From positions 54,561,380 through 54,625,379 of the forward strand of contig CM067370.1 in the NCBI GenBank assembly GCA_034401795.1: a stretch of 64,000 nucleotides of DNA, given 5' to 3'. This stretch comes from Chaetoderma sp. LZ-2023a (taxonomy: Eukaryota > Mollusca > Caudofoveata > Chaetodermatida > Chaetodermatidae). Of this stretch, positions 1 to 64,000 are shown in pieces. The notes under the pieces are model-generated. The model saw only the letters and a list, made by a program, of their open reading frames with translations. It had not been told where the DNA came from and made no database searches. A program made the translations under genes and the position numbers. The number at the start of each line of letters is the position of its first letter. The first letter of the stretch is position 1.

Positions 1-1002
1 GAAATTATTGACTCTGCCAGAAGGGAATCGACCCGTCGAGTTTACAAGGGTCGTCTTAAAATTTTTGGTAGATGGCGTTCAGACCAAGGTTTTGTGCCTG
101 ATTCTGTTTCTATACCACAGGTTTTAGATTTTTTTATCTTATCTGTTTGACTTTACATTTGTCAGCTAATATGGTCAGGGGGTATAGATTTTCTCTTGCA
201 TCTTCTCTTCCTTGTCTTCTGAATGCCGATGTCAAGGATACTAAGACTCTTAATAGTTTTATTAGAGGTCTAGGTAATATTCGTTCTCCGATTGCTAAGC
301 CTTTACCTTCCTGGAATTTGGCTTTGGTTCTTCAAGTTTTGGCAGGTCGCCATTTTGAACCTATTACTTCTATCAGTCTTAAGCTTTTAACTCTCAAAGC
401 TGTTCTTCTTGTTGCTGCTGCCTCTGCTAGAAGACGTTCAGAGATTCATGCTCTTTCTGCTGAAAGGGATAGATTTATAGTTTCAGGTGACGGTTTGGTT
501 TTATATCCCAGAAGGGACTTTTTATCTAAAACTCAGTCTAACTGTTTTCCTGCTAGTCCGATTATTTTGAAATCTTTGTCATCTTTTTCATCCTGTTAGG
601 GCATTAAGAACCTATAAACAGCGAACCGATTTTAAGAGAGCCGATCCATCCCATTTATGGGTTTCCTACGCGGAAGAGTTATCCAAGCTGGTCTCAAAAT
701 CTACGATTGCCAGATGGATTTGTGAGACGATTAAGCTTTGCTACGAGATAGCTTCACCGGATCAAATTAATCTCTCCCATATTAAAGCCCATGACGTTAG
801 AGGCATGGCTACTTCTTTCGCTCTTTTTGCCGGTTCGTCTTTAGATGAGGTCATGCAGGTAGCAGGCTGGAAATCTGAATCTACTTTTACTTCATTTTAT
901 CTTAAAGACCAGAGTGCAGCAGCTTCCTTCTTTCGTAACATTACGATTTTAACTAAAAAAGCCGAAGACCATTTACCCAGCACTTTTCACCATTTTCGTT
1001 AG
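1..1002 (+). pseudogene. DIRS tyrosine recombinase, C-terminal part (copy A, 5' cut by window edge)
   Basis: This is the catalytic half of the tyrosine recombinase (YR) that DIRS retrotransposons use instead of an integrase to insert their circular DNA. The first arginine box is visible as SARRRSEIHAL (about 414-450). The second box is HDVRGMATSFALFAGSS (about 790-840), and the nucleophile tyrosine lies in TSFYLKD (about 888-908). The reading frame changes between about 599 and 630. The homologous stretch in copy C (32640-32690) is about 20 bases longer there, so a small deletion removed the residues around DRYWCPV and shifted the frame. The 5' part lies outside the window. The gene is followed by the internal complementary region of the same element. 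Confidence 0.9.
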
Positions 1003-1331
1003 GACTGTGCGTCTGTAAGAAATGGTGAGAGTCTTCTTTGGTTTTTATTTATTTCTTTAAGTTTAAGTTATCCTTATTTGTTAATCAAGGTGTGATTGAG
1101 TTATATGCACTATTACGTTATGTTATTAACATTTGGATAAGATTGGTTTGATTTTTATCCTTGTTTATTGATTCTCAAATCTCCTCCCACCTTATGTTGT
1201 CATGGGGCACTGACCAAATCTACGGGTTTAGCAAGTAGTGATTGAACGGTAATGGATGTTTTTGTGGTGTAATAACAACCCCCTACAGACCCCCCCCCCC
1301 TTGCGGGTTGGTCTGTTGTTTTATTAACCAC
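1003..1331 (+). repeat. DIRS internal complementary region and 3' untranslated part of copy A
   Basis: This AT-rich tail follows the recombinase gene and matches 33061-33400 of copy C. Its last 100 bases contain the complement of the element's left end (ggatgtttttgtggtgtaat, about 1254-1273). A C-run follows, then the complement of the right end (gttttattaaccact, about 1317-1331). This joined-ends arrangement is the diagnostic internal complementary region of DIRS elements. The sequence stops abruptly at 1331, where an oppositely oriented DIRS piece begins. Confidence 0.8.
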
Positions 1332-2351
1332 TGGGTTTGGATGAAGACAAAGACCTCTTACTTGAGACAGAAGACCCTGGGAGACTGGAAGAAGACGAGG
1401 GAAGTCTACCAGGAGATCTAGAAGGTCTACAAATCAAATCCTCTGTGGCCAAAAGGGAGCTATTAAGAGAATCTCGCAGATTTGATCTTTGACCTTCTTC
1501 AACACTAACGGAATCAAAATGTTGGAGGGACTGCATAGGCGAACATTCCTGTCCAGGACTGAGACAGGGCATCCACCGCCAGGGCTTGACTGTCCGGAAA
1601 AGGAGACATGTAAGAGGAGAGCTGGGCATTGAGAGATGTCGCAAACAGATCTACTAGAGGACGATCCATAAGACTGAAAATCGCTTTGACAACCGACGTC
1701 TTTAACTGCCACTCTGTGGGCGAATTTGCTGGGACGTGACAGTTGGTCCGCAAGAAAATTCTGACTGCCTGGGACATGAGAAGACATTAGAAAAATCTGA
1801 TTCTTGCGACACCATAAGAGAAGGTTCCACACTTCTAGACAAAGGAGGGATGACCTTGTACACCCCTGCCTGTTGATATAAGAAACCACTGTCGAATTGT
1901 CCGACCGAATCGAGACTTTGAGACCTATCACAAGATCTGACCATGAAAGGAGAGCCTTCTTGACAGCCCACAATTCCAGAATGTTGATATGAGCTGTCGA
2001 CTCCTCCAGGGACCAAAGACCGGAAACCGACAGGGAGTCACAGACCGCTCCACATCCCTCCTGAGAAGCGTCTGTGAAGATAATTGCCTGAGGGGAGGAC
2101 TTTACCAGTGGAACACCCATCAGAAGCAGAGCCTTCCAAAAATCTAGATGAGGAATCAAGTGTTCTCTGATGGGAAACTGATGGTAAATAGAGTGAACCG
2201 ACTGCTTCCAAAGAGACATTAAATACATTTGGAAGGGTCTTCTCATCAGCGCCACCCAAGGAATTACATTCTCTACGCTGACCATCAAACCTATCACTCC
2301 TAGCAGAAATCCTGCCCTGACCATGGGAGAAGACAGGATTTCCATTGCCAC
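1332..2351 (-). pseudogene. DIRS RNase H domain (copy B)
   Basis: RNase H degrades the RNA strand of the RNA-DNA hybrid during reverse transcription. The acidic motifs are in order in this open frame: IFTDASQEGCGAVC (first Asp), HINILELWAVKKAL (Glu), SIRSDNSTVVSYINRQG (Asp), and SSHVPGSQNFLADQLSRP (His and last Asp). After about 1600 the frame slips. The downstream linker, ending with a stretch like LIAPFWP followed by a DLLDLLVD-like segment, is spread over two frames. The C-terminal end is cut at 1331. It directly follows the RT and would have been part of the same polyprotein. Confidence 0.85.
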
Positions 2352-2403
2352 TGATAAAGCCTCTATCCTTGGATCTGAGGGGAAGGCTCGACCTCGGGCC
2401 AGA

Positions 2404-3270
2404 TCAAAAGAAATGCCTAGATGCGTGAAGATTTGAGAGGGAACTAGGCTTGATTTCTTTAGATTTAAAATCCACCTTAGGTTGCATGCCAGACTGCAAA
2501 CCGCTAGAAGAATCCCTGAGAGAATTGAGGATGACTGCTTTTATCAACCAATCTTCTATATAAATGTGGAGATGGATAGAACAACGGTGTAAAATTCCTG
2601 CCACGGCTGAGACTAGGCGAGTAAAAAGAAAAGGAGCCGTGGTCAGGCCGAAGGGCATGGTGCGAAACTGCCAAACTCGATCCTTGTAAGCAAACCTCAG
2701 GAATTTTCTGAAGGAAGGGTGAATGAGAACATGAAAGTAGGCGTCCTTTAGATCGATGGAAGACGTCCACATCCCCTGATCTAGACTGGAAATGATCTGG
2801 GAGATGGTCTCCATCTTGAACTTGGGAGTAAGAATCATAAGATTTAACTTCTTCAAATTTATTATAGGACGCCAACCTGTTTTCTTGCAAACTAAAAAGA
2901 TGATTGAATAGTAGCCCGGGTCTACTCTCCAGTGTGGAACTTCTTCTATTGCCCGCTTTACAAGCATGGATTCCAACTCCTCTTCCAAGGCAACCAACTT
3001 TTCTGGATTGGATGGAATTGGTGTCCATTTTGGAAGAAAAGAAAGAAGAGGAGGATGACGGATCCACGACGGTGCATAACCCCAACGTATCTGAGAAACT
3101 AGCCAGGAGTCCTGAACGAGGGCCTGCCAATTCTTCCAAAACAGAGACAGGTGCCCTCCTACTGGCACGTTGGGTAAAAGGCACTGGACCGACTGATCCA
3201 AAGGCACAAGAGGAGGGGGAGGGATGATTAAAGGAAGAGAGAAGGTTGGATGTACCCGGGAATAGTCCAC
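2404..3270 (-). pseudogene. DIRS reverse transcriptase (copy B)
   Basis: The RT synthesises DIRS cDNA. The ORF has 288 residues. It begins with the usual leader (VGGHLSLFWKNWQ, then WTPIPSNPEKL) and continues with INLKKLNLMILTPKFKMETI. Motif A is SSIDLKDAYFHV with its aspartate intact, and the next block is FRTMPFGLTTAPFLFTRLV. The active-site block reads HIYIEDWLIKA, so the first catalytic aspartate of the usual YxDDW is a glutamate (codon at 2554-2556), which should cripple the enzyme. The frame breaks again at the thumb, before RNase H starts at 2351. It lies just after the gag stop. Confidence 0.9.
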
Positions 3271-3274
3271 ACCT

Positions 3275-5425
3275 TCAAACTCTCTTTCCTTGATACCCTC
3301 TAAAGGAAGAATGACCTCTGGATAAGATAAGATTACTCTTCAAAGAATTAGATATCTGAACCTCAGAGAGCTTCCTGGACCTTCTCTTAGAGGTAATGAA
3401 TCCCAAAGATCTGCAGACTGAACTGAGCGAACCATGAGACAGATCCGCCAAGGAACGAAACACTGATAAAGGAATCTGATCACCACGTTCTTGAGCCTTA
3501 AGAACAGCTTCAGATAACAGAGCAAGGAAATTGGCCAACTTAAGCTGGGATCTGCAAACAGACTCCCATTTAAAAAGATCAGTGGAATGCTCAACCTTGG
3601 AAGACTCCTTTAAATGTGAGGAAAGAACATCCCAGGAGGGACCAAAAAGAGACTGAGGAGTAGTAACCTTCAAATAATCTTCTTTGGGAACCTGAACAGG
3701 CGCATCAAATTTAGAAGAAAGAGAAAACTCCTTACAGTTAACATCATTAACCAAGAAATCCAGCATATCTACGACTAAGTTATCAATAGGGAGAACTTGA
3801 GGAGAGGAAGAAGAAGAATCAGACGTAGAGAGAGTAGACCCGAAAGAGGGAGTGTCAATAGCAAATTCCTCCTTAAGAGTAAGGGAAAGAGTAGAGGCGA
3901 TCCACCTGTGAGCTATGGACCAGTCTTCCGAAGAGGCTCTGACCGGACAAAACATCTTCAGATCCCTGGCCCTGACTGACTTGGGAACTGATGGAAGAGA
4001 AGAATGAGTAGGAGAGGAAGAAGAGATGAGAAGAGAAGAATCACCTGAAACTAAAGATTCAGCCGATCTAGAGGAAATAGGAGAACAGGGTCTTCTAGCA
4101 GACTCAGGAAGGGAAGAAGCTTGATCAGAAGGAAAAGAATCCCTACCATGATCCTGACTAGAAGACAAGAAAGGATGAACCAGAGAACTGGCAGAAAACC
4201 TCGAGAGGATCGAAAAACGAGCCGAAACAAAAGAACAATCGTGAGAAGAATCCCTAACCACAGAAAACAAAGAGAAATCTAAACCTGAATCAACAATTTG
4301 AAATTCTAACTCGGGAGAAAGAACAACGGAAACAATCGGATCAAGATGATCAAAAGAAGGAGAGGCAGAAGAAGAAGAAGGAGGAAGAGAAGAAATTGGA
4401 AGAACAGATGGAGAAGAAGGAGAATGATCTAAGGATCCCTGAGAAGAACCAATAGATGAAGAAAGACGGGAGAATCCCCGAGGAGGAGGAATAGATGATT
4501 GAAAAAGAGATGACGAATTAGACACATGACTGGACGAGAAATCCTTAGCTGAAAGAGAAGAAGCAGATGAGGAAGAAGGAATAGGATTAAAACCTGGAGG
4601 ATGAGAGGAAGAGAAAAAAGGAGACCTCGAGGCAGAGGAACTCAAAACAGCCTCACGAAAAGAAGGAGCAGAGGAAGGAGAAGACAAATCAACCTCAACT
4701 ACTTGAGATGGTGGGAAAGAACCATAATTAGAAACTAAAGAATCATGAGAAAAGATTCTGTGAGAAAATTCAGAACCAGAGCCTACAAAATTCCTATCAT
4801 CAAACTCCTTACGCCTATCCACTGAAAAATTCTCCGAATCTAAAGAAGAAACTGAAAATGGAAGCGTAAGTTGATGCTCGGATAAGTTCTTAGTCGAGGC
4901 TAACCGACTATGTTTATTCTCTATACCGGAAGTTATGTCCCAAGCGGAAGTCAGAAGTCTATGCGGATCTAAACGACGCGGAAGTACACCCCTAGAACCA
5001 GAAGCGGAAGTGTACAGACCAGAATCCAAACCGGAAACGGAAGCGCTTCTACCGGAAGACGAAAAATAATAAGGGTCCACAGACCCCGGATATCTGGTAT
5101 GACCGGAAGCGCTGCTAAAACCGGAATCGGAAGTAGGAACCAGATCTTGAAGACCCGGATGTCCTGAAAAACCGGAAGTCAGATCGGATACGGAAGGAAC
5201 AGAAGTAGATCCGGAAAACGGAAGTAAACCTGAGTCCCGAGGACCCGAATCCACTACAACTGAACCGGAAGTACTAGAAAAGCTTGATTGAAGACTTGGG
5301 TATAGGCGACCTACACACAATTTTGACGACCGGTATGACTGAAACTTTGGCATTAGCATAAGGCTTTTGGACGGGGGCTTCCGCCGCCGCCACCACTGCT
5401 TGAGGGTTATGCCTATCAGCCTCAA
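3275..5425 (-). CDS. DIRS Gag-like serine-rich protein, main part (copy B)
   Basis: This is a 716-residue open frame, strongly biased to serine (long Ser runs throughout the first 500 residues) with no recognisable enzyme motif. The more conserved C-terminal third contains SVRARDLKMFCPVRASSEDW, FKWESVCRSQLKLANFLALL and SLGFITSKRRSRKL, all of which recur in copy C (29530-30170). The position before RT and the end in a basic segment fit a DIRS Gag that packages RNA. It is the longest uninterrupted ORF in the window. The N-terminal cysteine-rich part lies upstream in another frame (5426-5994). Confidence 0.8.
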   Translation of the reverse strand: MRLIGITLKQWWRRRKPPSKSLMLMPKFQSYRSSKLCVGRLYPSLQSSFSSTSGSVVVDSGPRDSGLLPFSGSTSVPSVSDLTSGFSGHPGLQDLVPTSDSGFSSASGHTRYPGSVDPYYFSSSGRSASVSGLDSGLYTSASGSRGVLPRRLDPHRLLTSAWDITSGIENKHSRLASTKNLSEHQLTLPFSVSSLDSENFSVDRRKEFDDRNFVGSGSEFSHRIFSHDSLVSNYGSFPPSQVVEVDLSSPSSAPSFREAVLSSSASRSPFFSSSHPPGFNPIPSSSSASSLSAKDFSSSHVSNSSSLFQSSIPPPRGFSRLSSSIGSSQGSLDHSPSSPSVLPISSLPPSSSSASPSFDHLDPIVSVVLSPELEFQIVDSGLDFSLFSVVRDSSHDCSFVSARFSILSRFSASSLVHPFLSSSQDHGRDSFPSDQASSLPESARRPCSPISSRSAESLVSGDSSLLISSSSPTHSSLPSVPKSVRARDLKMFCPVRASSEDWSIAHRWIASTLSLTLKEEFAIDTPSFGSTLSTSDSSSSSPQVLPIDNLVVDMLDFLVNDVNCKEFSLSSKFDAPVQVPKEDYLKVTTPQSLFGPSWDVLSSHLKESSKVEHSTDLFKWESVCRSQLKLANFLALLSEAVLKAQERGDQIPLSVFRSLADLSHGSLSSVCRSLGFITSKRRSRKLSEVQISNSLKSNLILSRGHSSFRGYQGKRV

Positions 5426-5994
5426 GACTAATGTGGGTTTGACCCGGTGACCTGCTCGAGATCACCTTCAAGAGCTTTTTCGCTCTAGTTTTTTGTTTTG
5501 GAGACCTGATTTCTTGCATGGACGTAAGAGGAATCGGTTTTCCCCATTTGTGGGCACGCCCGCTAGCCCTCTGGGTATTGTCCAAATCAGAAGAAACTTC
5601 CTGTTTCTTGGCTTCCTGGATGGCAGAAGAAATTCTTTCGTCTAGCGACTTAGTCAAAACAGCAGCGAAGGATTCAAACCTAGCAAACAAAGCCAAAACA
5701 GCTTCAGAATTTGCCGAAGAGGCGCCCCCCCCCCCCCCCCTCCGTTGCTGATGGATTAGAAACATTAGTTTTTGCAAAAGACACAGCTTTTGTCTTACCA
5801 GCAACGGGGGTAGGGGAAGATCGACCAGAGGGCAGCGGTTGTTTAGTGGGCAAATCCGTAAAAAAGGTCTTAGAAACTGACGCCGACCACCCTTTGCATA
5901 CCCCACACATCGTTCGGGGGGGGGGGGGGGGGGGTACACGAGGTGCATTTCGAACAAACATGTCCTCCATACTCCGCAGAGTGAAGACAATCAC
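5426..5994 (-). pseudogene. DIRS Gag N-terminal cysteine-rich part (copy B), frame broken by homopolymers
   Basis: Read across three frames, this contains a leucine/alanine-rich segment (LALFARFESFAAVLTKSLDERI, about 5630-5700). Upstream of it is a cysteine cluster equivalent to CTTCTPTTMCGVCKGG of copy C. The frame is destroyed at two mononucleotide tracts: 16 C at 5725-5740 and 19 G at 5916-5934 on the + strand. Copy C has only 12 G at the first site, and at the second it has an ordinary ACTCCCACAACG stretch. The cysteine spacing suggests a zinc-binding knuckle at the Gag N terminus, which is inference. Confidence 0.7.
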
Positions 5995-6663
5995 ACTTGG
6001 AGGATGTGCATTTTGTCTTATCGGTCAATTTAACAGACTCCTAAAAACGAAAAAAGGGAACAATAAAGCATACAGCTTGGTATTTCGTTAAAAAGAGTCT
6101 AGAAACATAAAAACGCAATTCTAAGAAAGGCGGGAAAGTTCAAATTTGTTAACAAATCCCTAACGACAAGAAACAAACTTTCATAGGGAATAAATGTAAT
6201 TCCTTATAATGCACTAATTGAAAAGTGAGAAAGGGCTCTTGGAGTACACTAGAGATTTAACATGATGATGATGATATAGGCATAGTAAGATTGTTACCAC
6301 GAAAACGTTAGTACCCTCACGAAACCGGTAACATTTATATAAAATTCAATATAACCACGAAATACTTCCTAAACATAACTTAGGGAGGATAGACTTCATA
6401 GCAGGCGTAATTAGCAATAGGAAGTCCTCTCAAAAGTAAAGCTGACACAGTGCAAAGCTATAAAAACTCTCTGGTAATATTTGAGCAGTTATTCTGGAGA
6501 TGGACTTAACCAGTAGCCTGGTTGAGGGTCCATATTAATAGGAATAGGCATGGGGAGGTGTGTATGCAAGCATAAAAATCTTATTCTGGTAGCTAAATGC
6601 AGATAATTGATTTAGCAAGTAGTGATTGAACGGTAATGGATGTTTTTGTGGTGTAATAACAAC
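5995..6663 (-). repeat. DIRS copy B leader and left inverted terminal repeat
   Basis: No coding signal is seen in 6100-6480, which is AT-rich 5' leader. From about 6500 to 6663 the sequence matches the terminal repeat of copies C and D: agtagcctggttgaggg, gcaagcataaaaatcttatt, gatttagcaagtagtgattg, and finally ggatgtttttgtggtgtaat at the outer edge. It ends in aataacaac at about 6663, where an unrelated tandem repeat starts. Confidence 0.75.
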
Positions 6664-7060
6664 TGGAGTTCTATTTAAGGGATCGTTACCAATCTGGCTT
6701 GGGAGTTTGTCCTTGGTGGTCCAACAAACCCTATCGATTTTGGGTTCAACAGCCAAGACCACGCTGACCTAATTAACGACATAATATTGAGTTTCCGGGT
6801 GATATCTCACGTTCTATTTAAGGGAACCGTAACAATCTGGCTTGGAAGCTTGTCTTTGGGGTCCGAAGAACCCTATCGATTTTGGGGTCAACGGCCATGG
6901 TCACTGTTACCAAATTAATGATGTAATATTGCGTTTCCGGATGATAACTGTAGTTCATTTGAAGGGATCATTACTAATCTTGGGTGGGAGGTTGTACTTA
7001 CTACTTGGTGTTTTGAAGAACCCTATCGATTTTAGTGTCCACGGTCACGGTGATCAATCT
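6664..7060. repeat. Degenerate tandem repeat, about 130-bp unit, three copies
   Basis: Three diverged units start with gttctatttaagggatcg, gttctatttaagggaaccg and gttcatttgaagggatcatt. Each continues with a block like ccctatcgattttgg and ends near gtttccgg(a/g)tgata. Single diverged units of the same family occur at about 9440-9720 and 12300-12450, both inside the VKORC1 intron region. No coding potential is apparent. Confidence 0.65.
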
Positions 7061-7565
7061 TGGGTACGAGATTATGCTTGGCAGAATTGGGGGGGGGGGG
7101 GGGGTGTCATACTTTAGCAGTCTCTGATTGTCGTTCTTGTTTATGCTGCTTTCATTATTCTCTTTCCTTTTCATTACCTTCAGTCAGTGCATAGGTGGGT
7201 GTGTGGGTGAGTGACTGGGTCTGTTGCCTCAAATCAGTCAGTGAGTGAGTGACTAAGTGTGTAGGTGGATGAGTCAGTGACTAAGTGGGTGAGTAAGTCA
7301 GTGAGTGAGTGATGAAGTGTGTGAGCGGGTGGATATGTCAGTCAGTTTGTCATTGGGTTGTACAATTCAATGTGCCCCCCCCCCTTCCCCGCCTCCATAT
7401 CGCTTGGGGTTGGACAGTCTTGTACCAAATGACCCACATTTATTCATTTGACACCAATTTCCTCCTCAGTGTCATTAACACTGCCCACGGCCGACACCAA
7501 CCATGCCAACCATTAAGTCGTGTCAGTGGGACAGCCGTTAATAATACAGGTGTCGCAACTAACTG
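7061..7565. repeat. Simple-sequence stretch (G-run, GTGAGT-like repeats, C-run)
   Basis: There is a 14-base G-run at about 7089-7102, then an imperfect gtgagtgagtga / gtgggtgagt repeat at about 7195-7330, then a C-run at 7375-7384. The rest, 7400-7560, shows nothing recognisable. Confidence 0.6.
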
Positions 7566-8760
7566 ACTCACCTGGCCTGAAAGGCCAAGAAAGCTTACGT
7601 CGTCCATACGTCAACTTTTCCTTTAAACAACTTCTTGAGAACTGCTGGGCCGATTTCAATTATATTTGGCACGAAGCATCCTTATGGCATAGTGATTCAA
7701 GTGTGGTCAAATGAAGCTGATCGGCCAATATGGCGGATGGCCATCTTGGATTTTGGCTGTTTTTTAGAAACGTCTAATAATCTCTGAAGTCGCTTGGGGG
7801 ATCGATGCAAATCTCATGAAATATGATCTAGGGCAAGAGTTGATCCAAGTTTGTTCACGGGAACTTGATTAGTCAAATGGTTTGGCGACCATCTTGGATG
7901 ACCTACCTTTAGCGAAAACAACTCCAGAACTGCTGAACAGATCAGGCTGAAATTTGGCAGATATGATTAGGGACTAAGGGCCATTAAAGTTTCAATGGAA
8001 GTTGATCCATCAAAAAACATTGCTGCCGTGGACCACTCAAAATGTAGCATGTTTGGCGGCCATATTGGATATTTCTATTTGATGGATTTTGAAGCTGAAA
8101 CTGGTTTTATATAGGTTTTTGGGTATTCTGATTTCAAATTTGCCATGATCGAAACTGTTGGATAAACGGTTTGGCAGCCATCTTGGATCTTTTTCCTGCC
8201 AAAAAAACCCCATACTAAAGCAATGGGAAATTAAAAATTATGTCTCGAGAACAACTGGACCGATTTTAATTATATTTGGCAGGAAGCATTTTAGGCCATA
8301 GAGATCCAGGTTTGTTCAAAGGGAGTTGATCGACCAATTTGACCGGCAGTCATCTTGGAATTTGGTCAATTTTTTGAAACGTCTTAAATAATCTTCTCCG
8401 AAACTGCTTGGGGGATTGATGCAAACCTCATGAAATATGATCTAGGGCAAGCGCTGAACCAAGTTTGTTCAACGGAATTTGATTGGTCAAATGGTTCGGC
8501 TGCCATCTTGGATGACCTTGATTTCGTGAAAACGACCTGAACGGATCGGGCCGAAATTTGGCAGATATGATTAGGGACTAAGGCCATTAAAATTTCTTCA
8601 AGGGAAGTTGATAAGTAAAAAAAATTGTTCCCGTGGAATACTACTTATAATCACTGAGCCAATTTTAATCAAACTTGGCTAACCCATCTTCACAGATATT
8701 AGATTGGTAAATTTTTCTAGTGATCATCTTGTTTTGTTTGTTTGTGCCAGTGGTCAATAA
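7566..8760 (+). mobile_element. Helitron-like repeat, 600-bp-core type, 3' end missing
   Basis: It starts with a diverged form of the terminal hairpin seen at 24845 (actcacctggcctgaaaggc). It continues with the same core: ccgatttcaattatatttgg, gccatcttggatttt, and tgaaatatgatctagggcaa. About two core units are present (starting near 7611 and 8227). No 3' end like ccttgggcctcttg is visible before 8760. No ORF is credible. It lies upstream of VKORC1 exon 2. Confidence 0.65.
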
Positions 8761-9118
8761 GCATTTTAGTACTTATGGTGTCCAGCACCGTTACAAGCAA
8801 GTACACCAAACTGTGTCGCCTGACACCGGCGGCGGCTGGTTTCACCCGACACTGGACCTCTATAATGGGAGTCACTGACACAGGTATGCAAATTAAAAAA
8901 TGATGACACCGGACACTCCATTAGGCCACAGACAGGTGTCCAAAGGTCATTGACCCAATTAAAAAGAAGATGAACAGTCTCCAACCATTCAGACTTCGAG
9001 TCAAATCGAAGTCAGCATATGGTTGCTTTTTTATCTATCCATCATTGAAGAATTTCTTAGCTTAGATTTCTTAGATTAAAGAGTTATTAATCCCCTTAGT
9101 CATACTATGTTTTTGCAG
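8761..9118 (+). other. Intronic or upstream sequence before VKORC1 exon 2
   Basis: No gene is seen here. The last bases, tatgtttttgcag, form a pyrimidine-containing acceptor site ending at 9118. Exon 1 of VKORC1, which should encode the first transmembrane segment and the first cysteine pair, was not found in 6664-9118. It may lie further upstream, even before the DIRS elements. Confidence 0.5.
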
Positions 9119-9228
9119 TTATGGTCGTGGATTTGGAATTGTTGATAAGCTTGTGAAGAAAGACAGTGTGCTAAACCAGTCTAATTCTATACTTGGAATG
9201 GCATTCTTTGCGCTACAGTTTACTTTAG
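9119..9228 (+). CDS. VKORC1: VKORC1-family vitamin K epoxide reductase, exon 2
   Basis: VKORC1 is an ER membrane enzyme that reduces vitamin K epoxide and vitamin K quinone, supplying the cofactor for gamma-carboxylation. The exon encodes GRGFGIVDKLVKKDSVLNQS followed by NSILGMAFFALQFTL, closely matching the human luminal loop ([20 protein letters not shown]) and the start of transmembrane segment 2. It is bounded by ttgcag at its start and gtgagt at its end. It is 110 bases long and starts with the third base of a codon, the same length and phase as I recall for human VKORC1 exon 2. No stops or frameshifts are seen. It could equally be called VKORC1L1-like, since the two vertebrate paralogues cannot be told apart here. 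Confidence 0.93.
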
Positions 9229-9754
9229 GTGAGTAATATCTATCATCGACATGGTATACCATATACATGTACAGCAATGAAACCTATAGTACTGCCTGCA
9301 TCAACCCTTATTCATGATGTGAACTCAAACATAACAAAATATTGTTATGCCACCCCACCCTCTATAGATATGTAGCATTGCTTTTTTCATCCATTTGTCT
9401 GTCCCAACTTCTATTTCTGTATGATAGCTCAATTTCCAGTAGAGCTCTTATCAAAAAACTTGGGTGGTATGCTGCCTGATGAACCCTATTGATTTTGGTG
9501 TCTTAAGGTCACAGTCACCCGTAGTAAGATTGGGTTTCATTTCTGGATGATGGCTCAAGTTTACCCTCAGTGATCTGCACCAAGCTTCGTCTGTCCCTTT
9601 GGGGTCCGAAAAACACTTAACTTTTGGCTTGAAAGATCAAGGTCACGGTGAACGATTAATGAAATTCGGTTTCAGTTCCAGATGATAATTCAACTTCTAG
9701 TGAAGCTGTCTTCAATAAACTTGGCCTAGGTGTTACACCCTCATTGTCGTGTAA

Positions 9755-11270
9755 TTACTAATTAGGACTAATATTTAATGCCTTTACTTAAAGTTTTCAT
9801 ATCCCCTTAAATATAGACACTTTTACCCAGACTGCAATGTTACCCAGCATGCAATGCTTCTTAGCATGCAACGCTGTGCCTCCATAATCGTTGTAACTAT
9901 TGGGCGCCATATTCGTTTAGTCTATTGTCTGCACAAGCCAGGATTTCTCAAACAAAACCAACGCGCTTGCACATGCAAATAGTCATTTGTCCTCCAGCTC
10001 TGGAAGCGTTAGCATGCACGTAGGATGTATTCACGGCAGTATATTCCACAGTCTGTATTTCAACGCAGTTCAGAGAAAGTGTGTCAATTTCCAGAAAATA
10101 CGAGAAAGCTTTTATATACTTTGAAAATAATTTGCGTGAAAGTTTTTGCTATCAATAACAGCACCAGCATTCAGTCAAATTATTGTCAAAATAATTACTA
10201 GATAATGCGATTACTACCTGCTACCAATTTGATACTAATTTGAATGAACATTGTTGCTGCAAGAGGTTTCAGTCTGTATGTTCTAAAATAATCATTATTT
10301 CACTCAACACTCGCTACGTATTTGCAGTGCAAGTACTGTAAATTGTTGCTGAATAAGGCACCAAAAACGTTATCAAATTGTTGTCCATAGAATCATATGA
10401 CGTTCAATATTGCTATCTAAGTAGAGTGAGTATATGCCCAAAATTTGCTTTGCCTACGTGAAGGAAATATTTAGTCAAGCTAGGGTATGTATGTTTCTGC
10501 TTAATCAATGCATTTCAATCAAACGCACAATCCCGGCAACAAAATTACACGCTGTTTGCTAATCATTCAGTCTTCACGAGAAAGCATATGTAGGGCATAG
10601 GCCTATGCTCAATCTACTTATATAGTAAGATATTGACTGCATGTGCACGGATAACAATTCTACAATGCCGTTGGTGTCTTAGTAATCAGTAGCGAGTGTA
10701 GACTGAAAATTATAATGGTTATTTTAGACTGAAAGTTGTTGCAGAAACAATGTTCATTCAAATTAGTATAAGATATGTTGCAGGAAGTCATCGCATTACC
10801 TACTAATTATGTTGACAATAATTTAACTGAATATTGTTGCTGTCATTTATAACAACAACTTTCACGCACATTATTGTCAAAGTATATAAAAGCTTTCTCC
10901 TATATTCTCCAGGAAATTGTCACACTTTCTCTGAACAGTATTGAAATACAGACTGCCGAATGTAAGTACGTGCTTACGCTTCCAGAGCTGGAGGACAAAT
11001 GACTATTTGCACGTGCAAGCAGGTTGGTTTTGTTTGAAAAATCTTGGCTTGTGCAGACAATAGACTAAACGAATATGGCGTCCAATACTTACAACGATTA
11101 TGGAGGCAGGGCATTGCATGCTGGGTGGCATTGCATGCTGGGTAGCATTGCATGCTGGGTAGCATAGCACTATGGGTAAATTGATCAGAAATCAACGGGT
11201 ATGTCATATGTCATGCAAAAGTGTCTATATTTAAAGGGATATGAGAACTTTAAGGCACCTAATTCTGCAG
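9755..11270. mobile_element. Foldback element FB1 with about 500-bp inverted arms
   Basis: The left arm (about 9755-10290) and right arm (about 10725-11270) are inverted copies. For example ctccagctctggaagcgt near 9992 pairs with gcttccagagctggagga near 10978, and tgtctgcacaagcca near 9930 pairs with tggcttgtgcagaca near 11045. Arms also pair through agcttttatatactttga (left) and tcaaagtatataaaagct (right). A 17-bp unit, gcattgcatgctgggt(a/g), is repeated three times at about 11112-11163 in the right arm. The outer ends carry catatccccttaaatatag (left) and ctatatttaaagggatatg (right). No transposase is seen, so it is non-autonomous. A second, interrupted copy lies at about 36700-39200. Confidence 0.75.
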
Positions 11271-11524
11271 TAATTACCAGAAGCTTGGCTTCCAAAGTTT
11301 TGAATATCTTAAGTTTCTTAAAAACATTCTATTTTCTCATAGAAAATGTCTCTTTGCTGACCAAGAGACTGTTTTTGAAAATTTAATACTGGAATAACTG
11401 CTTTGGTGATCGAGCCAGTCATTCAAGTGTCGTTTTTGGCTGGCTTGTGTGGTAAATGATTAAAATTTAGAGCCATGAAGATCCATTATCTTCACAGTTT
11501 CAAAGTAATTATACAGGAAAGTGT

Positions 11525-11653
11525 TTAACCTTTTAATGCATGTCGGCTAAAACCAGTTATTTTTGAAAATTCAGCATTCTTGGTTTTGCAAATGGACATT
11601 CTCTATGAGAAAATTGAAATTTTCTTGAACAAATTTGAGTATTAAAGGGTTAA
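11525..11653. mobile_element. TTAA-flanked MITE (family M), truncated copy
   Basis: It starts TTAACCTTTTAATGC and ends ATTAAAGGGTTAA, keeping the inner aaatggacattctctatgag and gaaattttcttgaacaaatt blocks. The central palindrome is absent. Confidence 0.7.
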
Positions 11654-11769
11654 GATTGCTTGGCTCTGCACAATATGGTTACCCCATGGACATGTAGTTC
11701 ACAAGGTCTCTCTCCTCACAATGGATGTATAATCAAAACACACAGCTGGGTGTTAGATAATTTGGGGAG

Positions 11770-12010
11770 ATGATTGGCGTTGGTGTTAGCGTGGTCAACT
11801 GGTAATCAGCCGGACGAGCTTCAAATCCCGCTAGATGCTTAGGCGATCAAGTGGCTGACGATCAATTAGTGGAAACATAGGCAATCTCCTTCAATCCTCG
11901 TTGTCTCTCTCCACCCAGGAGTATAAATGTGTACCACTGTAAAAACTGGGGAAGTTATGAATAATAGACTGAAATATAAACAAGCCTGGATATGGCGTGA
12001 ATAGGACATG
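11770..12010 (+). repeat. tRNA-derived SINE-like sequence
   Basis: A box-A-like stretch (tagcgtggtcaactgg, about 11787-11802) and a box-B-like stretch (gagcttcaaatcccgc, about 11818-11833) are about 15 bases apart, in the order and near the spacing of an internal RNA polymerase III promoter. The flanks do not fold as a tRNA, and a further unrelated body (ccacccaggagtataaatg, near 11910) follows, as in a SINE. The family could not be named. Confidence 0.5.
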
Positions 12011-12081
12011 GAATCATGGACTCAATAGACGCCAATCAAACATAAGATGCTAGATAATTTCTCCCCTGGTCAAAACCTTTT

Positions 12082-12729
<648 letters not shown>

Positions 12730-13620
12730 ATTGTAATCAGCTCCGTCCCTCTGTCTGTCCGTCCATCATGCTATCTCCTCCGAAATCATTGGGTGGAATT
12801 CAACTAAATTTGATATGTGGATTACCCATATGATTCTGCTTTGCAAGACGAAATTTACATTCGGCACTTTATTTACATTCGTAGCAGGGGTCAAAAGGTC
12901 AAATCACTCATAACGAATCTCCTTTGAAACCGTTAGATGGAACTCAACGAAATGTGAGTTACCCATATACAAGAGGCCATTTACATTTCCACCCCCCCCC
13001 CCCCAAAGGGGCGGTGGCAGGGTCAAAAGGTCAAATTTTTACCTGCGGAAATTGATTGTAACACATCTCCTCCACAACCGTTTGACAGAATTCAACAAAA
13101 TTTGGTATGTCAGTTACCCATATCAATGTCGATTACATGAGCACATTTACATTTGGCCCCGCTCCATGGGTGGGTGGGGAATGGAGCAGGTCAAAAGGTT
13201 AAAAAAAAATGTATTGTAATGCAACTCCTCCAAAACCATTGGACAGAATTCAACCAAATTTGGTATGTAAGTTACCCATATCAATGGGGTGGGGGATGGG
13301 GTCAAAAGGTCCAAAAAAATTTATTGCAACTCCTCCGAAACTGTTTGACGGAATTCAAACAAATTGGGTATTTAAGTTACCGATATCAATGTAGAGTGCA
13401 TGAGCACATTTAGATTTGGCCCCAGAGGGTGGGTGTGTGGTCAAAAGGTCATGAAATTGATTTAATGCAATTCCTCGGACACTATTGGACAAAATTCAAC
13501 CATATTTGGTATGTGAGTTACCCATGTGATTGCGGAGTGCAAAAGGACATTTACATTTGGCTCCACCCCCAGGGGTGGGTTGTGGGTGGGGTCAAAAGTT
13601 CAAAGCGGTGAACGTGGTGA
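12730..13620. repeat. Degenerate tandem repeat, about 110-150-bp unit, six or so copies
   Basis: The block caactcctccaaaaccattg, then gaattcaaccaaatttggta, then gttacccatat recurs near 12770, 12920, 13070, 13220, 13330 and 13470. Each is followed by a G/C-rich tail such as ggggtcaaaaggtc. Related single units are at 18480-18880 and 46790-46920. The short ORFs here (for example 13153-13413) share the repeat peptide and are not genes. Confidence 0.75.
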
Positions 13621-13639
13621 TTTGCGATGATGCGTCTAG

Positions 13640-13940
13640 TTATTGTTATATTTACTCTAAGCCTATAAGGGGAAAGAGGATATTGTATTCATGTGCACGC
13701 GTCTGTGGCGGATCCGATTTGGTTCAAATTTTTAACTAACAAGGGAACTAAACTATTTACGATTTACAACCCTTTGACATGAATCAGATTTTAAAATATC
13801 CAAATCGGATCAAAATCTGGATCCATGGATATCTCAGAAACTACTGAAATGGTGTGACCATACACTAGGATTCCACAACTTTGAATGATTCTTTACAGTC
13901 TGACAAACACTGGAGGATGCGGTTCCGTAATCTCTGATTT
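13640..13940 (+). repeat. Dispersed repeat ending near VKORC1 exon 3
   Basis: The sequence from ggggaaagaggatattgtat through ccgatttggttcaaattttt to tgcggttccgtaatctctga has a diverged second copy at about 15800-16195 (aagatggtattgcgatcgtg, ccgatttggctcaaatttta, tgcggaatatctga). Part of it also matches 53640-53760 in inverse orientation. No coding potential. Confidence 0.55.
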
Positions 13941-13995
13941 ACTTTTGTTATCCATTGTATTTAAATGTAGTTTCAACTTTTCTAATGTATTTCAG

Positions 13996-14222
13996 CATGC
14001 CAAGGCACACTAACCTCAGGAGTAGTGCAGACTGTGACAGCGGTATTAGCTAACCTCGGTTCCGTCTATCTTGCCTTCATTCTCTACTTCGTCCTGAAGA
14101 ATATCTGTGTTGTCTGCATCTCCTTATATATTGTTAATGCATTTATACTTCTATCTTCCATCATTAAACTGAATGTATTAATTAATGGTGAAAGGCAGAT
14201 GAAGAAGAGGAAGGTTAAGTAG
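13996..14222 (+). CDS. VKORC1: VKORC1-family vitamin K epoxide reductase, last exon
   Basis: This exon starts after atttcag, completes the codon split by intron 2 and runs in frame to a TAG stop at 14220-14222. It encodes VYLAFILYFVLKNICVVCIS, matching human [20 protein letters not shown]. The CVVC pair corresponds to the catalytic CxxC (Cys132/Cys135 in human VKORC1), which passes electrons to the quinone or epoxide. A further hydrophobic helix (YIVNAFILLSSIIKL) follows, then a lysine-rich tail ending QMKKRKVK, which resembles an ER-retention-type basic C terminus. The exon appears intact. With exon 2 it gives the C-terminal two thirds of the protein. Confidence 0.93.
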
Positions 14223-14759
14223 TGAGATTTTAACATAGGGCAATAGTATACGTGGTATCGCTTATCCTTTCAGGACAAAATATTGCCATTCTTTAAGCCT
14301 TCAATGGCCAAGATTGATGAGGAAAACTTGCATTTTGTTTTGTTTATTAATCAAGTGTCCATTTGCAGACCAAGGGAGGTCTATTATGACTAATGACTAC
14401 CTCGGTCATTGAGGCAGGCATTCCATAACTTGTCTTCTTTTGGCCTGCAAAAAGTATATTTCTCCAGACCATTGCAGAGGCAGGTTTTGACCAGCTTGAC
14501 CATTCAAGAGTTAAGGCATGTGGATGAATGAACCAGTGTATGTTGGCTCCTGTATTTTGAGCTATAGCGATCATTCCCCATCCGGCCGTCTGTCTGTGCA
14601 TCATCAATAATGGTAGCACATTTTCGTATTTTTCGACAGATTTATATCTAGAATATTACTTTGGTGCCACGTTTCATAATTTTTAAAGCTATTGGTTTCT
14701 AACTTGATAGGTGAGTACCTATAGGCATACCGCCGATATAACAACTAGGTCAGTCTGAA
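14223..14759. other. Region downstream of VKORC1
   Basis: The 3' UTR is expected here, but no clear AATAAA signal follows the stop within the first 150 bases. The stretch at 14400-14520 resembles scrambled pieces of the M MITE (ctgcaaaaagtatatttctc, gaccattgcagaggcaggtt). Nothing else is recognised. Confidence 0.4.
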
Positions 14760-15660
14760 ACAAGTCGATTGCCTGATTTTGCCAGCAGCCCTCTTTGATT
14801 TTGCGTTAGTTTTCAAAATGGCTTTCACAATATCCGAAACCGCTTAACAGATTCTCGAGAAACTTCATCTAAGGCAGTTGATGAACGAAATTTGTTCAAG
14901 AGAGCTGATTGGTTAATTTGCTTGTTCGCCATCTTAGTGTGTTCAAGGGAAGTTGGTTTTCTGTTCAGGGAAAGTTGGTATGTTAAAAACATGTACGCCA
15001 GTGACCAATCAGAATTCAGAGTTTTGTCAACCATATTGGAATTTTCTATTTGATTGACTTAATGGAAGTCAAAATTGGTTTTGTATAGGTTTATTGTTAT
15101 GGCGATGTCAAATTCTGCACGTTTCCTTTTGTCAGACAAATGGATCGATGGCCATCTTGGATTATTTTGCTGCTAAATCTATTGAAAAAGAATGGGAAAA
15201 TTCAAATGTCTTCTCAAACACCACTGTGCCAATTTGACTTATATTTTTAGAAACACATTTAAAGATCTCTAAAACTGCTTGTTAAGAGGAAAGGTCAAAA
15301 TTTAATCCTATTAGAACCAATAATAAAACATTCAGCCAATAACATTTATTATTATATAAGTTATCTATAATAGTCAAAATTGGTCAAGAAAATAGATATA
15401 CTTGCTTAGTGAATGTCTATTTGCAGGCCAAGAGAGGACTATTTTTGAACATTTTCCACTGGAATGACCGACTTGTTTATCAAGCCAGATATTCCAGTGG
15501 TAAATTTTCAAAACGTCTTCTCTTGACCTGCAAATGGACATTCTGTAAGACCACTGCAGAAGCCTGTTTTCGCCAGCTTAACCATTAAACGGTAAAGCAA
15601 CCTATAGAACATGCAGTCTCAGTATTAGACAGCTGAGCATCAAGCCCCATGGGCCTCTTG
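14760..15660 (+). mobile_element. Degenerate Helitron-like repeat, interrupted by a MITE
   Basis: Its 3' end, agccccatgggcctcttg (15643-15660), is the same terminal hairpin and tail as at 26709-26728. Core blocks like ccatcttggatta and ttgattgacttaatggaagt are recognisable but diverged. An M-family MITE occupies 15408-15597. The 5' end is not defined. Confidence 0.5.
15408..15597. mobile_element. TTAA MITE (family M) copy without clear TTAA at left end
   Basis: The left arm (gtctatttgcaggccaagag) and right arm (ctcttgacctgcaaatggac) surround the family's central palindrome (tggaatgaccgac / gatattccagtggtaaattt). The right end is at ccattaaacggtaaag. Confidence 0.65.
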
Positions 15661-15799
15661 TTATGGTGAATTACCTGTTATAAGAAACATTTTTGGTGCT
15701 CAATGTCGTAATGATTTAAGGCGGGTTAGAAAATATGTGAACTGCAACAATCATCTACATGTACATCATCCCCCAATTTGAGATAATAGCTGTTACTAC

Positions 15800-16195
15800 C
15801 CTGTAAAGGGAAGATGGTATTGCGATCGTGTCTGTTGGTCTGTATGTACATGTATGTTCAGAGCAGTTTCTAAAAAAAGTACTTTTCCGATTTGGCTCAA
15901 ATTTTAACACAACAAAGGAACTTGCTGTGCATAAGGATATTAAGATGTTGACCGTGACCCTGAGGAAGAAAACGTCTCCGGATCGGATAAAATTCTGGAT
16001 ATATTGATATCTCGGAAACTACCTGTCCGATTTTGATTAGATTTTACCACAACACAGGGTGTGCCGATACACTAGAATTACACAACTGTCAACATGATCT
16101 GAACAAATCTGGAGTAACCAAAAAAGATGCGGAATATCTGACAAAAACGGGAGTGTGAGAGTCTGCAATCTCTCATTGCTGTTGTTTATCATAGA
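15800..16195 (+). repeat. Dispersed repeat, second copy of the 13640-13940 family
   Basis: It begins ccctgtaaagggaagatggt and ends gagagtctgcaatctctcat. It shares ttccgatttggctcaaattt and the actaggattccacaact-like block with 13640-13940. Confidence 0.5.
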
Positions 16196-16274
16196 ATCTA
16201 AGTAGGATTCTGCTGCGTATTTACAGAAAGAACTACCTCAGATGTGTTGCTGCCTCAAGTCATCAAGTTCTTTT

Positions 16275-16700
16275 TATACCCCACCAAAATTATCGGGGTA
16301 TTATGTGATGGCATTTATGGGCGGGCAACAAAGTGGTTTCCAGATGATAACTGGTACTGTTTATTGAATCACTTTGAAACTTAATAGGCTGGTTCGACTA
16401 GGTTTGGGAAAGAAACCTATAGAAATTGACAATAATCTGGAATTCACTGGTGGCCATCTTGAAAATTGGATTCCGGATTATAACTCGCCATGTATCTGAT
16501 CACTGAAACTTTATAGTGTGCTTGTACTAGGTCTGGGGAAGAAATTTGTCAAAAATGATGATGATCTGAAATCCAAGATGGCCACCAGTAGCCATCTTGA
16601 AAATTGGTTTCCGGATGATAACTCCGTTACTGTTGGACTAGGTCTGGAGAAGAAACCTATCGAAATCGATGATAATTCAAGATGGCCGTCAGCCATTCCA
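16275..16700 (+). mobile_element. TACCCC-hairpin repeat, short + strand copy
   Basis: It starts with an imperfect terminal hairpin (tacccc at about 16277 pairing with ggggta at about 16295). About three diverged units of the 42120-43258 array follow (ttccggatgataactccgtt, ggtctggggaagaaa, aagatggcca). It is in the opposite orientation to that array. Confidence 0.65.
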
Positions 16701-18009
16701 GTTGTAAATTTTTTTTAATAGTCTCCTGGCTTGTAAATGGATATACACTAAGCAAAAATTTTGGCTTGCTGTTAATTACCCATTAAAGTGTTAAGCTCTG
16801 TACTGCTTTTTGTCCCCACGCATAAATTGTGGGGAGATATAGTGATCAGTATTTCCAGTTGTCCATCCATTTTTTCAGTTAATCATTTCTTGTTACTGCA
16901 ACAAGTGTTACAGTTTACTATATAAATGATTTTTGTGAAAGTTAATGAATTACTCACACACTCATCCACTCCATGACCAGTTTCACACTTTTGGTGCTCA
17001 CCAGGTAGAGACCGGATTTGTGACCCACAATGTTTGGTGTACTAGTCAACGTTGTTTGCAACCAGAGGACCACAGGTGCTACATGGTATCTAATGTGTAT
17101 ATGACTGATAGACCTTAATTAGACCACTGTCAAGTAAGCATTGATTATGTGTACAATATTGAATGTTGTTAGGTGAGTGTGTGCTCTTCACACAAAATCT
17201 GTCAACATGTCACAATCCTTTTTTCAATAATAAATATATTGTGGTAGACATCGTCATATTGGCCAGTGTTATCTCACTTAAAAAAGTTGCAATTAATCTT
17301 TTCAGTGACTATATTATGGCTGGGTATCAACATCTGGCATATTCCTCAGAGTTGACAGAAAAATTCATTTGAAAATATGATTTACGCTAAATTACTTGAA
17401 AATTCTTAGACATATTCAATTCTAATTTGCTTCATGGATGCTGTGTGAGAAGACCTCAGTTGTGATCACATTTCAGTCAAATTTGTTTTATTCACCAAAG
17501 TTATCTCACCGAACAAACTTAAATTTCATAGAAAGTTTCTTGTTTCTTAAGCTACCTTAGGCTGTTTGAGAAATGACTGAAAAGCTAACTAACCTAACCT
17601 CTCATTGTTTGGCCACAAATTGATGGATTATAATCAAATGTTCACTAACGTGAATTGGCATTGCGCTCTATCAAAGAGTTGTTGATATAATAAAATTGAT
17701 CTGGAGATTGCTTAACAAAATATGGTATTTAATTTTGGAGTAGTATAAACCCAGCTTAGTTTACTTACTTTGATAACCTTTCACTGCCAGGATGAAAGAT
17801 CAGGATACCGTGTTCACTATTTCAACCATAGAAAACAAATTCTATATGATGTAGACTAAAGCATTCTGTTTAATAGTGTGAAAGTGATTTGACTGAAAGC
17901 TGTTGCTGCCTTAGACATGTTATTCAAGATGGCCTAATGTTCTTTCTCTACTATATGCCAGTAAAACTCATCTCAAAGGCAGACTGTATCAGCTATTATG
18001 TCTAACTAC
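16701..18009. other. No gene recognised
   Basis: AT-rich sequence with short ORFs only (for example 17163-17372), lacking family resemblance or splice context. The stretch 17380-17600 has diverged blocks (cagtcaaatttgttttattc) related to the N-family MITE interior. Confidence 0.45.
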
Positions 18010-18250
18010 TTAACGCTTTAACACTCATAGCAGCCAAAAAAGGTTTATACAGTGGTCTTGAGAATTGTAAATTTGCAGACCAAGAGAAGACTATTTTAAA
18101 AATTTTACCACTGAAATGACTTGCTCGATAACCGAGCCTGTCATTCCAGTGGTAAATTTTCAAAATTTGTCTTCTCTTGGTTTACAAATTTACATTTTCT
18201 TTGAGAAAATCGAAATTTTCTTGAACAAATTTAAGGCTTAAAAGAGTTAA
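18010..18250. mobile_element. TTAA MITE (family M), nearly complete
   Basis: It runs from TTAACGCTTTAACACTCAT to CTTAAAAGAGTTAA with TTAA at each edge. The central palindrome is complete: aattttaccactgaaatgac pairs with gtcattccagtggtaaattt. The arms agaccaagagaagact and gtcttctcttggtttac are inverted copies. Confidence 0.8.
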
Positions 18251-18479
18251 CAGAATAATAAGCAGATCGCTCAACAGTCCTTTGCTAAGGCAGATTCAAA
18301 TTGTCAGCACCGATTCATTCATAGACACAGAGTTATGCAATATATTCTCTTGAGACTGTGATTTAATGTACTGTCAATAATTGAGCTCTGGTTCATCCAA
18401 GAACTAACAATTGTTAGAGTTCAATATTATTATCTCCTTGTCTATAGCTTGTGATTATATATGCAACAGTGCTATTCAT

Positions 18480-18880
18480 TATCGCCTCCGTCCGTCACTC
18501 AATCTGTATGTCCGCTTATCTTTTCCAAAACCAGGGTGGGTAGGAGCAAGGTGGACATGGTGGAGGTGGGGAGCAGAAAGGCAATCTTGGTAGAGTTCAA
18601 CCAAATTTGGTATGTTAGTAACCCATAGGATTGCAGATAGAGAGAATTCTTACATTAGGCTCTCCCCCTCGGGGTGAAGGTGTTGGTAGGGTGAGGGGTG
18701 GCTGCAGAACCAGAAAGTTGGCAGAATTTAACAAAATTTGCTATGTGAGTTACTCATATGATTGTGGATTGTGAGGCAATGTTTACATTAGGCTCTGCCC
18801 CCAGGTTAGGGTGGAGGTTGTGGTGGTACAGAACGTCAAAGTTGGTGAAAGCGTGGGGATTTACGATGGTGTAACATCAA
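18480..18880. repeat. Degenerate tandem repeat related to 12730-13620
   Basis: Two or three units with gagttcaaccaaatttggta, gttagtaacccataggattg, and a G-rich tail. No gene. Confidence 0.55.
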
Positions 18881-19885
18881 CTACATTTTCTAGTTTGATG
18901 TTGTTTTGTAACAGCTTAGTCACTCCAGTTTATAACCTCAACTATGGTGATAGTTTATGCTTAAAGGAACGGAAAAGGGAAATAATGAATGATGTTTATT
19001 GGTAATCTCATACCATATTAAATAAACTACCATCGGTAAAAATGGAAATGAATCGGGATTATTTGCGCAAAGGCATTTACTAAATCCAGGAGCGCTTAAC
19101 TTGGAGCCAATTAGTGACCAAGCTGGTGCTTCTCACTCCGCCGTGTGTCAACTGTGTGTGTAGGTTATCCGCATAGGCCTACCGGAATATAACGAAAGAG
19201 CACCTGAATGTAGTTTTGTAAGCGGTATGAATAGTATTCTCTATTGGCGCCTATGTAGAACGATTAACTTGCTACTGCTAATTCACTATTGATCCTTTTG
19301 AAAATGTTATATTTGAAAGTCACTTTCTGATGGAAACAACAAGTTTCTGTCAAAATGATTTCAAAGTACACTGCTGGTTTCCAAGGTTCAAATATCCCTA
19401 CTGAATATTTTGACATTCGTGTGACTGAATGTAGACCCTGTCTCTCGAAACAGCTTTCAGTCAAATTGTTTTAAAACTAGACAGTATTTTACCTGTAGGA
19501 CACAGTGGCTAACCAGCTTAGCATGAATATAACTGACCTTATATGACTGGCTATAGCGGGTATTATTTATTCGCTCAGCATACACCAAAGCGCATGGGTT
19601 CAAATTCGTCACTAATTGCTTCCCGCCAGAATGCCATAAATGGTATTCAGTAGCTTGTTTCTAATTATTCTAATTTCTGTTTTTCACTGGTGGGTATAGG
19701 TTGCTTATTATATAAAGTTGTCATTCAAGAGCATATGTTAGTTCCCTGTTCATTTCCTTTAAGGAATAAAGCACTTGACTCATTCTTTGTTATAAAGTGT
19801 TGATGACAAGAGCTGGTATTTAAAGTATGTGTGTGAATTTTAGCTGTGTAAATGCAGAATCCTAGAAGTGATACTAAAACTTGAT
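18881..19885. other. No gene recognised
   Basis: Short ORFs only. A stretch near 19550-19625 (ggctatagcgggtatta, then catgggttcaaattcgtcac) recalls the A and B boxes of a tRNA-derived repeat, but the spacing and flanks are not convincing. Confidence 0.4.
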
Positions 19886-19997
19886 TTAACCCTTTCACCG
19901 ATGCATTCCCTGTATCTCATTTTCAAGGCAACCATACAGTAAAACAGATAATTATATTGAAATGAATTTGATTGGAAGTAGTCGGGAGTCATCATCT
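19886..19997. mobile_element. TTAA MITE (family N), left half, split by the 3.8 kb element
   Basis: It starts TTAACCCTTTCACCGATGC and contains atctcattttcaaggcaacc, identical to the left part of the N copy at 41517-41707. It is interrupted at about 19997. The right half resumes at about 23812. Confidence 0.75.
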
Positions 19998-20400
19998 CAC
20001 AGGGTGGAAATGTAGTATAAAGATTTTCTGTTGATTAGTATGAGTTTATAAGGGGCTTAGATGATAGTTTTCAGAGGGTGTATACAATTTCGAGCGGTGG
20101 CATTAAAAAAAATCCAAGATGGCCGCCGCCACACCTTAAAATCATTAATATCGCCATAACTTTCAAAGTACTGATGTTATGGCCATAAATCTGGGATCTG
20201 TATCCATGTTTTCAACCATGAGGCATGTAATGGAAGATGTATTTTTGCAATTTGATCATTTTATTTTGGCATAAATCCAATATAGCTGTCAAAACTCCTC
20301 CGGAATGTTGTGAAAATACTAAAATTGCTATGACTTTGGATGTATTCATGCTAGAGATTGAAATTTGCGTTCTACACGCACATTTTCGACCATGAGGAAT
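19998..20400 (+). repeat. Left long inverted repeat of the 3.8 kb element
   Basis: It pairs with 23430-23811. Alignment by eye shows clear similarity broken by substitutions and small gaps; the first 25 bases after the outer 10 are the most diverged. Confidence 0.7.
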
Positions 20401-20975
20401 CCAGTGGAGGGCTTATTTTCATGATTTCATCATCTCTGCATCGTGAATATCTGATACGGCTGTCAAATTCAGCCTAAAATGGTGTAATGCGGCCTACTAC
20501 CATTTTTACTGGTGTATAGATTTCCTTACGAACCCATATTAATAAACAGGAAACGTTTATACCGCACGCCCAGCTTGTGGGCCATATGATCAAATATCTT
20601 CCTAACTAATGTACTATTTGTTTTCGTTAACTGAACACCATGCACTTAGTAATAATAATGTATTGCATAAATCGCTATGCACAAAAATACATTAACTTTA
20701 TTATCTTTATTATGCTATGCTAGATCAATACTAATTTCTATAGTAATAAACAAATAGCCTGTAATAGTCTAACAGACACACAATACAATAATTAATGACT
20801 GTCATGTCGCCTATATAATACAAATGTATGGATCATAAATTGATTTTGAGGTCAACGATTATCAAGAATCATAGCCACCAACCTCACAATCCGACTGCCA
20901 AATCAGTGACACATATCGTCAGATTATTGAGCGGTCACTGCATATGCTACATTACCAAACCCATTGATCGAACAC

Positions 20976-23201
20976 TCAAAGTAAATCTTGTGTGTTGAGG
21001 AATGCCTCGGTGGTAGGAGATGGGGAAAAGAGATTTGTTGATGATGCCGCATTCCTTCCCGTTTTCAACTTCCGCAGCGTCACCCTGGACTTTTTCATGG
21101 ATGTGCATGTCTCAGTCACCTTTCCATGTGCAGCACAAATGAACCATGTAGCTTGTGCCATAACAGAATCCATACTGGCGTTGATATAACCAATGTTGGC
21201 AAATGAGAAGTTCCGTTTCTTAGCGACTCAACACAGTGGCGTTGTCTACTCCATGCAGTAATGCAAGTGTGCCAGCACCAGATAGTCCACGATAGCGAAC
21301 AGGTGGCTGGCGATGTCACTGCTTTCCTGCTGTAGCCTGTATGTCGACCACAGCCAGCTCTCGAATTAGCGAAGACATGGTCATTGATGCTCTATTCGTA
21401 CACATTTTAGTAGTGGATGAGTAGAACAAAGAGATCAGTGTCGTCACATACAACACGAACCGATTTGTCCAGGATAGAAGTAGCAATTGCATACTGTGTG
21501 ATGATGATACATGCCTCTCTCTCATGTGTGAAGCGGAGACCTCGGCTATCTAACTTCATACCGTGGACAACTCGATGAGGAAATCAGTGATGCTGGCAAT
21601 GATCAGGCAATGTTTCTGTGTGGCTTTTGTGTACAAATCCATATAAAGCAGGCCTTCTAACAACATGGCATTCAACTGGATTTTGTTTTTGTCACAGATA
21701 AGATCACTTGTTTCGATGGAATCAGCATATCGTGTGTCAAATTGTGCACCCGACTTGATCCTCACCTCCACACGGAGGACCTCCGCATATGTGTGGACGT
21801 TTTTATACTGCTCGCATAATACCTGTCGAACACTACGGTAGCATTGATAAGATCACTTGTTTCAATGGAATCAGCATATCATGTGTCAAATTGTGCACCC
21901 GACTTGATCCGCACCTCTACACGGGGGACCTCCACATATGTGTGGACGTTTTTATACTGCTCGCATAATACCTGTCGAACACTACAGTAGCGTTCCCTAC
22001 TTGCAGTGCTTTGTGGACAAATGCCTGTGATGTAACGACATACTCACGGAGCATGATTTTGTCAGATGGCCAGTCGATTGCCCACAGCAGTCATGAGACA
22101 TCGGCAATCTTCAATTTCCAGTCACCATAGAGGGTACGCGACCAGTTCGCACGAGAGTAAGTCGTCAAAATTAATGTCTGGTGCACTGACCAACAGTCCA
22201 ATGACATGTGCATATGTAAGCTCTTAGTCGTACATCTTTAATTTCCCAACTAGGATATATTTCTTCTTTGAATCCATGGTGACCACAACCTTTAACAGCT
22301 TATAAAATGATGCTGACCAGCTACACTTGAATGCTACCACCTGGCTCTGGCCGATGTTGAGGGCATCATCTGCTATCACATCAGGATGAACCACTTGTCC
22401 TGTGACATTGTTCATCAGAGCAGCATCAGGATGAGGTATCATCGAGTGAATCTATGCACATGGTGAGAGTGCTATGAATGCTGCAGCAGTCATCCTGGTC
22501 GCTCTTTTTGTGGGTCTGACTCCGCTCCTTGTGATGCGTGTGAACAACTTCTTGTTTATCATCGCGCATTGCTCTGATATCACGTGACAGCTCCCCACAT
22601 GTGGTAAAACTCAAAGCCTACATGACCATTTGATTCCAATCTGTTGCCAATCCTACTGCTAGTGCAGGACCATGATCCAAACGCAATGAGCTCCAAGTTT
22701 TTTGAGGATTTTCTGATATTTGTGCACACACATGCTTGAATGCTGGATCGTCAGTGGGTTTACTTAGATTACCACCACAGTAGCTAACATTACGTTCTGA
22801 TATGAATTTGGATCTGCAAGAGTTGTGGCGATGCGCATCTGCATCATGCAGATTGGCAACCACACAGTACTCGCTGTCTGACTGTTGCACCTAGCTTGTC
22901 ATTTCATTTACTACATACATCTAAGATAAATTGTTTGTACTCCTGACCATTGGCATTTTCAGCAGTGCGTATGAGAAATGCCAGGTTACGGCGATTATGT
23001 GGAACCTTACCGTCATACTCTGATGTAAGAGTACATACTGTTATTATCAGAGCAAAACAGGCAATATTTCCTGAGATTAAATTTGTCGGGTCCAGATCGA
23101 AAACGTTTTGGAGCACTTTGTTCATCATCATCACCCCAAGAAAGCTTGCGCACATGAGTGACGTGTGCTTCTACATTAGTGGAAGATATATACCTTGACA
23201 C
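20976..23201 (-). pseudogene. Degenerate gene of a recurrent animal protein family (CLFC...DDTDLFVLL...TTEAF type)
   Basis: Read 5'->3' on the minus strand across several frames, the pieces appear in this order. KYCLFCSDN comes first (about 23060), then RNLAFLIRTAENANGQEYKQ (about 22960), CVVANLHDADAHRHNSC (about 22830), IPHPDAALMNNVTGQVVHPD (about 22440), and RVVCDDTDLFVLLIHY (about 21410-21460). GLSGAGTLALLHGVDNATVL (about 21270) and SPTTEAFLNTQ (about 20990) end the series. I recognise this order from a large family of uncharacterised proteins in cnidarians, molluscs, amphioxus and fish. Its typical blocks are a CLFC cysteine motif, an ADAxYHxxC motif, DDTDxFVLL, LTGCDTVA and LPPTTEAF. The acidic DDTD block hints at a metal-binding, nuclease-like fold, which is inference. 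Stops, frameshifts and a 149-bp duplication show it is dead. Confidence 0.65.
21697..21994. repeat. 149-bp tandem duplication inside the pseudogene
   Basis: The segment beginning gataagatcacttgtttc at 21697 is repeated from 21846 with few differences. Both copies share tgtgtggacgtttttatact and end near cgaacactac(g/a)gtagc. Because 149 is not a multiple of three it shifts the frame. Confidence 0.9.
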
Positions 23202-23429
23202 TCATGATTTATGGATTCTAATGATAGGATTGTCTGGCTCCGATTCCAGCAGTAATGCAAGCTGTTGATGGTAACACTCGTTCAAATCTGTACTACATCC
23301 TATAATGGTATCAATACATGGTCTGTAACCATTTTGTAACTTCTCCCTCTTTTTTATTCAGGCAATTTGAAATTGTGTCGATCATTGAATAAGCAGACAT
23401 CATAATATATGATGAAATCTTGAAAATAA

Positions 23430-23811
23430 ACCAATTATTGTATTTTCAGCACTTTCGCGGGTGTTTTGGCAGTCATATTGGATTTCTGCCCAATAACAAT
23501 GATCAAATTGTAAAAATATTTATTCCACATATCTTCCATTACATTCCTCAGAGTTGGAAATATGTGTACACAGCCCGCATTTATGACCCTAACACTAATG
23601 CTTTGGAGGTTATTGTGATATTAGTGATTTTGAGGCGTCACGGAGGCCATCTTGGATTTTTTTAAATGCCACCGCACAAAATTTTACACACCATCTGAAA
23701 ATTATCATCTAAGACCCTTATGAACTCACACAAACCAACAAAAAAACTTTATACTACATTTCCATCTTGTGGTCCATATGGGCCAATATCCTCCTGACTA
23801 AAGCTGTTGCT
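23430..23811 (-). repeat. Right long inverted repeat of the 3.8 kb element
   Basis: Inverted counterpart of 19998-20400. It contains ggaggccatcttggattttt and ctttatactacatttccat and ends with cctcctgacta. Confidence 0.7.
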
Positions 23812-23923
23812 GCCTAAGGAAGCAACGGCTTCCAGTCAAATTAATTTCAAAATATTCCACAGAATAAGTTTTATGTCGTAAAGAACATACTTTTTCAGGG
23901 ATTTGTCGGTGACACTATTTTAA
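23812..23923. mobile_element. TTAA MITE (family N), right half
   Basis: It resumes with agctgttgctgcctaaggaa and contains cggcttccagtcaaattaat and aagaacatactttttcaggg, as in the intact N copy at 41517-41707. It ends at a TTAA (23920-23923) that also starts the next MITE. Confidence 0.7.
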
Positions 23924-24098
23924 CCCTTTAATGGTCAAGCCAGCCAACACTGGATTCTGCAGTGGTCTTAAAGAATGTACACTTGCAGTCCAAGAGAAGA
24001 CTATTTTTGAAAACTTACCAGAGGTTTTCAAAAATAGTCTTGGCCTGCAAATGGACATTCACTAATTTCTTGAGCAAATTTGACCACTAAAGGTTTAA
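23920..24098. mobile_element. TTAA MITE (family M), short copy
   Basis: It runs from TTAACCCTTTAATGGTC to CTAAAGGTTTAA. It has the arms gtccaagagaagactatttt and aaaatagtcttggcctgcaa but has lost the outer half of the central palindrome. It shares its left TTAA with the N-family copy. Confidence 0.75.
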
Positions 24099-24752
24099 AC
24101 TAGCTGGATGTGTATCGCCAATCATAACGTCAAAAGCATACAGAGCTACAAACTATAGCTACATTGATTTGTAATAAATATTTCCTACATTCCTCATTTA
24201 AATTCCTACCGAATATGTTGAAAATTATTTGACTGAGTCATTGCTGCCTTAGGCAATAATTTTCAGTCAAATTTTTTTTCAAGATATTGGTCAGGTTTAC
24301 CATTGTATTTTCTTGAAGCTTGTACAATTCATTCTGTTGTGAATATAAGTAATAATCAACAATGAAACCGGAATTGTAAATAAGTACATATAGAAATTAT
24401 TTTCCATTTTTGACAGGGATCATTATTCACGCATTATCATCTGATTGTAATATATTATAAAGAAGAATAGATGCATTTTTTGCTGTATTCTTGAACATGT
24501 TGAAGATATATATTTCATACCTCGGTTATACATTTTGAATAAATTTCTCAAAGACATTTTATTTGTTTGTTTACAATTGATCGGCATAGAATAGAATGCC
24601 TCTGAATTATCAGTTAAGATTCAGTTTGTAGGTCATTTGGCTATGTGAGCTTATGTCATGGCAATTATCCATCAATTCTTTCCTTATATCACTTCTCAAG
24701 TACTTGTCTGATTTGAAAGATCATTTACCATAATGCAAGATTCACCATTCAT
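24099..24752. other. No gene recognised
   Basis: AT-rich. A diverged N-family interior is visible at about 24215-24290 (gaaaattatttgactga against cagtcaaattttttttc). Confidence 0.45.
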
Positions 24753-24915
24753 GTTGTTATTACACCACAAAAATATCCATTACCATTCAATCACTACTTG
24801 CTAAATCAACTAATCTGCATTTAGCCACCAGAATAAGATTTTTAGCTCACCTGGCCTGAAAGGCCAAGTGAGCTTATGCCGTGGCGACCGTCCGTCCGTC
24901 AACTTTTCCTTTAAA

Positions 24916-24947
<32 letters not shown>

Positions 24948-26945
24948 CAATTATATTTTGCAGGAAGCATCCTTAGGGCATTGGGATCCAAGTTTGTTTA
25001 AATGAACCCGATCGGCCAATTTGGCCGGCAACCATCTTGGATTTAGGCCGATTTTAGGAAATGTCTAAAAATCTTCTCCGAAACCGCTTAGGGGATTGAT
25101 GGAAACTCATGAAATATGATCTAGGGCAAGAGCTGAACCAAGTTTGTTCAAGGGAATTTGATTGGTAAAATGGTTCGGCGGCCAACTTGGTTGACCTAGT
25201 TATAGCGAAAATGACTCCAGAACCGCTGAAGGGATCGGGCCGAAATTTGGCAGATATGATTATGGCCTAAGGTCCATTAAAGTGTGTTCAAGAGAAGTTG
25301 ATCCGTCAAAACACATGGCCGCCATGGGCCAATCAAAATATAGCATGTTTGGCGGCCATATTGGATTTTTTATTTGATGGATTTTGAGGCCCAAATTGGC
25401 GTTGTATGTGTTTTGGGGTATTTTGAGCCCAGATTTGAAATTTTCGAACCTGTCGGATAAATGGTTTGGCGGCCAATATTGGATCTTTTTCCTGCCTAAA
25501 GCTCCCATACTAAAGCAATGGGAAATTTAAAATGTTTTCTGGAGAACTGCCTGGCCGATTTCAATTATATTTGGCAGGAAGCATCCTTAGGGTGTAGAGA
25601 TTCAAGTTTGTTCATACGAAGCCGATCGGCCAATTGGGCCGGCAGCCATCTTGGATTTAGGCCGATTTTAGGAAACGTCTAAAAATCTTCTCCGAAACCA
25701 CTTAGGGGATTGATGGAAATCTCATGAAATATGTTCTAGGGCAAGCGCTGAACCAAGTTTGTTCAAGGGAACTTGATTGGTCAAATGGTTTGGCGGCCAT
25801 ATTGGTTGACCTAGTTATAGCGAAAATGACTTCGTCTCCAGAACCGCTGAAGGGATCGGGCCAAAATTTGGCAGATATGATTATGGCCTAAGGGCCATTA
25901 AAGTTTGTTCAACTTCGATCCATATAGCATGTTTGGTGGCCATATTGAATTTTTTTATTAGATGGATTTTGAGGCCGAAATTGGTTTTGTATGTGTTATG
26001 TGGTATTCTGAGCTCAGATTTGAAATTTTCGAAACTGTCAGATAAATGGTTTGGTGGCCATCTTGGATCTTTTTCCCACCAAAAGCTCCCATACTGAAGC
26101 AATGGGAAATTTAAAATGTTTTCTTCTGGAGAACTACCTGGCCGATTTCAATTATATTTGGCAGGAAGCATCCTTAGGGTGTAGAGATTAAAGTTTATTC
26201 AAACGAAGCCGATCGGCCAATTGGGCCGGTGGCCATCTTGGATTTTGGCCGATTTTTAGAAACGTCTAAAAATATTCTCCGAAGCCGCTTATGGGATTGA
26301 TGCATACCTGATGAAATATGATTTAGGGCAAGAGCTGAACCAAGTTTGTTCAAGGGAACTTGATTGGTCAAATGGTTTGGTGGCCATCTTGGTTGACCTA
26401 CTAGTAGCGAAAACAACTTCAGAAATTTGGCAGATATGATTAGGGACTAAGAGCCATTGAAGTTTGTTCAAGGGAAGTTGGTCCATCAAAAAACCTGGAC
26501 ACCATGGGCCAACCAAAACATAGCATGTTTGGTGTCCATAGTTGACTTATTTATTTGATGGATTTTGAGGCCAAAATTGGTTTTATGTGTTTTTGGGTAT
26601 GCTGATCTCAAATTTGCAATTTTCGAAACTGTCAGATAAATGGTTCGGTGGCCATCTTGTTGATAAAGAGCATTCTAGTTGAAATGCCTATGGTCCAGGT
26701 GAGCGATACAGGCCCCTTGGGCCTCTTGTTATGCTTGCTTACATTCCTCCATATGCCTATTCCATATTAATAATTACCCTCAACCAGGCTACTGGCAGGG
26801 TACATCCCCAGTATATAGCCTGATAAAGACTGGCACCAGTCTGTACTCACTCCCTGTTGACGCCTATCACTAAGCATGCCCGTGCATTGGAGACCAAATA
26901 GGAAACCGATTCACTTTTCAATTATTCTGCAAGCAGAAGTCTGCA
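24753..26945 (+). repeat. DIRS copy C left inverted terminal repeat, interrupted
   Basis: The outer edge is gttgttattacacc. The repeat runs to 24844 and resumes at 26729 with tgcttgcttacattcctcc after the insertion. It then contains ccctcaaccaggctactgg and gactggcaccagtc and ends near ccgattcactttt. The inverse of these blocks makes up 33486-33740. Confidence 0.85.
24845..26728 (+). mobile_element. Helitron-like repeat, 600-bp-core type, complete, nested in DIRS
   Basis: The 5' end forms a hairpin (gctcacctggcc pairing with ggccaagtgagc). The 3' end has a smaller hairpin (ggcccc/ggggcc-like: aggccccttgggcct) followed by cttg. Between them are three tandem core units of about 600 bases starting near 24900, 25520 and 26104. 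Each has ttcaattatatttggcagga, gccatcttggattt and tgaaatatgat(c/t)tagggc. No ORF longer than about 80 codons makes sense, so it is non-autonomous. Terminal hairpins and a tandem core fit Helentron-type non-autonomous elements; that class is inference. Confidence 0.75.
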
Positions 26946-27439
26946 AAATAGTCCAGCTAAGTTTTTTATAGCTTTGCGCTGTGTCAGCTTACTGCTTTGA
27001 GAGTTCTACAATCATATGAATGCCTAATATGAAGTCTATCCTCCCTAAGTTATGTTGTTGGAGTATTTTGTGGTTTTATACTCTATATCAAAATGTTACC
27101 GGTTTCCGTGATGTATCTTGTTTTCGTGGTTATCATTTATAATGATTAAAGTCATCATCATTTCAAACCCTCTATTACTCTAGGAGCCTTTTATTCACTT
27201 ATATCAGTATTCATGTTTAGTGCATAAGAAGGAAAACGTTTTATATCCCTTTGAAAGTTTGTTCTTTTGTCTTTAGAGATTTTTGATATTTGAATTTGAA
27301 GTTTCCTGCCTATTCTATAACATGCATTTTTGCTTTATATCAGACTATTTTTAAAGAAGTTCTTTTAAGTTTTTTCGAAGCTGTATGCTTTATTCTTTAT
27401 TTTTATTTTTCGTTTTTAGGAGTCTTAGATCGGTCGAGA

Positions 27440-30400
27440 AAGTCAAGTGCACGTCCTCTAAGTGCGATCGAGTTCACTCTGCGGAGTTTGGAGGCCATGT
27501 TTGTCTAAAGTGCACTACGTGTACTCCCACAACGATGTGCGGGGTATGCAAGGGAGGTCTTCGACCGTGTCAAAAGCTTATTTTAAGGATTTTTCGGCTA
27601 AGTCCGTGTTGCCCTCTGATCGCTCTCCCCCGGTTGCTTCAATGTCTAAAGCTCTGTCTTTTGCTAATTCTTCTATATCTAATCCACCAGCAATGGAGGG
27701 GGGGGGGGGTCCTCTTTGTCTAATTCTGATGCCGTGTTAACCATTTTTGCTAGATTCGAGTCTTTTGCCACTGTCTTGACGAAATCATTAGATGAGCGAA
27801 TATCGTCTGCCATCCGCGCGGCTTAAGGATGTTTCATCCGAGTTGGATGATAACGAGAAGGCTAGCGGGTGTGTCCGCAAATGGGGGAAGCCTACTTCCC
27901 TCATGTCCAGGCAAGAGATTCAGTCCCCGAAACCGAAGACTAGAGACTCAAAGAAGAGGCTCTGGAAGGTGAACTGGAGCAGGTCAATGGGTAAAACCCA
28001 CATAAGTCTTGAGGAGGGGCATTACCCTCAAGCAGTGGTGTCGGCGACTGAAGTCCCCGATTCAAACTCCTATGCCAACGTCAAGTTTTCTGTTATACCG
28101 GAAGCCAGGAATGTTAAAAGATCGCCTATTTCTAGCTTAATGCAGTCAGGAAGTTCGGTAACTTCCGGTTTATCAAGCACTTCCAGTTTGTGCTCAGTAG
28201 ATTCGGATCTCCAAGACCTGGGGCTACTTCCGGCTTCCGTTTCCGGTTCTGTTACTTCCGCTTCCGGTTTTACGTTCGTTTTTTTCAGGACATCCGGGTC
28301 CTCAGGATCGTGTTCCTTTTTCGACTTCCAGTAGGATGTTATCCAGTTCTGTTTCCTCTTCCGGTATTAATACTTCCAGTTTTAGTAGCTCTTCCGGTCC
28401 TACCGGACATCCAGGTCCTCAGGACCCAATTAATTTTCCGACTTCCGGTAGGCGCACTTCCGTTTCCGGTCTTTGCTCTTCCGCTTCCGATTTGAGGGGT
28501 GCACTTCTGGGTCTTCAAGATCCGGCTAAGCATCCGGGTTCCGTTTCTGGTTTTGATGAGACTTCTGGTTTGGTCAATGGCCAGGGTCTGCAAGATCCGG
28601 CCAGGGCCTTATCCCAGCGCCAACTTCCGCTTCCGTTTTCCAGTTCTTCCGGGATTAGAGTTTCAGGTCCCTCTTCTAGTCGGTTAATTTTTTCGGACTC
28701 GCATTTGATTGATAGGCATTAGGTTTCTGTTGATAGAAATTTGGTTAGCTCTGGCTTATCTCCATCTTGTCCTATTGAAGTTTCTGACTTTATTTTCGTG
28801 ATTCAATTAGTTCAGGATTTTGGATCTCAGTCTCCTTCCCAAGTAGTTAATGTTGACGCGTCTTCAGGTTCTTTTGCTCCCTCCTTTCGTGATGCAGTCT
28901 TGGGTTCTTCTGACGCGAGGCTCCCGCCCTCTCGTTCCTCTCAAGTTCAGGATCATTATTCTTCTCTTTCGGCGAAAGATTTTTCTTCCAGTCATGTTTC
29001 CAACTCTTCTCTTTTTCAGTCATCTTCTATCCCTTCTCCTCCGGGGTTTTCCCCGACTTCCTTCTATCAATTCTCACCATGGATCTTCAGATCCTGCTCA
29101 TTCGTCTTCTGTTCATCTTAATTCTTGTCTTCCTCCTTCATCCTCTTCTGCTTCTTCTTCCTTCATCTTGACCCGATAGTTTCTGTTCTCTCCTCTGAGT
29201 TAGAGTTTCAAATTGTTGATTCGGGTCTGGATTTTTCCTTGTTTTCTGTGGTTAGGGATCCCTCCCTTGATCAGTCTTTTGTGTCGGCTCGTTTTTCCAT
29301 TCTTTCGAGGTTTTCAGCTAGTGGTCTGGTTCGTTTTCCCTTGTCTTCTGGTCAGGATAATGTCATTGACCCTATTCTTTCTGATCAATTTTCCTCTCTG
29401 ATTCTTTGCCTGTTTCCTCTCCAGGCGTCTAGGAGGCCTTGCTCTCCTCTTTCTTCTAGAACTGTTGAATCACTGGTCTCTGGTGACTCTTCTCTTCATC
29501 CTTCTTCCTCTCCTAATCCTTCTTCTATTTCTTCAATTCCCAAATCAGTCAGGGCAAGGGATCTGAAGAGGTTTTGTCCGGTCAGGGCCTCTTCAGAGGA
29601 CTGGTCCCTGGCTCATAGGTGGATTGCTTCGTCTTTCTTTTCCCCTTAAGGACGAATTCTCTATAGACCCTTCTTCTTTTGGGTCTGCTCTCTCATCTTC
29701 TGATTCTTCTTCTTTGTCTCCTCAGGTTCTCCCAGTTGATAATCTGGTAGTTGACATGTTAGACTTCTTTGTGAACGATGTTCATTGTAAGTAATTTTCT
29801 CTTACTCCCAAATTCGATGCTCCTGTCCAGATTCCAAAGGACGATTATTTACGAGTTGCCACTCCTCAATCAGTCTCTGGTCCTGCTTGGGAAGTTCTTT
29901 CCTCTAATTTAAAGGATTCTGTGAAGGTTGAGTTCTCTTCTGATCTTTTTAAGTGGGAGTCTATGTGTAGGTCACAGCTCAAGTCGGCAAATTTTCTTGC
30001 TTTGCTTTCAGAGGCAGTTCTTAAGGCTCATGACAGAAATGAGCAGGTCCCTGTTGAGGTTTTTCGCTCTTTGGCCGATATTTCTAGAGGTTCTCTTAAC
30101 TTCGTTTGCAGATCTTTAGGTTATATTACCTCAAAGAGAAGGTCTAGGAAGCTTGTTGAGGTTAATATTTCAAGTAATCTTAAGAGTAGTTTTATTTCGG
30201 CTCCTTTCGGCCAGGATATTTTTGGTCAGTCATCTTCTAATCTTATTCGGTCCGAGTCTAAGCGCCTGAGAGCCTCTAGGGATCTTCAGGCTCAGATTTC
30301 TCTTTCTAAACCTTCTGTGAAAAGAGACTTTTCCTCTGTTAAGAGCACCAATTCCTCCCCTAGGAGGAAGAGTCTCAGACCCGATGAATTTGGTGCATCT

Positions 30401-30450
30401 CCTACCAGGATAGTTAATAACTCTAACAGATCTTCTAACTTCCAAGATTG
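27440..30450 (+). pseudogene. DIRS Gag-like gene (copy C)
   Basis: The N-terminal part carries a cysteine-rich segment, KCTSSKCDRVHS then CLKCTTCTPTTMCGVCKGG (27440-27560), that could bind zinc. A serine-rich middle with repeated CTTCCGG/CCGGAAG-type DNA follows (28140-28700), then the conserved end: FKWESMCRSQLKSANFLALL and SLGYITSKRRSRKL (29940-30155). Frame changes occur at a 12-base G-run (27698-27709) and near 27800, 28700, 29100 and 29640. A stop in the HCK-type segment lies at about 29791. Copy B retains a long open frame of this region. Confidence 0.8.
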
Positions 30451-30684
30451 ATCCGCAGAGGATCGTTTTGAGTCTATCTCCTCCCACCATTCTAGATCCC
30501 AGGTTCGGCAACCCCCTGTGCTTATTTTTACAGACCTAGTTCACGGTCTAGAGGTCGGTCATCTTTCAGAGGTTTTCAAAGTAAGAGAGTTTGAAGGTGT
30601 GGCCACCTCCCGGTTAGGTTCAGCCCTTTCTCCTCTTTCAATCTCTTCCCTTCCTCTTCCTGTGCCTTCGGATCCGTCGGTGTA
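30451..30684 (+). other. Gag-RT junction of copy C
   Basis: The region corresponds to the proline-rich start of the copy B RT frame (LPLPVPSDPSV-like in one frame). No separate gene. Confidence 0.4.
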
Positions 30685-31378
30685 GTGCCTTCCGCCCAGC
30701 TTGCAAGTTGGAGGGCGCCAGTCTCTGTTCTGGGAGACTTGGCATTCCCTCGTTCAGGACTCCTGGCTAGTAAATCAGATTCGGTGGGGGTATGCACCTT
30801 CTTGGATCCTTCACCCTTCTCCTCTGTCTCTTATTCCCAAGTGGACTCCAGCTCCTTCCAATCTGGAGAAGTTGGCTGCCCTAGAGGAGTTGGAGTCCAT
30901 GATTGTCAAGGAGGCCATAGAAGAGGTTCCCCTTTGGAGTGTAGACCCGGGCTACTACTCAATCATTTTCTTAGTTCCCAAGAAAACAGGAGGTTGGTAT
31001 CCTATCATCAACCTAAAAAAGTTGAACCTCCTTATTTTAACCCCAAAGTTCATAATGGAGACCATCTCCCAGATCATCGCCAGTCTAGATCCAGGCATGT
31101 TGACTTCCTCCATAGATCTCAAGGACGCCTGTCTAGATCCAGGCATGTTGACTTCCTCCATAGATCTCAAGGACGCCTACTTCCATGTGCTTAGTCATCC
31201 GTCGTTCCGAAAGTTCTTGAGGTTCGCCTACAAGGATCGGGTATGGCAGTTTCGAGCCATGCCCTTCGGCCTCACCATGGCCCCCTTCCTCTTCACTCGT
31301 CTAGTTTCAGCCGTGGCAGGAATCTTGCAAAGCAAAATCTTCCTCAATTCTTTCAGAAGTCATTGCAGAGGTCTGTAG
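30685..31378 (+). pseudogene. DIRS reverse transcriptase (copy C), internally duplicated and truncated
   Basis: The frame 30701-31378 encodes VGGRQSLFWETWHSLVQDSW, INLKKLNLLILTPKFIMETI, motif A (SSIDLKDAYFHV) and FRAMPFGLTMAPFLFTRLV. A 48-bp in-frame tandem duplication (31083-31130 and 31131-31178) repeats motif A, giving SSIDLKDA twice. After VAGILQ the sequence jumps to a later part of the domain, so the YxDDW active site is absent. The protein ends at a TAG at 31376-31378. Confidence 0.9.
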
Positions 31379-31384
31379 TCTGGC

Positions 31385-31980
31385 ATGCAGCCTAGGTTGG
31401 ATCTTAAATCTCAAGAAATCAAGCCTAGTTCCCTCTCAAGTCTTCACGCACCTGGGCGTTTCTTTCGATCTGGCTCAGGGCTTTCCATCAGATCTAGAGT
31501 ACAGGAGATCCTCTCCTTTGTATGGAGGTTTGCAACCTCCTCCTGTGGTGCCGCAAGATTTATCTAGTGTCCTCTCATGTCCCAGGCAGTCTGAATTTTC
31601 TTGCGGACCAGTTGTCTCGTCCCAGCAAATTCGTCCACACAGAGTGGCAGTTAGACGTCGGTTGCCAGAGCGATTTTCAAACTCATGGATCGTCCCCACG
31701 TAGATCTGTTTGCGACTTGTCTAAATGCCCAGATCTCCTCTTTCATGTCTCCTTTTCCGGACAGTCCTGGACAGGAATGTTCGCATATGCGTTGCCTGCA
31801 ACGATCCTGATTCCTTTGGTTTTGAAGGTCAGGGACCAGTTCTGCGAAATTCTTCTGATAGCTTCCTTTTGTCCAAAGCGGATCTGGTTTGTAGATCTTC
31901 TCGATCTCCTGGTAGACTTCCCTCATCTTCTTCCAGTCTCTCCAGATCTTCTTTCTCAAGTAAGGGGAATGTGTCTTCAT
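31385..31980 (+). pseudogene. DIRS RNase H remnant (copy C)
   Basis: Only the ends remain. An RT-connection segment (LKSQEIKPSSLSSL) is joined directly to the last RNase H block (WCRKIYLVSSHVPGSLNFLA, then DQLSRPSKF). The IFTDAS, LELWAV and SDNST blocks present in copy B are deleted, a loss of roughly 0.5 kb at about 31515. The linker to the recombinase (FPDSPGQ-like and LIASFCPKRIWFVDLLDLLV) is still readable. Confidence 0.85.
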
Positions 31981-31984
31981 GCAA

Positions 31985-33060
31985 ACCCAGAAATCTTCAA
32001 CCTGTGTGTTTGGAGGATTTCAAGCATCAAGTCCCTGAGGTCAGAGTTTCTTCAAGATCTCAGGAGATTATTTATTCTGCCAGGAGGGAGTCGACCCGTC
32101 GAGTTTACAAGGGTCGACTTAATATTTTTGGAGAATGCTGTTCAGAACATCATCTCGTGCCTGATTCTGTTTCTATTCCCCAGGTGTTAGATTTTTTATC
32201 CTATCTCTGATTCTTTACAGTTATCTGCTAACACAGTCAGGGGTTATAGATTTTCTTTGGCATCTTCTCTTCCTTGTCTTTTGAACGCCGCTGTCAAGGA
32301 TACAAAGATTCTTAATGCTTTTATCAGAGGATTGGGTAATATTCATCCTCCAGTAGCTAAGCCTTTGCCTTCCTGGAATTTGGCCTTGGTTCTTCAGGTT
32401 TTGGCAGGCCGCCATTTTGAACCTCTTGCTTCTATTAGTATAAAACTTTAACTCGTAAGGCTGTTTTTCTTGTTGCATCTGCTTCTGCTAGAAGACGTTC
32501 AGAAATTCATGCTCTCCGCCGAAAAGGATAGATTTATCGTATATGGGGACGGTTTAGTCATATCCCAGAAGGGATTTTTTATCGAAGACACAGTCTAACC
32601 GCTTCCCCGCTAAACCGATCATTTTAAAATCATTATTTTCTTTTTCGCCATCTGACAGATATTGGTGTCCTGTCAGGGCATTAAAAGTTTACAAGCAACG
32701 AACCGATTTTAAAAGTTCTGATCCATCCCATTTATGGGTTCCGTATGCGGAGGAGGTACCCAGACCAGTTCTTAAGGCTACGATTGCCAGATGGATTTGT
32801 GAGCCCATCAAACTTTGTTACGAGATTGCTTCTCCTGAACAAGTTAATCTTTCTCATATAAAAGCTCACGATGTTAGGGGAATGGCTACCTCCTTTGCTC
32901 TGTTCGCTGGCTCTTCTTTAGACAAAGTCATGTAGGTCGCAGGCTGGAAATCCACTTTTACTTCATTTTATTTAAAGGATCAGAGTGAAGCGGCCTCCTT
33001 TTTTGTAATATCACGATTTTAACTTAAAAAGCCGAAGACCAGTTACCAAGCACATCCCAT
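31985..33060 (+). pseudogene. DIRS tyrosine recombinase (copy C)
   Basis: The recombinase is readable but broken in several places. Its start overlaps STRRVYKGRLNIFGE (32090-32135). Then come a stop near 32208, SARRRSEIHALRR-like (about 32490), DRYWCPVRALKVYKQRTDF (about 32655) and HDVRGMATSFALFAGSS (about 32870). Next is VM*VAGWKSTFTSFYLKDQS, with a TAG at about 32933 where copy A has CAG. The arginine, HxxR and tyrosine positions can all be located. Several frame changes occur at 32450-32600. Confidence 0.85.
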
Positions 33061-33289
33061 CATTTTCGTTACGCCTGCGTCTGTGAGAAATGGTGAGTTT
33101 TCTTTGGTTTTTATTTATTTCTTTAAGTTTAAAGTTTTCTTTGTTTGATAATCATGGTGTGATTGATTAAGGTGCACTGTTATGTTATGTTATTAACATT
33201 TGGATATGAATTGTTTAATTTTTATCCTTGTTTATGGATTCTCAAATCTCCACCCACCAATGGTTTTAAGTGGGGCACTGACCAAATCT

Positions 33290-33420
33290 ACGGGTTTAGC
33301 AAGTAGTGATTGAACGGTAATGGATGTTTTTATGGTGTAATAACAACCCCCCTTGTGGGTTGCTCTGTAGTTTTATTAACCACTATAAAACATACTTACC
33401 ATTCAATCACTACGACCCGG
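33290..33420 (+). repeat. DIRS internal complementary region (copy C)
   Basis: It contains, in order, the complement of the left end (ggatgtttttatggtgtaat, then aacaac), a short cccccttgtgggttgctctg spacer, and the complement of the right end (tagttttattaaccactat, aaacatacttaccattcaat). In DIRS biology this segment templates completion and circularisation of the cDNA. Confidence 0.85.
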
Positions 33421-33485
33421 CCTCAACCACCCCCCGTGGGAATGATTTAAGAATCTGTTTGTAATATTGGTTACTTAAATTTAGA

Positions 33486-33810
33486 AAAGTGAATCTGTTT
33501 CCTATTTGGGCTCCAATACGCATGCGCGGGCATGCTTAGTGACACGCGTCACCAGGGAGTGAGTACAGACTGGTGCCAGTCTTTATCAGGCTATATACTA
33601 GGGATGTACCTACCAGTAGCTTGGTTGAGGGTAATTATTAATATGGAATAGGCATATGGAGGAATGTAAGCAAGCATAAAAATCTTATTCTGGTGGCCAA
33701 ATGCAGATTAGTTGATTTAGCAAGTAGTGATTGAACGGTAAGTATGTTTTATAGTGGTTAATAAAACTACAGTCCAACCCGCAAGATGTGTCTGTGGGGG
33801 GGGGTTGTTC
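33486..33810 (+). repeat. DIRS copy C right inverted terminal repeat
   Basis: Inverse of the left terminal repeat. It reads aagtgaatctgtttcctatt, gactggtgccagtc, gtagcttggttgagggtaat, caagcataaaaatcttattc, gatttagcaagtagtgattg. It then ends in its own outer segment, ttatagtggttaataaaact, and a G-run at about 33796-33805. The outer 30 bases differ from those of the left repeat, as in DIRS-1. Confidence 0.85.
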
Positions 33811-33861
33811 AAATAAGGTCGAGTTGTTTGGCCCGTTATCATAGTTTTTGTGCTATTTTTA

Positions 33862-35157
33862 GCTTACCTGGCCCAAAGGGCCAAGTGTTATATCATGGCG
33901 GCCGGCTGTCGTCCGTCAAATCGCATCTCAACGGTTTGACCGATTTCAACCAAATTTGGCTGGAAGGATCCTATCTATGGTGGTAGCCTCCAGGACTTCG
34001 TTCAAAATTTTGATTGGTCAATTTTTCCGACAACCATCTTGGATTTTCCAAAGATTATCCCAAAATCCTTTAAAACGCTACTCTAATATCATGGCCCGAT
34101 TTCAAGGACACTAATAATCCTGTGGCTGTACGCCTCACCACTTCTAACGAGAATTTTTATTGGTCAATCTTTCCGGCAACCATCTTGGATTTTCTTAACT
34201 TTTCTGGAAATTAGTTAAAAGGCTACTCCTCATTAACCGCTTGAATGATTTCCAGCATGATTGGAAGGACCCTAGAGTGTTGTGCTTCAGAGCGACAGAA
34301 TTTTGATTGGTCAATTTTTCCAGCGACCATCTTGGATTTTCTGAAAGTTTCTAGAAAACAATTAAAAGGCTACTCATTAACCACTCAGCCAATTGCAAGC
34401 AAAATTGGTTGAAAGCACCTTAAAGTGGTATGCTTAAGATCTTGTATACAGAATTTTGATTGGTAAATTTCTTTTGGCAGCCATCTTGAATTTTTGGAAA
34501 AATGGCTTGAAATGGTAAGACACTACTCCTCATGCAATTTCAACCAAACTTAAGGCTGGTAGGTTTCAGAACATGTATACAAAATTTTTATTGGTCAATT
34601 CTTCCGGTAGACATCTTAGACTTTTTTTAATTTTGGAAAATCAGTTAAAAGGCTACACATTAACCACTTGAACGATTTCCAGCAAAAACCTAGTGTTGTG
34701 CTTCAGAATTTTGATTGGTCAATTTGTTCGGTGACCATCTTCAATTTTTCGAAAAATGGCTGCTCATTAACTGCTTGGCCGATTTCGATCAGACTTGGCT
34801 GGAAGGATCATATGCCATTCCTCATAACCACATGGGCAATTTCAAACAAATTTTGCTAGAAAGATCCTATATCCTCTAGAAATTCTATTCAGGATTTTGA
34901 TAGGCGGTCATTCATTTGCTAAAAAATTTCCATAATCATTTAAAAACACAACTTAGTCAATGGCCCAATTTCAACAAAACTTGGGTCGAATGGTCCTATG
35001 ACGGTAGGCTTCAACATATCAAACAAGAATCTTGATTGGTAATTTTTTGGGGTGGCCATTTTGGATTTTCAGAAAATTATCCATCATGTCTATTTAAATG
35101 CAAATGGTTTGAACTGCTAATGGTCCAGATGAGTGTCACAGGCCCCTGAGCCTCTTG
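33862..35157 (+). mobile_element. Helitron-like repeat, 170-bp-core type
   Basis: It has the same kind of ends as 24845-26728: a 5' hairpin (gcttacctggcccaaagggc) and a 3' end reading ggcccctgagcctcttg. The core differs: six or seven units of about 170 bases with gaattttgattggtcaattt, gaccatcttggattttc and ggctactcattaaccac. No credible ORF. It sits just outside the right end of DIRS copy C. Confidence 0.75.
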
Positions 35158-36690
35158 TTTAGAAAAACCTATATAATAAGCTATTACCTGAATGATGTGA
35201 AATACAAGAAATATCATCTACGCAAATAACAAACTAGTTCAGAAGGTTATTGGTGCAACAGCCATCTTGGATGACCTAGTTTTTATAAAAACTTTCTGAA
35301 GAAACATTTATATTCTTGACCCACTGTGCTGTGTGAGCATCAAAGGGAGCTATCGTGGCTGATAGGTAAAAGAAACATGGTCCCCAGCAAAACATTAAAA
35401 TTAAGTTTTTGTCATTTGAGTTTTGACAGCGGAAATGCGATAGATTTTGAGGTCTGCTGAATACAAATTTGACACATGAACCTGATTGGTCACTCATTTT
35501 GGCCATCTTTAAATTTTGTTTCATTGGTCTACATCTATGAATTTTACCCAATTGTTATAAACAAGAGCGACGTCGACAGGTGGCTTTGCCAAAAATGTCA
35601 GTTTGATAGACAGAGAGACCGACATAACAGCTTATACTAGTTATGTCGCAAATACAAATTTTGAATCTTGGTTACAAGACAAAATGTTGGAATTTCAGGC
35701 TCAAATCCTTATGCTGCCTACATGAGTTTCTGCGCTTAGCAAACCATATTTGTCTATATTTTCGGATTGCTTAATCCTACTGAAAACAAACTTGGGCACC
35801 TGGCTGTTATTTACATTAAATTTCCAGATTAGTTAATAGTTACTCCTATTAGGACTAAACTTGGAAGCATTACCTATAATGTTAGGAAGCAGCAGCTGCC
35901 CCAAATATTTTATGTTCAGACACAAATTTTAATGTTTGTGATTCAAATACTGGTATTTCAGATGAACGACCTCTTATGCCTACTGTTATTATTCAGCTCT
36001 GTTCACCTACACTAATACACTTCAATCGGTAACGGGCATCAACACCTCACATAAGTTTTTATCCAACATCTTGACTTTGAGTAAAGAACAAATATGGCAG
36101 GTGGATGTTACTGAATTTTGCTATTTATTCCACAGTGAATTACAAATTGACAATTTAAGATTTGTGGGCCTGCCTCTCACCTAGCATAGTTATATCCTTG
36201 CAATGTATTGGAACTTATGAGGGTTATGTTTCGCACCATGAAGGTCTGTACCTGTGCAGGGATCAAAATGGCCATTTGCCCTGTTGCCCAAGGCAACCTG
36301 ATTTTCAAAAGGGCAGCTAAACTTTGGCTGTTAATGGTACACAGGGCAACCATGACAAATACTCAAGACTAATAGAAATATGCTGTTTTTGATGCTTACA
36401 GATTAACTCTTCGTTTTAAGTCATTTATTTATTTAATTATTAGAAAGAGTAACCAGTATGCTTAATGCCTTTTCTGAATAATTGTGGCCATTCTTCATAA
36501 TTTAGTTGACAAAGCAATAGTGATTCTAATTTTCTCTGTCACCTAGCTTAACATATACAGGCAACCTTAATCTGCGGTGGGCAACCAGAAAATGTATGAA
36601 ATAGCATCATAAGTTGTCCGCAGGGTAACTAGATTTTTTCATTTATTTCTAACCCTGCCGTGTGACTGATCAGATTTGAAAATTGAGACA
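35158..36690. other. No gene recognised
   Basis: Unique-looking AT-rich sequence. The stretch 36260-36620 (gttgcccaaggcaacctgat, agggcaaccatgacaaat) shares words with 55140-55220 and 55590-55690, suggesting an old dispersed repeat. Short ORFs such as 35276-35551 lack support. Confidence 0.45.
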
Positions 36691-36699
36691 CTTCCTTTA

Positions 36700-39200
36700 A
36701 AGCTCTCAGGCCCCATTAACTAAAGTTCAATTTGCCCAGAATGCAACGTTCAGACATTACATTCATTTCAAATACCGGACGCCATATTTGATTCTATTAG
36801 CTGTACTGATTGGGGACTTCTCAAATAAAACCGGGCCCTAGTCAGTGCAAACAGATCATTCATTAACTAGCTCTTGAGGAGTAAGCAAGGCAGTAGCTTA
36901 ACACCCCGTGTATGGTTCAATACTGCTTAGTTCACATATATCAATTTCAAAAAACCCTTACAAGAAAACTGTTGTATATTTTGTCTTTCACTAAAAGCGG
37001 TTGCTTCCTTCACCAATACATTTCAGTCAAACGGTTGTCAAAATAAATTGAGTGATACTTGCTCCAGATTTGAGAGCTATTTAAATGAAAATTGTTGGTG
37101 CAACTACTTTCAAAGTATTCTCAAAATAGTCAGCAAGAATTTCCATTGACACACCTGCTGAAGATTACAAGAACAAAAGGCCCAAGGGCAGAAAGCATCC
37201 CTAGGGCATAGAGATCCAAGTTGGTTCAAAGTAAGCCAATCAGAAAATTTGGCCAGCGGTCATCTAGGATTTTAGCCAATTTTTAGAAACGTCTTTAAAT
37301 ATCTCCGAAACCACTTGGGGGGATTGATTCAAAACTAATGAAGTATCATCTAGGGCAACTGCTCAACCAAGTTTGTTCAAGGGAGTTTGATTGGCCACAT
37401 GGTTCGGCGGCCATCTTGGATGACCTAATTTTTGCAAAAACGACCGGACCGCTGAACGAATTGGGCTGAAAAATCATGGCCGCCGTGGACCAACCAAACT
37501 GTAGCATATTTGGCGGCCATATTGGATTTCTTTATTAATGGATTTTGAACCTGAAATTGGTTTTGTATAAGTTTTTGTGTATGCTGATTTCAAATTTCCA
37601 CTTTCGAAAATGTCGGATAAATGGTTTGGCGGCCATCTTGGATCATTTTCCTGCCAAAAACTCCCATATTAAAACAATGGGAAATTTAAGCTGTTTTCTA
37701 CAGAACCACTGGCCCGATCTCAATTATATTTGGCAGGAAGCATCCTTAGGGCATGTAGATCCAAGTTTGTGCAAAGGAAGCCGATCGGCCAATTTGGCTG
37801 GCAGCCATCTTGGATTTTGGCCAATTTTTTTGAAACGTTAAAAAATCTCCGAAACAACTTGTGGAATCGATTCAAAACTCATGACATATCATCTAGGGCA
37901 AGAGCTGAACCAACTTTGTTCAAGTGGACTTGATTGGCCAAATGCTTTGGCAGCTATCTTTGATGACATAATTTTCACAAAAATGACTTCTACAGAACCA
38001 TTGAACGGGTTGAGACGAAATTTGTGAGATATGATTAGGGACTAAGGGCCATTAAGTTTGTTCAAGGGAAGTTGATACGTAAAAAAACATGGCTGCTGTG
38101 AATAAATCAATATGTAGCATATTTGGTGGCCGTATTGAATTTTTTTATTTGATGGATTTTGAAGCCGAAATTGGTCTTATACCTGGTTATTTTGATATGC
38201 CGATTTCAAATTTTCACTTTCAAAACTGTTGGATAGACAGTTTGGTGGCCATCTTGGATCTTTTTCCTAACAAAATCTCCCATACTGAAGCAATGGGAGA
38301 TTTTACATGTCTTCTCGAGAACCACTGGGCTGATTTCACTTATATTTGGTAGGAAGCATCTTTCGGACAGAGATCCTACTGTTTTCAGAGGAAGCCGATC
38401 GGCCAATTTTGGATTTTGGCAAATTTTTAGAAATGTCATTAAAAATCTCTGCAACTGCTTTCAGGATTGACTTGAAAATCATGAAACATCATCTAGAATA
38501 ACAGTTGAAACAAGTTTGTTCGAGGGAACTTGAATGGCCAAATGCTTCAACATCCATCTTGGATGACCTTATTTTTATGAAAACAAGTTCTCCAGAACTG
38601 CTGAAGGGATCGGACTGAAATTTGTGATGCATGGTTAGGGACTAAGTCATTCTAGTTCTTGACTTCTTGTTGCATTTTGGCGAAAACCTTAGGGTTCAAC
38701 TTATAGCCGATGGCCTTCTTACATGAAGTGCCTATGTTTCAGGTTAGCGAAAATAATTTGACAAAGTTGTTGCAGTAACAATTTTCAATCAAATAGTTTT
38801 CAAATCTGGAGCAAATGCCACTCAATTTATTTTGGCAATGATTTGAATGAAATGTGTTGCTGCCCTAAACTGCAACAACTTTCAGGCAAATTCTTGTCAA
38901 AATATACAGCTTTCTTGTATGGCTCTTGAAATTGATACACTTGCACTGAACAGTATTGAAATAAGTTCCTCGAAACCACTTGGGGGGGGGGGGGAATTGA
39001 GCTTACCCCTACTGCTGTGACTATGTTCTAGGTGCTTACACCTCAAGATTGGTCTCACAAATGACCTGTTGCATGTGAAGACCAGGACTTTTTCTTTGAG
39101 AAATCCTGGACTGTACAGACAATAGACGAATATGATGTGCAATAGTTTCAATGAATATGGAGTCCGGTTATTGCATGCTGGTATCAGGGTTTTCTCTATT
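36700..39200. mobile_element. Foldback element FB1, second copy, interrupted
   Basis: The left arm (about 36700-37160) and right arm (about 38755-39200) are diverged inverted copies. They match the element at 9755-11270, for example ctgtacagacaatagacgaa near 39112 and tatgatgtgcaatagtttca. The centre is occupied by a Helitron-like core (37170-38752). Confidence 0.6.
37170..38752 (+). mobile_element. Helitron-like repeat, 600-bp-core type, truncated, nested in FB1 copy 2
   Basis: It has about three core units starting near 37190, 37680 and 38290 (tcaattatatttggcaggaa, cagccatcttggattttgg). Its left edge reads aacaaaaggcccaaggg, the inverse of the family's 3' end, so the left end looks rearranged. 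The right edge stops within the caggttagcg block before the terminal hairpin. Confidence 0.65.
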
Positions 39201-39211
39201 TAATGAGAATT

Positions 39212-39435
39212 TTAACCCTTAAATTTAGGTTTAAAATTTCAATTTTCTGATAGAAAATGTTCAATTGTAGACCAAAAGAACTTTTTGAAAATTTACCAGT
39301 GGAATGACGGGCTCGATTATCAAGCGTGTCATTTCAATGGTAAGTTTTCAAAAATAGTCCTCTTGGTCTGCAAATGGACATTTCTCAAGACCACTGCAGA
39401 TGCCATGTTTGGCTGTCTAGTGTTTTAAGCGTTAA
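39212..39435. mobile_element. TTAA MITE (family M)
   Basis: It runs from TTAACCCTTAAATTTAGG to TTTTAAGCGTTAA. The central palindrome aatttaccagtggaatgacg / cgtgtcatttcaatggtaag is complete. It lies between FB1 copy 2 and the minisatellite. Confidence 0.8.
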
Positions 39436-39661
39436 GACAAGTCCTTTTTAGATCCAATTTACTGGCATCATATTTTGAAAATCTATTTCTCATCATGCGA
39501 ATGTTGTTTAGCATAAAAGGAAAGTGATGTTCATGATGCAATATTATACTGCACAACCTGGTTTCCAGGCTAGCAGGCATGCATAAGCAGCTTACTCATA
39601 ATCTGAGTGACTTAGTAAAATTACAAATGGATATATCTGTTACTTATTCTGTTATTTATTA

Positions 39662-40643
39662 GTGATCCTATCAGGTAATGTATCCAGGGGTGATCCTATC
39701 AGGTAATGTATCCAGGGGTCATCCTATCAGGTAATGTATCCAGGGGTCATCCTATCAGGTAATGTATCCAGGGGTGATACTATCAGGTAATGTATCCATG
39801 GGTGATCCTATCAGGTAATGTATCCAGGGGTGATCCTATCAGGTAATGTATCCAGGGCTGATCCTATCAGGTAATGTATCCAGGGGTGATACTATCAGGT
39901 AATGTATCCAGGGGTGATACTATCAGGTAATGTATCCAGGGGTGATCCTATCAGGTAATGTATCCAGGGGTGATCCTATCAGGTAATGTATCCAGGGGTG
40001 ATCCTATCAGGTAATGTATCCAGGGGTGATACTATCAGGTAATGTATCCATGGGTGATCCTATCAGGTAATGTATCCAGGGGTGATCCTATCAGGTAATG
40101 TATCCAGGGGTGATCCTATCAGGTAATGTATCCAGGGGTGATACTATCAGGTAATGTATCCAGGGATGATACTATCAGGTAATGTATCCAGGGGTGATCC
40201 TATCAGGTAATGTATCCGGGGGTGATACTATCAGGTAATGTATCCAGGGGTGATACTATCAGGTAATGTATACAGGGGTGATCCTATCAGGTAATGTATC
40301 CAGGGGTGATCCTATCAGGTAATGTATCCAGGGGTGATCCTATCAGGTAATGTATCCAGGGGTGATCCTATCAGGTAATGTATCCAGGGGTGATCCTATC
40401 AGGTAATGTATCCAGGGGTGATCCTATCAGGTAATGTATCCAGGGGTGATCCTATCAGGTAATGTATCCAGGGGTGATCCTATCAGGTAATGTATCCAGG
40501 GGTGATCCTATCAGGTAATGTTTCCAGGGGTGATCCTATCAGGTAATGTTTCCAGGGGTGATCCTATCAGGTAATGTATCCAGGGGTGATCCTATCAGGT
40601 AACGTATCCAGGGGTGATCCTATCAGGTAATGTTTCCAGGGGT
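39662..40643. repeat. 28-bp minisatellite, about 35 units
   Basis: The unit is gatcctatcaggtaatgtat followed by ccaggggt. Units are nearly identical, with recurrent variants gatac for gatcc, catgggt for caggggt, and tttcc for tatcc. There are no spacers, so this is not a CRISPR array. Single-copy sequence begins at about 40644. Confidence 0.97.
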
Positions 40644-40851
40644 CATAACCATTTCACGGGGAATAAGTCCACTTACATGACTTTCCATAAACAGAATTGC
40701 ACAATTTCCTGACCTTGATAACTAGAATATTTTGAAAGCTATTTGACCTTCCATCTACTGCTCATCCCAATACCCTTGGTCGACCTGAGAATAGAAATAA
40801 ATCTAAATATCTTCTGAATTTTACCTCTAATATGGTCTCATTGCAAACCGT

Positions 40852-41013
40852 TTAACCCTTGAATTTTTTCAAGAAAATTTAAATTTTCTCATAGAAAATG
40901 TCCATTTGCAAACCAAGAGAAGACTATTTTTGACAATTTAGCATGGGAATAGCTGCAAATGGACATTTGTCCAGACCACTGCAGAGGCCATTTTTGGCCG
41001 ATATGAGGGTTAA
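40852..41013. mobile_element. TTAA MITE (family M), centre deleted
   Basis: It begins TTAACCCTTGAATTTTTTC and ends cgatatgagggttaaag. The arm gcaaaccaagagaagac is present, but the palindromic centre is reduced to gcatgggaatagctg. Confidence 0.7.
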
Positions 41014-41516
41014 AGTATGGATCACTAAGAAATGGAACTCAAAATAGACCAGATATAACATAATACAGCATACATGCTACCCAGGAGCAGTCCTCAGATT
41101 CATTTCCATAATGGAAACTAGGAATGTCACAATATCATCACGTATGCTCATGCAGAATAATGCATCACGTTATTTATCGGATTGATTTTAGAAATTTTTT
41201 AATGAAAACGACTGCTGTATTGTGTTACGTATAGCAATTTCTGAAAATCATCCATACTTTCACGGTGATTACAAAATCAAAACCTGCTCCCATTTGCAAT
41301 GATAGCTTACGTATGTTACTGTTCTGCGTGTCCTATGTATTCTTGTGGGGAAAAATCTAATCTGGTAAGTTGATTGTTTAAATATGATGTGAATCTGTCA
41401 GTCTCTTTCTTTTGTAAAGCTCACAAATGTTTGGTGATGAACAAATATACAAAACACTTACAACCACGTTTTTAGCGGATAATTGTTATTAGTGTGATTA
41501 TATATTTGCTCATCAC
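41014..41516. other. No gene recognised
   Basis: AT-rich sequence without ORFs or repeats that I can place. Confidence 0.4.
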
Positions 41517-41707
41517 TGTTACCTCTTTCGATGAATTCCTCATATCTCATTTTCAAGGCAACCATACAGGAAGACCGATGAGTATTTTGAAAGTAATTTG
41601 ACCTGGCAGCAACGGCTTCCAGTAAAATTACTTTCAAAATATTCAACAGAATAAATCTTATTTCATAAAGAATATACTTTTTCATGGATTTATTCGTGAA
41701 AGGGTTA
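41517..41707. mobile_element. TTAA MITE (family N), complete
   Basis: It begins TTACCTCTTTCGATG, ends TCGTGAAAGGGTTAA, and has inverted inner arms: tgagtattttgaaagtaatt pairs with aattactttcaaaatattca around ggcagcaacggcttcc. Confidence 0.75.
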
Positions 41708-42119
41708 ATATTTGGTAATTCATCTACAACTCGGGATTAAGAACACAATAATCAACAAATATATATATATATATGCACAAATGTATTTTATTGTAAACAT
41801 CAGTACTTCCAGAGTCTAGAATGTATGGCTATACTTATTATATAGAAAGACCTCAAAACAGACAGCTGTTAACCATTAGCACTCTAATGTCAATATTCTA
41901 TCTTTTACTGTGTCAATATCACAGAAACTGGTGTACATTTTTCAACAATTTTGCTGGAAGATGTTGATGTCTACGACAACACCATCTCCCAACAAATTTG
42001 TTGAACAAGAGCTCCGCAAACGGTGCATAATACCCTGCCATGATGACAAACTAATAAATGACAGCTATCAGAAATATTTATTTTTTCCTCAGACCAGTTA
42101 TCCTTATTAAGTGTCAAAG
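41708..42119. other. No gene recognised
   Basis: A short AT repeat at about 41760-41774. The 66-codon ORF at 41910-42110 has no recognisable family. Confidence 0.4.
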
Positions 42120-43258
42120 CGATCCGCTAAACGGTTAAGGAGGTATCATCTGGAAACCAATTTTCAAGATGGCTGCCGCTGACTGGTGGCCATATTGGAT
42201 TTTGAATTATCGTAAATTTTGATAGGTTTCTTCACCAGACATATTCCAACGACCCTAGAAAGTGATCCGATAAATGGTAACGGAGATATCATCCAGAAAT
42301 CAACTTTCAAGATGGGAGCCCATGGCTGGTGGCCATCTTGGATTTTGGATCAGTGTCGATTTCGATAAGTTTCTTCCTCAGACCTAGTCCAACCACTCTA
42401 TGAAGTTTCATAGCAATCCGATAAACGATAATGGAGTTATCTTCTGGAAATCAATTTTCAAGATGGCCACCGGTGGCCATCTTGGATTTCGGATCATTGT
42501 CAATTTTGATAGCTTTCTTCCCCAGACCTAGTCCAACCACTCTATGAAGATTCAAAGCGATCCGATAAACGGTAACAGAGTTATCATCCGGAAACCAATT
42601 TTCAAGATGGCCGCCTATGGTTGGTGGCCATCTTGGATTTCGGATCAGCATCGATTTCGCTAAGTTTCTTCCCCAGACCTAGTCCAACCACTCTATGAAG
42701 ATTCAAAGCGATCCGATAAACGGTAACAGAGTTATCATCCGGAAACCAAGTTTCAAGATGGCCGCCTGTGGTTGGCGGCCATCTTGGATTTTGGATCAGC
42801 ATCGATTTCGATAAGTTTCTTCCTTCCGCAGACTTAGTCCAACCATTCTATGAAGTTTAAAAGCGATCCTATAAACGGTAACAGAGTTATCATCCAGAAA
42901 CCAATTTTCAAGATGGTTACCGGTGGCTGGTGGCCATCTTGGATTTCTGATCGTTGTCAATTTCGATAAGTTTCTTCCCCAGTCCTGGTCCAACCACTCC
43001 ATGACGTTTCAATGCGATCCGACAAACGGTAACAGTTATCATCCAGAAACCAATTTTCAAGATGGCTGGCGGACATCTTGGATTTCGGATCATCGTCAAT
43101 TTCGATAGGTTTCTTCCCCAGGCCTAGTCCCACCACCCTATAAAGTTTCAATGTGATCCGACAAATGGTAACAGAGTTATCATCCGGAAACCACTCTGCC
43201 GCCCGCCCGGACGGCGCCATTACATAATACCGCGTCAAATTTTTTGACGGGGTATAAA
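42120..43258 (-). mobile_element. TACCCC-hairpin repeat with seven or eight tandem units of about 150 bp
   Basis: Units recur at a spacing of 140-155 bases, marked by gatccgataaacggtaacag, tatcatccggaaaccaattt and ttcttccccagacctagtcc. Most contain a palindromic block where caagatggccgcc faces ggcggccatcttg (best at 42755-42788). The right edge (about 43227-43256) is a hairpin, taccgcgtcaaa against tttgacggggta, so the element reads on the minus strand. The overlapping ORFs here are repeat translations, not genes. A short + strand copy is at 16275-16700. Confidence 0.75.
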
Positions 43259-43749
43259 AATGAACACCAGTTCATCTTTTAATTTAATTTGAAAATTAAA
43301 AATTTTGACACCAGAGTGGTAAGGGTTAACAACTATCTATCTTTAATACCATTCTGAGGATACAGAGCCACTTAAGCATGGATAAAGTATTTCAGGGTTT
43401 TTGTTTCCAATACTCGCTACAAGTAGTGTTGTTTTTCACATCATGCATGCCAAACAAAATATGCAACAATACTGCTAGGGTGTATTGTAGATAGAATTGT
43501 ACTGGAGATCCCCCAACAGACCCCCCCTTGTGGGAATGTCTGTAGTTTTATTAACCACTATAAACAGACTTAACATTCAATCACTACTTGCTAAATCAAC
43601 TACTCAGCATTTAGCCACAAGAATAGGATTTGTATGCTTGCTTACATGCCTCCATATGCCTATACCAGTAGCCTGTTTGAGGGTGTGATGAAGTGGTAGA
43701 GTACACTCCCAGCATAAGGCCTATTAGAGACTGGCACCAGTCATCTTAG

Positions 43750-43945
43750 ATGTACTACACCAGGCCAGTTGCAATGAAGATGAGCTACGACTAGTGAGAC
43801 TACTGCTTGCAGACACCAAGCTGAGAGTACGAGTCAAGTCAGTGAAGTCTGTAGAGTTTGAGACATCAATCGGCTTCCACAGGGAGATGGTCTATCTCCG
43901 GTGCTTTTCACCTGCTACCTTGCTGCCGCATTGAAATCTGTGCAG
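43750..43945 (+). pseudogene. Reverse transcriptase fragment of another retroelement
   Basis: On the + strand the first frame reads LVRLLLADTKLRVRVKSVKS, then VEFETSIG. After a one-base frame change it reads LPQGDGLSPVLFTCYLAAAL. This PQGDxLSPVLF block with its preceding strand is the RT region just before the catalytic YxDD motif, in a style seen in LINE-like or other non-DIRS RTs. It is cut on both sides and joined to DIRS gag at about 43945 and to DIRS terminal repeat at about 43745. Confidence 0.75.
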
Positions 43946-45164
43946 GAAAGTTCCACAAGAGGCCCTGACCGGACAAAACCTATTCAAATCTCTGGCTCTG
44001 ACCGTTCTAGGCATCGAAGAGGAATAAGAATGAACAGAAGAACAGGAAGATAGATGAAAGGAATCAGAAGAACTAGAGTCAGAGAGTCTAGCAGACAGGA
44101 GAGAGGTCTATAAGGAACATGAGGAGCCGAAGAAGACAAAGATTCAGAAACTGAAGAAAACTGGTCAGACAGAATGGGATCAACATTAGCCTGCTGACCA
44201 TAAGACAAAGAAACCTGATCAAAACCACTAGCCGAAAAAACGTGAAAGAATAGACAAGTGCATCGAAACAAAGGAATGATTAATGAGGACCGGGAAATGG
44301 AAGTGAAAGAACCGGAAGTGGAAACCAGAAGTTGAGTAGGGTCTAGCAGACCCGGATTTCTCAAACCACCGGAAGTAGACTGAGATGCGGAAAAATACAA
44401 ATCGGAAGCTACCGAACACCGACCAGAAATGCCTGCTAAACCGGAAATATCCAAATTTCCTGGAGCACAAGAATTTAGAACTGGCGACCGCTGCACATTC
44501 CTATCCACCAGAATAACTGAAAATTGTACCTGGGCATAGTTTGTAGAGCCCGAAACTTCCATCGCCGACACCACTGCTTGAGGGGTTTGCCCCGCCTAAA
44601 AAATTAGGTGGCTTTGAACCGGCGCCCTACTCGAAAGCGCCTTAGTTGTTCTCTTTTTCGTATCTTTAGATTTGGCTTTGGAGATCGCATCTCCTGCCTC
44701 GATGTATGGGACACTGGCTTGCCCCATCGTCCACTAACTTACAGGTTGTCATCGGATTCCGAAGAATCAATTTTGGCTGCGTGGATGGCCGTAGAATTCC
44801 GCTCATCCAGAGACTTAGTCAGAACCCTTGCAAAGGACTCAAACCTAGCAAAAAGAGCCATTACGGCGTCAGAATTAGCAGAGGCGGGGCCCCCTTCCGT
44901 TGCTGGTGAAGCTGATACAGATGAATTAGAAAAGGTGACAGATTTTGTCTTAGCAGCAGCGTAAGGGGAGCAATCAGAGGCCAACAAAGATTTAGACACG
45001 AAGTCCTTAAAAAAAGCTTTCGAAACGGCCGCTGACCAACCCTTGCACAAACCAAACATCACTGTAGGAGTACAAGTGGTACATTTGAGGCACCCGTGCC
45101 GCGAAAACTCCTTAGAGTGAAAATGATCACACTTCATCGAAGAACACTTAATTTTCTCTGCCAC
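43946..45164 (-). pseudogene. DIRS Gag-like gene (copy D), truncated
   Basis: The N-terminal cysteine-rich part is well preserved: KIKCSSMKCDHFHSKEFSRH, then GCLKCTTCTPTVM. Next are NSDAVMALFARFESFARVLT and KSLDER. A TAA stop lies at about 44736-44739. The serine-rich part continues to 43984 in another frame and ends within the block equivalent to CPVRASSEDW of copy B. It helps define the family consensus because it lacks the long homopolymers of copies B and C. Confidence 0.8.
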
Positions 45165-46157
45165 TTTAACAGGCCCCTAAAAATGAAAAAATAAGTAAAA
45201 ATGAAGCATACAGCCTTGAGAACAAGACATTCTCTAAAAATTAGGAGTCCCGAATAGAAGGAAAAAACACATACATATTTCAAATTCAAATATCTCAAAG
45301 ATAATAAGACTTGTTCAGTAAACTCTTTTTAAAGATATTGGTATAAAGATGTAAAGTTTGATTAATTGGGCAGAGGATCGTTTTGTAATAATTGAGGGAT
45401 CCTGATGATGATGAAATGGAAGGCATAGTTGACTACCACGAAGACCGGTAACAAAGTTATATAAGTATAAATAGTCATCAAAGACCATAAAACGCATAAC
45501 TTAGGTAGAATAGACTTCATATTAGGCATGATGGTCAAAGGTAATCCTTAAAATAAATATCTGATGCACAGAAAAGAAGTTATAAAACCTCAAACTGGAT
45601 TTTCTGACTTTCTGCTTTGCAGAATATTTGAAAAGTGAATCTGTTTCCTATTTGGGCTTCTTTGCGCATGCATGGTCATGTGCAGTGACAGGCATCACAG
45701 AGTGTGTATAGACTGGTCCCTAATAGGCCATATGCTGGGGAATGTACTCTACCAGTAGCCTGGTTGAGGGGGTGATGAAGTGGTAGAGGCATATGGAGGC
45801 ATGTAAGCAAGCATAAAAATCTTATTCTGGTGGCTAAATGCTGAGTAGTTGATTTAGCAAGTAGTGATTGAATGGTCTGTGGTATAATAACAACTGGTAT
45901 TTTTTAAATTGACCACTGGTATGCATATGGACATGTCTCAACAGTCAATACCATTGCAGAAGTTGTTTTTGACCAGCTTAATGGGTTACGAGAAAACCAC
46001 CAATAGTTTCATCCGAGTCTGAGACTTCCTACTTCGGACTCCATGGATCATGAGCTTGATGTAAAGTGACATCTGGAGCAGCTCTCCCACCATCACATAA
46101 TCAGTAGGCATCATACTGGAGATGAACAGCCATCGTATTTATGTTTTCTGTCTGAAG

Positions 46158-46224
46158 CTAAGAGGGTTTAGATTTGCTCTTCTTCTTAGCCATCTTAGGT
46201 GGACCAAGAAATCTGAATGTTGTC
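46158..46224 (-). CDS. GTF2H3: GTF2H3 (TFIIH p34 subunit), last coding exon
   Basis: GTF2H3 is the p34 subunit of the TFIIH core complex, acting with p44 in nuclear transcription initiation and nucleotide excision repair. After the acceptor gattttcag this exon completes a split codon and reads TTFRFLGPPKMAKKKSKSKP, then S and a TAG stop (46158-46160). It aligns with the human C terminus, TAFKISLPPVLKAKKKK. The lysine-rich tail and stop fit the family. The coding piece that should precede it, completing the C-terminal zinc finger, was not found between here and 49297. Confidence 0.85.
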
Positions 46225-46632
46225 CTGAAAATCAAGCGATAATGACACTCAATTAGACAAGAATGACAGAAATCAATGCTATTTCTGTGTGGCTCACATA
46301 AATGTATTTTATATGCTTGCTAATTTTGATAGGAATTCTTATAACGCACTCAATTGATTTAAAAAGTATATCAATTATTTACGGCTGCATTGGACAAATT
46401 TTGATAGGGATCTTGTTTCTAGCTCACAATCCACAATGGCCACCTGCTAAATCAACCAATCAACTTCCTTTGAATGATCTTGAATCTCTAACCCAAGAAT
46501 GATTTCTGACAAATTTGATTGAAATTGGACCAGCAGTTCTTAAGATACTTTAAGGAAAATTTAATAACGGATGGTCGAAATGGCATAAGCTCTCTGGGTA
46601 CTGATGGAGAACAACAGTTTGTCTTAATGCAT

Positions 46633-46636
<4 letters not shown>
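46225..46636 (-). other. GTF2H3 intron, 3' part
   Basis: No exon recognised. The stretch at 46400-46560 looks like a diverged Helitron-like core (gctcacaatccacaatggcc, aaatttgattgaaattggac). Confidence 0.4.

Positions 46637-46696
<60 letters not shown>
46637..46696. repeat. (AT)n microsatellite
   Basis: About 30 AT units inside a GTF2H3 intron. Confidence 0.97.
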
Positions 46697-46699
<3 letters not shown>

Positions 46700-46759
46700 C
46701 AAGAGAGATAATTAGTGATCACAGGAGATAATAACCTAAAGTACAAGGACAAACATACT

Positions 46760-46924
46760 TTTGGTTTGTGGGGGGGGGGGGGGGCAGAACTGAACAATTT
46801 TGCAGAACTCAACCAAATTTGCTATGTGAGTTACTCATGATTACACATTGTGCATCGATGTTTACATTAGATTCCAACCATGGACTTGTGATGGTGTGCC
46901 GTCGACTGCGCATTCTAGTTATTA
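46760..46924. repeat. G-run and one unit of the 12730-13620 repeat family
   Basis: A 14-base G-run at about 46771-46784 is followed by aactcaaccaaatttgctat and gtgagttactcatgattaca. Confidence 0.55.
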
Positions 46925-48317
46925 GCTCATCAGGCCTGAAAGGTCAAGTGAGCTTAAAGCTTATGCCAGAGTGACTGTACATCATCCGTCTGTCTTCTGG
47001 CCATCATCCATTTAGCAACTTTTGCTTTAAAACACTACTCATTAATCGTTTGAACGATTTCAATCAAACTTGGCTGGAAAGACCATATAACATAGGCTTT
47101 TGAACTTGTATACAGAAATGTGATTGGTCTATTTTTTGGGCAGACAATTTAGATATTCCAAATGATTGGTCTATTTTTTGGGCAGACAATTTAGATATTC
47201 CAAAATTTTTTCATAAATCCTTTAAAACGCTATTCCTTAACCATTAGGCCGATTTCAATGACAGAAGGATCTAATGGTAGTCGGCTTCAACACATCTAAT
47301 GAGAAATTTGCTTGGTCGGCCACCTCAAATTTTCTGAAACTGTCAGAGAAATCGTCAAGACTACTACTCATTAACCGATGGGCCGATTTCAAACAAACTT
47401 CGCTGGAATGACCATATGGTGGTAAACTTCCAAACTTGTATATAGAAATTTGATTGGTCAATTCTTTTTGGTGGCCACCTTGGATTCACCAAAAAATTCA
47501 GGCAAATCAGTTAAGACTACTTCTCATTAACCGTTGGCATGATTTCAAACAAACCTGGCTAAGAGGACCATAATGGCATAGGCGTAAAAATTTGTATACA
47601 GAAATCTGTTTGGTAAATTACTTCGGGTGGCCATCTTGAATTTTACGAAAATGTCCAGAAAATCAGTTAAAATACTACTCATTAAGCATTTCACACAAAC
47701 TTGGCCGAGAGGACACTGTAGTTATAGGCTTCTGAACTAAAATATGATTGGGCAATTTTCTGGTGGCGATCTTGGGTTTTCTTATATTTTCTGGAAATCT
47801 TTTTAACACAGCTCCTTAACCAATGGCCCGATCTTAACGAATCTTGGAATGAAGGATCATATGGTGGTACACTTCTAATGAGAAATTTCTGTGGTCTATT
47901 CTTTCTGGCGGACATCTTGGATTTTCCAAAAATACCTGGGAAATCGCTAAACGACTACTTACACATTAACCGATTGGCCAATTCCAACCAAACTTGGATA
48001 AAAGGACTGTATCGTCATAGGTTTATGAACTTGTATACACAAATCTGATTGGTAAATTTCTCCCATGTTTATCTTGGATTTGCCAAAAAGTAAAGTTTTG
48101 CCTTAGAATACTGAGCACCATTAACCACTTAGACGATTTCAACCAAACTTTGCTAGAATGACCATATGGCAGTAGACTTCCAAGCTTGTATACAAAAATT
48201 TGATTATTCAAATCGGTTAAAAGACTACTTACTACTCATTAAGCACTAGCCCAATTTCAACTAAACATGGTTGAAAGGACACTAGTGTGGGAGGCTAATG
48301 TTCAATTGGGCCTCTTG
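46925..48317 (+). mobile_element. Helitron-like repeat, 170-bp-core type
   Basis: The 5' hairpin is gctcatcaggcctgaaaggt with its partner caagtgagc, and the 3' end is caattgggcctcttg. The core has about eight units with cattaaccgatgggccgatt, aaacttggctggaaagacca and ggccaccttggattcacc. A 42-bp local duplication (gattggtctattttttgggc) sits at about 47120-47205. It is within the GTF2H3 intron, in the opposite orientation to the gene. Confidence 0.75.
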
Positions 48318-48769
48318 CTTCCCTTGAGTCGGTGATCAGTAAAGCATACTGTTATGGCTGTTTTGTAAATGAAATGCATGGATTTCAGCTTTAAAATGTT
48401 GTTAAAAATCAGTTGTCAATGTAGGAAATGTCATTTCTGGCAAATGATAGTTGGATCCTTAAGACATGTTGCCAAAGGAAGAGTTTTCTGCTTTCAACAG
48501 GTAGGTGGTGCATACAGAGCTTTATCTTATGATACTCAATGTAGAAATACTTACTGGCATGTGGAACAGATTGGACTAAATGAGCAGAAAACTGAAAAAA
48601 GAAACAACAGAAGAATTGTTAATAGCCAAGTCATAACAGCTTACGTAAATACAATAACAAGCTCTTTTAGACCAATGAACAGAGCCATAGCATTTATCAT
48701 AGCACAGAGACACCTAAATATTAAGCCTTTAATAATCAAGATTGGTCCAAAAAATTAATTTTTTATTAG

Positions 48770-48885
48770 TGATTGTCCATTTGCTGGCAACTCTTTTTTT
48801 TAAATTTACCACTAGAATGATGACGGCATTTCTAAAGACCACTACAAAAGCCAGTTTTGTCCGGTGTAACCATTAACGTGTTAGT
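48770..48885. mobile_element. TTAA MITE (family M) remnant
   Basis: gattgtccatttgctggcaa and gccagttttgtccggtgtaa are recognisable. The centre is mostly deleted. Confidence 0.55.
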
Positions 48886-49232
48886 CTTTAAAAAGTACCA
48901 TGTTAAATTCTTCTCACAATTTTATAGACATTGCATCTTACATGTATAAAAGTCTTTCAAAAGACAATATTTTCACTCAATCTCATAAACACGGATTACA
49001 ACTCCTTACACAAAAACAAGGTTGTGAGGATCTCAGTAACTGTGGGTGAATCCTGAAATGTAAGTCACACTAACGTACTTTTGTTAGGCTACATACTCTA
49101 TACTATAATGCATGCCTACACCAAGTTTGACTAGTGTATAAGAAAAGCTCTTGAAGCGACAATCAGAGAAAGCTTTTGTGACTGACTAATTAACTAAGGG
49201 AGCTGCAACCCATACCTAAAACCTTGTTCAAA

Positions 49233-49241
49233 ATTATATAC

Positions 49242-49272
<31 letters not shown>

Positions 49273-49273
49273 A
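49233..49273. repeat. Short AT-rich simple repeat
   Basis: Imperfect (AT)n of about 40 bases, 24 bases beyond the donor of the 49297-49432 exon. Confidence 0.9.
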
Positions 49274-49296
49274 CGTGATGTCTGAAGAATACTTAC

Positions 49297-49432
49297 TAGA
49301 TAGACAGACGGAGCAGACATAGCCAATATCTATGAGATTTCTGTGACAGAAGCATGCAGCCCGGTAATCCACACATGCTCGTGGCGGCAGAGTCAACTTG
49401 TGTCGGATCAGTGGATCTGGCAGGAACACCCA
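49297..49432 (-). CDS. GTF2H3: GTF2H3 exon with VFLPD and C4 zinc-finger start
   Basis: The exon is bounded by attttcag and gtaagt. It encodes [20 protein letters not shown], then [20 protein letters not shown], then SVCLS plus one base of the next codon. It is almost identical to human WVFLPD...[25 protein letters not shown]. The cysteines of CFCH and CSVC start the C-terminal zinc-binding module through which p34 contacts p44. The expected continuation (FC...C..C in human IFCNFSPICTTC) must be in a further exon that I could not locate. Confidence 0.95.
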
Positions 49433-49968
49433 CTGAAAATACATTTTACTTACATATTGAGTTGTGAACTCTTTAAGACCCATTGACTTTATAGATTTAA
49501 ATGTCAGATATCTCTTCAGTCAACCATAAAACATGCATGTGCATTAAAAATGAAAGTATACCCTGTTCCTTCACATAATGACACATATGTTTCATATTGA
49601 CAAAATCCTTCTGCGCTTCCTATACGCTCAATGTTGAAAATTATCTCAGAAATAATTCTATAAAGAAACCCTTTCAATTATAAACCCATAGAAAACTGCT
49701 TTACATGGCGTGATTACAAAAACCTGGAACCCATTTTGAAACAAAGTTAAGAGATTTTCAGTTAAATTGTCTTCAAAATATTAAACATGAGTTTGAATAT
49801 TGCCTGTAATCATTATTATCTACCCTCATTAACAGTATTACATTAACAATCCTACCAATAAATCCTGAGTTTTTCAGTTAAATTGATTTCAAAATATGAC
49901 ACACGAGTTTGACTATTGGCTATAATTAATACTATCTATCATATGAATTGTATTAAATTAAGTCTTAC
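49433..49968 (-). other. GTF2H3 intron
   Basis: AT-rich, no repeats placed except a diverged direct repeat: tttcagttaaattg(t/a)cttcaaaat near 49755 and tttcagttaaattgatttca near 49872. Confidence 0.45.
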
Positions 49969-50037
49969 CAATAAATACTGCAGCAAGCCATTAATGTGAG
50001 GGATCTTTAAGTAAATACCGTTGGTAATATCACAGGC
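49969..50037 (-). CDS. GTF2H3: GTF2H3 exon (ACDITNGIY...LLQYLL)
   Basis: A 69-base exon between the acceptor tgtatag and donor gtaaga. It encodes ACDITNGIYLKIPHINGLLQ then YLL, matching human [23 protein letters not shown]. It forms the end of the von Willebrand A-like fold of p34. It is phase 0 at both ends, so it joins the neighbouring exons directly. Confidence 0.95.
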
Positions 50038-51512
50038 CTATACAAAAGCAATGTATTATATAAAATTTAATACAAGAATTACGCAGAATTAAATGTCACA
50101 CCTGTCCTACTCATTGCCATTAAATGTCAAAGCGCAGATATCATTCATGTGTTGGAATAAATGAACGCTTAGGCTAGTCATAATAAGGTATGGTGATGAT
50201 CTAATATAAAACAATATGGTAATGTTTATTTTTGTACAGCGGTCGGCATAATATATTGATTGTGGACATTTGACCACCAAATTCAAAACACCATTCATCT
50301 GCACAAAGGTAACACGAGTATTGATAGCAAGTGTACATAGTTACAAAACCTATAGTCAGCATTAAGCTTAACCTTCTAACCACCCTGTTATCAGGCTGAT
50401 TCCTAATGCCATAGGTAAACATGCATCCAAGACACCTTCCGCTAAGTTTAACCAATCCTAAAATAATTGGCACGAATGCTTTACCAATGCAATGAACTTA
50501 GCGTTGAAAAAAATCTAGTCTTGTACCAATGTCACAGTGACCTTACTATGGTTGAAGATTACATTTTAGGTCTGTTTGTAAAACACTTGTTACGGCATCC
50601 TACGCTTGCTTGATGCTTAGTGGCTCCTAGTACTGAAAATTATAATGCTTTCTGAGTGGGAGTATTCACTAGCAATCGAAGAACATGTCAAAACATTGAC
50701 CATAGCTGCTGCTCTACCCTCACGGAAAGTGGAAACATGTACAGTTTGTTGTAAAGTGCAGAGTTTGAGTTTAGACTATATGGCCAGCAGTAATTTGTGA
50801 TGGCTCGCAAGTTTGTTCAAGAGGGCTTGTGGAGCTGGTCAGCACAGGTGCATAGCATTATTCAGACACTTACCTTTCCAGTTTTAGCTATGCCCCGCCA
50901 ACCTCTAGCTAAGCCACCCACCCATCGCTCGTGTTAGGATCGATCGATTCCTGAATTCCCTGACTAGCAATTTCCAGAAAACTATAATGGTGAGCTGTTG
51001 CATATTTTGAACTAATTTGACTGAGTGCTATGGCAGCAACATGCCTAGTCAAATTAGTTTCAGAACATTTGACATAATGTTTATTAAATAGCAGACATAC
51101 AATTCGTACACCGTGTCGGACTATTACGTGTTTAAGACGAACTAAATCGAGTCATTCATGCTGATTTTGACGTCATCCTACACGTCACGTAGTTGGTTAT
51201 GACAGCATATGATGGATGGATAAATTGGAAAGGTCCATTTAAGAGTTGAACATCCACAGGTTCCAGAAAGACTAGTAAGTGATGTTTCTTGTTACACAAT
51301 GATTTGCAGTGTTGCTTGAACTGCAGAGAAGCAAGCACATGCTTCTCCTCTTCCTCCACCTTTGAATGCTGTTATGGTTGTCAGGCTAACAGACATAATG
51401 CAATTTAGGCTATGAAGCCACCCTATAAATGCTAACGTAAAGTTGTCCTCCCAGAATCAAGTAACAAATTCAATGATGCGAGTAGGATGAATAGAGATGC
51501 AATATACATTAC
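50038..51512 (-). other. GTF2H3 intron
   Basis: No exon seen. An imperfect inverted repeat at about 50995-51070 (tattttgaactaatttgact against agtcaaattagtttcagaac, around cagcaacatg) resembles the interior of the N MITE. Confidence 0.5.
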
Positions 51513-51566
51513 CTGCTGTAACAGGCTGGACTCATTATCTAAGATACACGCATCGATAATCACATT
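51513..51566 (-). CDS. GTF2H3: GTF2H3 exon (NVIIDACILDNESSLLQQ)
   Basis: A 54-base, phase-0 exon with acceptor gtcttacag and donor gtaatg. It encodes NVIIDACILDNESSLLQQ, matching human NILIDACVLDSDSGLLQQ, a strand-helix unit of the A-like fold. Confidence 0.95.
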
Positions 51567-53297
51567 CTGTAAGACAAAAGCATATATAAACTAGTAACTA
51601 CGCACCATCTAAGTCAGAATCTATGCCAACAAAAGGTAATTATATTCAAAGACTGGTATATATGCATGTACTAGACAAGGCTGTCTGTAAGGTTTCATGT
51701 TAAGCCCATGTCTAGATGTTTTAATATTAAGTGTCATGTAAATAAACGTCACTATTCTGTTTGGATGATGCTTAATCGTCTTGACGCTAACAGTAGCGTT
51801 CGTTGAGCCTGAAGGCCACTGCACTGTTTGTGCCCTCATTTTATAGGCTGAGGCTACACTGGGTGTACCTGATTGGTTGGATATGTACCCGGTTTTGGAA
51901 AAAAAAATCTATTCTAGTCTGTTTGTACTAACGGTGATCCATTAAGACGTACCCAGTTTGTGAAAAACATTTATACAGGTACCCAGAGAGTGGACGTTTT
52001 CTAGAGTTGTGTACTCATAGACAAATAGCCTCAGTCTATAAGTAGCATGCAAACAGTGCAGTGGCATCTAGACTCAATGGCCACTACCGCTAGTGTCGGG
52101 ACAACTAAGCATCTTACAAGCTGAATAGAATTTGTCTTTTCCTTGAGAACCATGATTTTATTGAAGAATTTAAGATGGAAGCAGCAGCAAACACATTGTC
52201 TGTCATTTCAATTGAATCTACTAAACCATTAGAAGACCTATTGAACAATGCAAAGATTGATCAAGTAGGATCCAGCACGATGAGTCATAAAGGCATTCGA
52301 CTCAAAGAAGATGATGCCACCATCACCGCCCACAGAGCACATGAACCTGAGGAAAATCCATTTATACCGGATAAACACAATGATTCAATTAGGCAAACTA
52401 GAACTAGCTGTTTCAATAGATGAACCACCAGCAAATCTGACAATGAACAGACAATATATTCTACAAACCAATTACACCACAGTCACCAGTTAATGCAATG
52501 AGATTTTGAGAAGACACAGCTTGCAACTAATCGCAGTCCTTAGAATGAGAGCAGAAAGACAATCGGAGCAAACTTGCTGCCAAGCTGTTAAAAAAGGTTA
52601 AAATTGTATACTCTTAGCGGTTAATATCGTGTGCTTAGAAGTAATGAAATGAAATAAATATTAACATTATTTCCTTCCCAATAAATTAACAAAGATTTTT
52701 ACGCTGTGGAATTGAATTAGAGACACGAGTCCCTAATTCAACTTTGCAACCAAAAAAATGTTATTAAATTATACGGAATGAGGTCATCATATGTGAAAAC
52801 CTTTTTCTTTTATTACATTGGGGTACACAATTTAAACTTTTAAAAGTATATAATTTTAACAACTTTATTTTAAAGCATTTTGCTGTGAATGTGCCGCTTT
52901 AACCCTTTAACACTTATATCAGCCAAAAACGGCTTCTGCAGTGGTCTTGAGAAATGTCCATTTGCAGACCAAGAGTATTTTTGAAAATTTACCACGAGTG
53001 ATTGGCTCGATAACCGAGCCAGTCATTCAGAGGTAAATTTTCAAAAATACTCTTCTCTTGGTCTACAAAAAGAAAATTTTCTATTTGAGAAAATTTAGAT
53101 TTTCTTGAACAAATTCGAGGTTTAAAGGGTTAACGGTGTGATGCCTTTCTAACAGGACAGTGAACCGAAAATAGGGCTTCATTATGACGTTGGTACTTAT
53201 ACCTAGACAGTAGACATGCTAGAATACATGCGCTGTGGAAAACACAATGTCTGAGACTCCTCAGCTGGCTAGACAACATGGTAGTGTGTATGCTCAC
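51567..53297 (-). other. GTF2H3 intron with one MITE
   Basis: Contains an M MITE (52899-53133). Inverted words aggccactgcactgtttgt (about 51811) and caaacagtgcagtggcat (about 52048) bracket 250 bases that include the palindrome-like gtacccag repeats. This may be another small inverted-repeat element. The 82-codon + strand ORF at 52175 has no support. Confidence 0.5.
52899..53133. mobile_element. TTAA MITE (family M), complete
   Basis: A full copy: TTAACCCTTTAACACTTAT to GTTTAAAGGGTTAA. The palindromic core gattggctcgataaccgagc / cagtcattcagaggtaaatt and inverted arms gcagaccaagagtatttttg / caaaaatactcttctcttgg are all present. Confidence 0.85.
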
Positions 53298-53372
53298 CTG
53301 TTTTTGTGCAGTGAAAACAGCATTCATGAAATTCATATATTGAGCGGGATTGTCCTCAGAACCTTTTATCAC
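53298..53372 (-). CDS. GTF2H3: GTF2H3 exon (VIKGSEDNPAQYMNFMNAVF)
   Basis: A 75-base, phase-0 exon after the acceptor cattttag and before the donor gtgagc. It encodes VIKGSEDNPAQYMNFMNAVF then TAQKQ, matching human [25 protein letters not shown]. It is joined to the next exon (51513-51566) at the same residue as the human protein alignment requires. Confidence 0.95.
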
Positions 53373-53835
53373 CTAAAATGATGAGTGTATCAGTAGTAAA
53401 TATCTAGAGGTATATGTGAGGAGTCAGGACATATCAACAAAATGTTACATTTGGATAGACTGTATACCATCAATAACATTTTATATATTTGTGGTATTGC
53501 ATAGTTAGGGCTGTCATCTTAAAATGCACAAATATTGAATCATTGACCCATTATAACCAAGAGCATCCCTACCTTTTTGTAAACAATTTAAACCAAATTT
53601 CAAATTTTCCATGTTTTTTACCAGCTTTTTTCTGCTGATCATAGCCAAAGTTGTGAAATCCTAGTGTAGGTTTACATCTTTTCTTAATGTTAAAATTTGA
53701 GCCAAACCAGACCAGAGGTTCTGAGATATACATAAATCTGGAATTTGACCGGATAAAGATCTTTTAATTCGTATCATGGCCAACGTCTAGAAATCTGCTT
53801 TTAAGTAGATTAAGAGCCTTTGTTATGTTAACCTG

Positions 53836-54067
53836 TTAACCCTCAAATTTATTCAAAGAAAATTTTTAATCTTCTCATAGAAAATGTCCATTTGCAGACC
53901 AAGAGAAGACTATTTTTGTCAATTTACCACTAAATGACTGGCTTGGTTATCAAGCCAGTCATCCAGTGGTAAATTTTCAAAAACATTCTTCTTTTGGTCT
54001 GCAAATGGACATTTCTCAAGACCTCTGCAGAAGCCATTTTTGGCTGATACGAGTGTTAAAGGGTTAA
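53836..54067. mobile_element. TTAA MITE (family M), complete
   Basis: TTAACCCTCAAATTTATTC to GTGTTAAAGGGTTAA, with the core ctaaatgactggcttggtta / caagccagtcatccagtggt. Confidence 0.85.
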
Positions 54068-54814
54068 AACATGAGCCTTATCGTATCAGGAACTTTCTAG
54101 ATACAGGTCAGAATGGATAGACACCCATGCACATACACATGAAATATGACATAGATATCTAAATGTACCATCAGTGCCAATGTATAATCTGTTAACTAGA
54201 GAAATGAGCATATTGGCTGGATTACAATATGAAAGACAGGGCAGCGTTAGAAAAATCTTTCAGGTGATCACCCGTGGTCCCAGAAAATGTATTACATAAG
54301 TTTTAGAGAAATAAGGGTTGACCAATTGCAACATATGCCCCATGATGTCACACTTTTCTACTCCAAACTTTACAACTGAATGCTTTGAGTTTGTCTTAAA
54401 TGTTTGCAGCATAGAATAGTACAGATTTGTATTTAGTTATAACACCCGAACCCCAAACTCATGTAAAGATGTGATAAGTCATCAAATATTCGAGTCTAAT
54501 TAAATGTAATTTGTTAATGAGAACCAGGAGTTGGTTAATGCTAATGAAATCTCTTCAAAAGTGGCCTTCAGCAATGTCTGTTAGAGATCAAGAAAAGGAT
54601 ATTTTAGAAAACACATCGCTGGATTGATTACCATTTGCAAAATCTTCATTTGTTTTGGTAAATGGACATTGTCTATTAAACTTATATTTCCTTGAACAAT
54701 TACAATAATTAATTTGAAAATACTGGTCCAGATGCAGGTGTTGAAAGGTCGCGTCTCAGGGGTTCAACGATCTCCTGTCTAAGGTCCAAGATAGGGTAAG
54801 AAAATAAAAAATTT

Positions 54815-55040
54815 TGGCTAGTGAATGTCCATCTACAGGTCAAGAGAAATTTTTTTTTTTAATTTGACACTGGAGTGTGCATTGCCAGTCATTCCAGAGT
54901 TAAATTTTCAAAGATATTTTATCAAGCCAATCATTCCATTAGTGCAACTAAAAGTATTGGCTTCTCTTGATCTGAAAAGTGGACATTCCTTAAGACCACT
55001 GCAGAGGCCAGTCTTGGGTGGCTTACAATTTAAGGGGTAA
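54815..55040. mobile_element. TTAA MITE (family M), rearranged
   Basis: The left arm gtgaatgtccatctacaggt and right end cagtcttgggtggcttacaa are recognisable. The centre carries an extra copy of the palindromic half (ccagtcattccagagttaaa and ccaatcattccattagtgca). Confidence 0.6.
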
Positions 55041-55257
55041 TGAACTGTTGCCATCTTGTAATCACAAACCACATTTCATGTGATAACTGACCTGCAAAAA
55101 GAGACGACCCGCAGGCCATAAAAATTACACGTTCCTGCGGTCTGGGGCAACGACTTTTTTACTGCAGTTCAACCAAATTTCAATACACTGGTTGCCCTGG
55201 GGGACGACCTAGATAATTTGTATATGTCCTCATGGTGACTAATTATTTTATTTAGTC

Positions 55258-55492
55258 TTAATCCTTTAACACTCAAATTATTTCAAGAAAATTTAAATTT
55301 TCTCATAGAAAATGTTCATTTGCAGACCAAGAGAAAACTGTTTTTGAAAATTTATCACTGGAATGACTGGCTCGGTTATCGAGCCAGTCAATCCAGTGGT
55401 AAATTTTCAAAAATAGTCTTGGTCTGCAAATGGACATTTCTCAAGACCATTGCAGAAGCTGTTTTTGGTCGATATGAGGGATAAAGGGTTAA
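55258..55492. mobile_element. TTAA MITE (family M), complete
   Basis: TTAATCCTTTAACACTCAA to GGGATAAAGGGTTAA. Its core gaatgactggctcggttatc / gagccagtcaatccagtggt is the cleanest palindrome of the family. Confidence 0.85.
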
Positions 55493-57498
55493 ATATATAA
55501 TTGAGTTAGTATTTACAAAGATTCAATAATCTGTCATGTGTCTGCATAGCCTATAACAATACATATTTTAAACAGAATTGACAGAAATGGGGCAACCGGG
55601 AAGTACAAAATCTACATTTGGTCAACATAATTTAGATGGTGTACTTGCCCCTGTGGGCAACACAATATTTTTCTAATTTTCAAGCCCTGATCTGACCTTA
55701 GTACACCACATTGTGATTCATAACATGGTCTCCTAATACAGGACAGAATGTATTTTTTCTACAAATATGACATTGTAACATACCAAGATTCGTGCAGACA
55801 AACTTTGTCCGACATCTTTTTGTTTTTCAAGCTTATGAATGTCTGATAGCAAATTAAGGTAGGTAGTTAAATTATAGTTGATTGGTACCTATAGTACCTA
55901 TAATACCGCTAGTTTGTATGTGTCATTACAGAATGAGAATGTGACATACATGATCCTGTCATATAAACATTATTACAATGTGAACATGCTTTATTACATC
56001 ATGTAGATAGTAAACAACTGTAATAATGTATACATGGCATATATATCTGATGTGACAGTTATTAATATGCGAATATTATTATAGTTTCATGCTTTATTTC
56101 TTTCTAGATTTAGGCAAATGTATTAATGTATATTTGCTGCAAGAGAATACCTCTTGTAAATGGTGATTGTGTTTATCTGCTGTACCTTTGATGAAATGGG
56201 GGATTGACTACCAGGAGGTATCTGGTCTTAGTTACCGGCCTTCCGATGCAGAACTGCATCATCTGTTGGTTGCAGAATGTTTGGCGAAGAAATATCTGAA
56301 CTTAGTTCAATTGTACATATGACGTATACTGTAAAAACTTATATATCAGTCTGAATAAAGCAATACAAAGTTAGGGAATGCAGGTGATGAACAGACTGTG
56401 AAAATTTGCACAAAAATCATTTACGATACATCACCTATTCATAACAGCATCCATAATAGAAGTTGCATGTCATTTTTTTAGGTCGAGCCATTTCAATTTC
56501 TTAGCAGTTTTAAAACAGCAAATGTATCGAATAGAAGTCGCATCCAAATTTCAGCAGTTTGTGAAAAGAAACGTTTTTTGTCAGTTAAAAAAATTATAAA
56601 TATCAAATAAAAAGAAATTTGAAAATAAATTTTGCAGTAACTACACGGAAACGGTATCGAAATTATGGTACTTCCTTATATGAAACAACTACTATCAATG
56701 AAAAATGTTGTCAAATGGGTACCCATCAAGCGGAGGTAATCGGATCGAATGTATAATACTCGGTCACCATCACATAATGATTACTATATGTATATATGTA
56801 TATAGTATATTAGGTCCGTAAATCGCAGACAATTATACTGAGTACTTGCTCTTAGTATTCATACTTCTTAATTTTATGCATTTAAGCCGTTCACTCTCGT
56901 AGCTACTCCGATATGTACTCGAGGGTACCCGCCTATTTATATTTCACAAATATCTACCCGGGTACAAATATTAGCGTTTTCGCTCTACTTTAGCAATGAC
57001 ATAAACTTGTCCTATAGTGGAAGCTGATTTATCACATGATTTGTATTTTTTCTCGAAGATATTTTATGTCACAATTTTGATTAATTTTGATGAAATAAAT
57101 GGTGTCTATTAAAGCATACTCAATATTTAGGCGGTCCCATTTAATAATTTTAGTCCTGTGATGATGGATATAAGGTATACATTAAGTAGTCGTAAGACGG
57201 CAAGAATCTATGCCGTAAAATTGTGTTCTATTTTTATGCTAATTTTTTTAATCATTTTAGAGAATCGATTTCAATTTTTTCTTGAACTATTCCTAATAGA
57301 CACCCCTACCCCCCCCCCCCCACCCCCACACACACACCCACTTTCTCAGAGCTTTGGATTAAAAGAATTTACAGCCCTATTAGAAGCTGCGGTTCCTAAT
57401 GAGTGAGTTATGGTACTATAAGAGAGCATCTGTTTACTGGTCACATATTGGTGCTCTGTAAAGGGCTATAAAATGTACAATATTATACTCTGCACAAG
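55493..57498. other. Intronic sequence, no exon recognised
   Basis: AT-rich. It contains gttgcccctg-like words shared with 36260-36620 at 55590-55690, and a C-run at 57308-57322. The 82-codon ORF at 57158-57406 is not supported. Confidence 0.45.
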
Positions 57499-57668
57499 TT
57501 AATCCTTTCATGATTAAATTACCCATATCTCATTTTCAAGACACCCATACAGGAAAATTATTAAATATTTCCTTGCCTTCCAGTCAAATTAATTTCAAAA
57601 TATTCACAAGAATAAGTTTTATTTTGTAACAAATATATATTTTCAAGATTTGTCAGTGAAAGGATTAA
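57499..57668. mobile_element. TTAA MITE (family N), abutting a GTF2H3 exon
   Basis: It runs from TTAATCCTTTCATGATTAA to GTCAGTGAAAGGATTAA with TTAA at both edges, and has the family interior atctcattttcaagacaccc and ccttccagtcaaattaattt. Its right edge is five bases from the last exon base I infer at 57673. Confidence 0.8.
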
Positions 57669-57672
57669 GCAC

Positions 57673-57751
57673 TCTCCATAAAGGATACAACATAATGACA
57701 TCGCCAGTGATCCGGCTATCAGTGAATCTGAAAACACATCACCTTCCAATC
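57673..57751 (-). CDS. GTF2H3: GTF2H3 exon (SLIAGSLAMSLC), donor side uncertain
   Basis: After the acceptor tctctacag the exon starts with two bases of a split codon, then encodes LEGDVFSDSLIAGSLAMSLC and CILYG. This fits human [21 protein letters not shown], the helix-strand region of the A-like fold. The only GT near the expected end is in gagagtgctt (57671-57672), a weak donor, and an N-family MITE begins right beside it. The 3' boundary is therefore a guess. Earlier exons should lie beyond 57751 but were not recognised, so they may be past the DIRS element that starts at 58514 or outside the window. Confidence 0.75.
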
Positions 57752-57902
57752 CTGTAGAGAAACAACTAACCAGTAAGATCTGTTAAAGATTTCAAAACAT
57801 TTTCTTGACAGACAGAAAAATTAATTAATCAAGTTACAGTTATCTGACCCAATTAACGGCATGTTTTGAGAATACAGCCTTGCCCACCAAACATCGTGTT
57901 TA

Positions 57903-58074
57903 TTAACCTTTTAACGGTACCTAGAAGTGGTTTTTAGTAACGTCCTTTTGCAGGTCAAGAGCAAATTCTTGAAAATTTGCCAACTGAAATAGCTGGCTGG
58001 GTAACCAGTCAATCCAGTGCTTGGCCTGAAAATATATAGATTTTCCTGATGAATTTTGACCAGTAAAGGATTAA
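57903..58074. mobile_element. TTAA MITE (family M), diverged
   Basis: TTAACCTTTTAACGGTACC to AGTAAAGGATTAA, containing gcaggtcaagagcaaattct and tggctgggtaaccagtcaat. Confidence 0.7.
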
Positions 58075-58513
58075 AATGGAAAGCTATGCATATGTTGGAG
58101 GTTAGGGCATAGACAGCCTCCAATGTAATTATATGTGTAAATTGTTTTCGTAATCAGTACTATATTAAACCCCCATTAGAAATTGCACATCATTATCTAT
58201 ATGTGACTAATCTATCAATACCGGCAACTAACTAATGTAGGCAAACATTTATTATACACATTGCTGATATTCAGAGTGAATTCTTTCTGCAAAACTTATG
58301 AAATTAACCCCTCTTATGTCAACAGCCAATTAAAGCGCTCAAAATACTATTTATTTCAATTAACCATTTAATTGCCAATACCTTTCAAGGAGACTTTGAT
58401 TATTGCAATCAAAAAAGAGTATTTTTAAAAATTTATAATGAAAATTTACAAAAAAAATACGATGCTGTTATTCTTTCGAATGGGCATTCATAAAAGTGTA
58501 ATGGTAACGAAAT
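58075..58513. other. No gene recognised
   Basis: AT-rich sequence before the second DIRS family. A very diverged M-like block may lie at 58360-58490. Confidence 0.35.
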
Positions 58514-58870
58514 GAAGGAGATTTCAATTTCCCTTTCTCCGAGATCTAACAATACTTACCATTATATTACTCTTGATAATACAAGCTAGCAGCTCTAGGA
58601 ATCTAGATTTAGAAAGCTTTACCGGCTCTTGGAACCAGGTACCCGGTTCCCAACAAACGGGTACCCGCCCGCCAGTGAAGCTCATATTGTTTGCATAGCT
58701 ACCAAACAAGAGCATACCTATGGCTTGCCTCCGTGGGGCTGGGAGGCAGGGTCCGTAATATAATGGTAAGCATTGTTAGATCTCGGAGAAAGGGAAATTG
58801 AAATTTCCTTCATTCTCCTTCGATCAATACTTACCATTATATTACTCTTGATAACACCAGATTTAGACGG
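58514..58870 (-). repeat. Copy E terminal repeat and complementary region
   Basis: aatttccctttctccgagat (about 58526-58545) is found inverted as atctcggagaaagggaaatt (about 58780-58800). In addition ataatataatggtaagcatt (58756) is the inverse of both aatacttaccattatattac (58552) and the copy at 58830-58850. This set of inverted and direct copies of the same end sequences is what a DIRS terminal repeat next to its internal complementary region should look like. Confidence 0.65.
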
Positions 58871-59163
58871 CAACCTGGTGGGAAGGGGCAAGCCATACAT
58901 AGATTCTTTTGCCCGGAGAAAGATCTTAGACTTAAACTTGACAAGTTTAGGGACCGAATCACATTCGCATCACCGCCTCCCCCCACTTTTTCTCCTAAGA
59001 AAAGGGAGAGAACTCACGAACATGCATCTCGCCTGAAACACGAATATGCGAAGAGGGTTAACTGCTCTTTGCATATATTAGCCTGAGAATGCGCATGAAT
59101 ATATAAGATGAATGATCATGATACATGTATATAAACATAATACAAAAAAACGTCAAACTTGAA

Positions 59164-60533
59164 TTACCTATGAATATTGGATTTCAGACGTGGAGCCATC
59201 AACCAAGCACTTTTTCGACCATACGTGACATTCATGGTTTTAATCCTCTCGCTTGACCATGTCTGTTCCATAACTTTTGTTTTTTCAAGCATCAAAAGGG
59301 AGAAGTGCAAAACAGCTAAAGCGAGTGGATTGGCGGAGTCTGACACCTCCCTCATATAGTACTCCGTGAAAGAGGACTCACAGTGTCATTGTGCAACAGC
59401 CATGATGTCCTCTAACGAAACACCATTGTAAAGGGTGGTCGAGGCGGCTATTCCTCTAACATCGTGAGCCCTTGCGCATTGCACCTGGTGGCCCGTCGCA
59501 ATCTCATGGGTAGTCTGAATGCATTTGACTACCCAACGAGAGATAGAATCCATGGATGCGGCACCATATGGCTTCTTATGGCAGATCCGCAGATGTCTAT
59601 CATTTGACCGAAAAAGAGTCCGTCCGTTTTTTGTACTTAGTCAAAGCATGGACTGGACACCAGACACTGGCATCACGATCAAACCTAGTTAGTTTCGGTA
59701 TAATGATCGGTTTGCCGGGACATTTCAAAGATTGATTCTTTGACATAAACTGTGCTCTTGCCAGTAGTCACAGACCCTCTCCGGAGACAATAAATCGGTC
59801 CCTCTGCTAAAAGCGCATGGATCTCACTGCGCCTTCTCGCTGAGGAAGCTGCCAATAGGAAAACCACCTTTAGAGTCAAATGCTTTAGACTAGCCGAACC
59901 CAAGGGTTCGAAAGGATGCTTGGCCAGTACATTAAGCACCAAAGATAGACTCCAGGATGGAATGACTACCGGTTGTCTCGGTCGGAGATCGCTCATTCCT
60001 TTCACCATCACATTCAACTGGGCCACCTCTGGACTATCCCTGTTGGCTAGACATCGGATAACTGATGCCAAAGCTGACTTGTATCCAGCAATTGTGACAG
60101 GAGCCAGTCCTGAATAGAACACAGAGAAAATCTGCTATTTGCTGAATAGTGGATTGAAAGGTATCAATACCCTTTCCTTCACACCACTCTGCAAATTTGT
60201 TAACCTTGTGGTTATATGACTTGAAAGTTGACCTTCTCGCGGCTGCGATGAAGCTCGCAGCATGTCGAGAAGAGCCTTCCGACATGGAACGTTGTTTGAT
60301 AACATCCACACAGTCAATTTGAACATTTCGGGCCACTCGTGTAGGAAGCGTCCCTTGGCCTGGGAGATGTTCGGTATCTCAGGTAACTGCACTGGATTGT
60401 CCACCAGCAGATCCAGAAGATCCGTAAACCATGCCATGCTGGGCCAAAATGGCGCTATTAGCAGGACCAGGCACGTGATCTTAACCAAAATCTTTGGTAG
60501 AAGAATGGTGGGCGGATACGCGTAAGCGTGCAT
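59164..60533 (-). pseudogene. DIRS tyrosine recombinase (copy E)
   Basis: It begins with a linker (LIAPFWPSMAWFTDLLDLLV) and an N-terminal DNA-binding segment (FYSGLAPVTIAGYKSALASV). The first arginine box is SARRRSEIHALLAE (about 59810-59850). A frame change near 59697 leads to RFDRDASVWCPVHALTKYKK. Box II is RAHDVRGIAASTTLY (about 59440-59475), and SSFTEYYMREVS (about 59340-59375) holds the nucleophile tyrosine. A TGA replaces the usual tryptophan in VAQ*HCESSF (about 59384). The C-terminal tail ends at a stop at 59164. Confidence 0.85.
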
Positions 60534-60597
60534 CCCTTTCCAGCTTATATAGCGTCTGTATCAACGGTATTTGGATCTGGAATCGGCGAGACATAAG

Positions 60598-61317
60598 TCA
60601 TGATTTGAGCATTTTCCTTTGTGGCGAACAAGTCCACGTTTGGTTTGCCCAATGCTCGAAGATCCTGTGAAGAACTGCAGGGTTGAGAGACCATTCTGTT
60701 GGCAGAATCGTCTGTCTGCGAGGCAAAGCATCCGCTAGAATGTTCAATCGCCCAGGAATGTCAGCTGCTTTCAAAACAACTGAGTAATTCCTGCACCATT
60801 GAATCAAGTGCCACACCTTCATACACAGTGTGGGTGACTTGGTCCCGCCTTGGCGATTTATGTATGTTACTACTGTCGACTTGTCTGACCGTATCAACAT
60901 CACCTTGCCCCTGACTTTTGGAAGAAACCTTTCCAATGCCAGTTCCACTGCCATCATTTCCAACAGATTGATATGCATCTGGATCTCATGGAGAGTCCAT
61001 GTGCCCGAAACCTGGTGTACTCCAAGGCAGGCGCCCACCCCTCCAGCGATGCATCCGTGTACACGGACAGCTGGGGGCGGGGTAGGTGCAGCAAAACCCC
61101 TACTAAGAGATTCTGACGCTTCTTCCACCATAGATGCGACATTATTGGCTCCAAAACTGGTACCAGCTTTGACAGGGGTTCTGTTCTGTTTCCACAGAGA
61201 CCTCAGATACAACTGGATAAGTCTTTGCATCAGAGCAGCGTACGGGATTACCTGCTCCATGGAGACCATCATGACCAGCATCTGAAGAAACCGCCTCGCC
61301 TGAATGTGGTTTCCCAA
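60598..61317 (-). pseudogene. DIRS RNase H (copy E)
   Basis: Two frames are needed. SVYTDASLEGWAPALEY (about 61055) gives the first aspartate, and HINLLEMMAVELALERFL (about 60940) the glutamate. MLIRSDKSTVVTYINRQGGT (about 60855) gives the second aspartate, and KAADIPGRLNILADALPRRQ (about 60740) the last block. SDK replaces the usual SDN, and the usual histidine before PG is replaced by aspartate-isoleucine. Damaged but unmistakable. Confidence 0.85.
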
Positions 61318-61461
61318 TCGAAAACTCTTGAGGATGGCTAACAGACACCACTCTGGGCTCTGACGGGTAAACCCTGCCTTCCTCGAGATCGAATCACATC
61401 CCTAAATAAACGAAATGTTGAGTGGGTGTCAATTCAGATTTCTCCTTGTTGACTATCCAGC

Positions 61462-62260
61462 CTAGATCTGTAACTTCAAAGTCAGAGCAGTATCCACCCC
61501 TAACCTGGCTGGTGTGTCCACCTTGATAAACCAATCATCTATGTAGGTGTGAAGCGCCACGTTCTCTCTCTGAGAAATGCTGTCACCGCTAGGACCATTC
61601 TGGTGAAAACCCTTGGAGCTGTCGACATGCTGAATAGGAGGACCACAAACTTCCATACCTGATTCTGAAACGTGAATCTCTGTGACAACCCTTGTTCACT
61701 GGAATGTGGAAATATGCATCTTTCAGATGGATTGACACACACCACATTCCTTTCCTCAATCCCGCCATTACCGACCTTGGCGTTTCCATTTGGAACCGAG
61801 GCATATGGATAAACCAATTCAATGGCTTGAGATTGAGTACGGGTTTCCACCCCCTTGTGCTCTTGGGGACAAGGAACATGTTTGAATAGAAGCCTGGAGT
61901 GTTCTGGTTTGCTGGTTTTATTGCTCCCTTCAGAAGCAAACCCGACACTTTGTTTTGAATGGCTTCTAACTTGTCTGGCTCCCTTGGTACCGGTGTCCAG
62001 ACAGGTGCCAAAGACAGTTTTGTGGTGGAAAATCCCACCACTCTGGCATGTACCCCTGGGATATCCATCCCAGGACCAGACTGTCTGATGTCACACCTCG
62101 CCAAGCCTCGACGAAACGCATGAGCCTTCCACCTACTATAGACGCATTATGCGGGTGTCTGGCTCGCGATCCGCTCCCCCCCCCCCCTCTCTTGATGAGA
62201 GAGAACCATTTTGGTCTTGGCTTGACCGGTCTAACTGGCACCGCTGTTCCTGTCGCATAG
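61462..62260 (-). pseudogene. DIRS reverse transcriptase (copy E)
   Basis: The leader VGGRLMRFVEAWRGVTSDSL (about 62130) is followed by APVWTPVPREPDKLEAIQNK, LNLKPLNWFIHMPRFQMETP and motif A as CVSIHLKDAYFHIPV. In motif A the catalytic aspartate is histidine (codon at 61727-61729). After a frame change, FQNQVWKFVVLLFSMSTAPR and HTYIDDWFIKVD follow, with the YIDDW active site intact (61531-61545). At least three frame changes occur. Confidence 0.85.
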
Positions 62261-64000
62261 GCACAGTCCAGGCAGATATGAAGGGAGCAACAGTGGGGTG
62301 GGCAGGAACCTCCACAACCTTCTTCACCTTCTTAGCCGCAGGTGGCTGCGAAGAACCAGCAATAGCAGAAGAAGCTGGCTTGGCTTTCGCCTTGCTCTTC
62401 TGCTTTTTGGAAGAACATTGTACAGTCAGCGGTTTCGCTACAGCCCCTAGTGCGTGCGCTTGTCGCACTAGTTCTAGCTGCAGATTAACTGCCAACCGAT
62501 CCTGCGCAATGTTCGCTAAGATGGCCCGCACTTGGCCACCAAAGATGCTAGGGCCATTCAGGGGCGTTCCAAGCAAATGCTCCTTGACGGCGGTAGCTGG
62601 ACGCATATGGTCTAGGACCATCTGCCTCCTGAATTTAGTCACACGCGCTTGCACCCTAGCCATTGGGCCGTCAGCACCAGGCCGTCATTGACTGAAGTAG
62701 GCGATAGAGTGGTTAACAGCACTCATTGCTGCTCTCACTCCCTCATCGCATAGGGACAGGACTTCTTCGTGGTGTACTTGAGACCTGTCCACAAGTGCCG
62801 GAGCGGGGCCACCAGTTCCAGCACTCTGAACCCCAAGCACCCAGCGGTCATCCTCAGTGATCGCTGGAACCACACCGTATTTGTCATACTCGCCTCGAGG
62901 AATACGGCACCTTGCCCGCACCTCCCAGGAGGCCACAGGGAGCTGGCTCTTGGTTAAAAGTTACTTGCTATAAATAGCATCCAACAACTTGAACTATGGA
63001 TCCAGTCCGATGGACTGGATCCGAGCCGCGGGCAAAACCCCATCCTAATCGACACAACCGATGGACGGGGTGTGTCCTTCTCGGCTGTGGCCGAAACCAC
63101 AGACGTGTTCACCCTGGCTAGCCAAGCCAGAGCCTCAGACCAGTCTGTCTCCGAAGAGCACACTCCCGTGAATACATCACCCATTGGCGGCCTCCCGGCT
63201 AGGAGCCACCGCTGGTAAGCCAGAAACACCAGTACCGCATGGTTCCGTCGCCACCTCATTAATTTCACCGGTCCATGGAGTAGGTCCGCACGGTTTTCCG
63301 TAGCGGTTATGGAACCGTGGCCATACACGGGCGCCAACGGCACCCCATGTGTGGCTGCTGGACCAGGCGAGATAGGCGTGTACTAAGCCTGGCCAGCAAC
63401 ACCTGTCACCGTGTCAGTTGGTGGCAAACCAATCAGCACTGGACGGGTGCCCGGTACCGGTGTGGCCTCAACCACGGGCGAAGTGACTGTCCTGGCTTGC
63501 GCCAAGCCAGACAGATGGAGGGCGGTTCCGTCCAGGACGGAATCGACCTCCATGCTCTCCACACGCGGCATCTCAGGCCGCAACAGTCCTCCTCGGCCTC
63601 ATCTTCAGACCCCGAAGAGTCGTCACCAGATGAGGAGACACTGGAGCCATCCTAGCGAACAGCTCCCATGCCCGACGGACCGGCCACGGCTACTGGACCA
63701 CCTCCCTGTCCAAGGACAGGGTCTGTACCAGACACAGGAAGAGACTGTCCTACAGCCTTCGGGAGGTGTCATCTCCAAAACCTCCGGCTGCAGACATGTA
63801 GCACCCCCAGGGGCTGAAATGGATGCTCCACGATTTCATTTCATCCTGCCTGACCCCGCGTCAGACCCAGCCAACTCCTTCTGGGAAAGGAACTCGACCA
63901 ACATCTCGACCGGCCACACTGAACACACATTACACCTACTATCAATGTTACATGGTGAACAACGAAAACAGACATGGTTGTTGTAGGCAACTTTGACGAA
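62136..64000 (-). pseudogene. DIRS Gag-like gene (copy E), 5' part beyond the window
   Basis: The most coherent frames are 62663-62136 and 62936-62685 (minus). They give VLSLCDEGVRAAMSAVNHSI, a stop, then MARVQARVTKFRRQMVLDHM and a lysine-rich segment (SSKKQKSKAKAKPASSA). A run of 10 C (62176-62185) marks the break before RT. Upstream, 62954-64000 is GC-rich with overlapping minus-strand ORFs. It probably holds the N-terminal part, but no motif is identifiable. Confidence 0.65.

Follow-up and report, generated by a model that had tools for sequence, protein, structure and literature searches.

An inverted-repeat DNA transposon, likely of the Academ superfamily, carries a CLFC/DDTD/TTEAF protein family in a Chaetoderma genome

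We analysed a window of 64,000 nucleotides from the mollusc Chaetoderma sp. LZ-2023a and found that positions 19979-23800 are occupied by an inserted element with long inverted arms, which enclose the minus-strand remnant of a gene. In this genome a mobile DNA unit carries the protein family to which that gene belongs. We read the window element, with good confidence, as a dead, internally deleted member of the Academ superfamily of cut-and-paste DNA transposons, AcademX-like in a comparison made by published description.

Ends, insertion site and genomic copies

The boundaries of the window element were set by comparison with genomic copies. The original prediction had placed the unit at 19998-23811; the element itself was correctly recognised, but each of its exact ends (19979 and 23800) had been missed by about 10-20 bases. 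The arms are imperfect inverted repeats of about 400 bp with 5'-TAGTC ends. They are real, as predicted, around the minus-strand gene fragments: one arm pair (19998-20238/23531-23771) extends over 241 bp at 82% identity and a second (20231-20305/23453-23527) over 75 bp at 79%, with shorter extensions. The left terminal inverted repeat covers 19979-20440 on the plus strand and starts TAGTCGGGAG (most other copies have TAGTCAGGAGG), and the right one covers 23400-23800 on the minus strand and terminates in CCTCCTGACTA. Alignment of copy ends placed a target-site duplication, AAG, at 19976-19978 on the left and at 23801-23803 on the right.

The flanks of the element fold as a hairpin once joined. 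Joined-flank alignment identified them as the two halves of a palindromic target repeat, at 19953-19978 (left) and 23801-23854 (right), both on the plus strand. Across the junction, the joined flanks aligned to element-free repeats at four other loci (L050, L026, L051 and L016) with 70-72% identity over 128-141 columns, and to window positions 41529-41670 with 76% identity over 160 columns and a central gap. The earlier claim that a split MITE proves insertion was thus borne out, since joining the flanks restores a palindromic repeat that also exists unoccupied elsewhere in the genome. With its recurring arms and gene, its 3-bp duplications and the split repeat, the unit is an inserted mobile DNA element.

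The genome (2.44 Gb, 2,753 contigs) was searched for further copies. The left arm gave at least 43 matches, with 40 of 131 first-look candidates scored. Twenty stretches chosen from the arm matches were fetched for reading; they represent 19 places, L012 and L013 being abutting, and L014 seems almost a duplicate of L012. Both the arm and fragments of the family protein were present in all 20. When the ends were lined up, the common sequence started 5'-TAGTCAGGAGG and stopped CCTCCTGACTA-3' in most copies. Twelve copies, the window one included, were read at both ends for a tally of duplications, using a script that tolerates errors in the terminus; L014, L015, L018, L019, L021, L026, L027 and L028 were left out, their right ends being missing, partial or unfetched. 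This search, which the original prediction had proposed, found gene fragments of the family alongside the arms, and exact 3-bp duplications in 10 of the 12 copies. Nine duplications were found by the script (AAG in the window, TCA, TAA, TTA, ATA, TTA, TTA, CTA and TAA) and one by eye (TAT/TAT at L010, which the script had mis-read). The L022 flanks differ at one of three positions, and L009 has no readable right end. Copy length spanned 3.8-9.3 kb among the 11 copies with a measured length, and four of them (L010, L016, L022 and L025) are each about 5.4-5.6 kb long. At L018 (3148-7921) an element copy is split by several kb of DNA with open frames as long as 920 aa; this is probably a further element that inserted there.

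A short motif was found at similar depth in both ends. In the window element it lies at 20115-20127 on the plus strand (CAAGATGGCCGCC, 136 bp from the left end) and, with one mismatch, at 23642-23654 on the minus strand (CAAGATGGCCTCC, 146 bp from the right end). We read CAAGATGGCNGCC (at most one mismatch) in one copy of each of three families: its distance from the left end is 135-136 bp and from the right end 144-146 bp, it faces inward at both, and another copy often follows 12 bp deeper. It was present in exact form in 29 of 58 loci. The motif resembles a YY1 site, and may be a transposase or host-factor site within the ends. The window contains 30 occurrences of a 15-bp form, TCCAAGATGGCNGCC (at most one mismatch), where 0.01 would be expected; they lie at 7884-8512, 25027-26242, 34175-34490, 37406-38244 and 42163-43082. 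The 13-bp form (at most two mismatches) occurred 61 times, and a TAGTC-type terminus was found 90-200 bp outside it in only three cases, two of them belonging to this element, so that the motif is carried by other repeats too and is not restricted to elements of this kind. Many copies of the CAAGATGGCC motif lie in an array at 42105-43193 made of 7.4 tandem units of about 151 bp.

Several other repeats share the window. An approximately 5-kb element with open frames is present as two long copies in opposite orientation (1331-6466 and 26963-31990), which match each other in three pieces at 70-78% identity, and as incomplete sequence from a third copy at 43957-45874. One of nine scanned frames gave an RT_RNaseH match, so that this is perhaps a retroelement, though the match was below the Pfam cut-off. 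We also observed a 28-bp unit repeated in tandem at 39662-40643, with 96% identity among 35 copies, and two closely spaced inverted stretches of about 500 bp that are 82% identical (9824-10317 and 10689-11161) and likely represent another repeat element.

The gene remnant and its association with the arms

The order of the CLFC, DDTDLFVLL and TTEAF blocks on the minus strand was confirmed, and it is matched in the genomic copies. Reading of open frames and comparison of copies placed an N-terminal fragment with KYCLFC at 23016-23201, N-terminal fragments with an HNSC motif, in two frames, at 22684-23032 (the HNSC block itself being assigned to 22684-22887), a fragment with the HEREACIII and VVCDDTDLFVLL blocks at 21410-21583, where DDTDLFVLL is found, and a C-terminal fragment with PTTEAF at 20979-21176, all on the minus strand. 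Between them on the same strand, a linker region (22131-22433) is 40% identical to residues 460-561 of an 877-aa frame in L049, a distant relative described below, and the start of the nuclease-like region, with its ADVS, LLW and FDRYY..IK blocks, was located at 21848-22168 by copy comparison. Part of the FDRYY/IK block is repeated in a tandem duplication of 149 bp (21697-21994, 95% identical) inside the remnant.

Compared with other copies, the window copy breaks at core position 2185/2187 (window approximately 22,686). Fuller copies place the junction of this internal deletion at 22686-22687; an extra 1.6-3.3 kb was found there in 14 of 15 measurable stretches, and 0.8 kb in L027. The window copy has lost about 1.7 kb, including a D-D-E-like part. 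By comparison with L049, the lost segment would have included DNFD, DQQLY and IETTY, motifs that were picked by eye; they recur in several fuller copies and in L049, though not all copies retain every motif. We take this region as the putative D-D-E core. The window gene is also split over several frames, with stops, and carries the 149-bp duplication; it should yield no working protein.

We then asked how regularly the gene and the arms occur together. The DDTD fragment gave 49 genomic matches, of which 38 were close (54-100% identity) and 11 distant, including a short one at 59%. For 28 of the close matches a listed arm is no more than 12 kb away, where about 0.04% would be expected for random sites. 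Loci had been fetched for six of the remaining ten, and four of these six contain an arm, so that 32 of the 38 are associated with an arm. Among 20 loci fetched by DDTD match, 15 have an arm within about 1.5 kb; it is absent from the fetched stretch at L033, L034, L041, L045 and L047, for three of which an arm is listed no more than 12 kb away. In the reverse comparison, nine of the 43 listed arm matches lack a listed DDTD match within 12 kb; the element core was nonetheless present in fetched DNA for five of the nine (L015, L007, L024 and both arms of L011). The five stretches with no arm, together with the six close matches for which none was found (four of them judged without fetched DNA), are what could be expected if an unrelated inverted-repeat element had captured a host gene or come to flank it by chance. 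Against the excess of arms near close matches, and with the same architecture recurring in two distant relatives (one copy each), we consider this explanation hardly credible and have rejected it. The idea that the inverted repeats arose by chance was also rejected.

The first of these relatives, L049 (C8), contains frames of 207, 188 and 877 aa that abut in one reading frame with two stops between them, and a 214-aa tail with a Cys cluster in another frame. Its family ends in TAGTCC, and its flanks are ATA and ACA. The L049 nuclease-like region, used as a query, gave at least 148 genome matches (143 of 4,708 candidates scored). Among the matches listed, 19 score 241-247 bits with 47-48% identity to the query, and 12 of these 19 (12 of the 148 listed) have an open 1,485-aa frame. 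This shared frame length, with nearly equal scores, suggests recent activity. For one 1,485-aa copy (C12), both ends and a 941-bp inner piece were fetched. The two arms of this copy align at 76% identity over 382 columns; they start TAGTCC and have perfect TCA/TCA flanks (L056/L057). The C12 element is 6,404 bp long, a stop bounds the frame at 28,750,812, and all 1,485 codons are inside the element ends; 313 aa of this frame were read, in the nuclease-like part only. The three families are about 30-50% identical in protein where compared.

The original prediction had named intact family members lying consistently outside inverted repeats as the observation that would speak against it. What we found, in one copy, was an open frame wholly inside the arms, which favours the transposon reading. 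The tie between the protein family and a mobile DNA unit therefore holds in this genome, through both the association of arms with the gene and this enclosed frame.

The nuclease-like region

In the fuller copies and L049 the protein has, from its N terminus onward, a Cys motif, then D-D-E-like motifs, then a FEN1/XPG-like region with the HEEAD, DDTD and GCD..GIGK blocks, and finally a tail rich in Cys. Proteins of the FEN1/XPG superfamily have acidic active-site blocks and a helix-two-turn-helix, in order. As a reference we used the genome's own FEN1, which is 64% identical to human FEN1. Compared with it by eye, the element protein has the block order of FEN1, XPG, EXO1 and GEN1 (IDAS, FD....K, EEAD/EAEA, DDTD/EDMD, GCD..GIG), and a hand count gave a D-to-GIG spacing of 7 in both. 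It differs from these nucleases in a longer stretch between blocks 2 and 3, and overall similarity is near noise. The local GCD..GIG match was weak, with E values of 0.013, 0.048 and 0.018, each for one comparison.

Pfam and PDB searches of the nuclease-like region gave no profile match to FEN1/XPG-type nucleases. No transposase or nuclease model in Pfam or NCBIfam recognised the scanned parts, the rows returned being DUF6054, FmdE, Hanta_nucleocap and Clathrin-link. PDB sequence searches with the family protein produced no useful match, nor did phage records produce any match. Scans of the viral_contigs and genome_contigs collections confirmed no relative of the family; these had little reach, because FEN1 was also unconfirmed there. 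The region is probably a FEN1/XPG-type nuclease, as judged by block order, with statistics that are weak or negative. The earlier suggestion that the DDTD block might be catalytic gains plausibility from its place as one of several ordered acidic blocks of FEN1/XPG type, and shares the same weak statistics.

Proposed mechanism and comparison with known transposons

From the sequence features we propose that the protein would bind subterminal sites within the long inverted ends, and that its D-D-E core would cut at the TAGTC ends and join them to target strands 3 bp apart, with gap repair leaving the 3-bp duplications. During excision or repair, the nuclease region would probably act on the second strand, on flaps or on hairpins, by trimming or opening them. 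Both catalytic activities are predictions. A protein family for which our Pfam scans gave no transposase or nuclease model is now tied to a DNA transposon in this genome, and predicted genes in which these blocks occur are best annotated as encoding transposon proteins. The combination of a transposase core with a probable flap-type nuclease also allows the part that an accessory nuclease plays in excision to be tested.

Other superfamilies that leave 3-bp duplications (Harbinger, Zator, EnSpm) might have acquired an extra nuclease, and many of the duplications seen here are AT-rich, for example TTA and TAA. We nevertheless disfavour this as very unlikely: EnSpm ends are CACTA and the ends here are TAGTC, the duplications include AAG, TCA, CTA and TAT and so have no fixed TWA target, and the L049 frames had no Pfam transposase match. 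Kolobok inserts at TTAA, a target not seen at these elements. KolobokE, KolobokP and KolobokD combine a DDD/E transposase with an accessory nuclease, and so resemble our element with its putative D-D-E core and probable nuclease, but their accessory nucleases are of other types, according to PMC9587614, which also counts Academ among the superfamilies with a DDD/E transposase.

A separate superfamily outside Academ, defined by TAGTC termini, duplications of 3 bp and the fusion of a transposase with a FEN1-like nuclease, would agree with the failure of Pfam and NCBIfam models to match the scanned parts; we regard it as unlikely, since duplication length, element length and a probable nuclease agree with AcademX as described. 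A superfamily distinct from Academ in having the D-D-E transposase and FEN1-like flap nuclease in one polypeptide, plus a host-factor-like CAAGATGGCNGCC near-fixed 135-146 bp from both termini, is in our judgement quite unlikely. Academ is marked by an XPG nuclease and a Cys8 finger, which would fit the Academ reading too, and the L049 tail does contain a Cys cluster; our literature search found no paper pairing Academ with XPG as a transposon nuclease.

In the published descriptions, AcademX, which encodes a nuclease, has duplications of 3 or 4 bp and AcademH of 9 or 10 bp, a difference tied to the encoded helicase and nuclease (PMC10045372), and curated bivalve Academ elements have a mean length of 5,565 bp (PMC10294476). 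The element is unlike AcademH, both in its 3-bp duplications and in that the L049 frames gave no helicase match in Pfam, AcademH being described there with a helicase. Set beside AcademX by description, it has the 3-bp duplications (as in the 10 tallied copies and C12), terminal inverted repeats (in the window copy, L049 and C12) and a length of about 5.5 kb in four copies, close to the bivalve mean; its transposase-like motifs and probable nuclease may be further points in common. The original prediction had put the unit forward as an undescribed system. That view we do not retain: its duplications, length and probable nuclease fit AcademX as published (PMC10045372 and PMC10294476). Membership of Academ, judged from published descriptions, is likely rather than proven, and the element is probably an ordinary, already known kind of DNA transposon.
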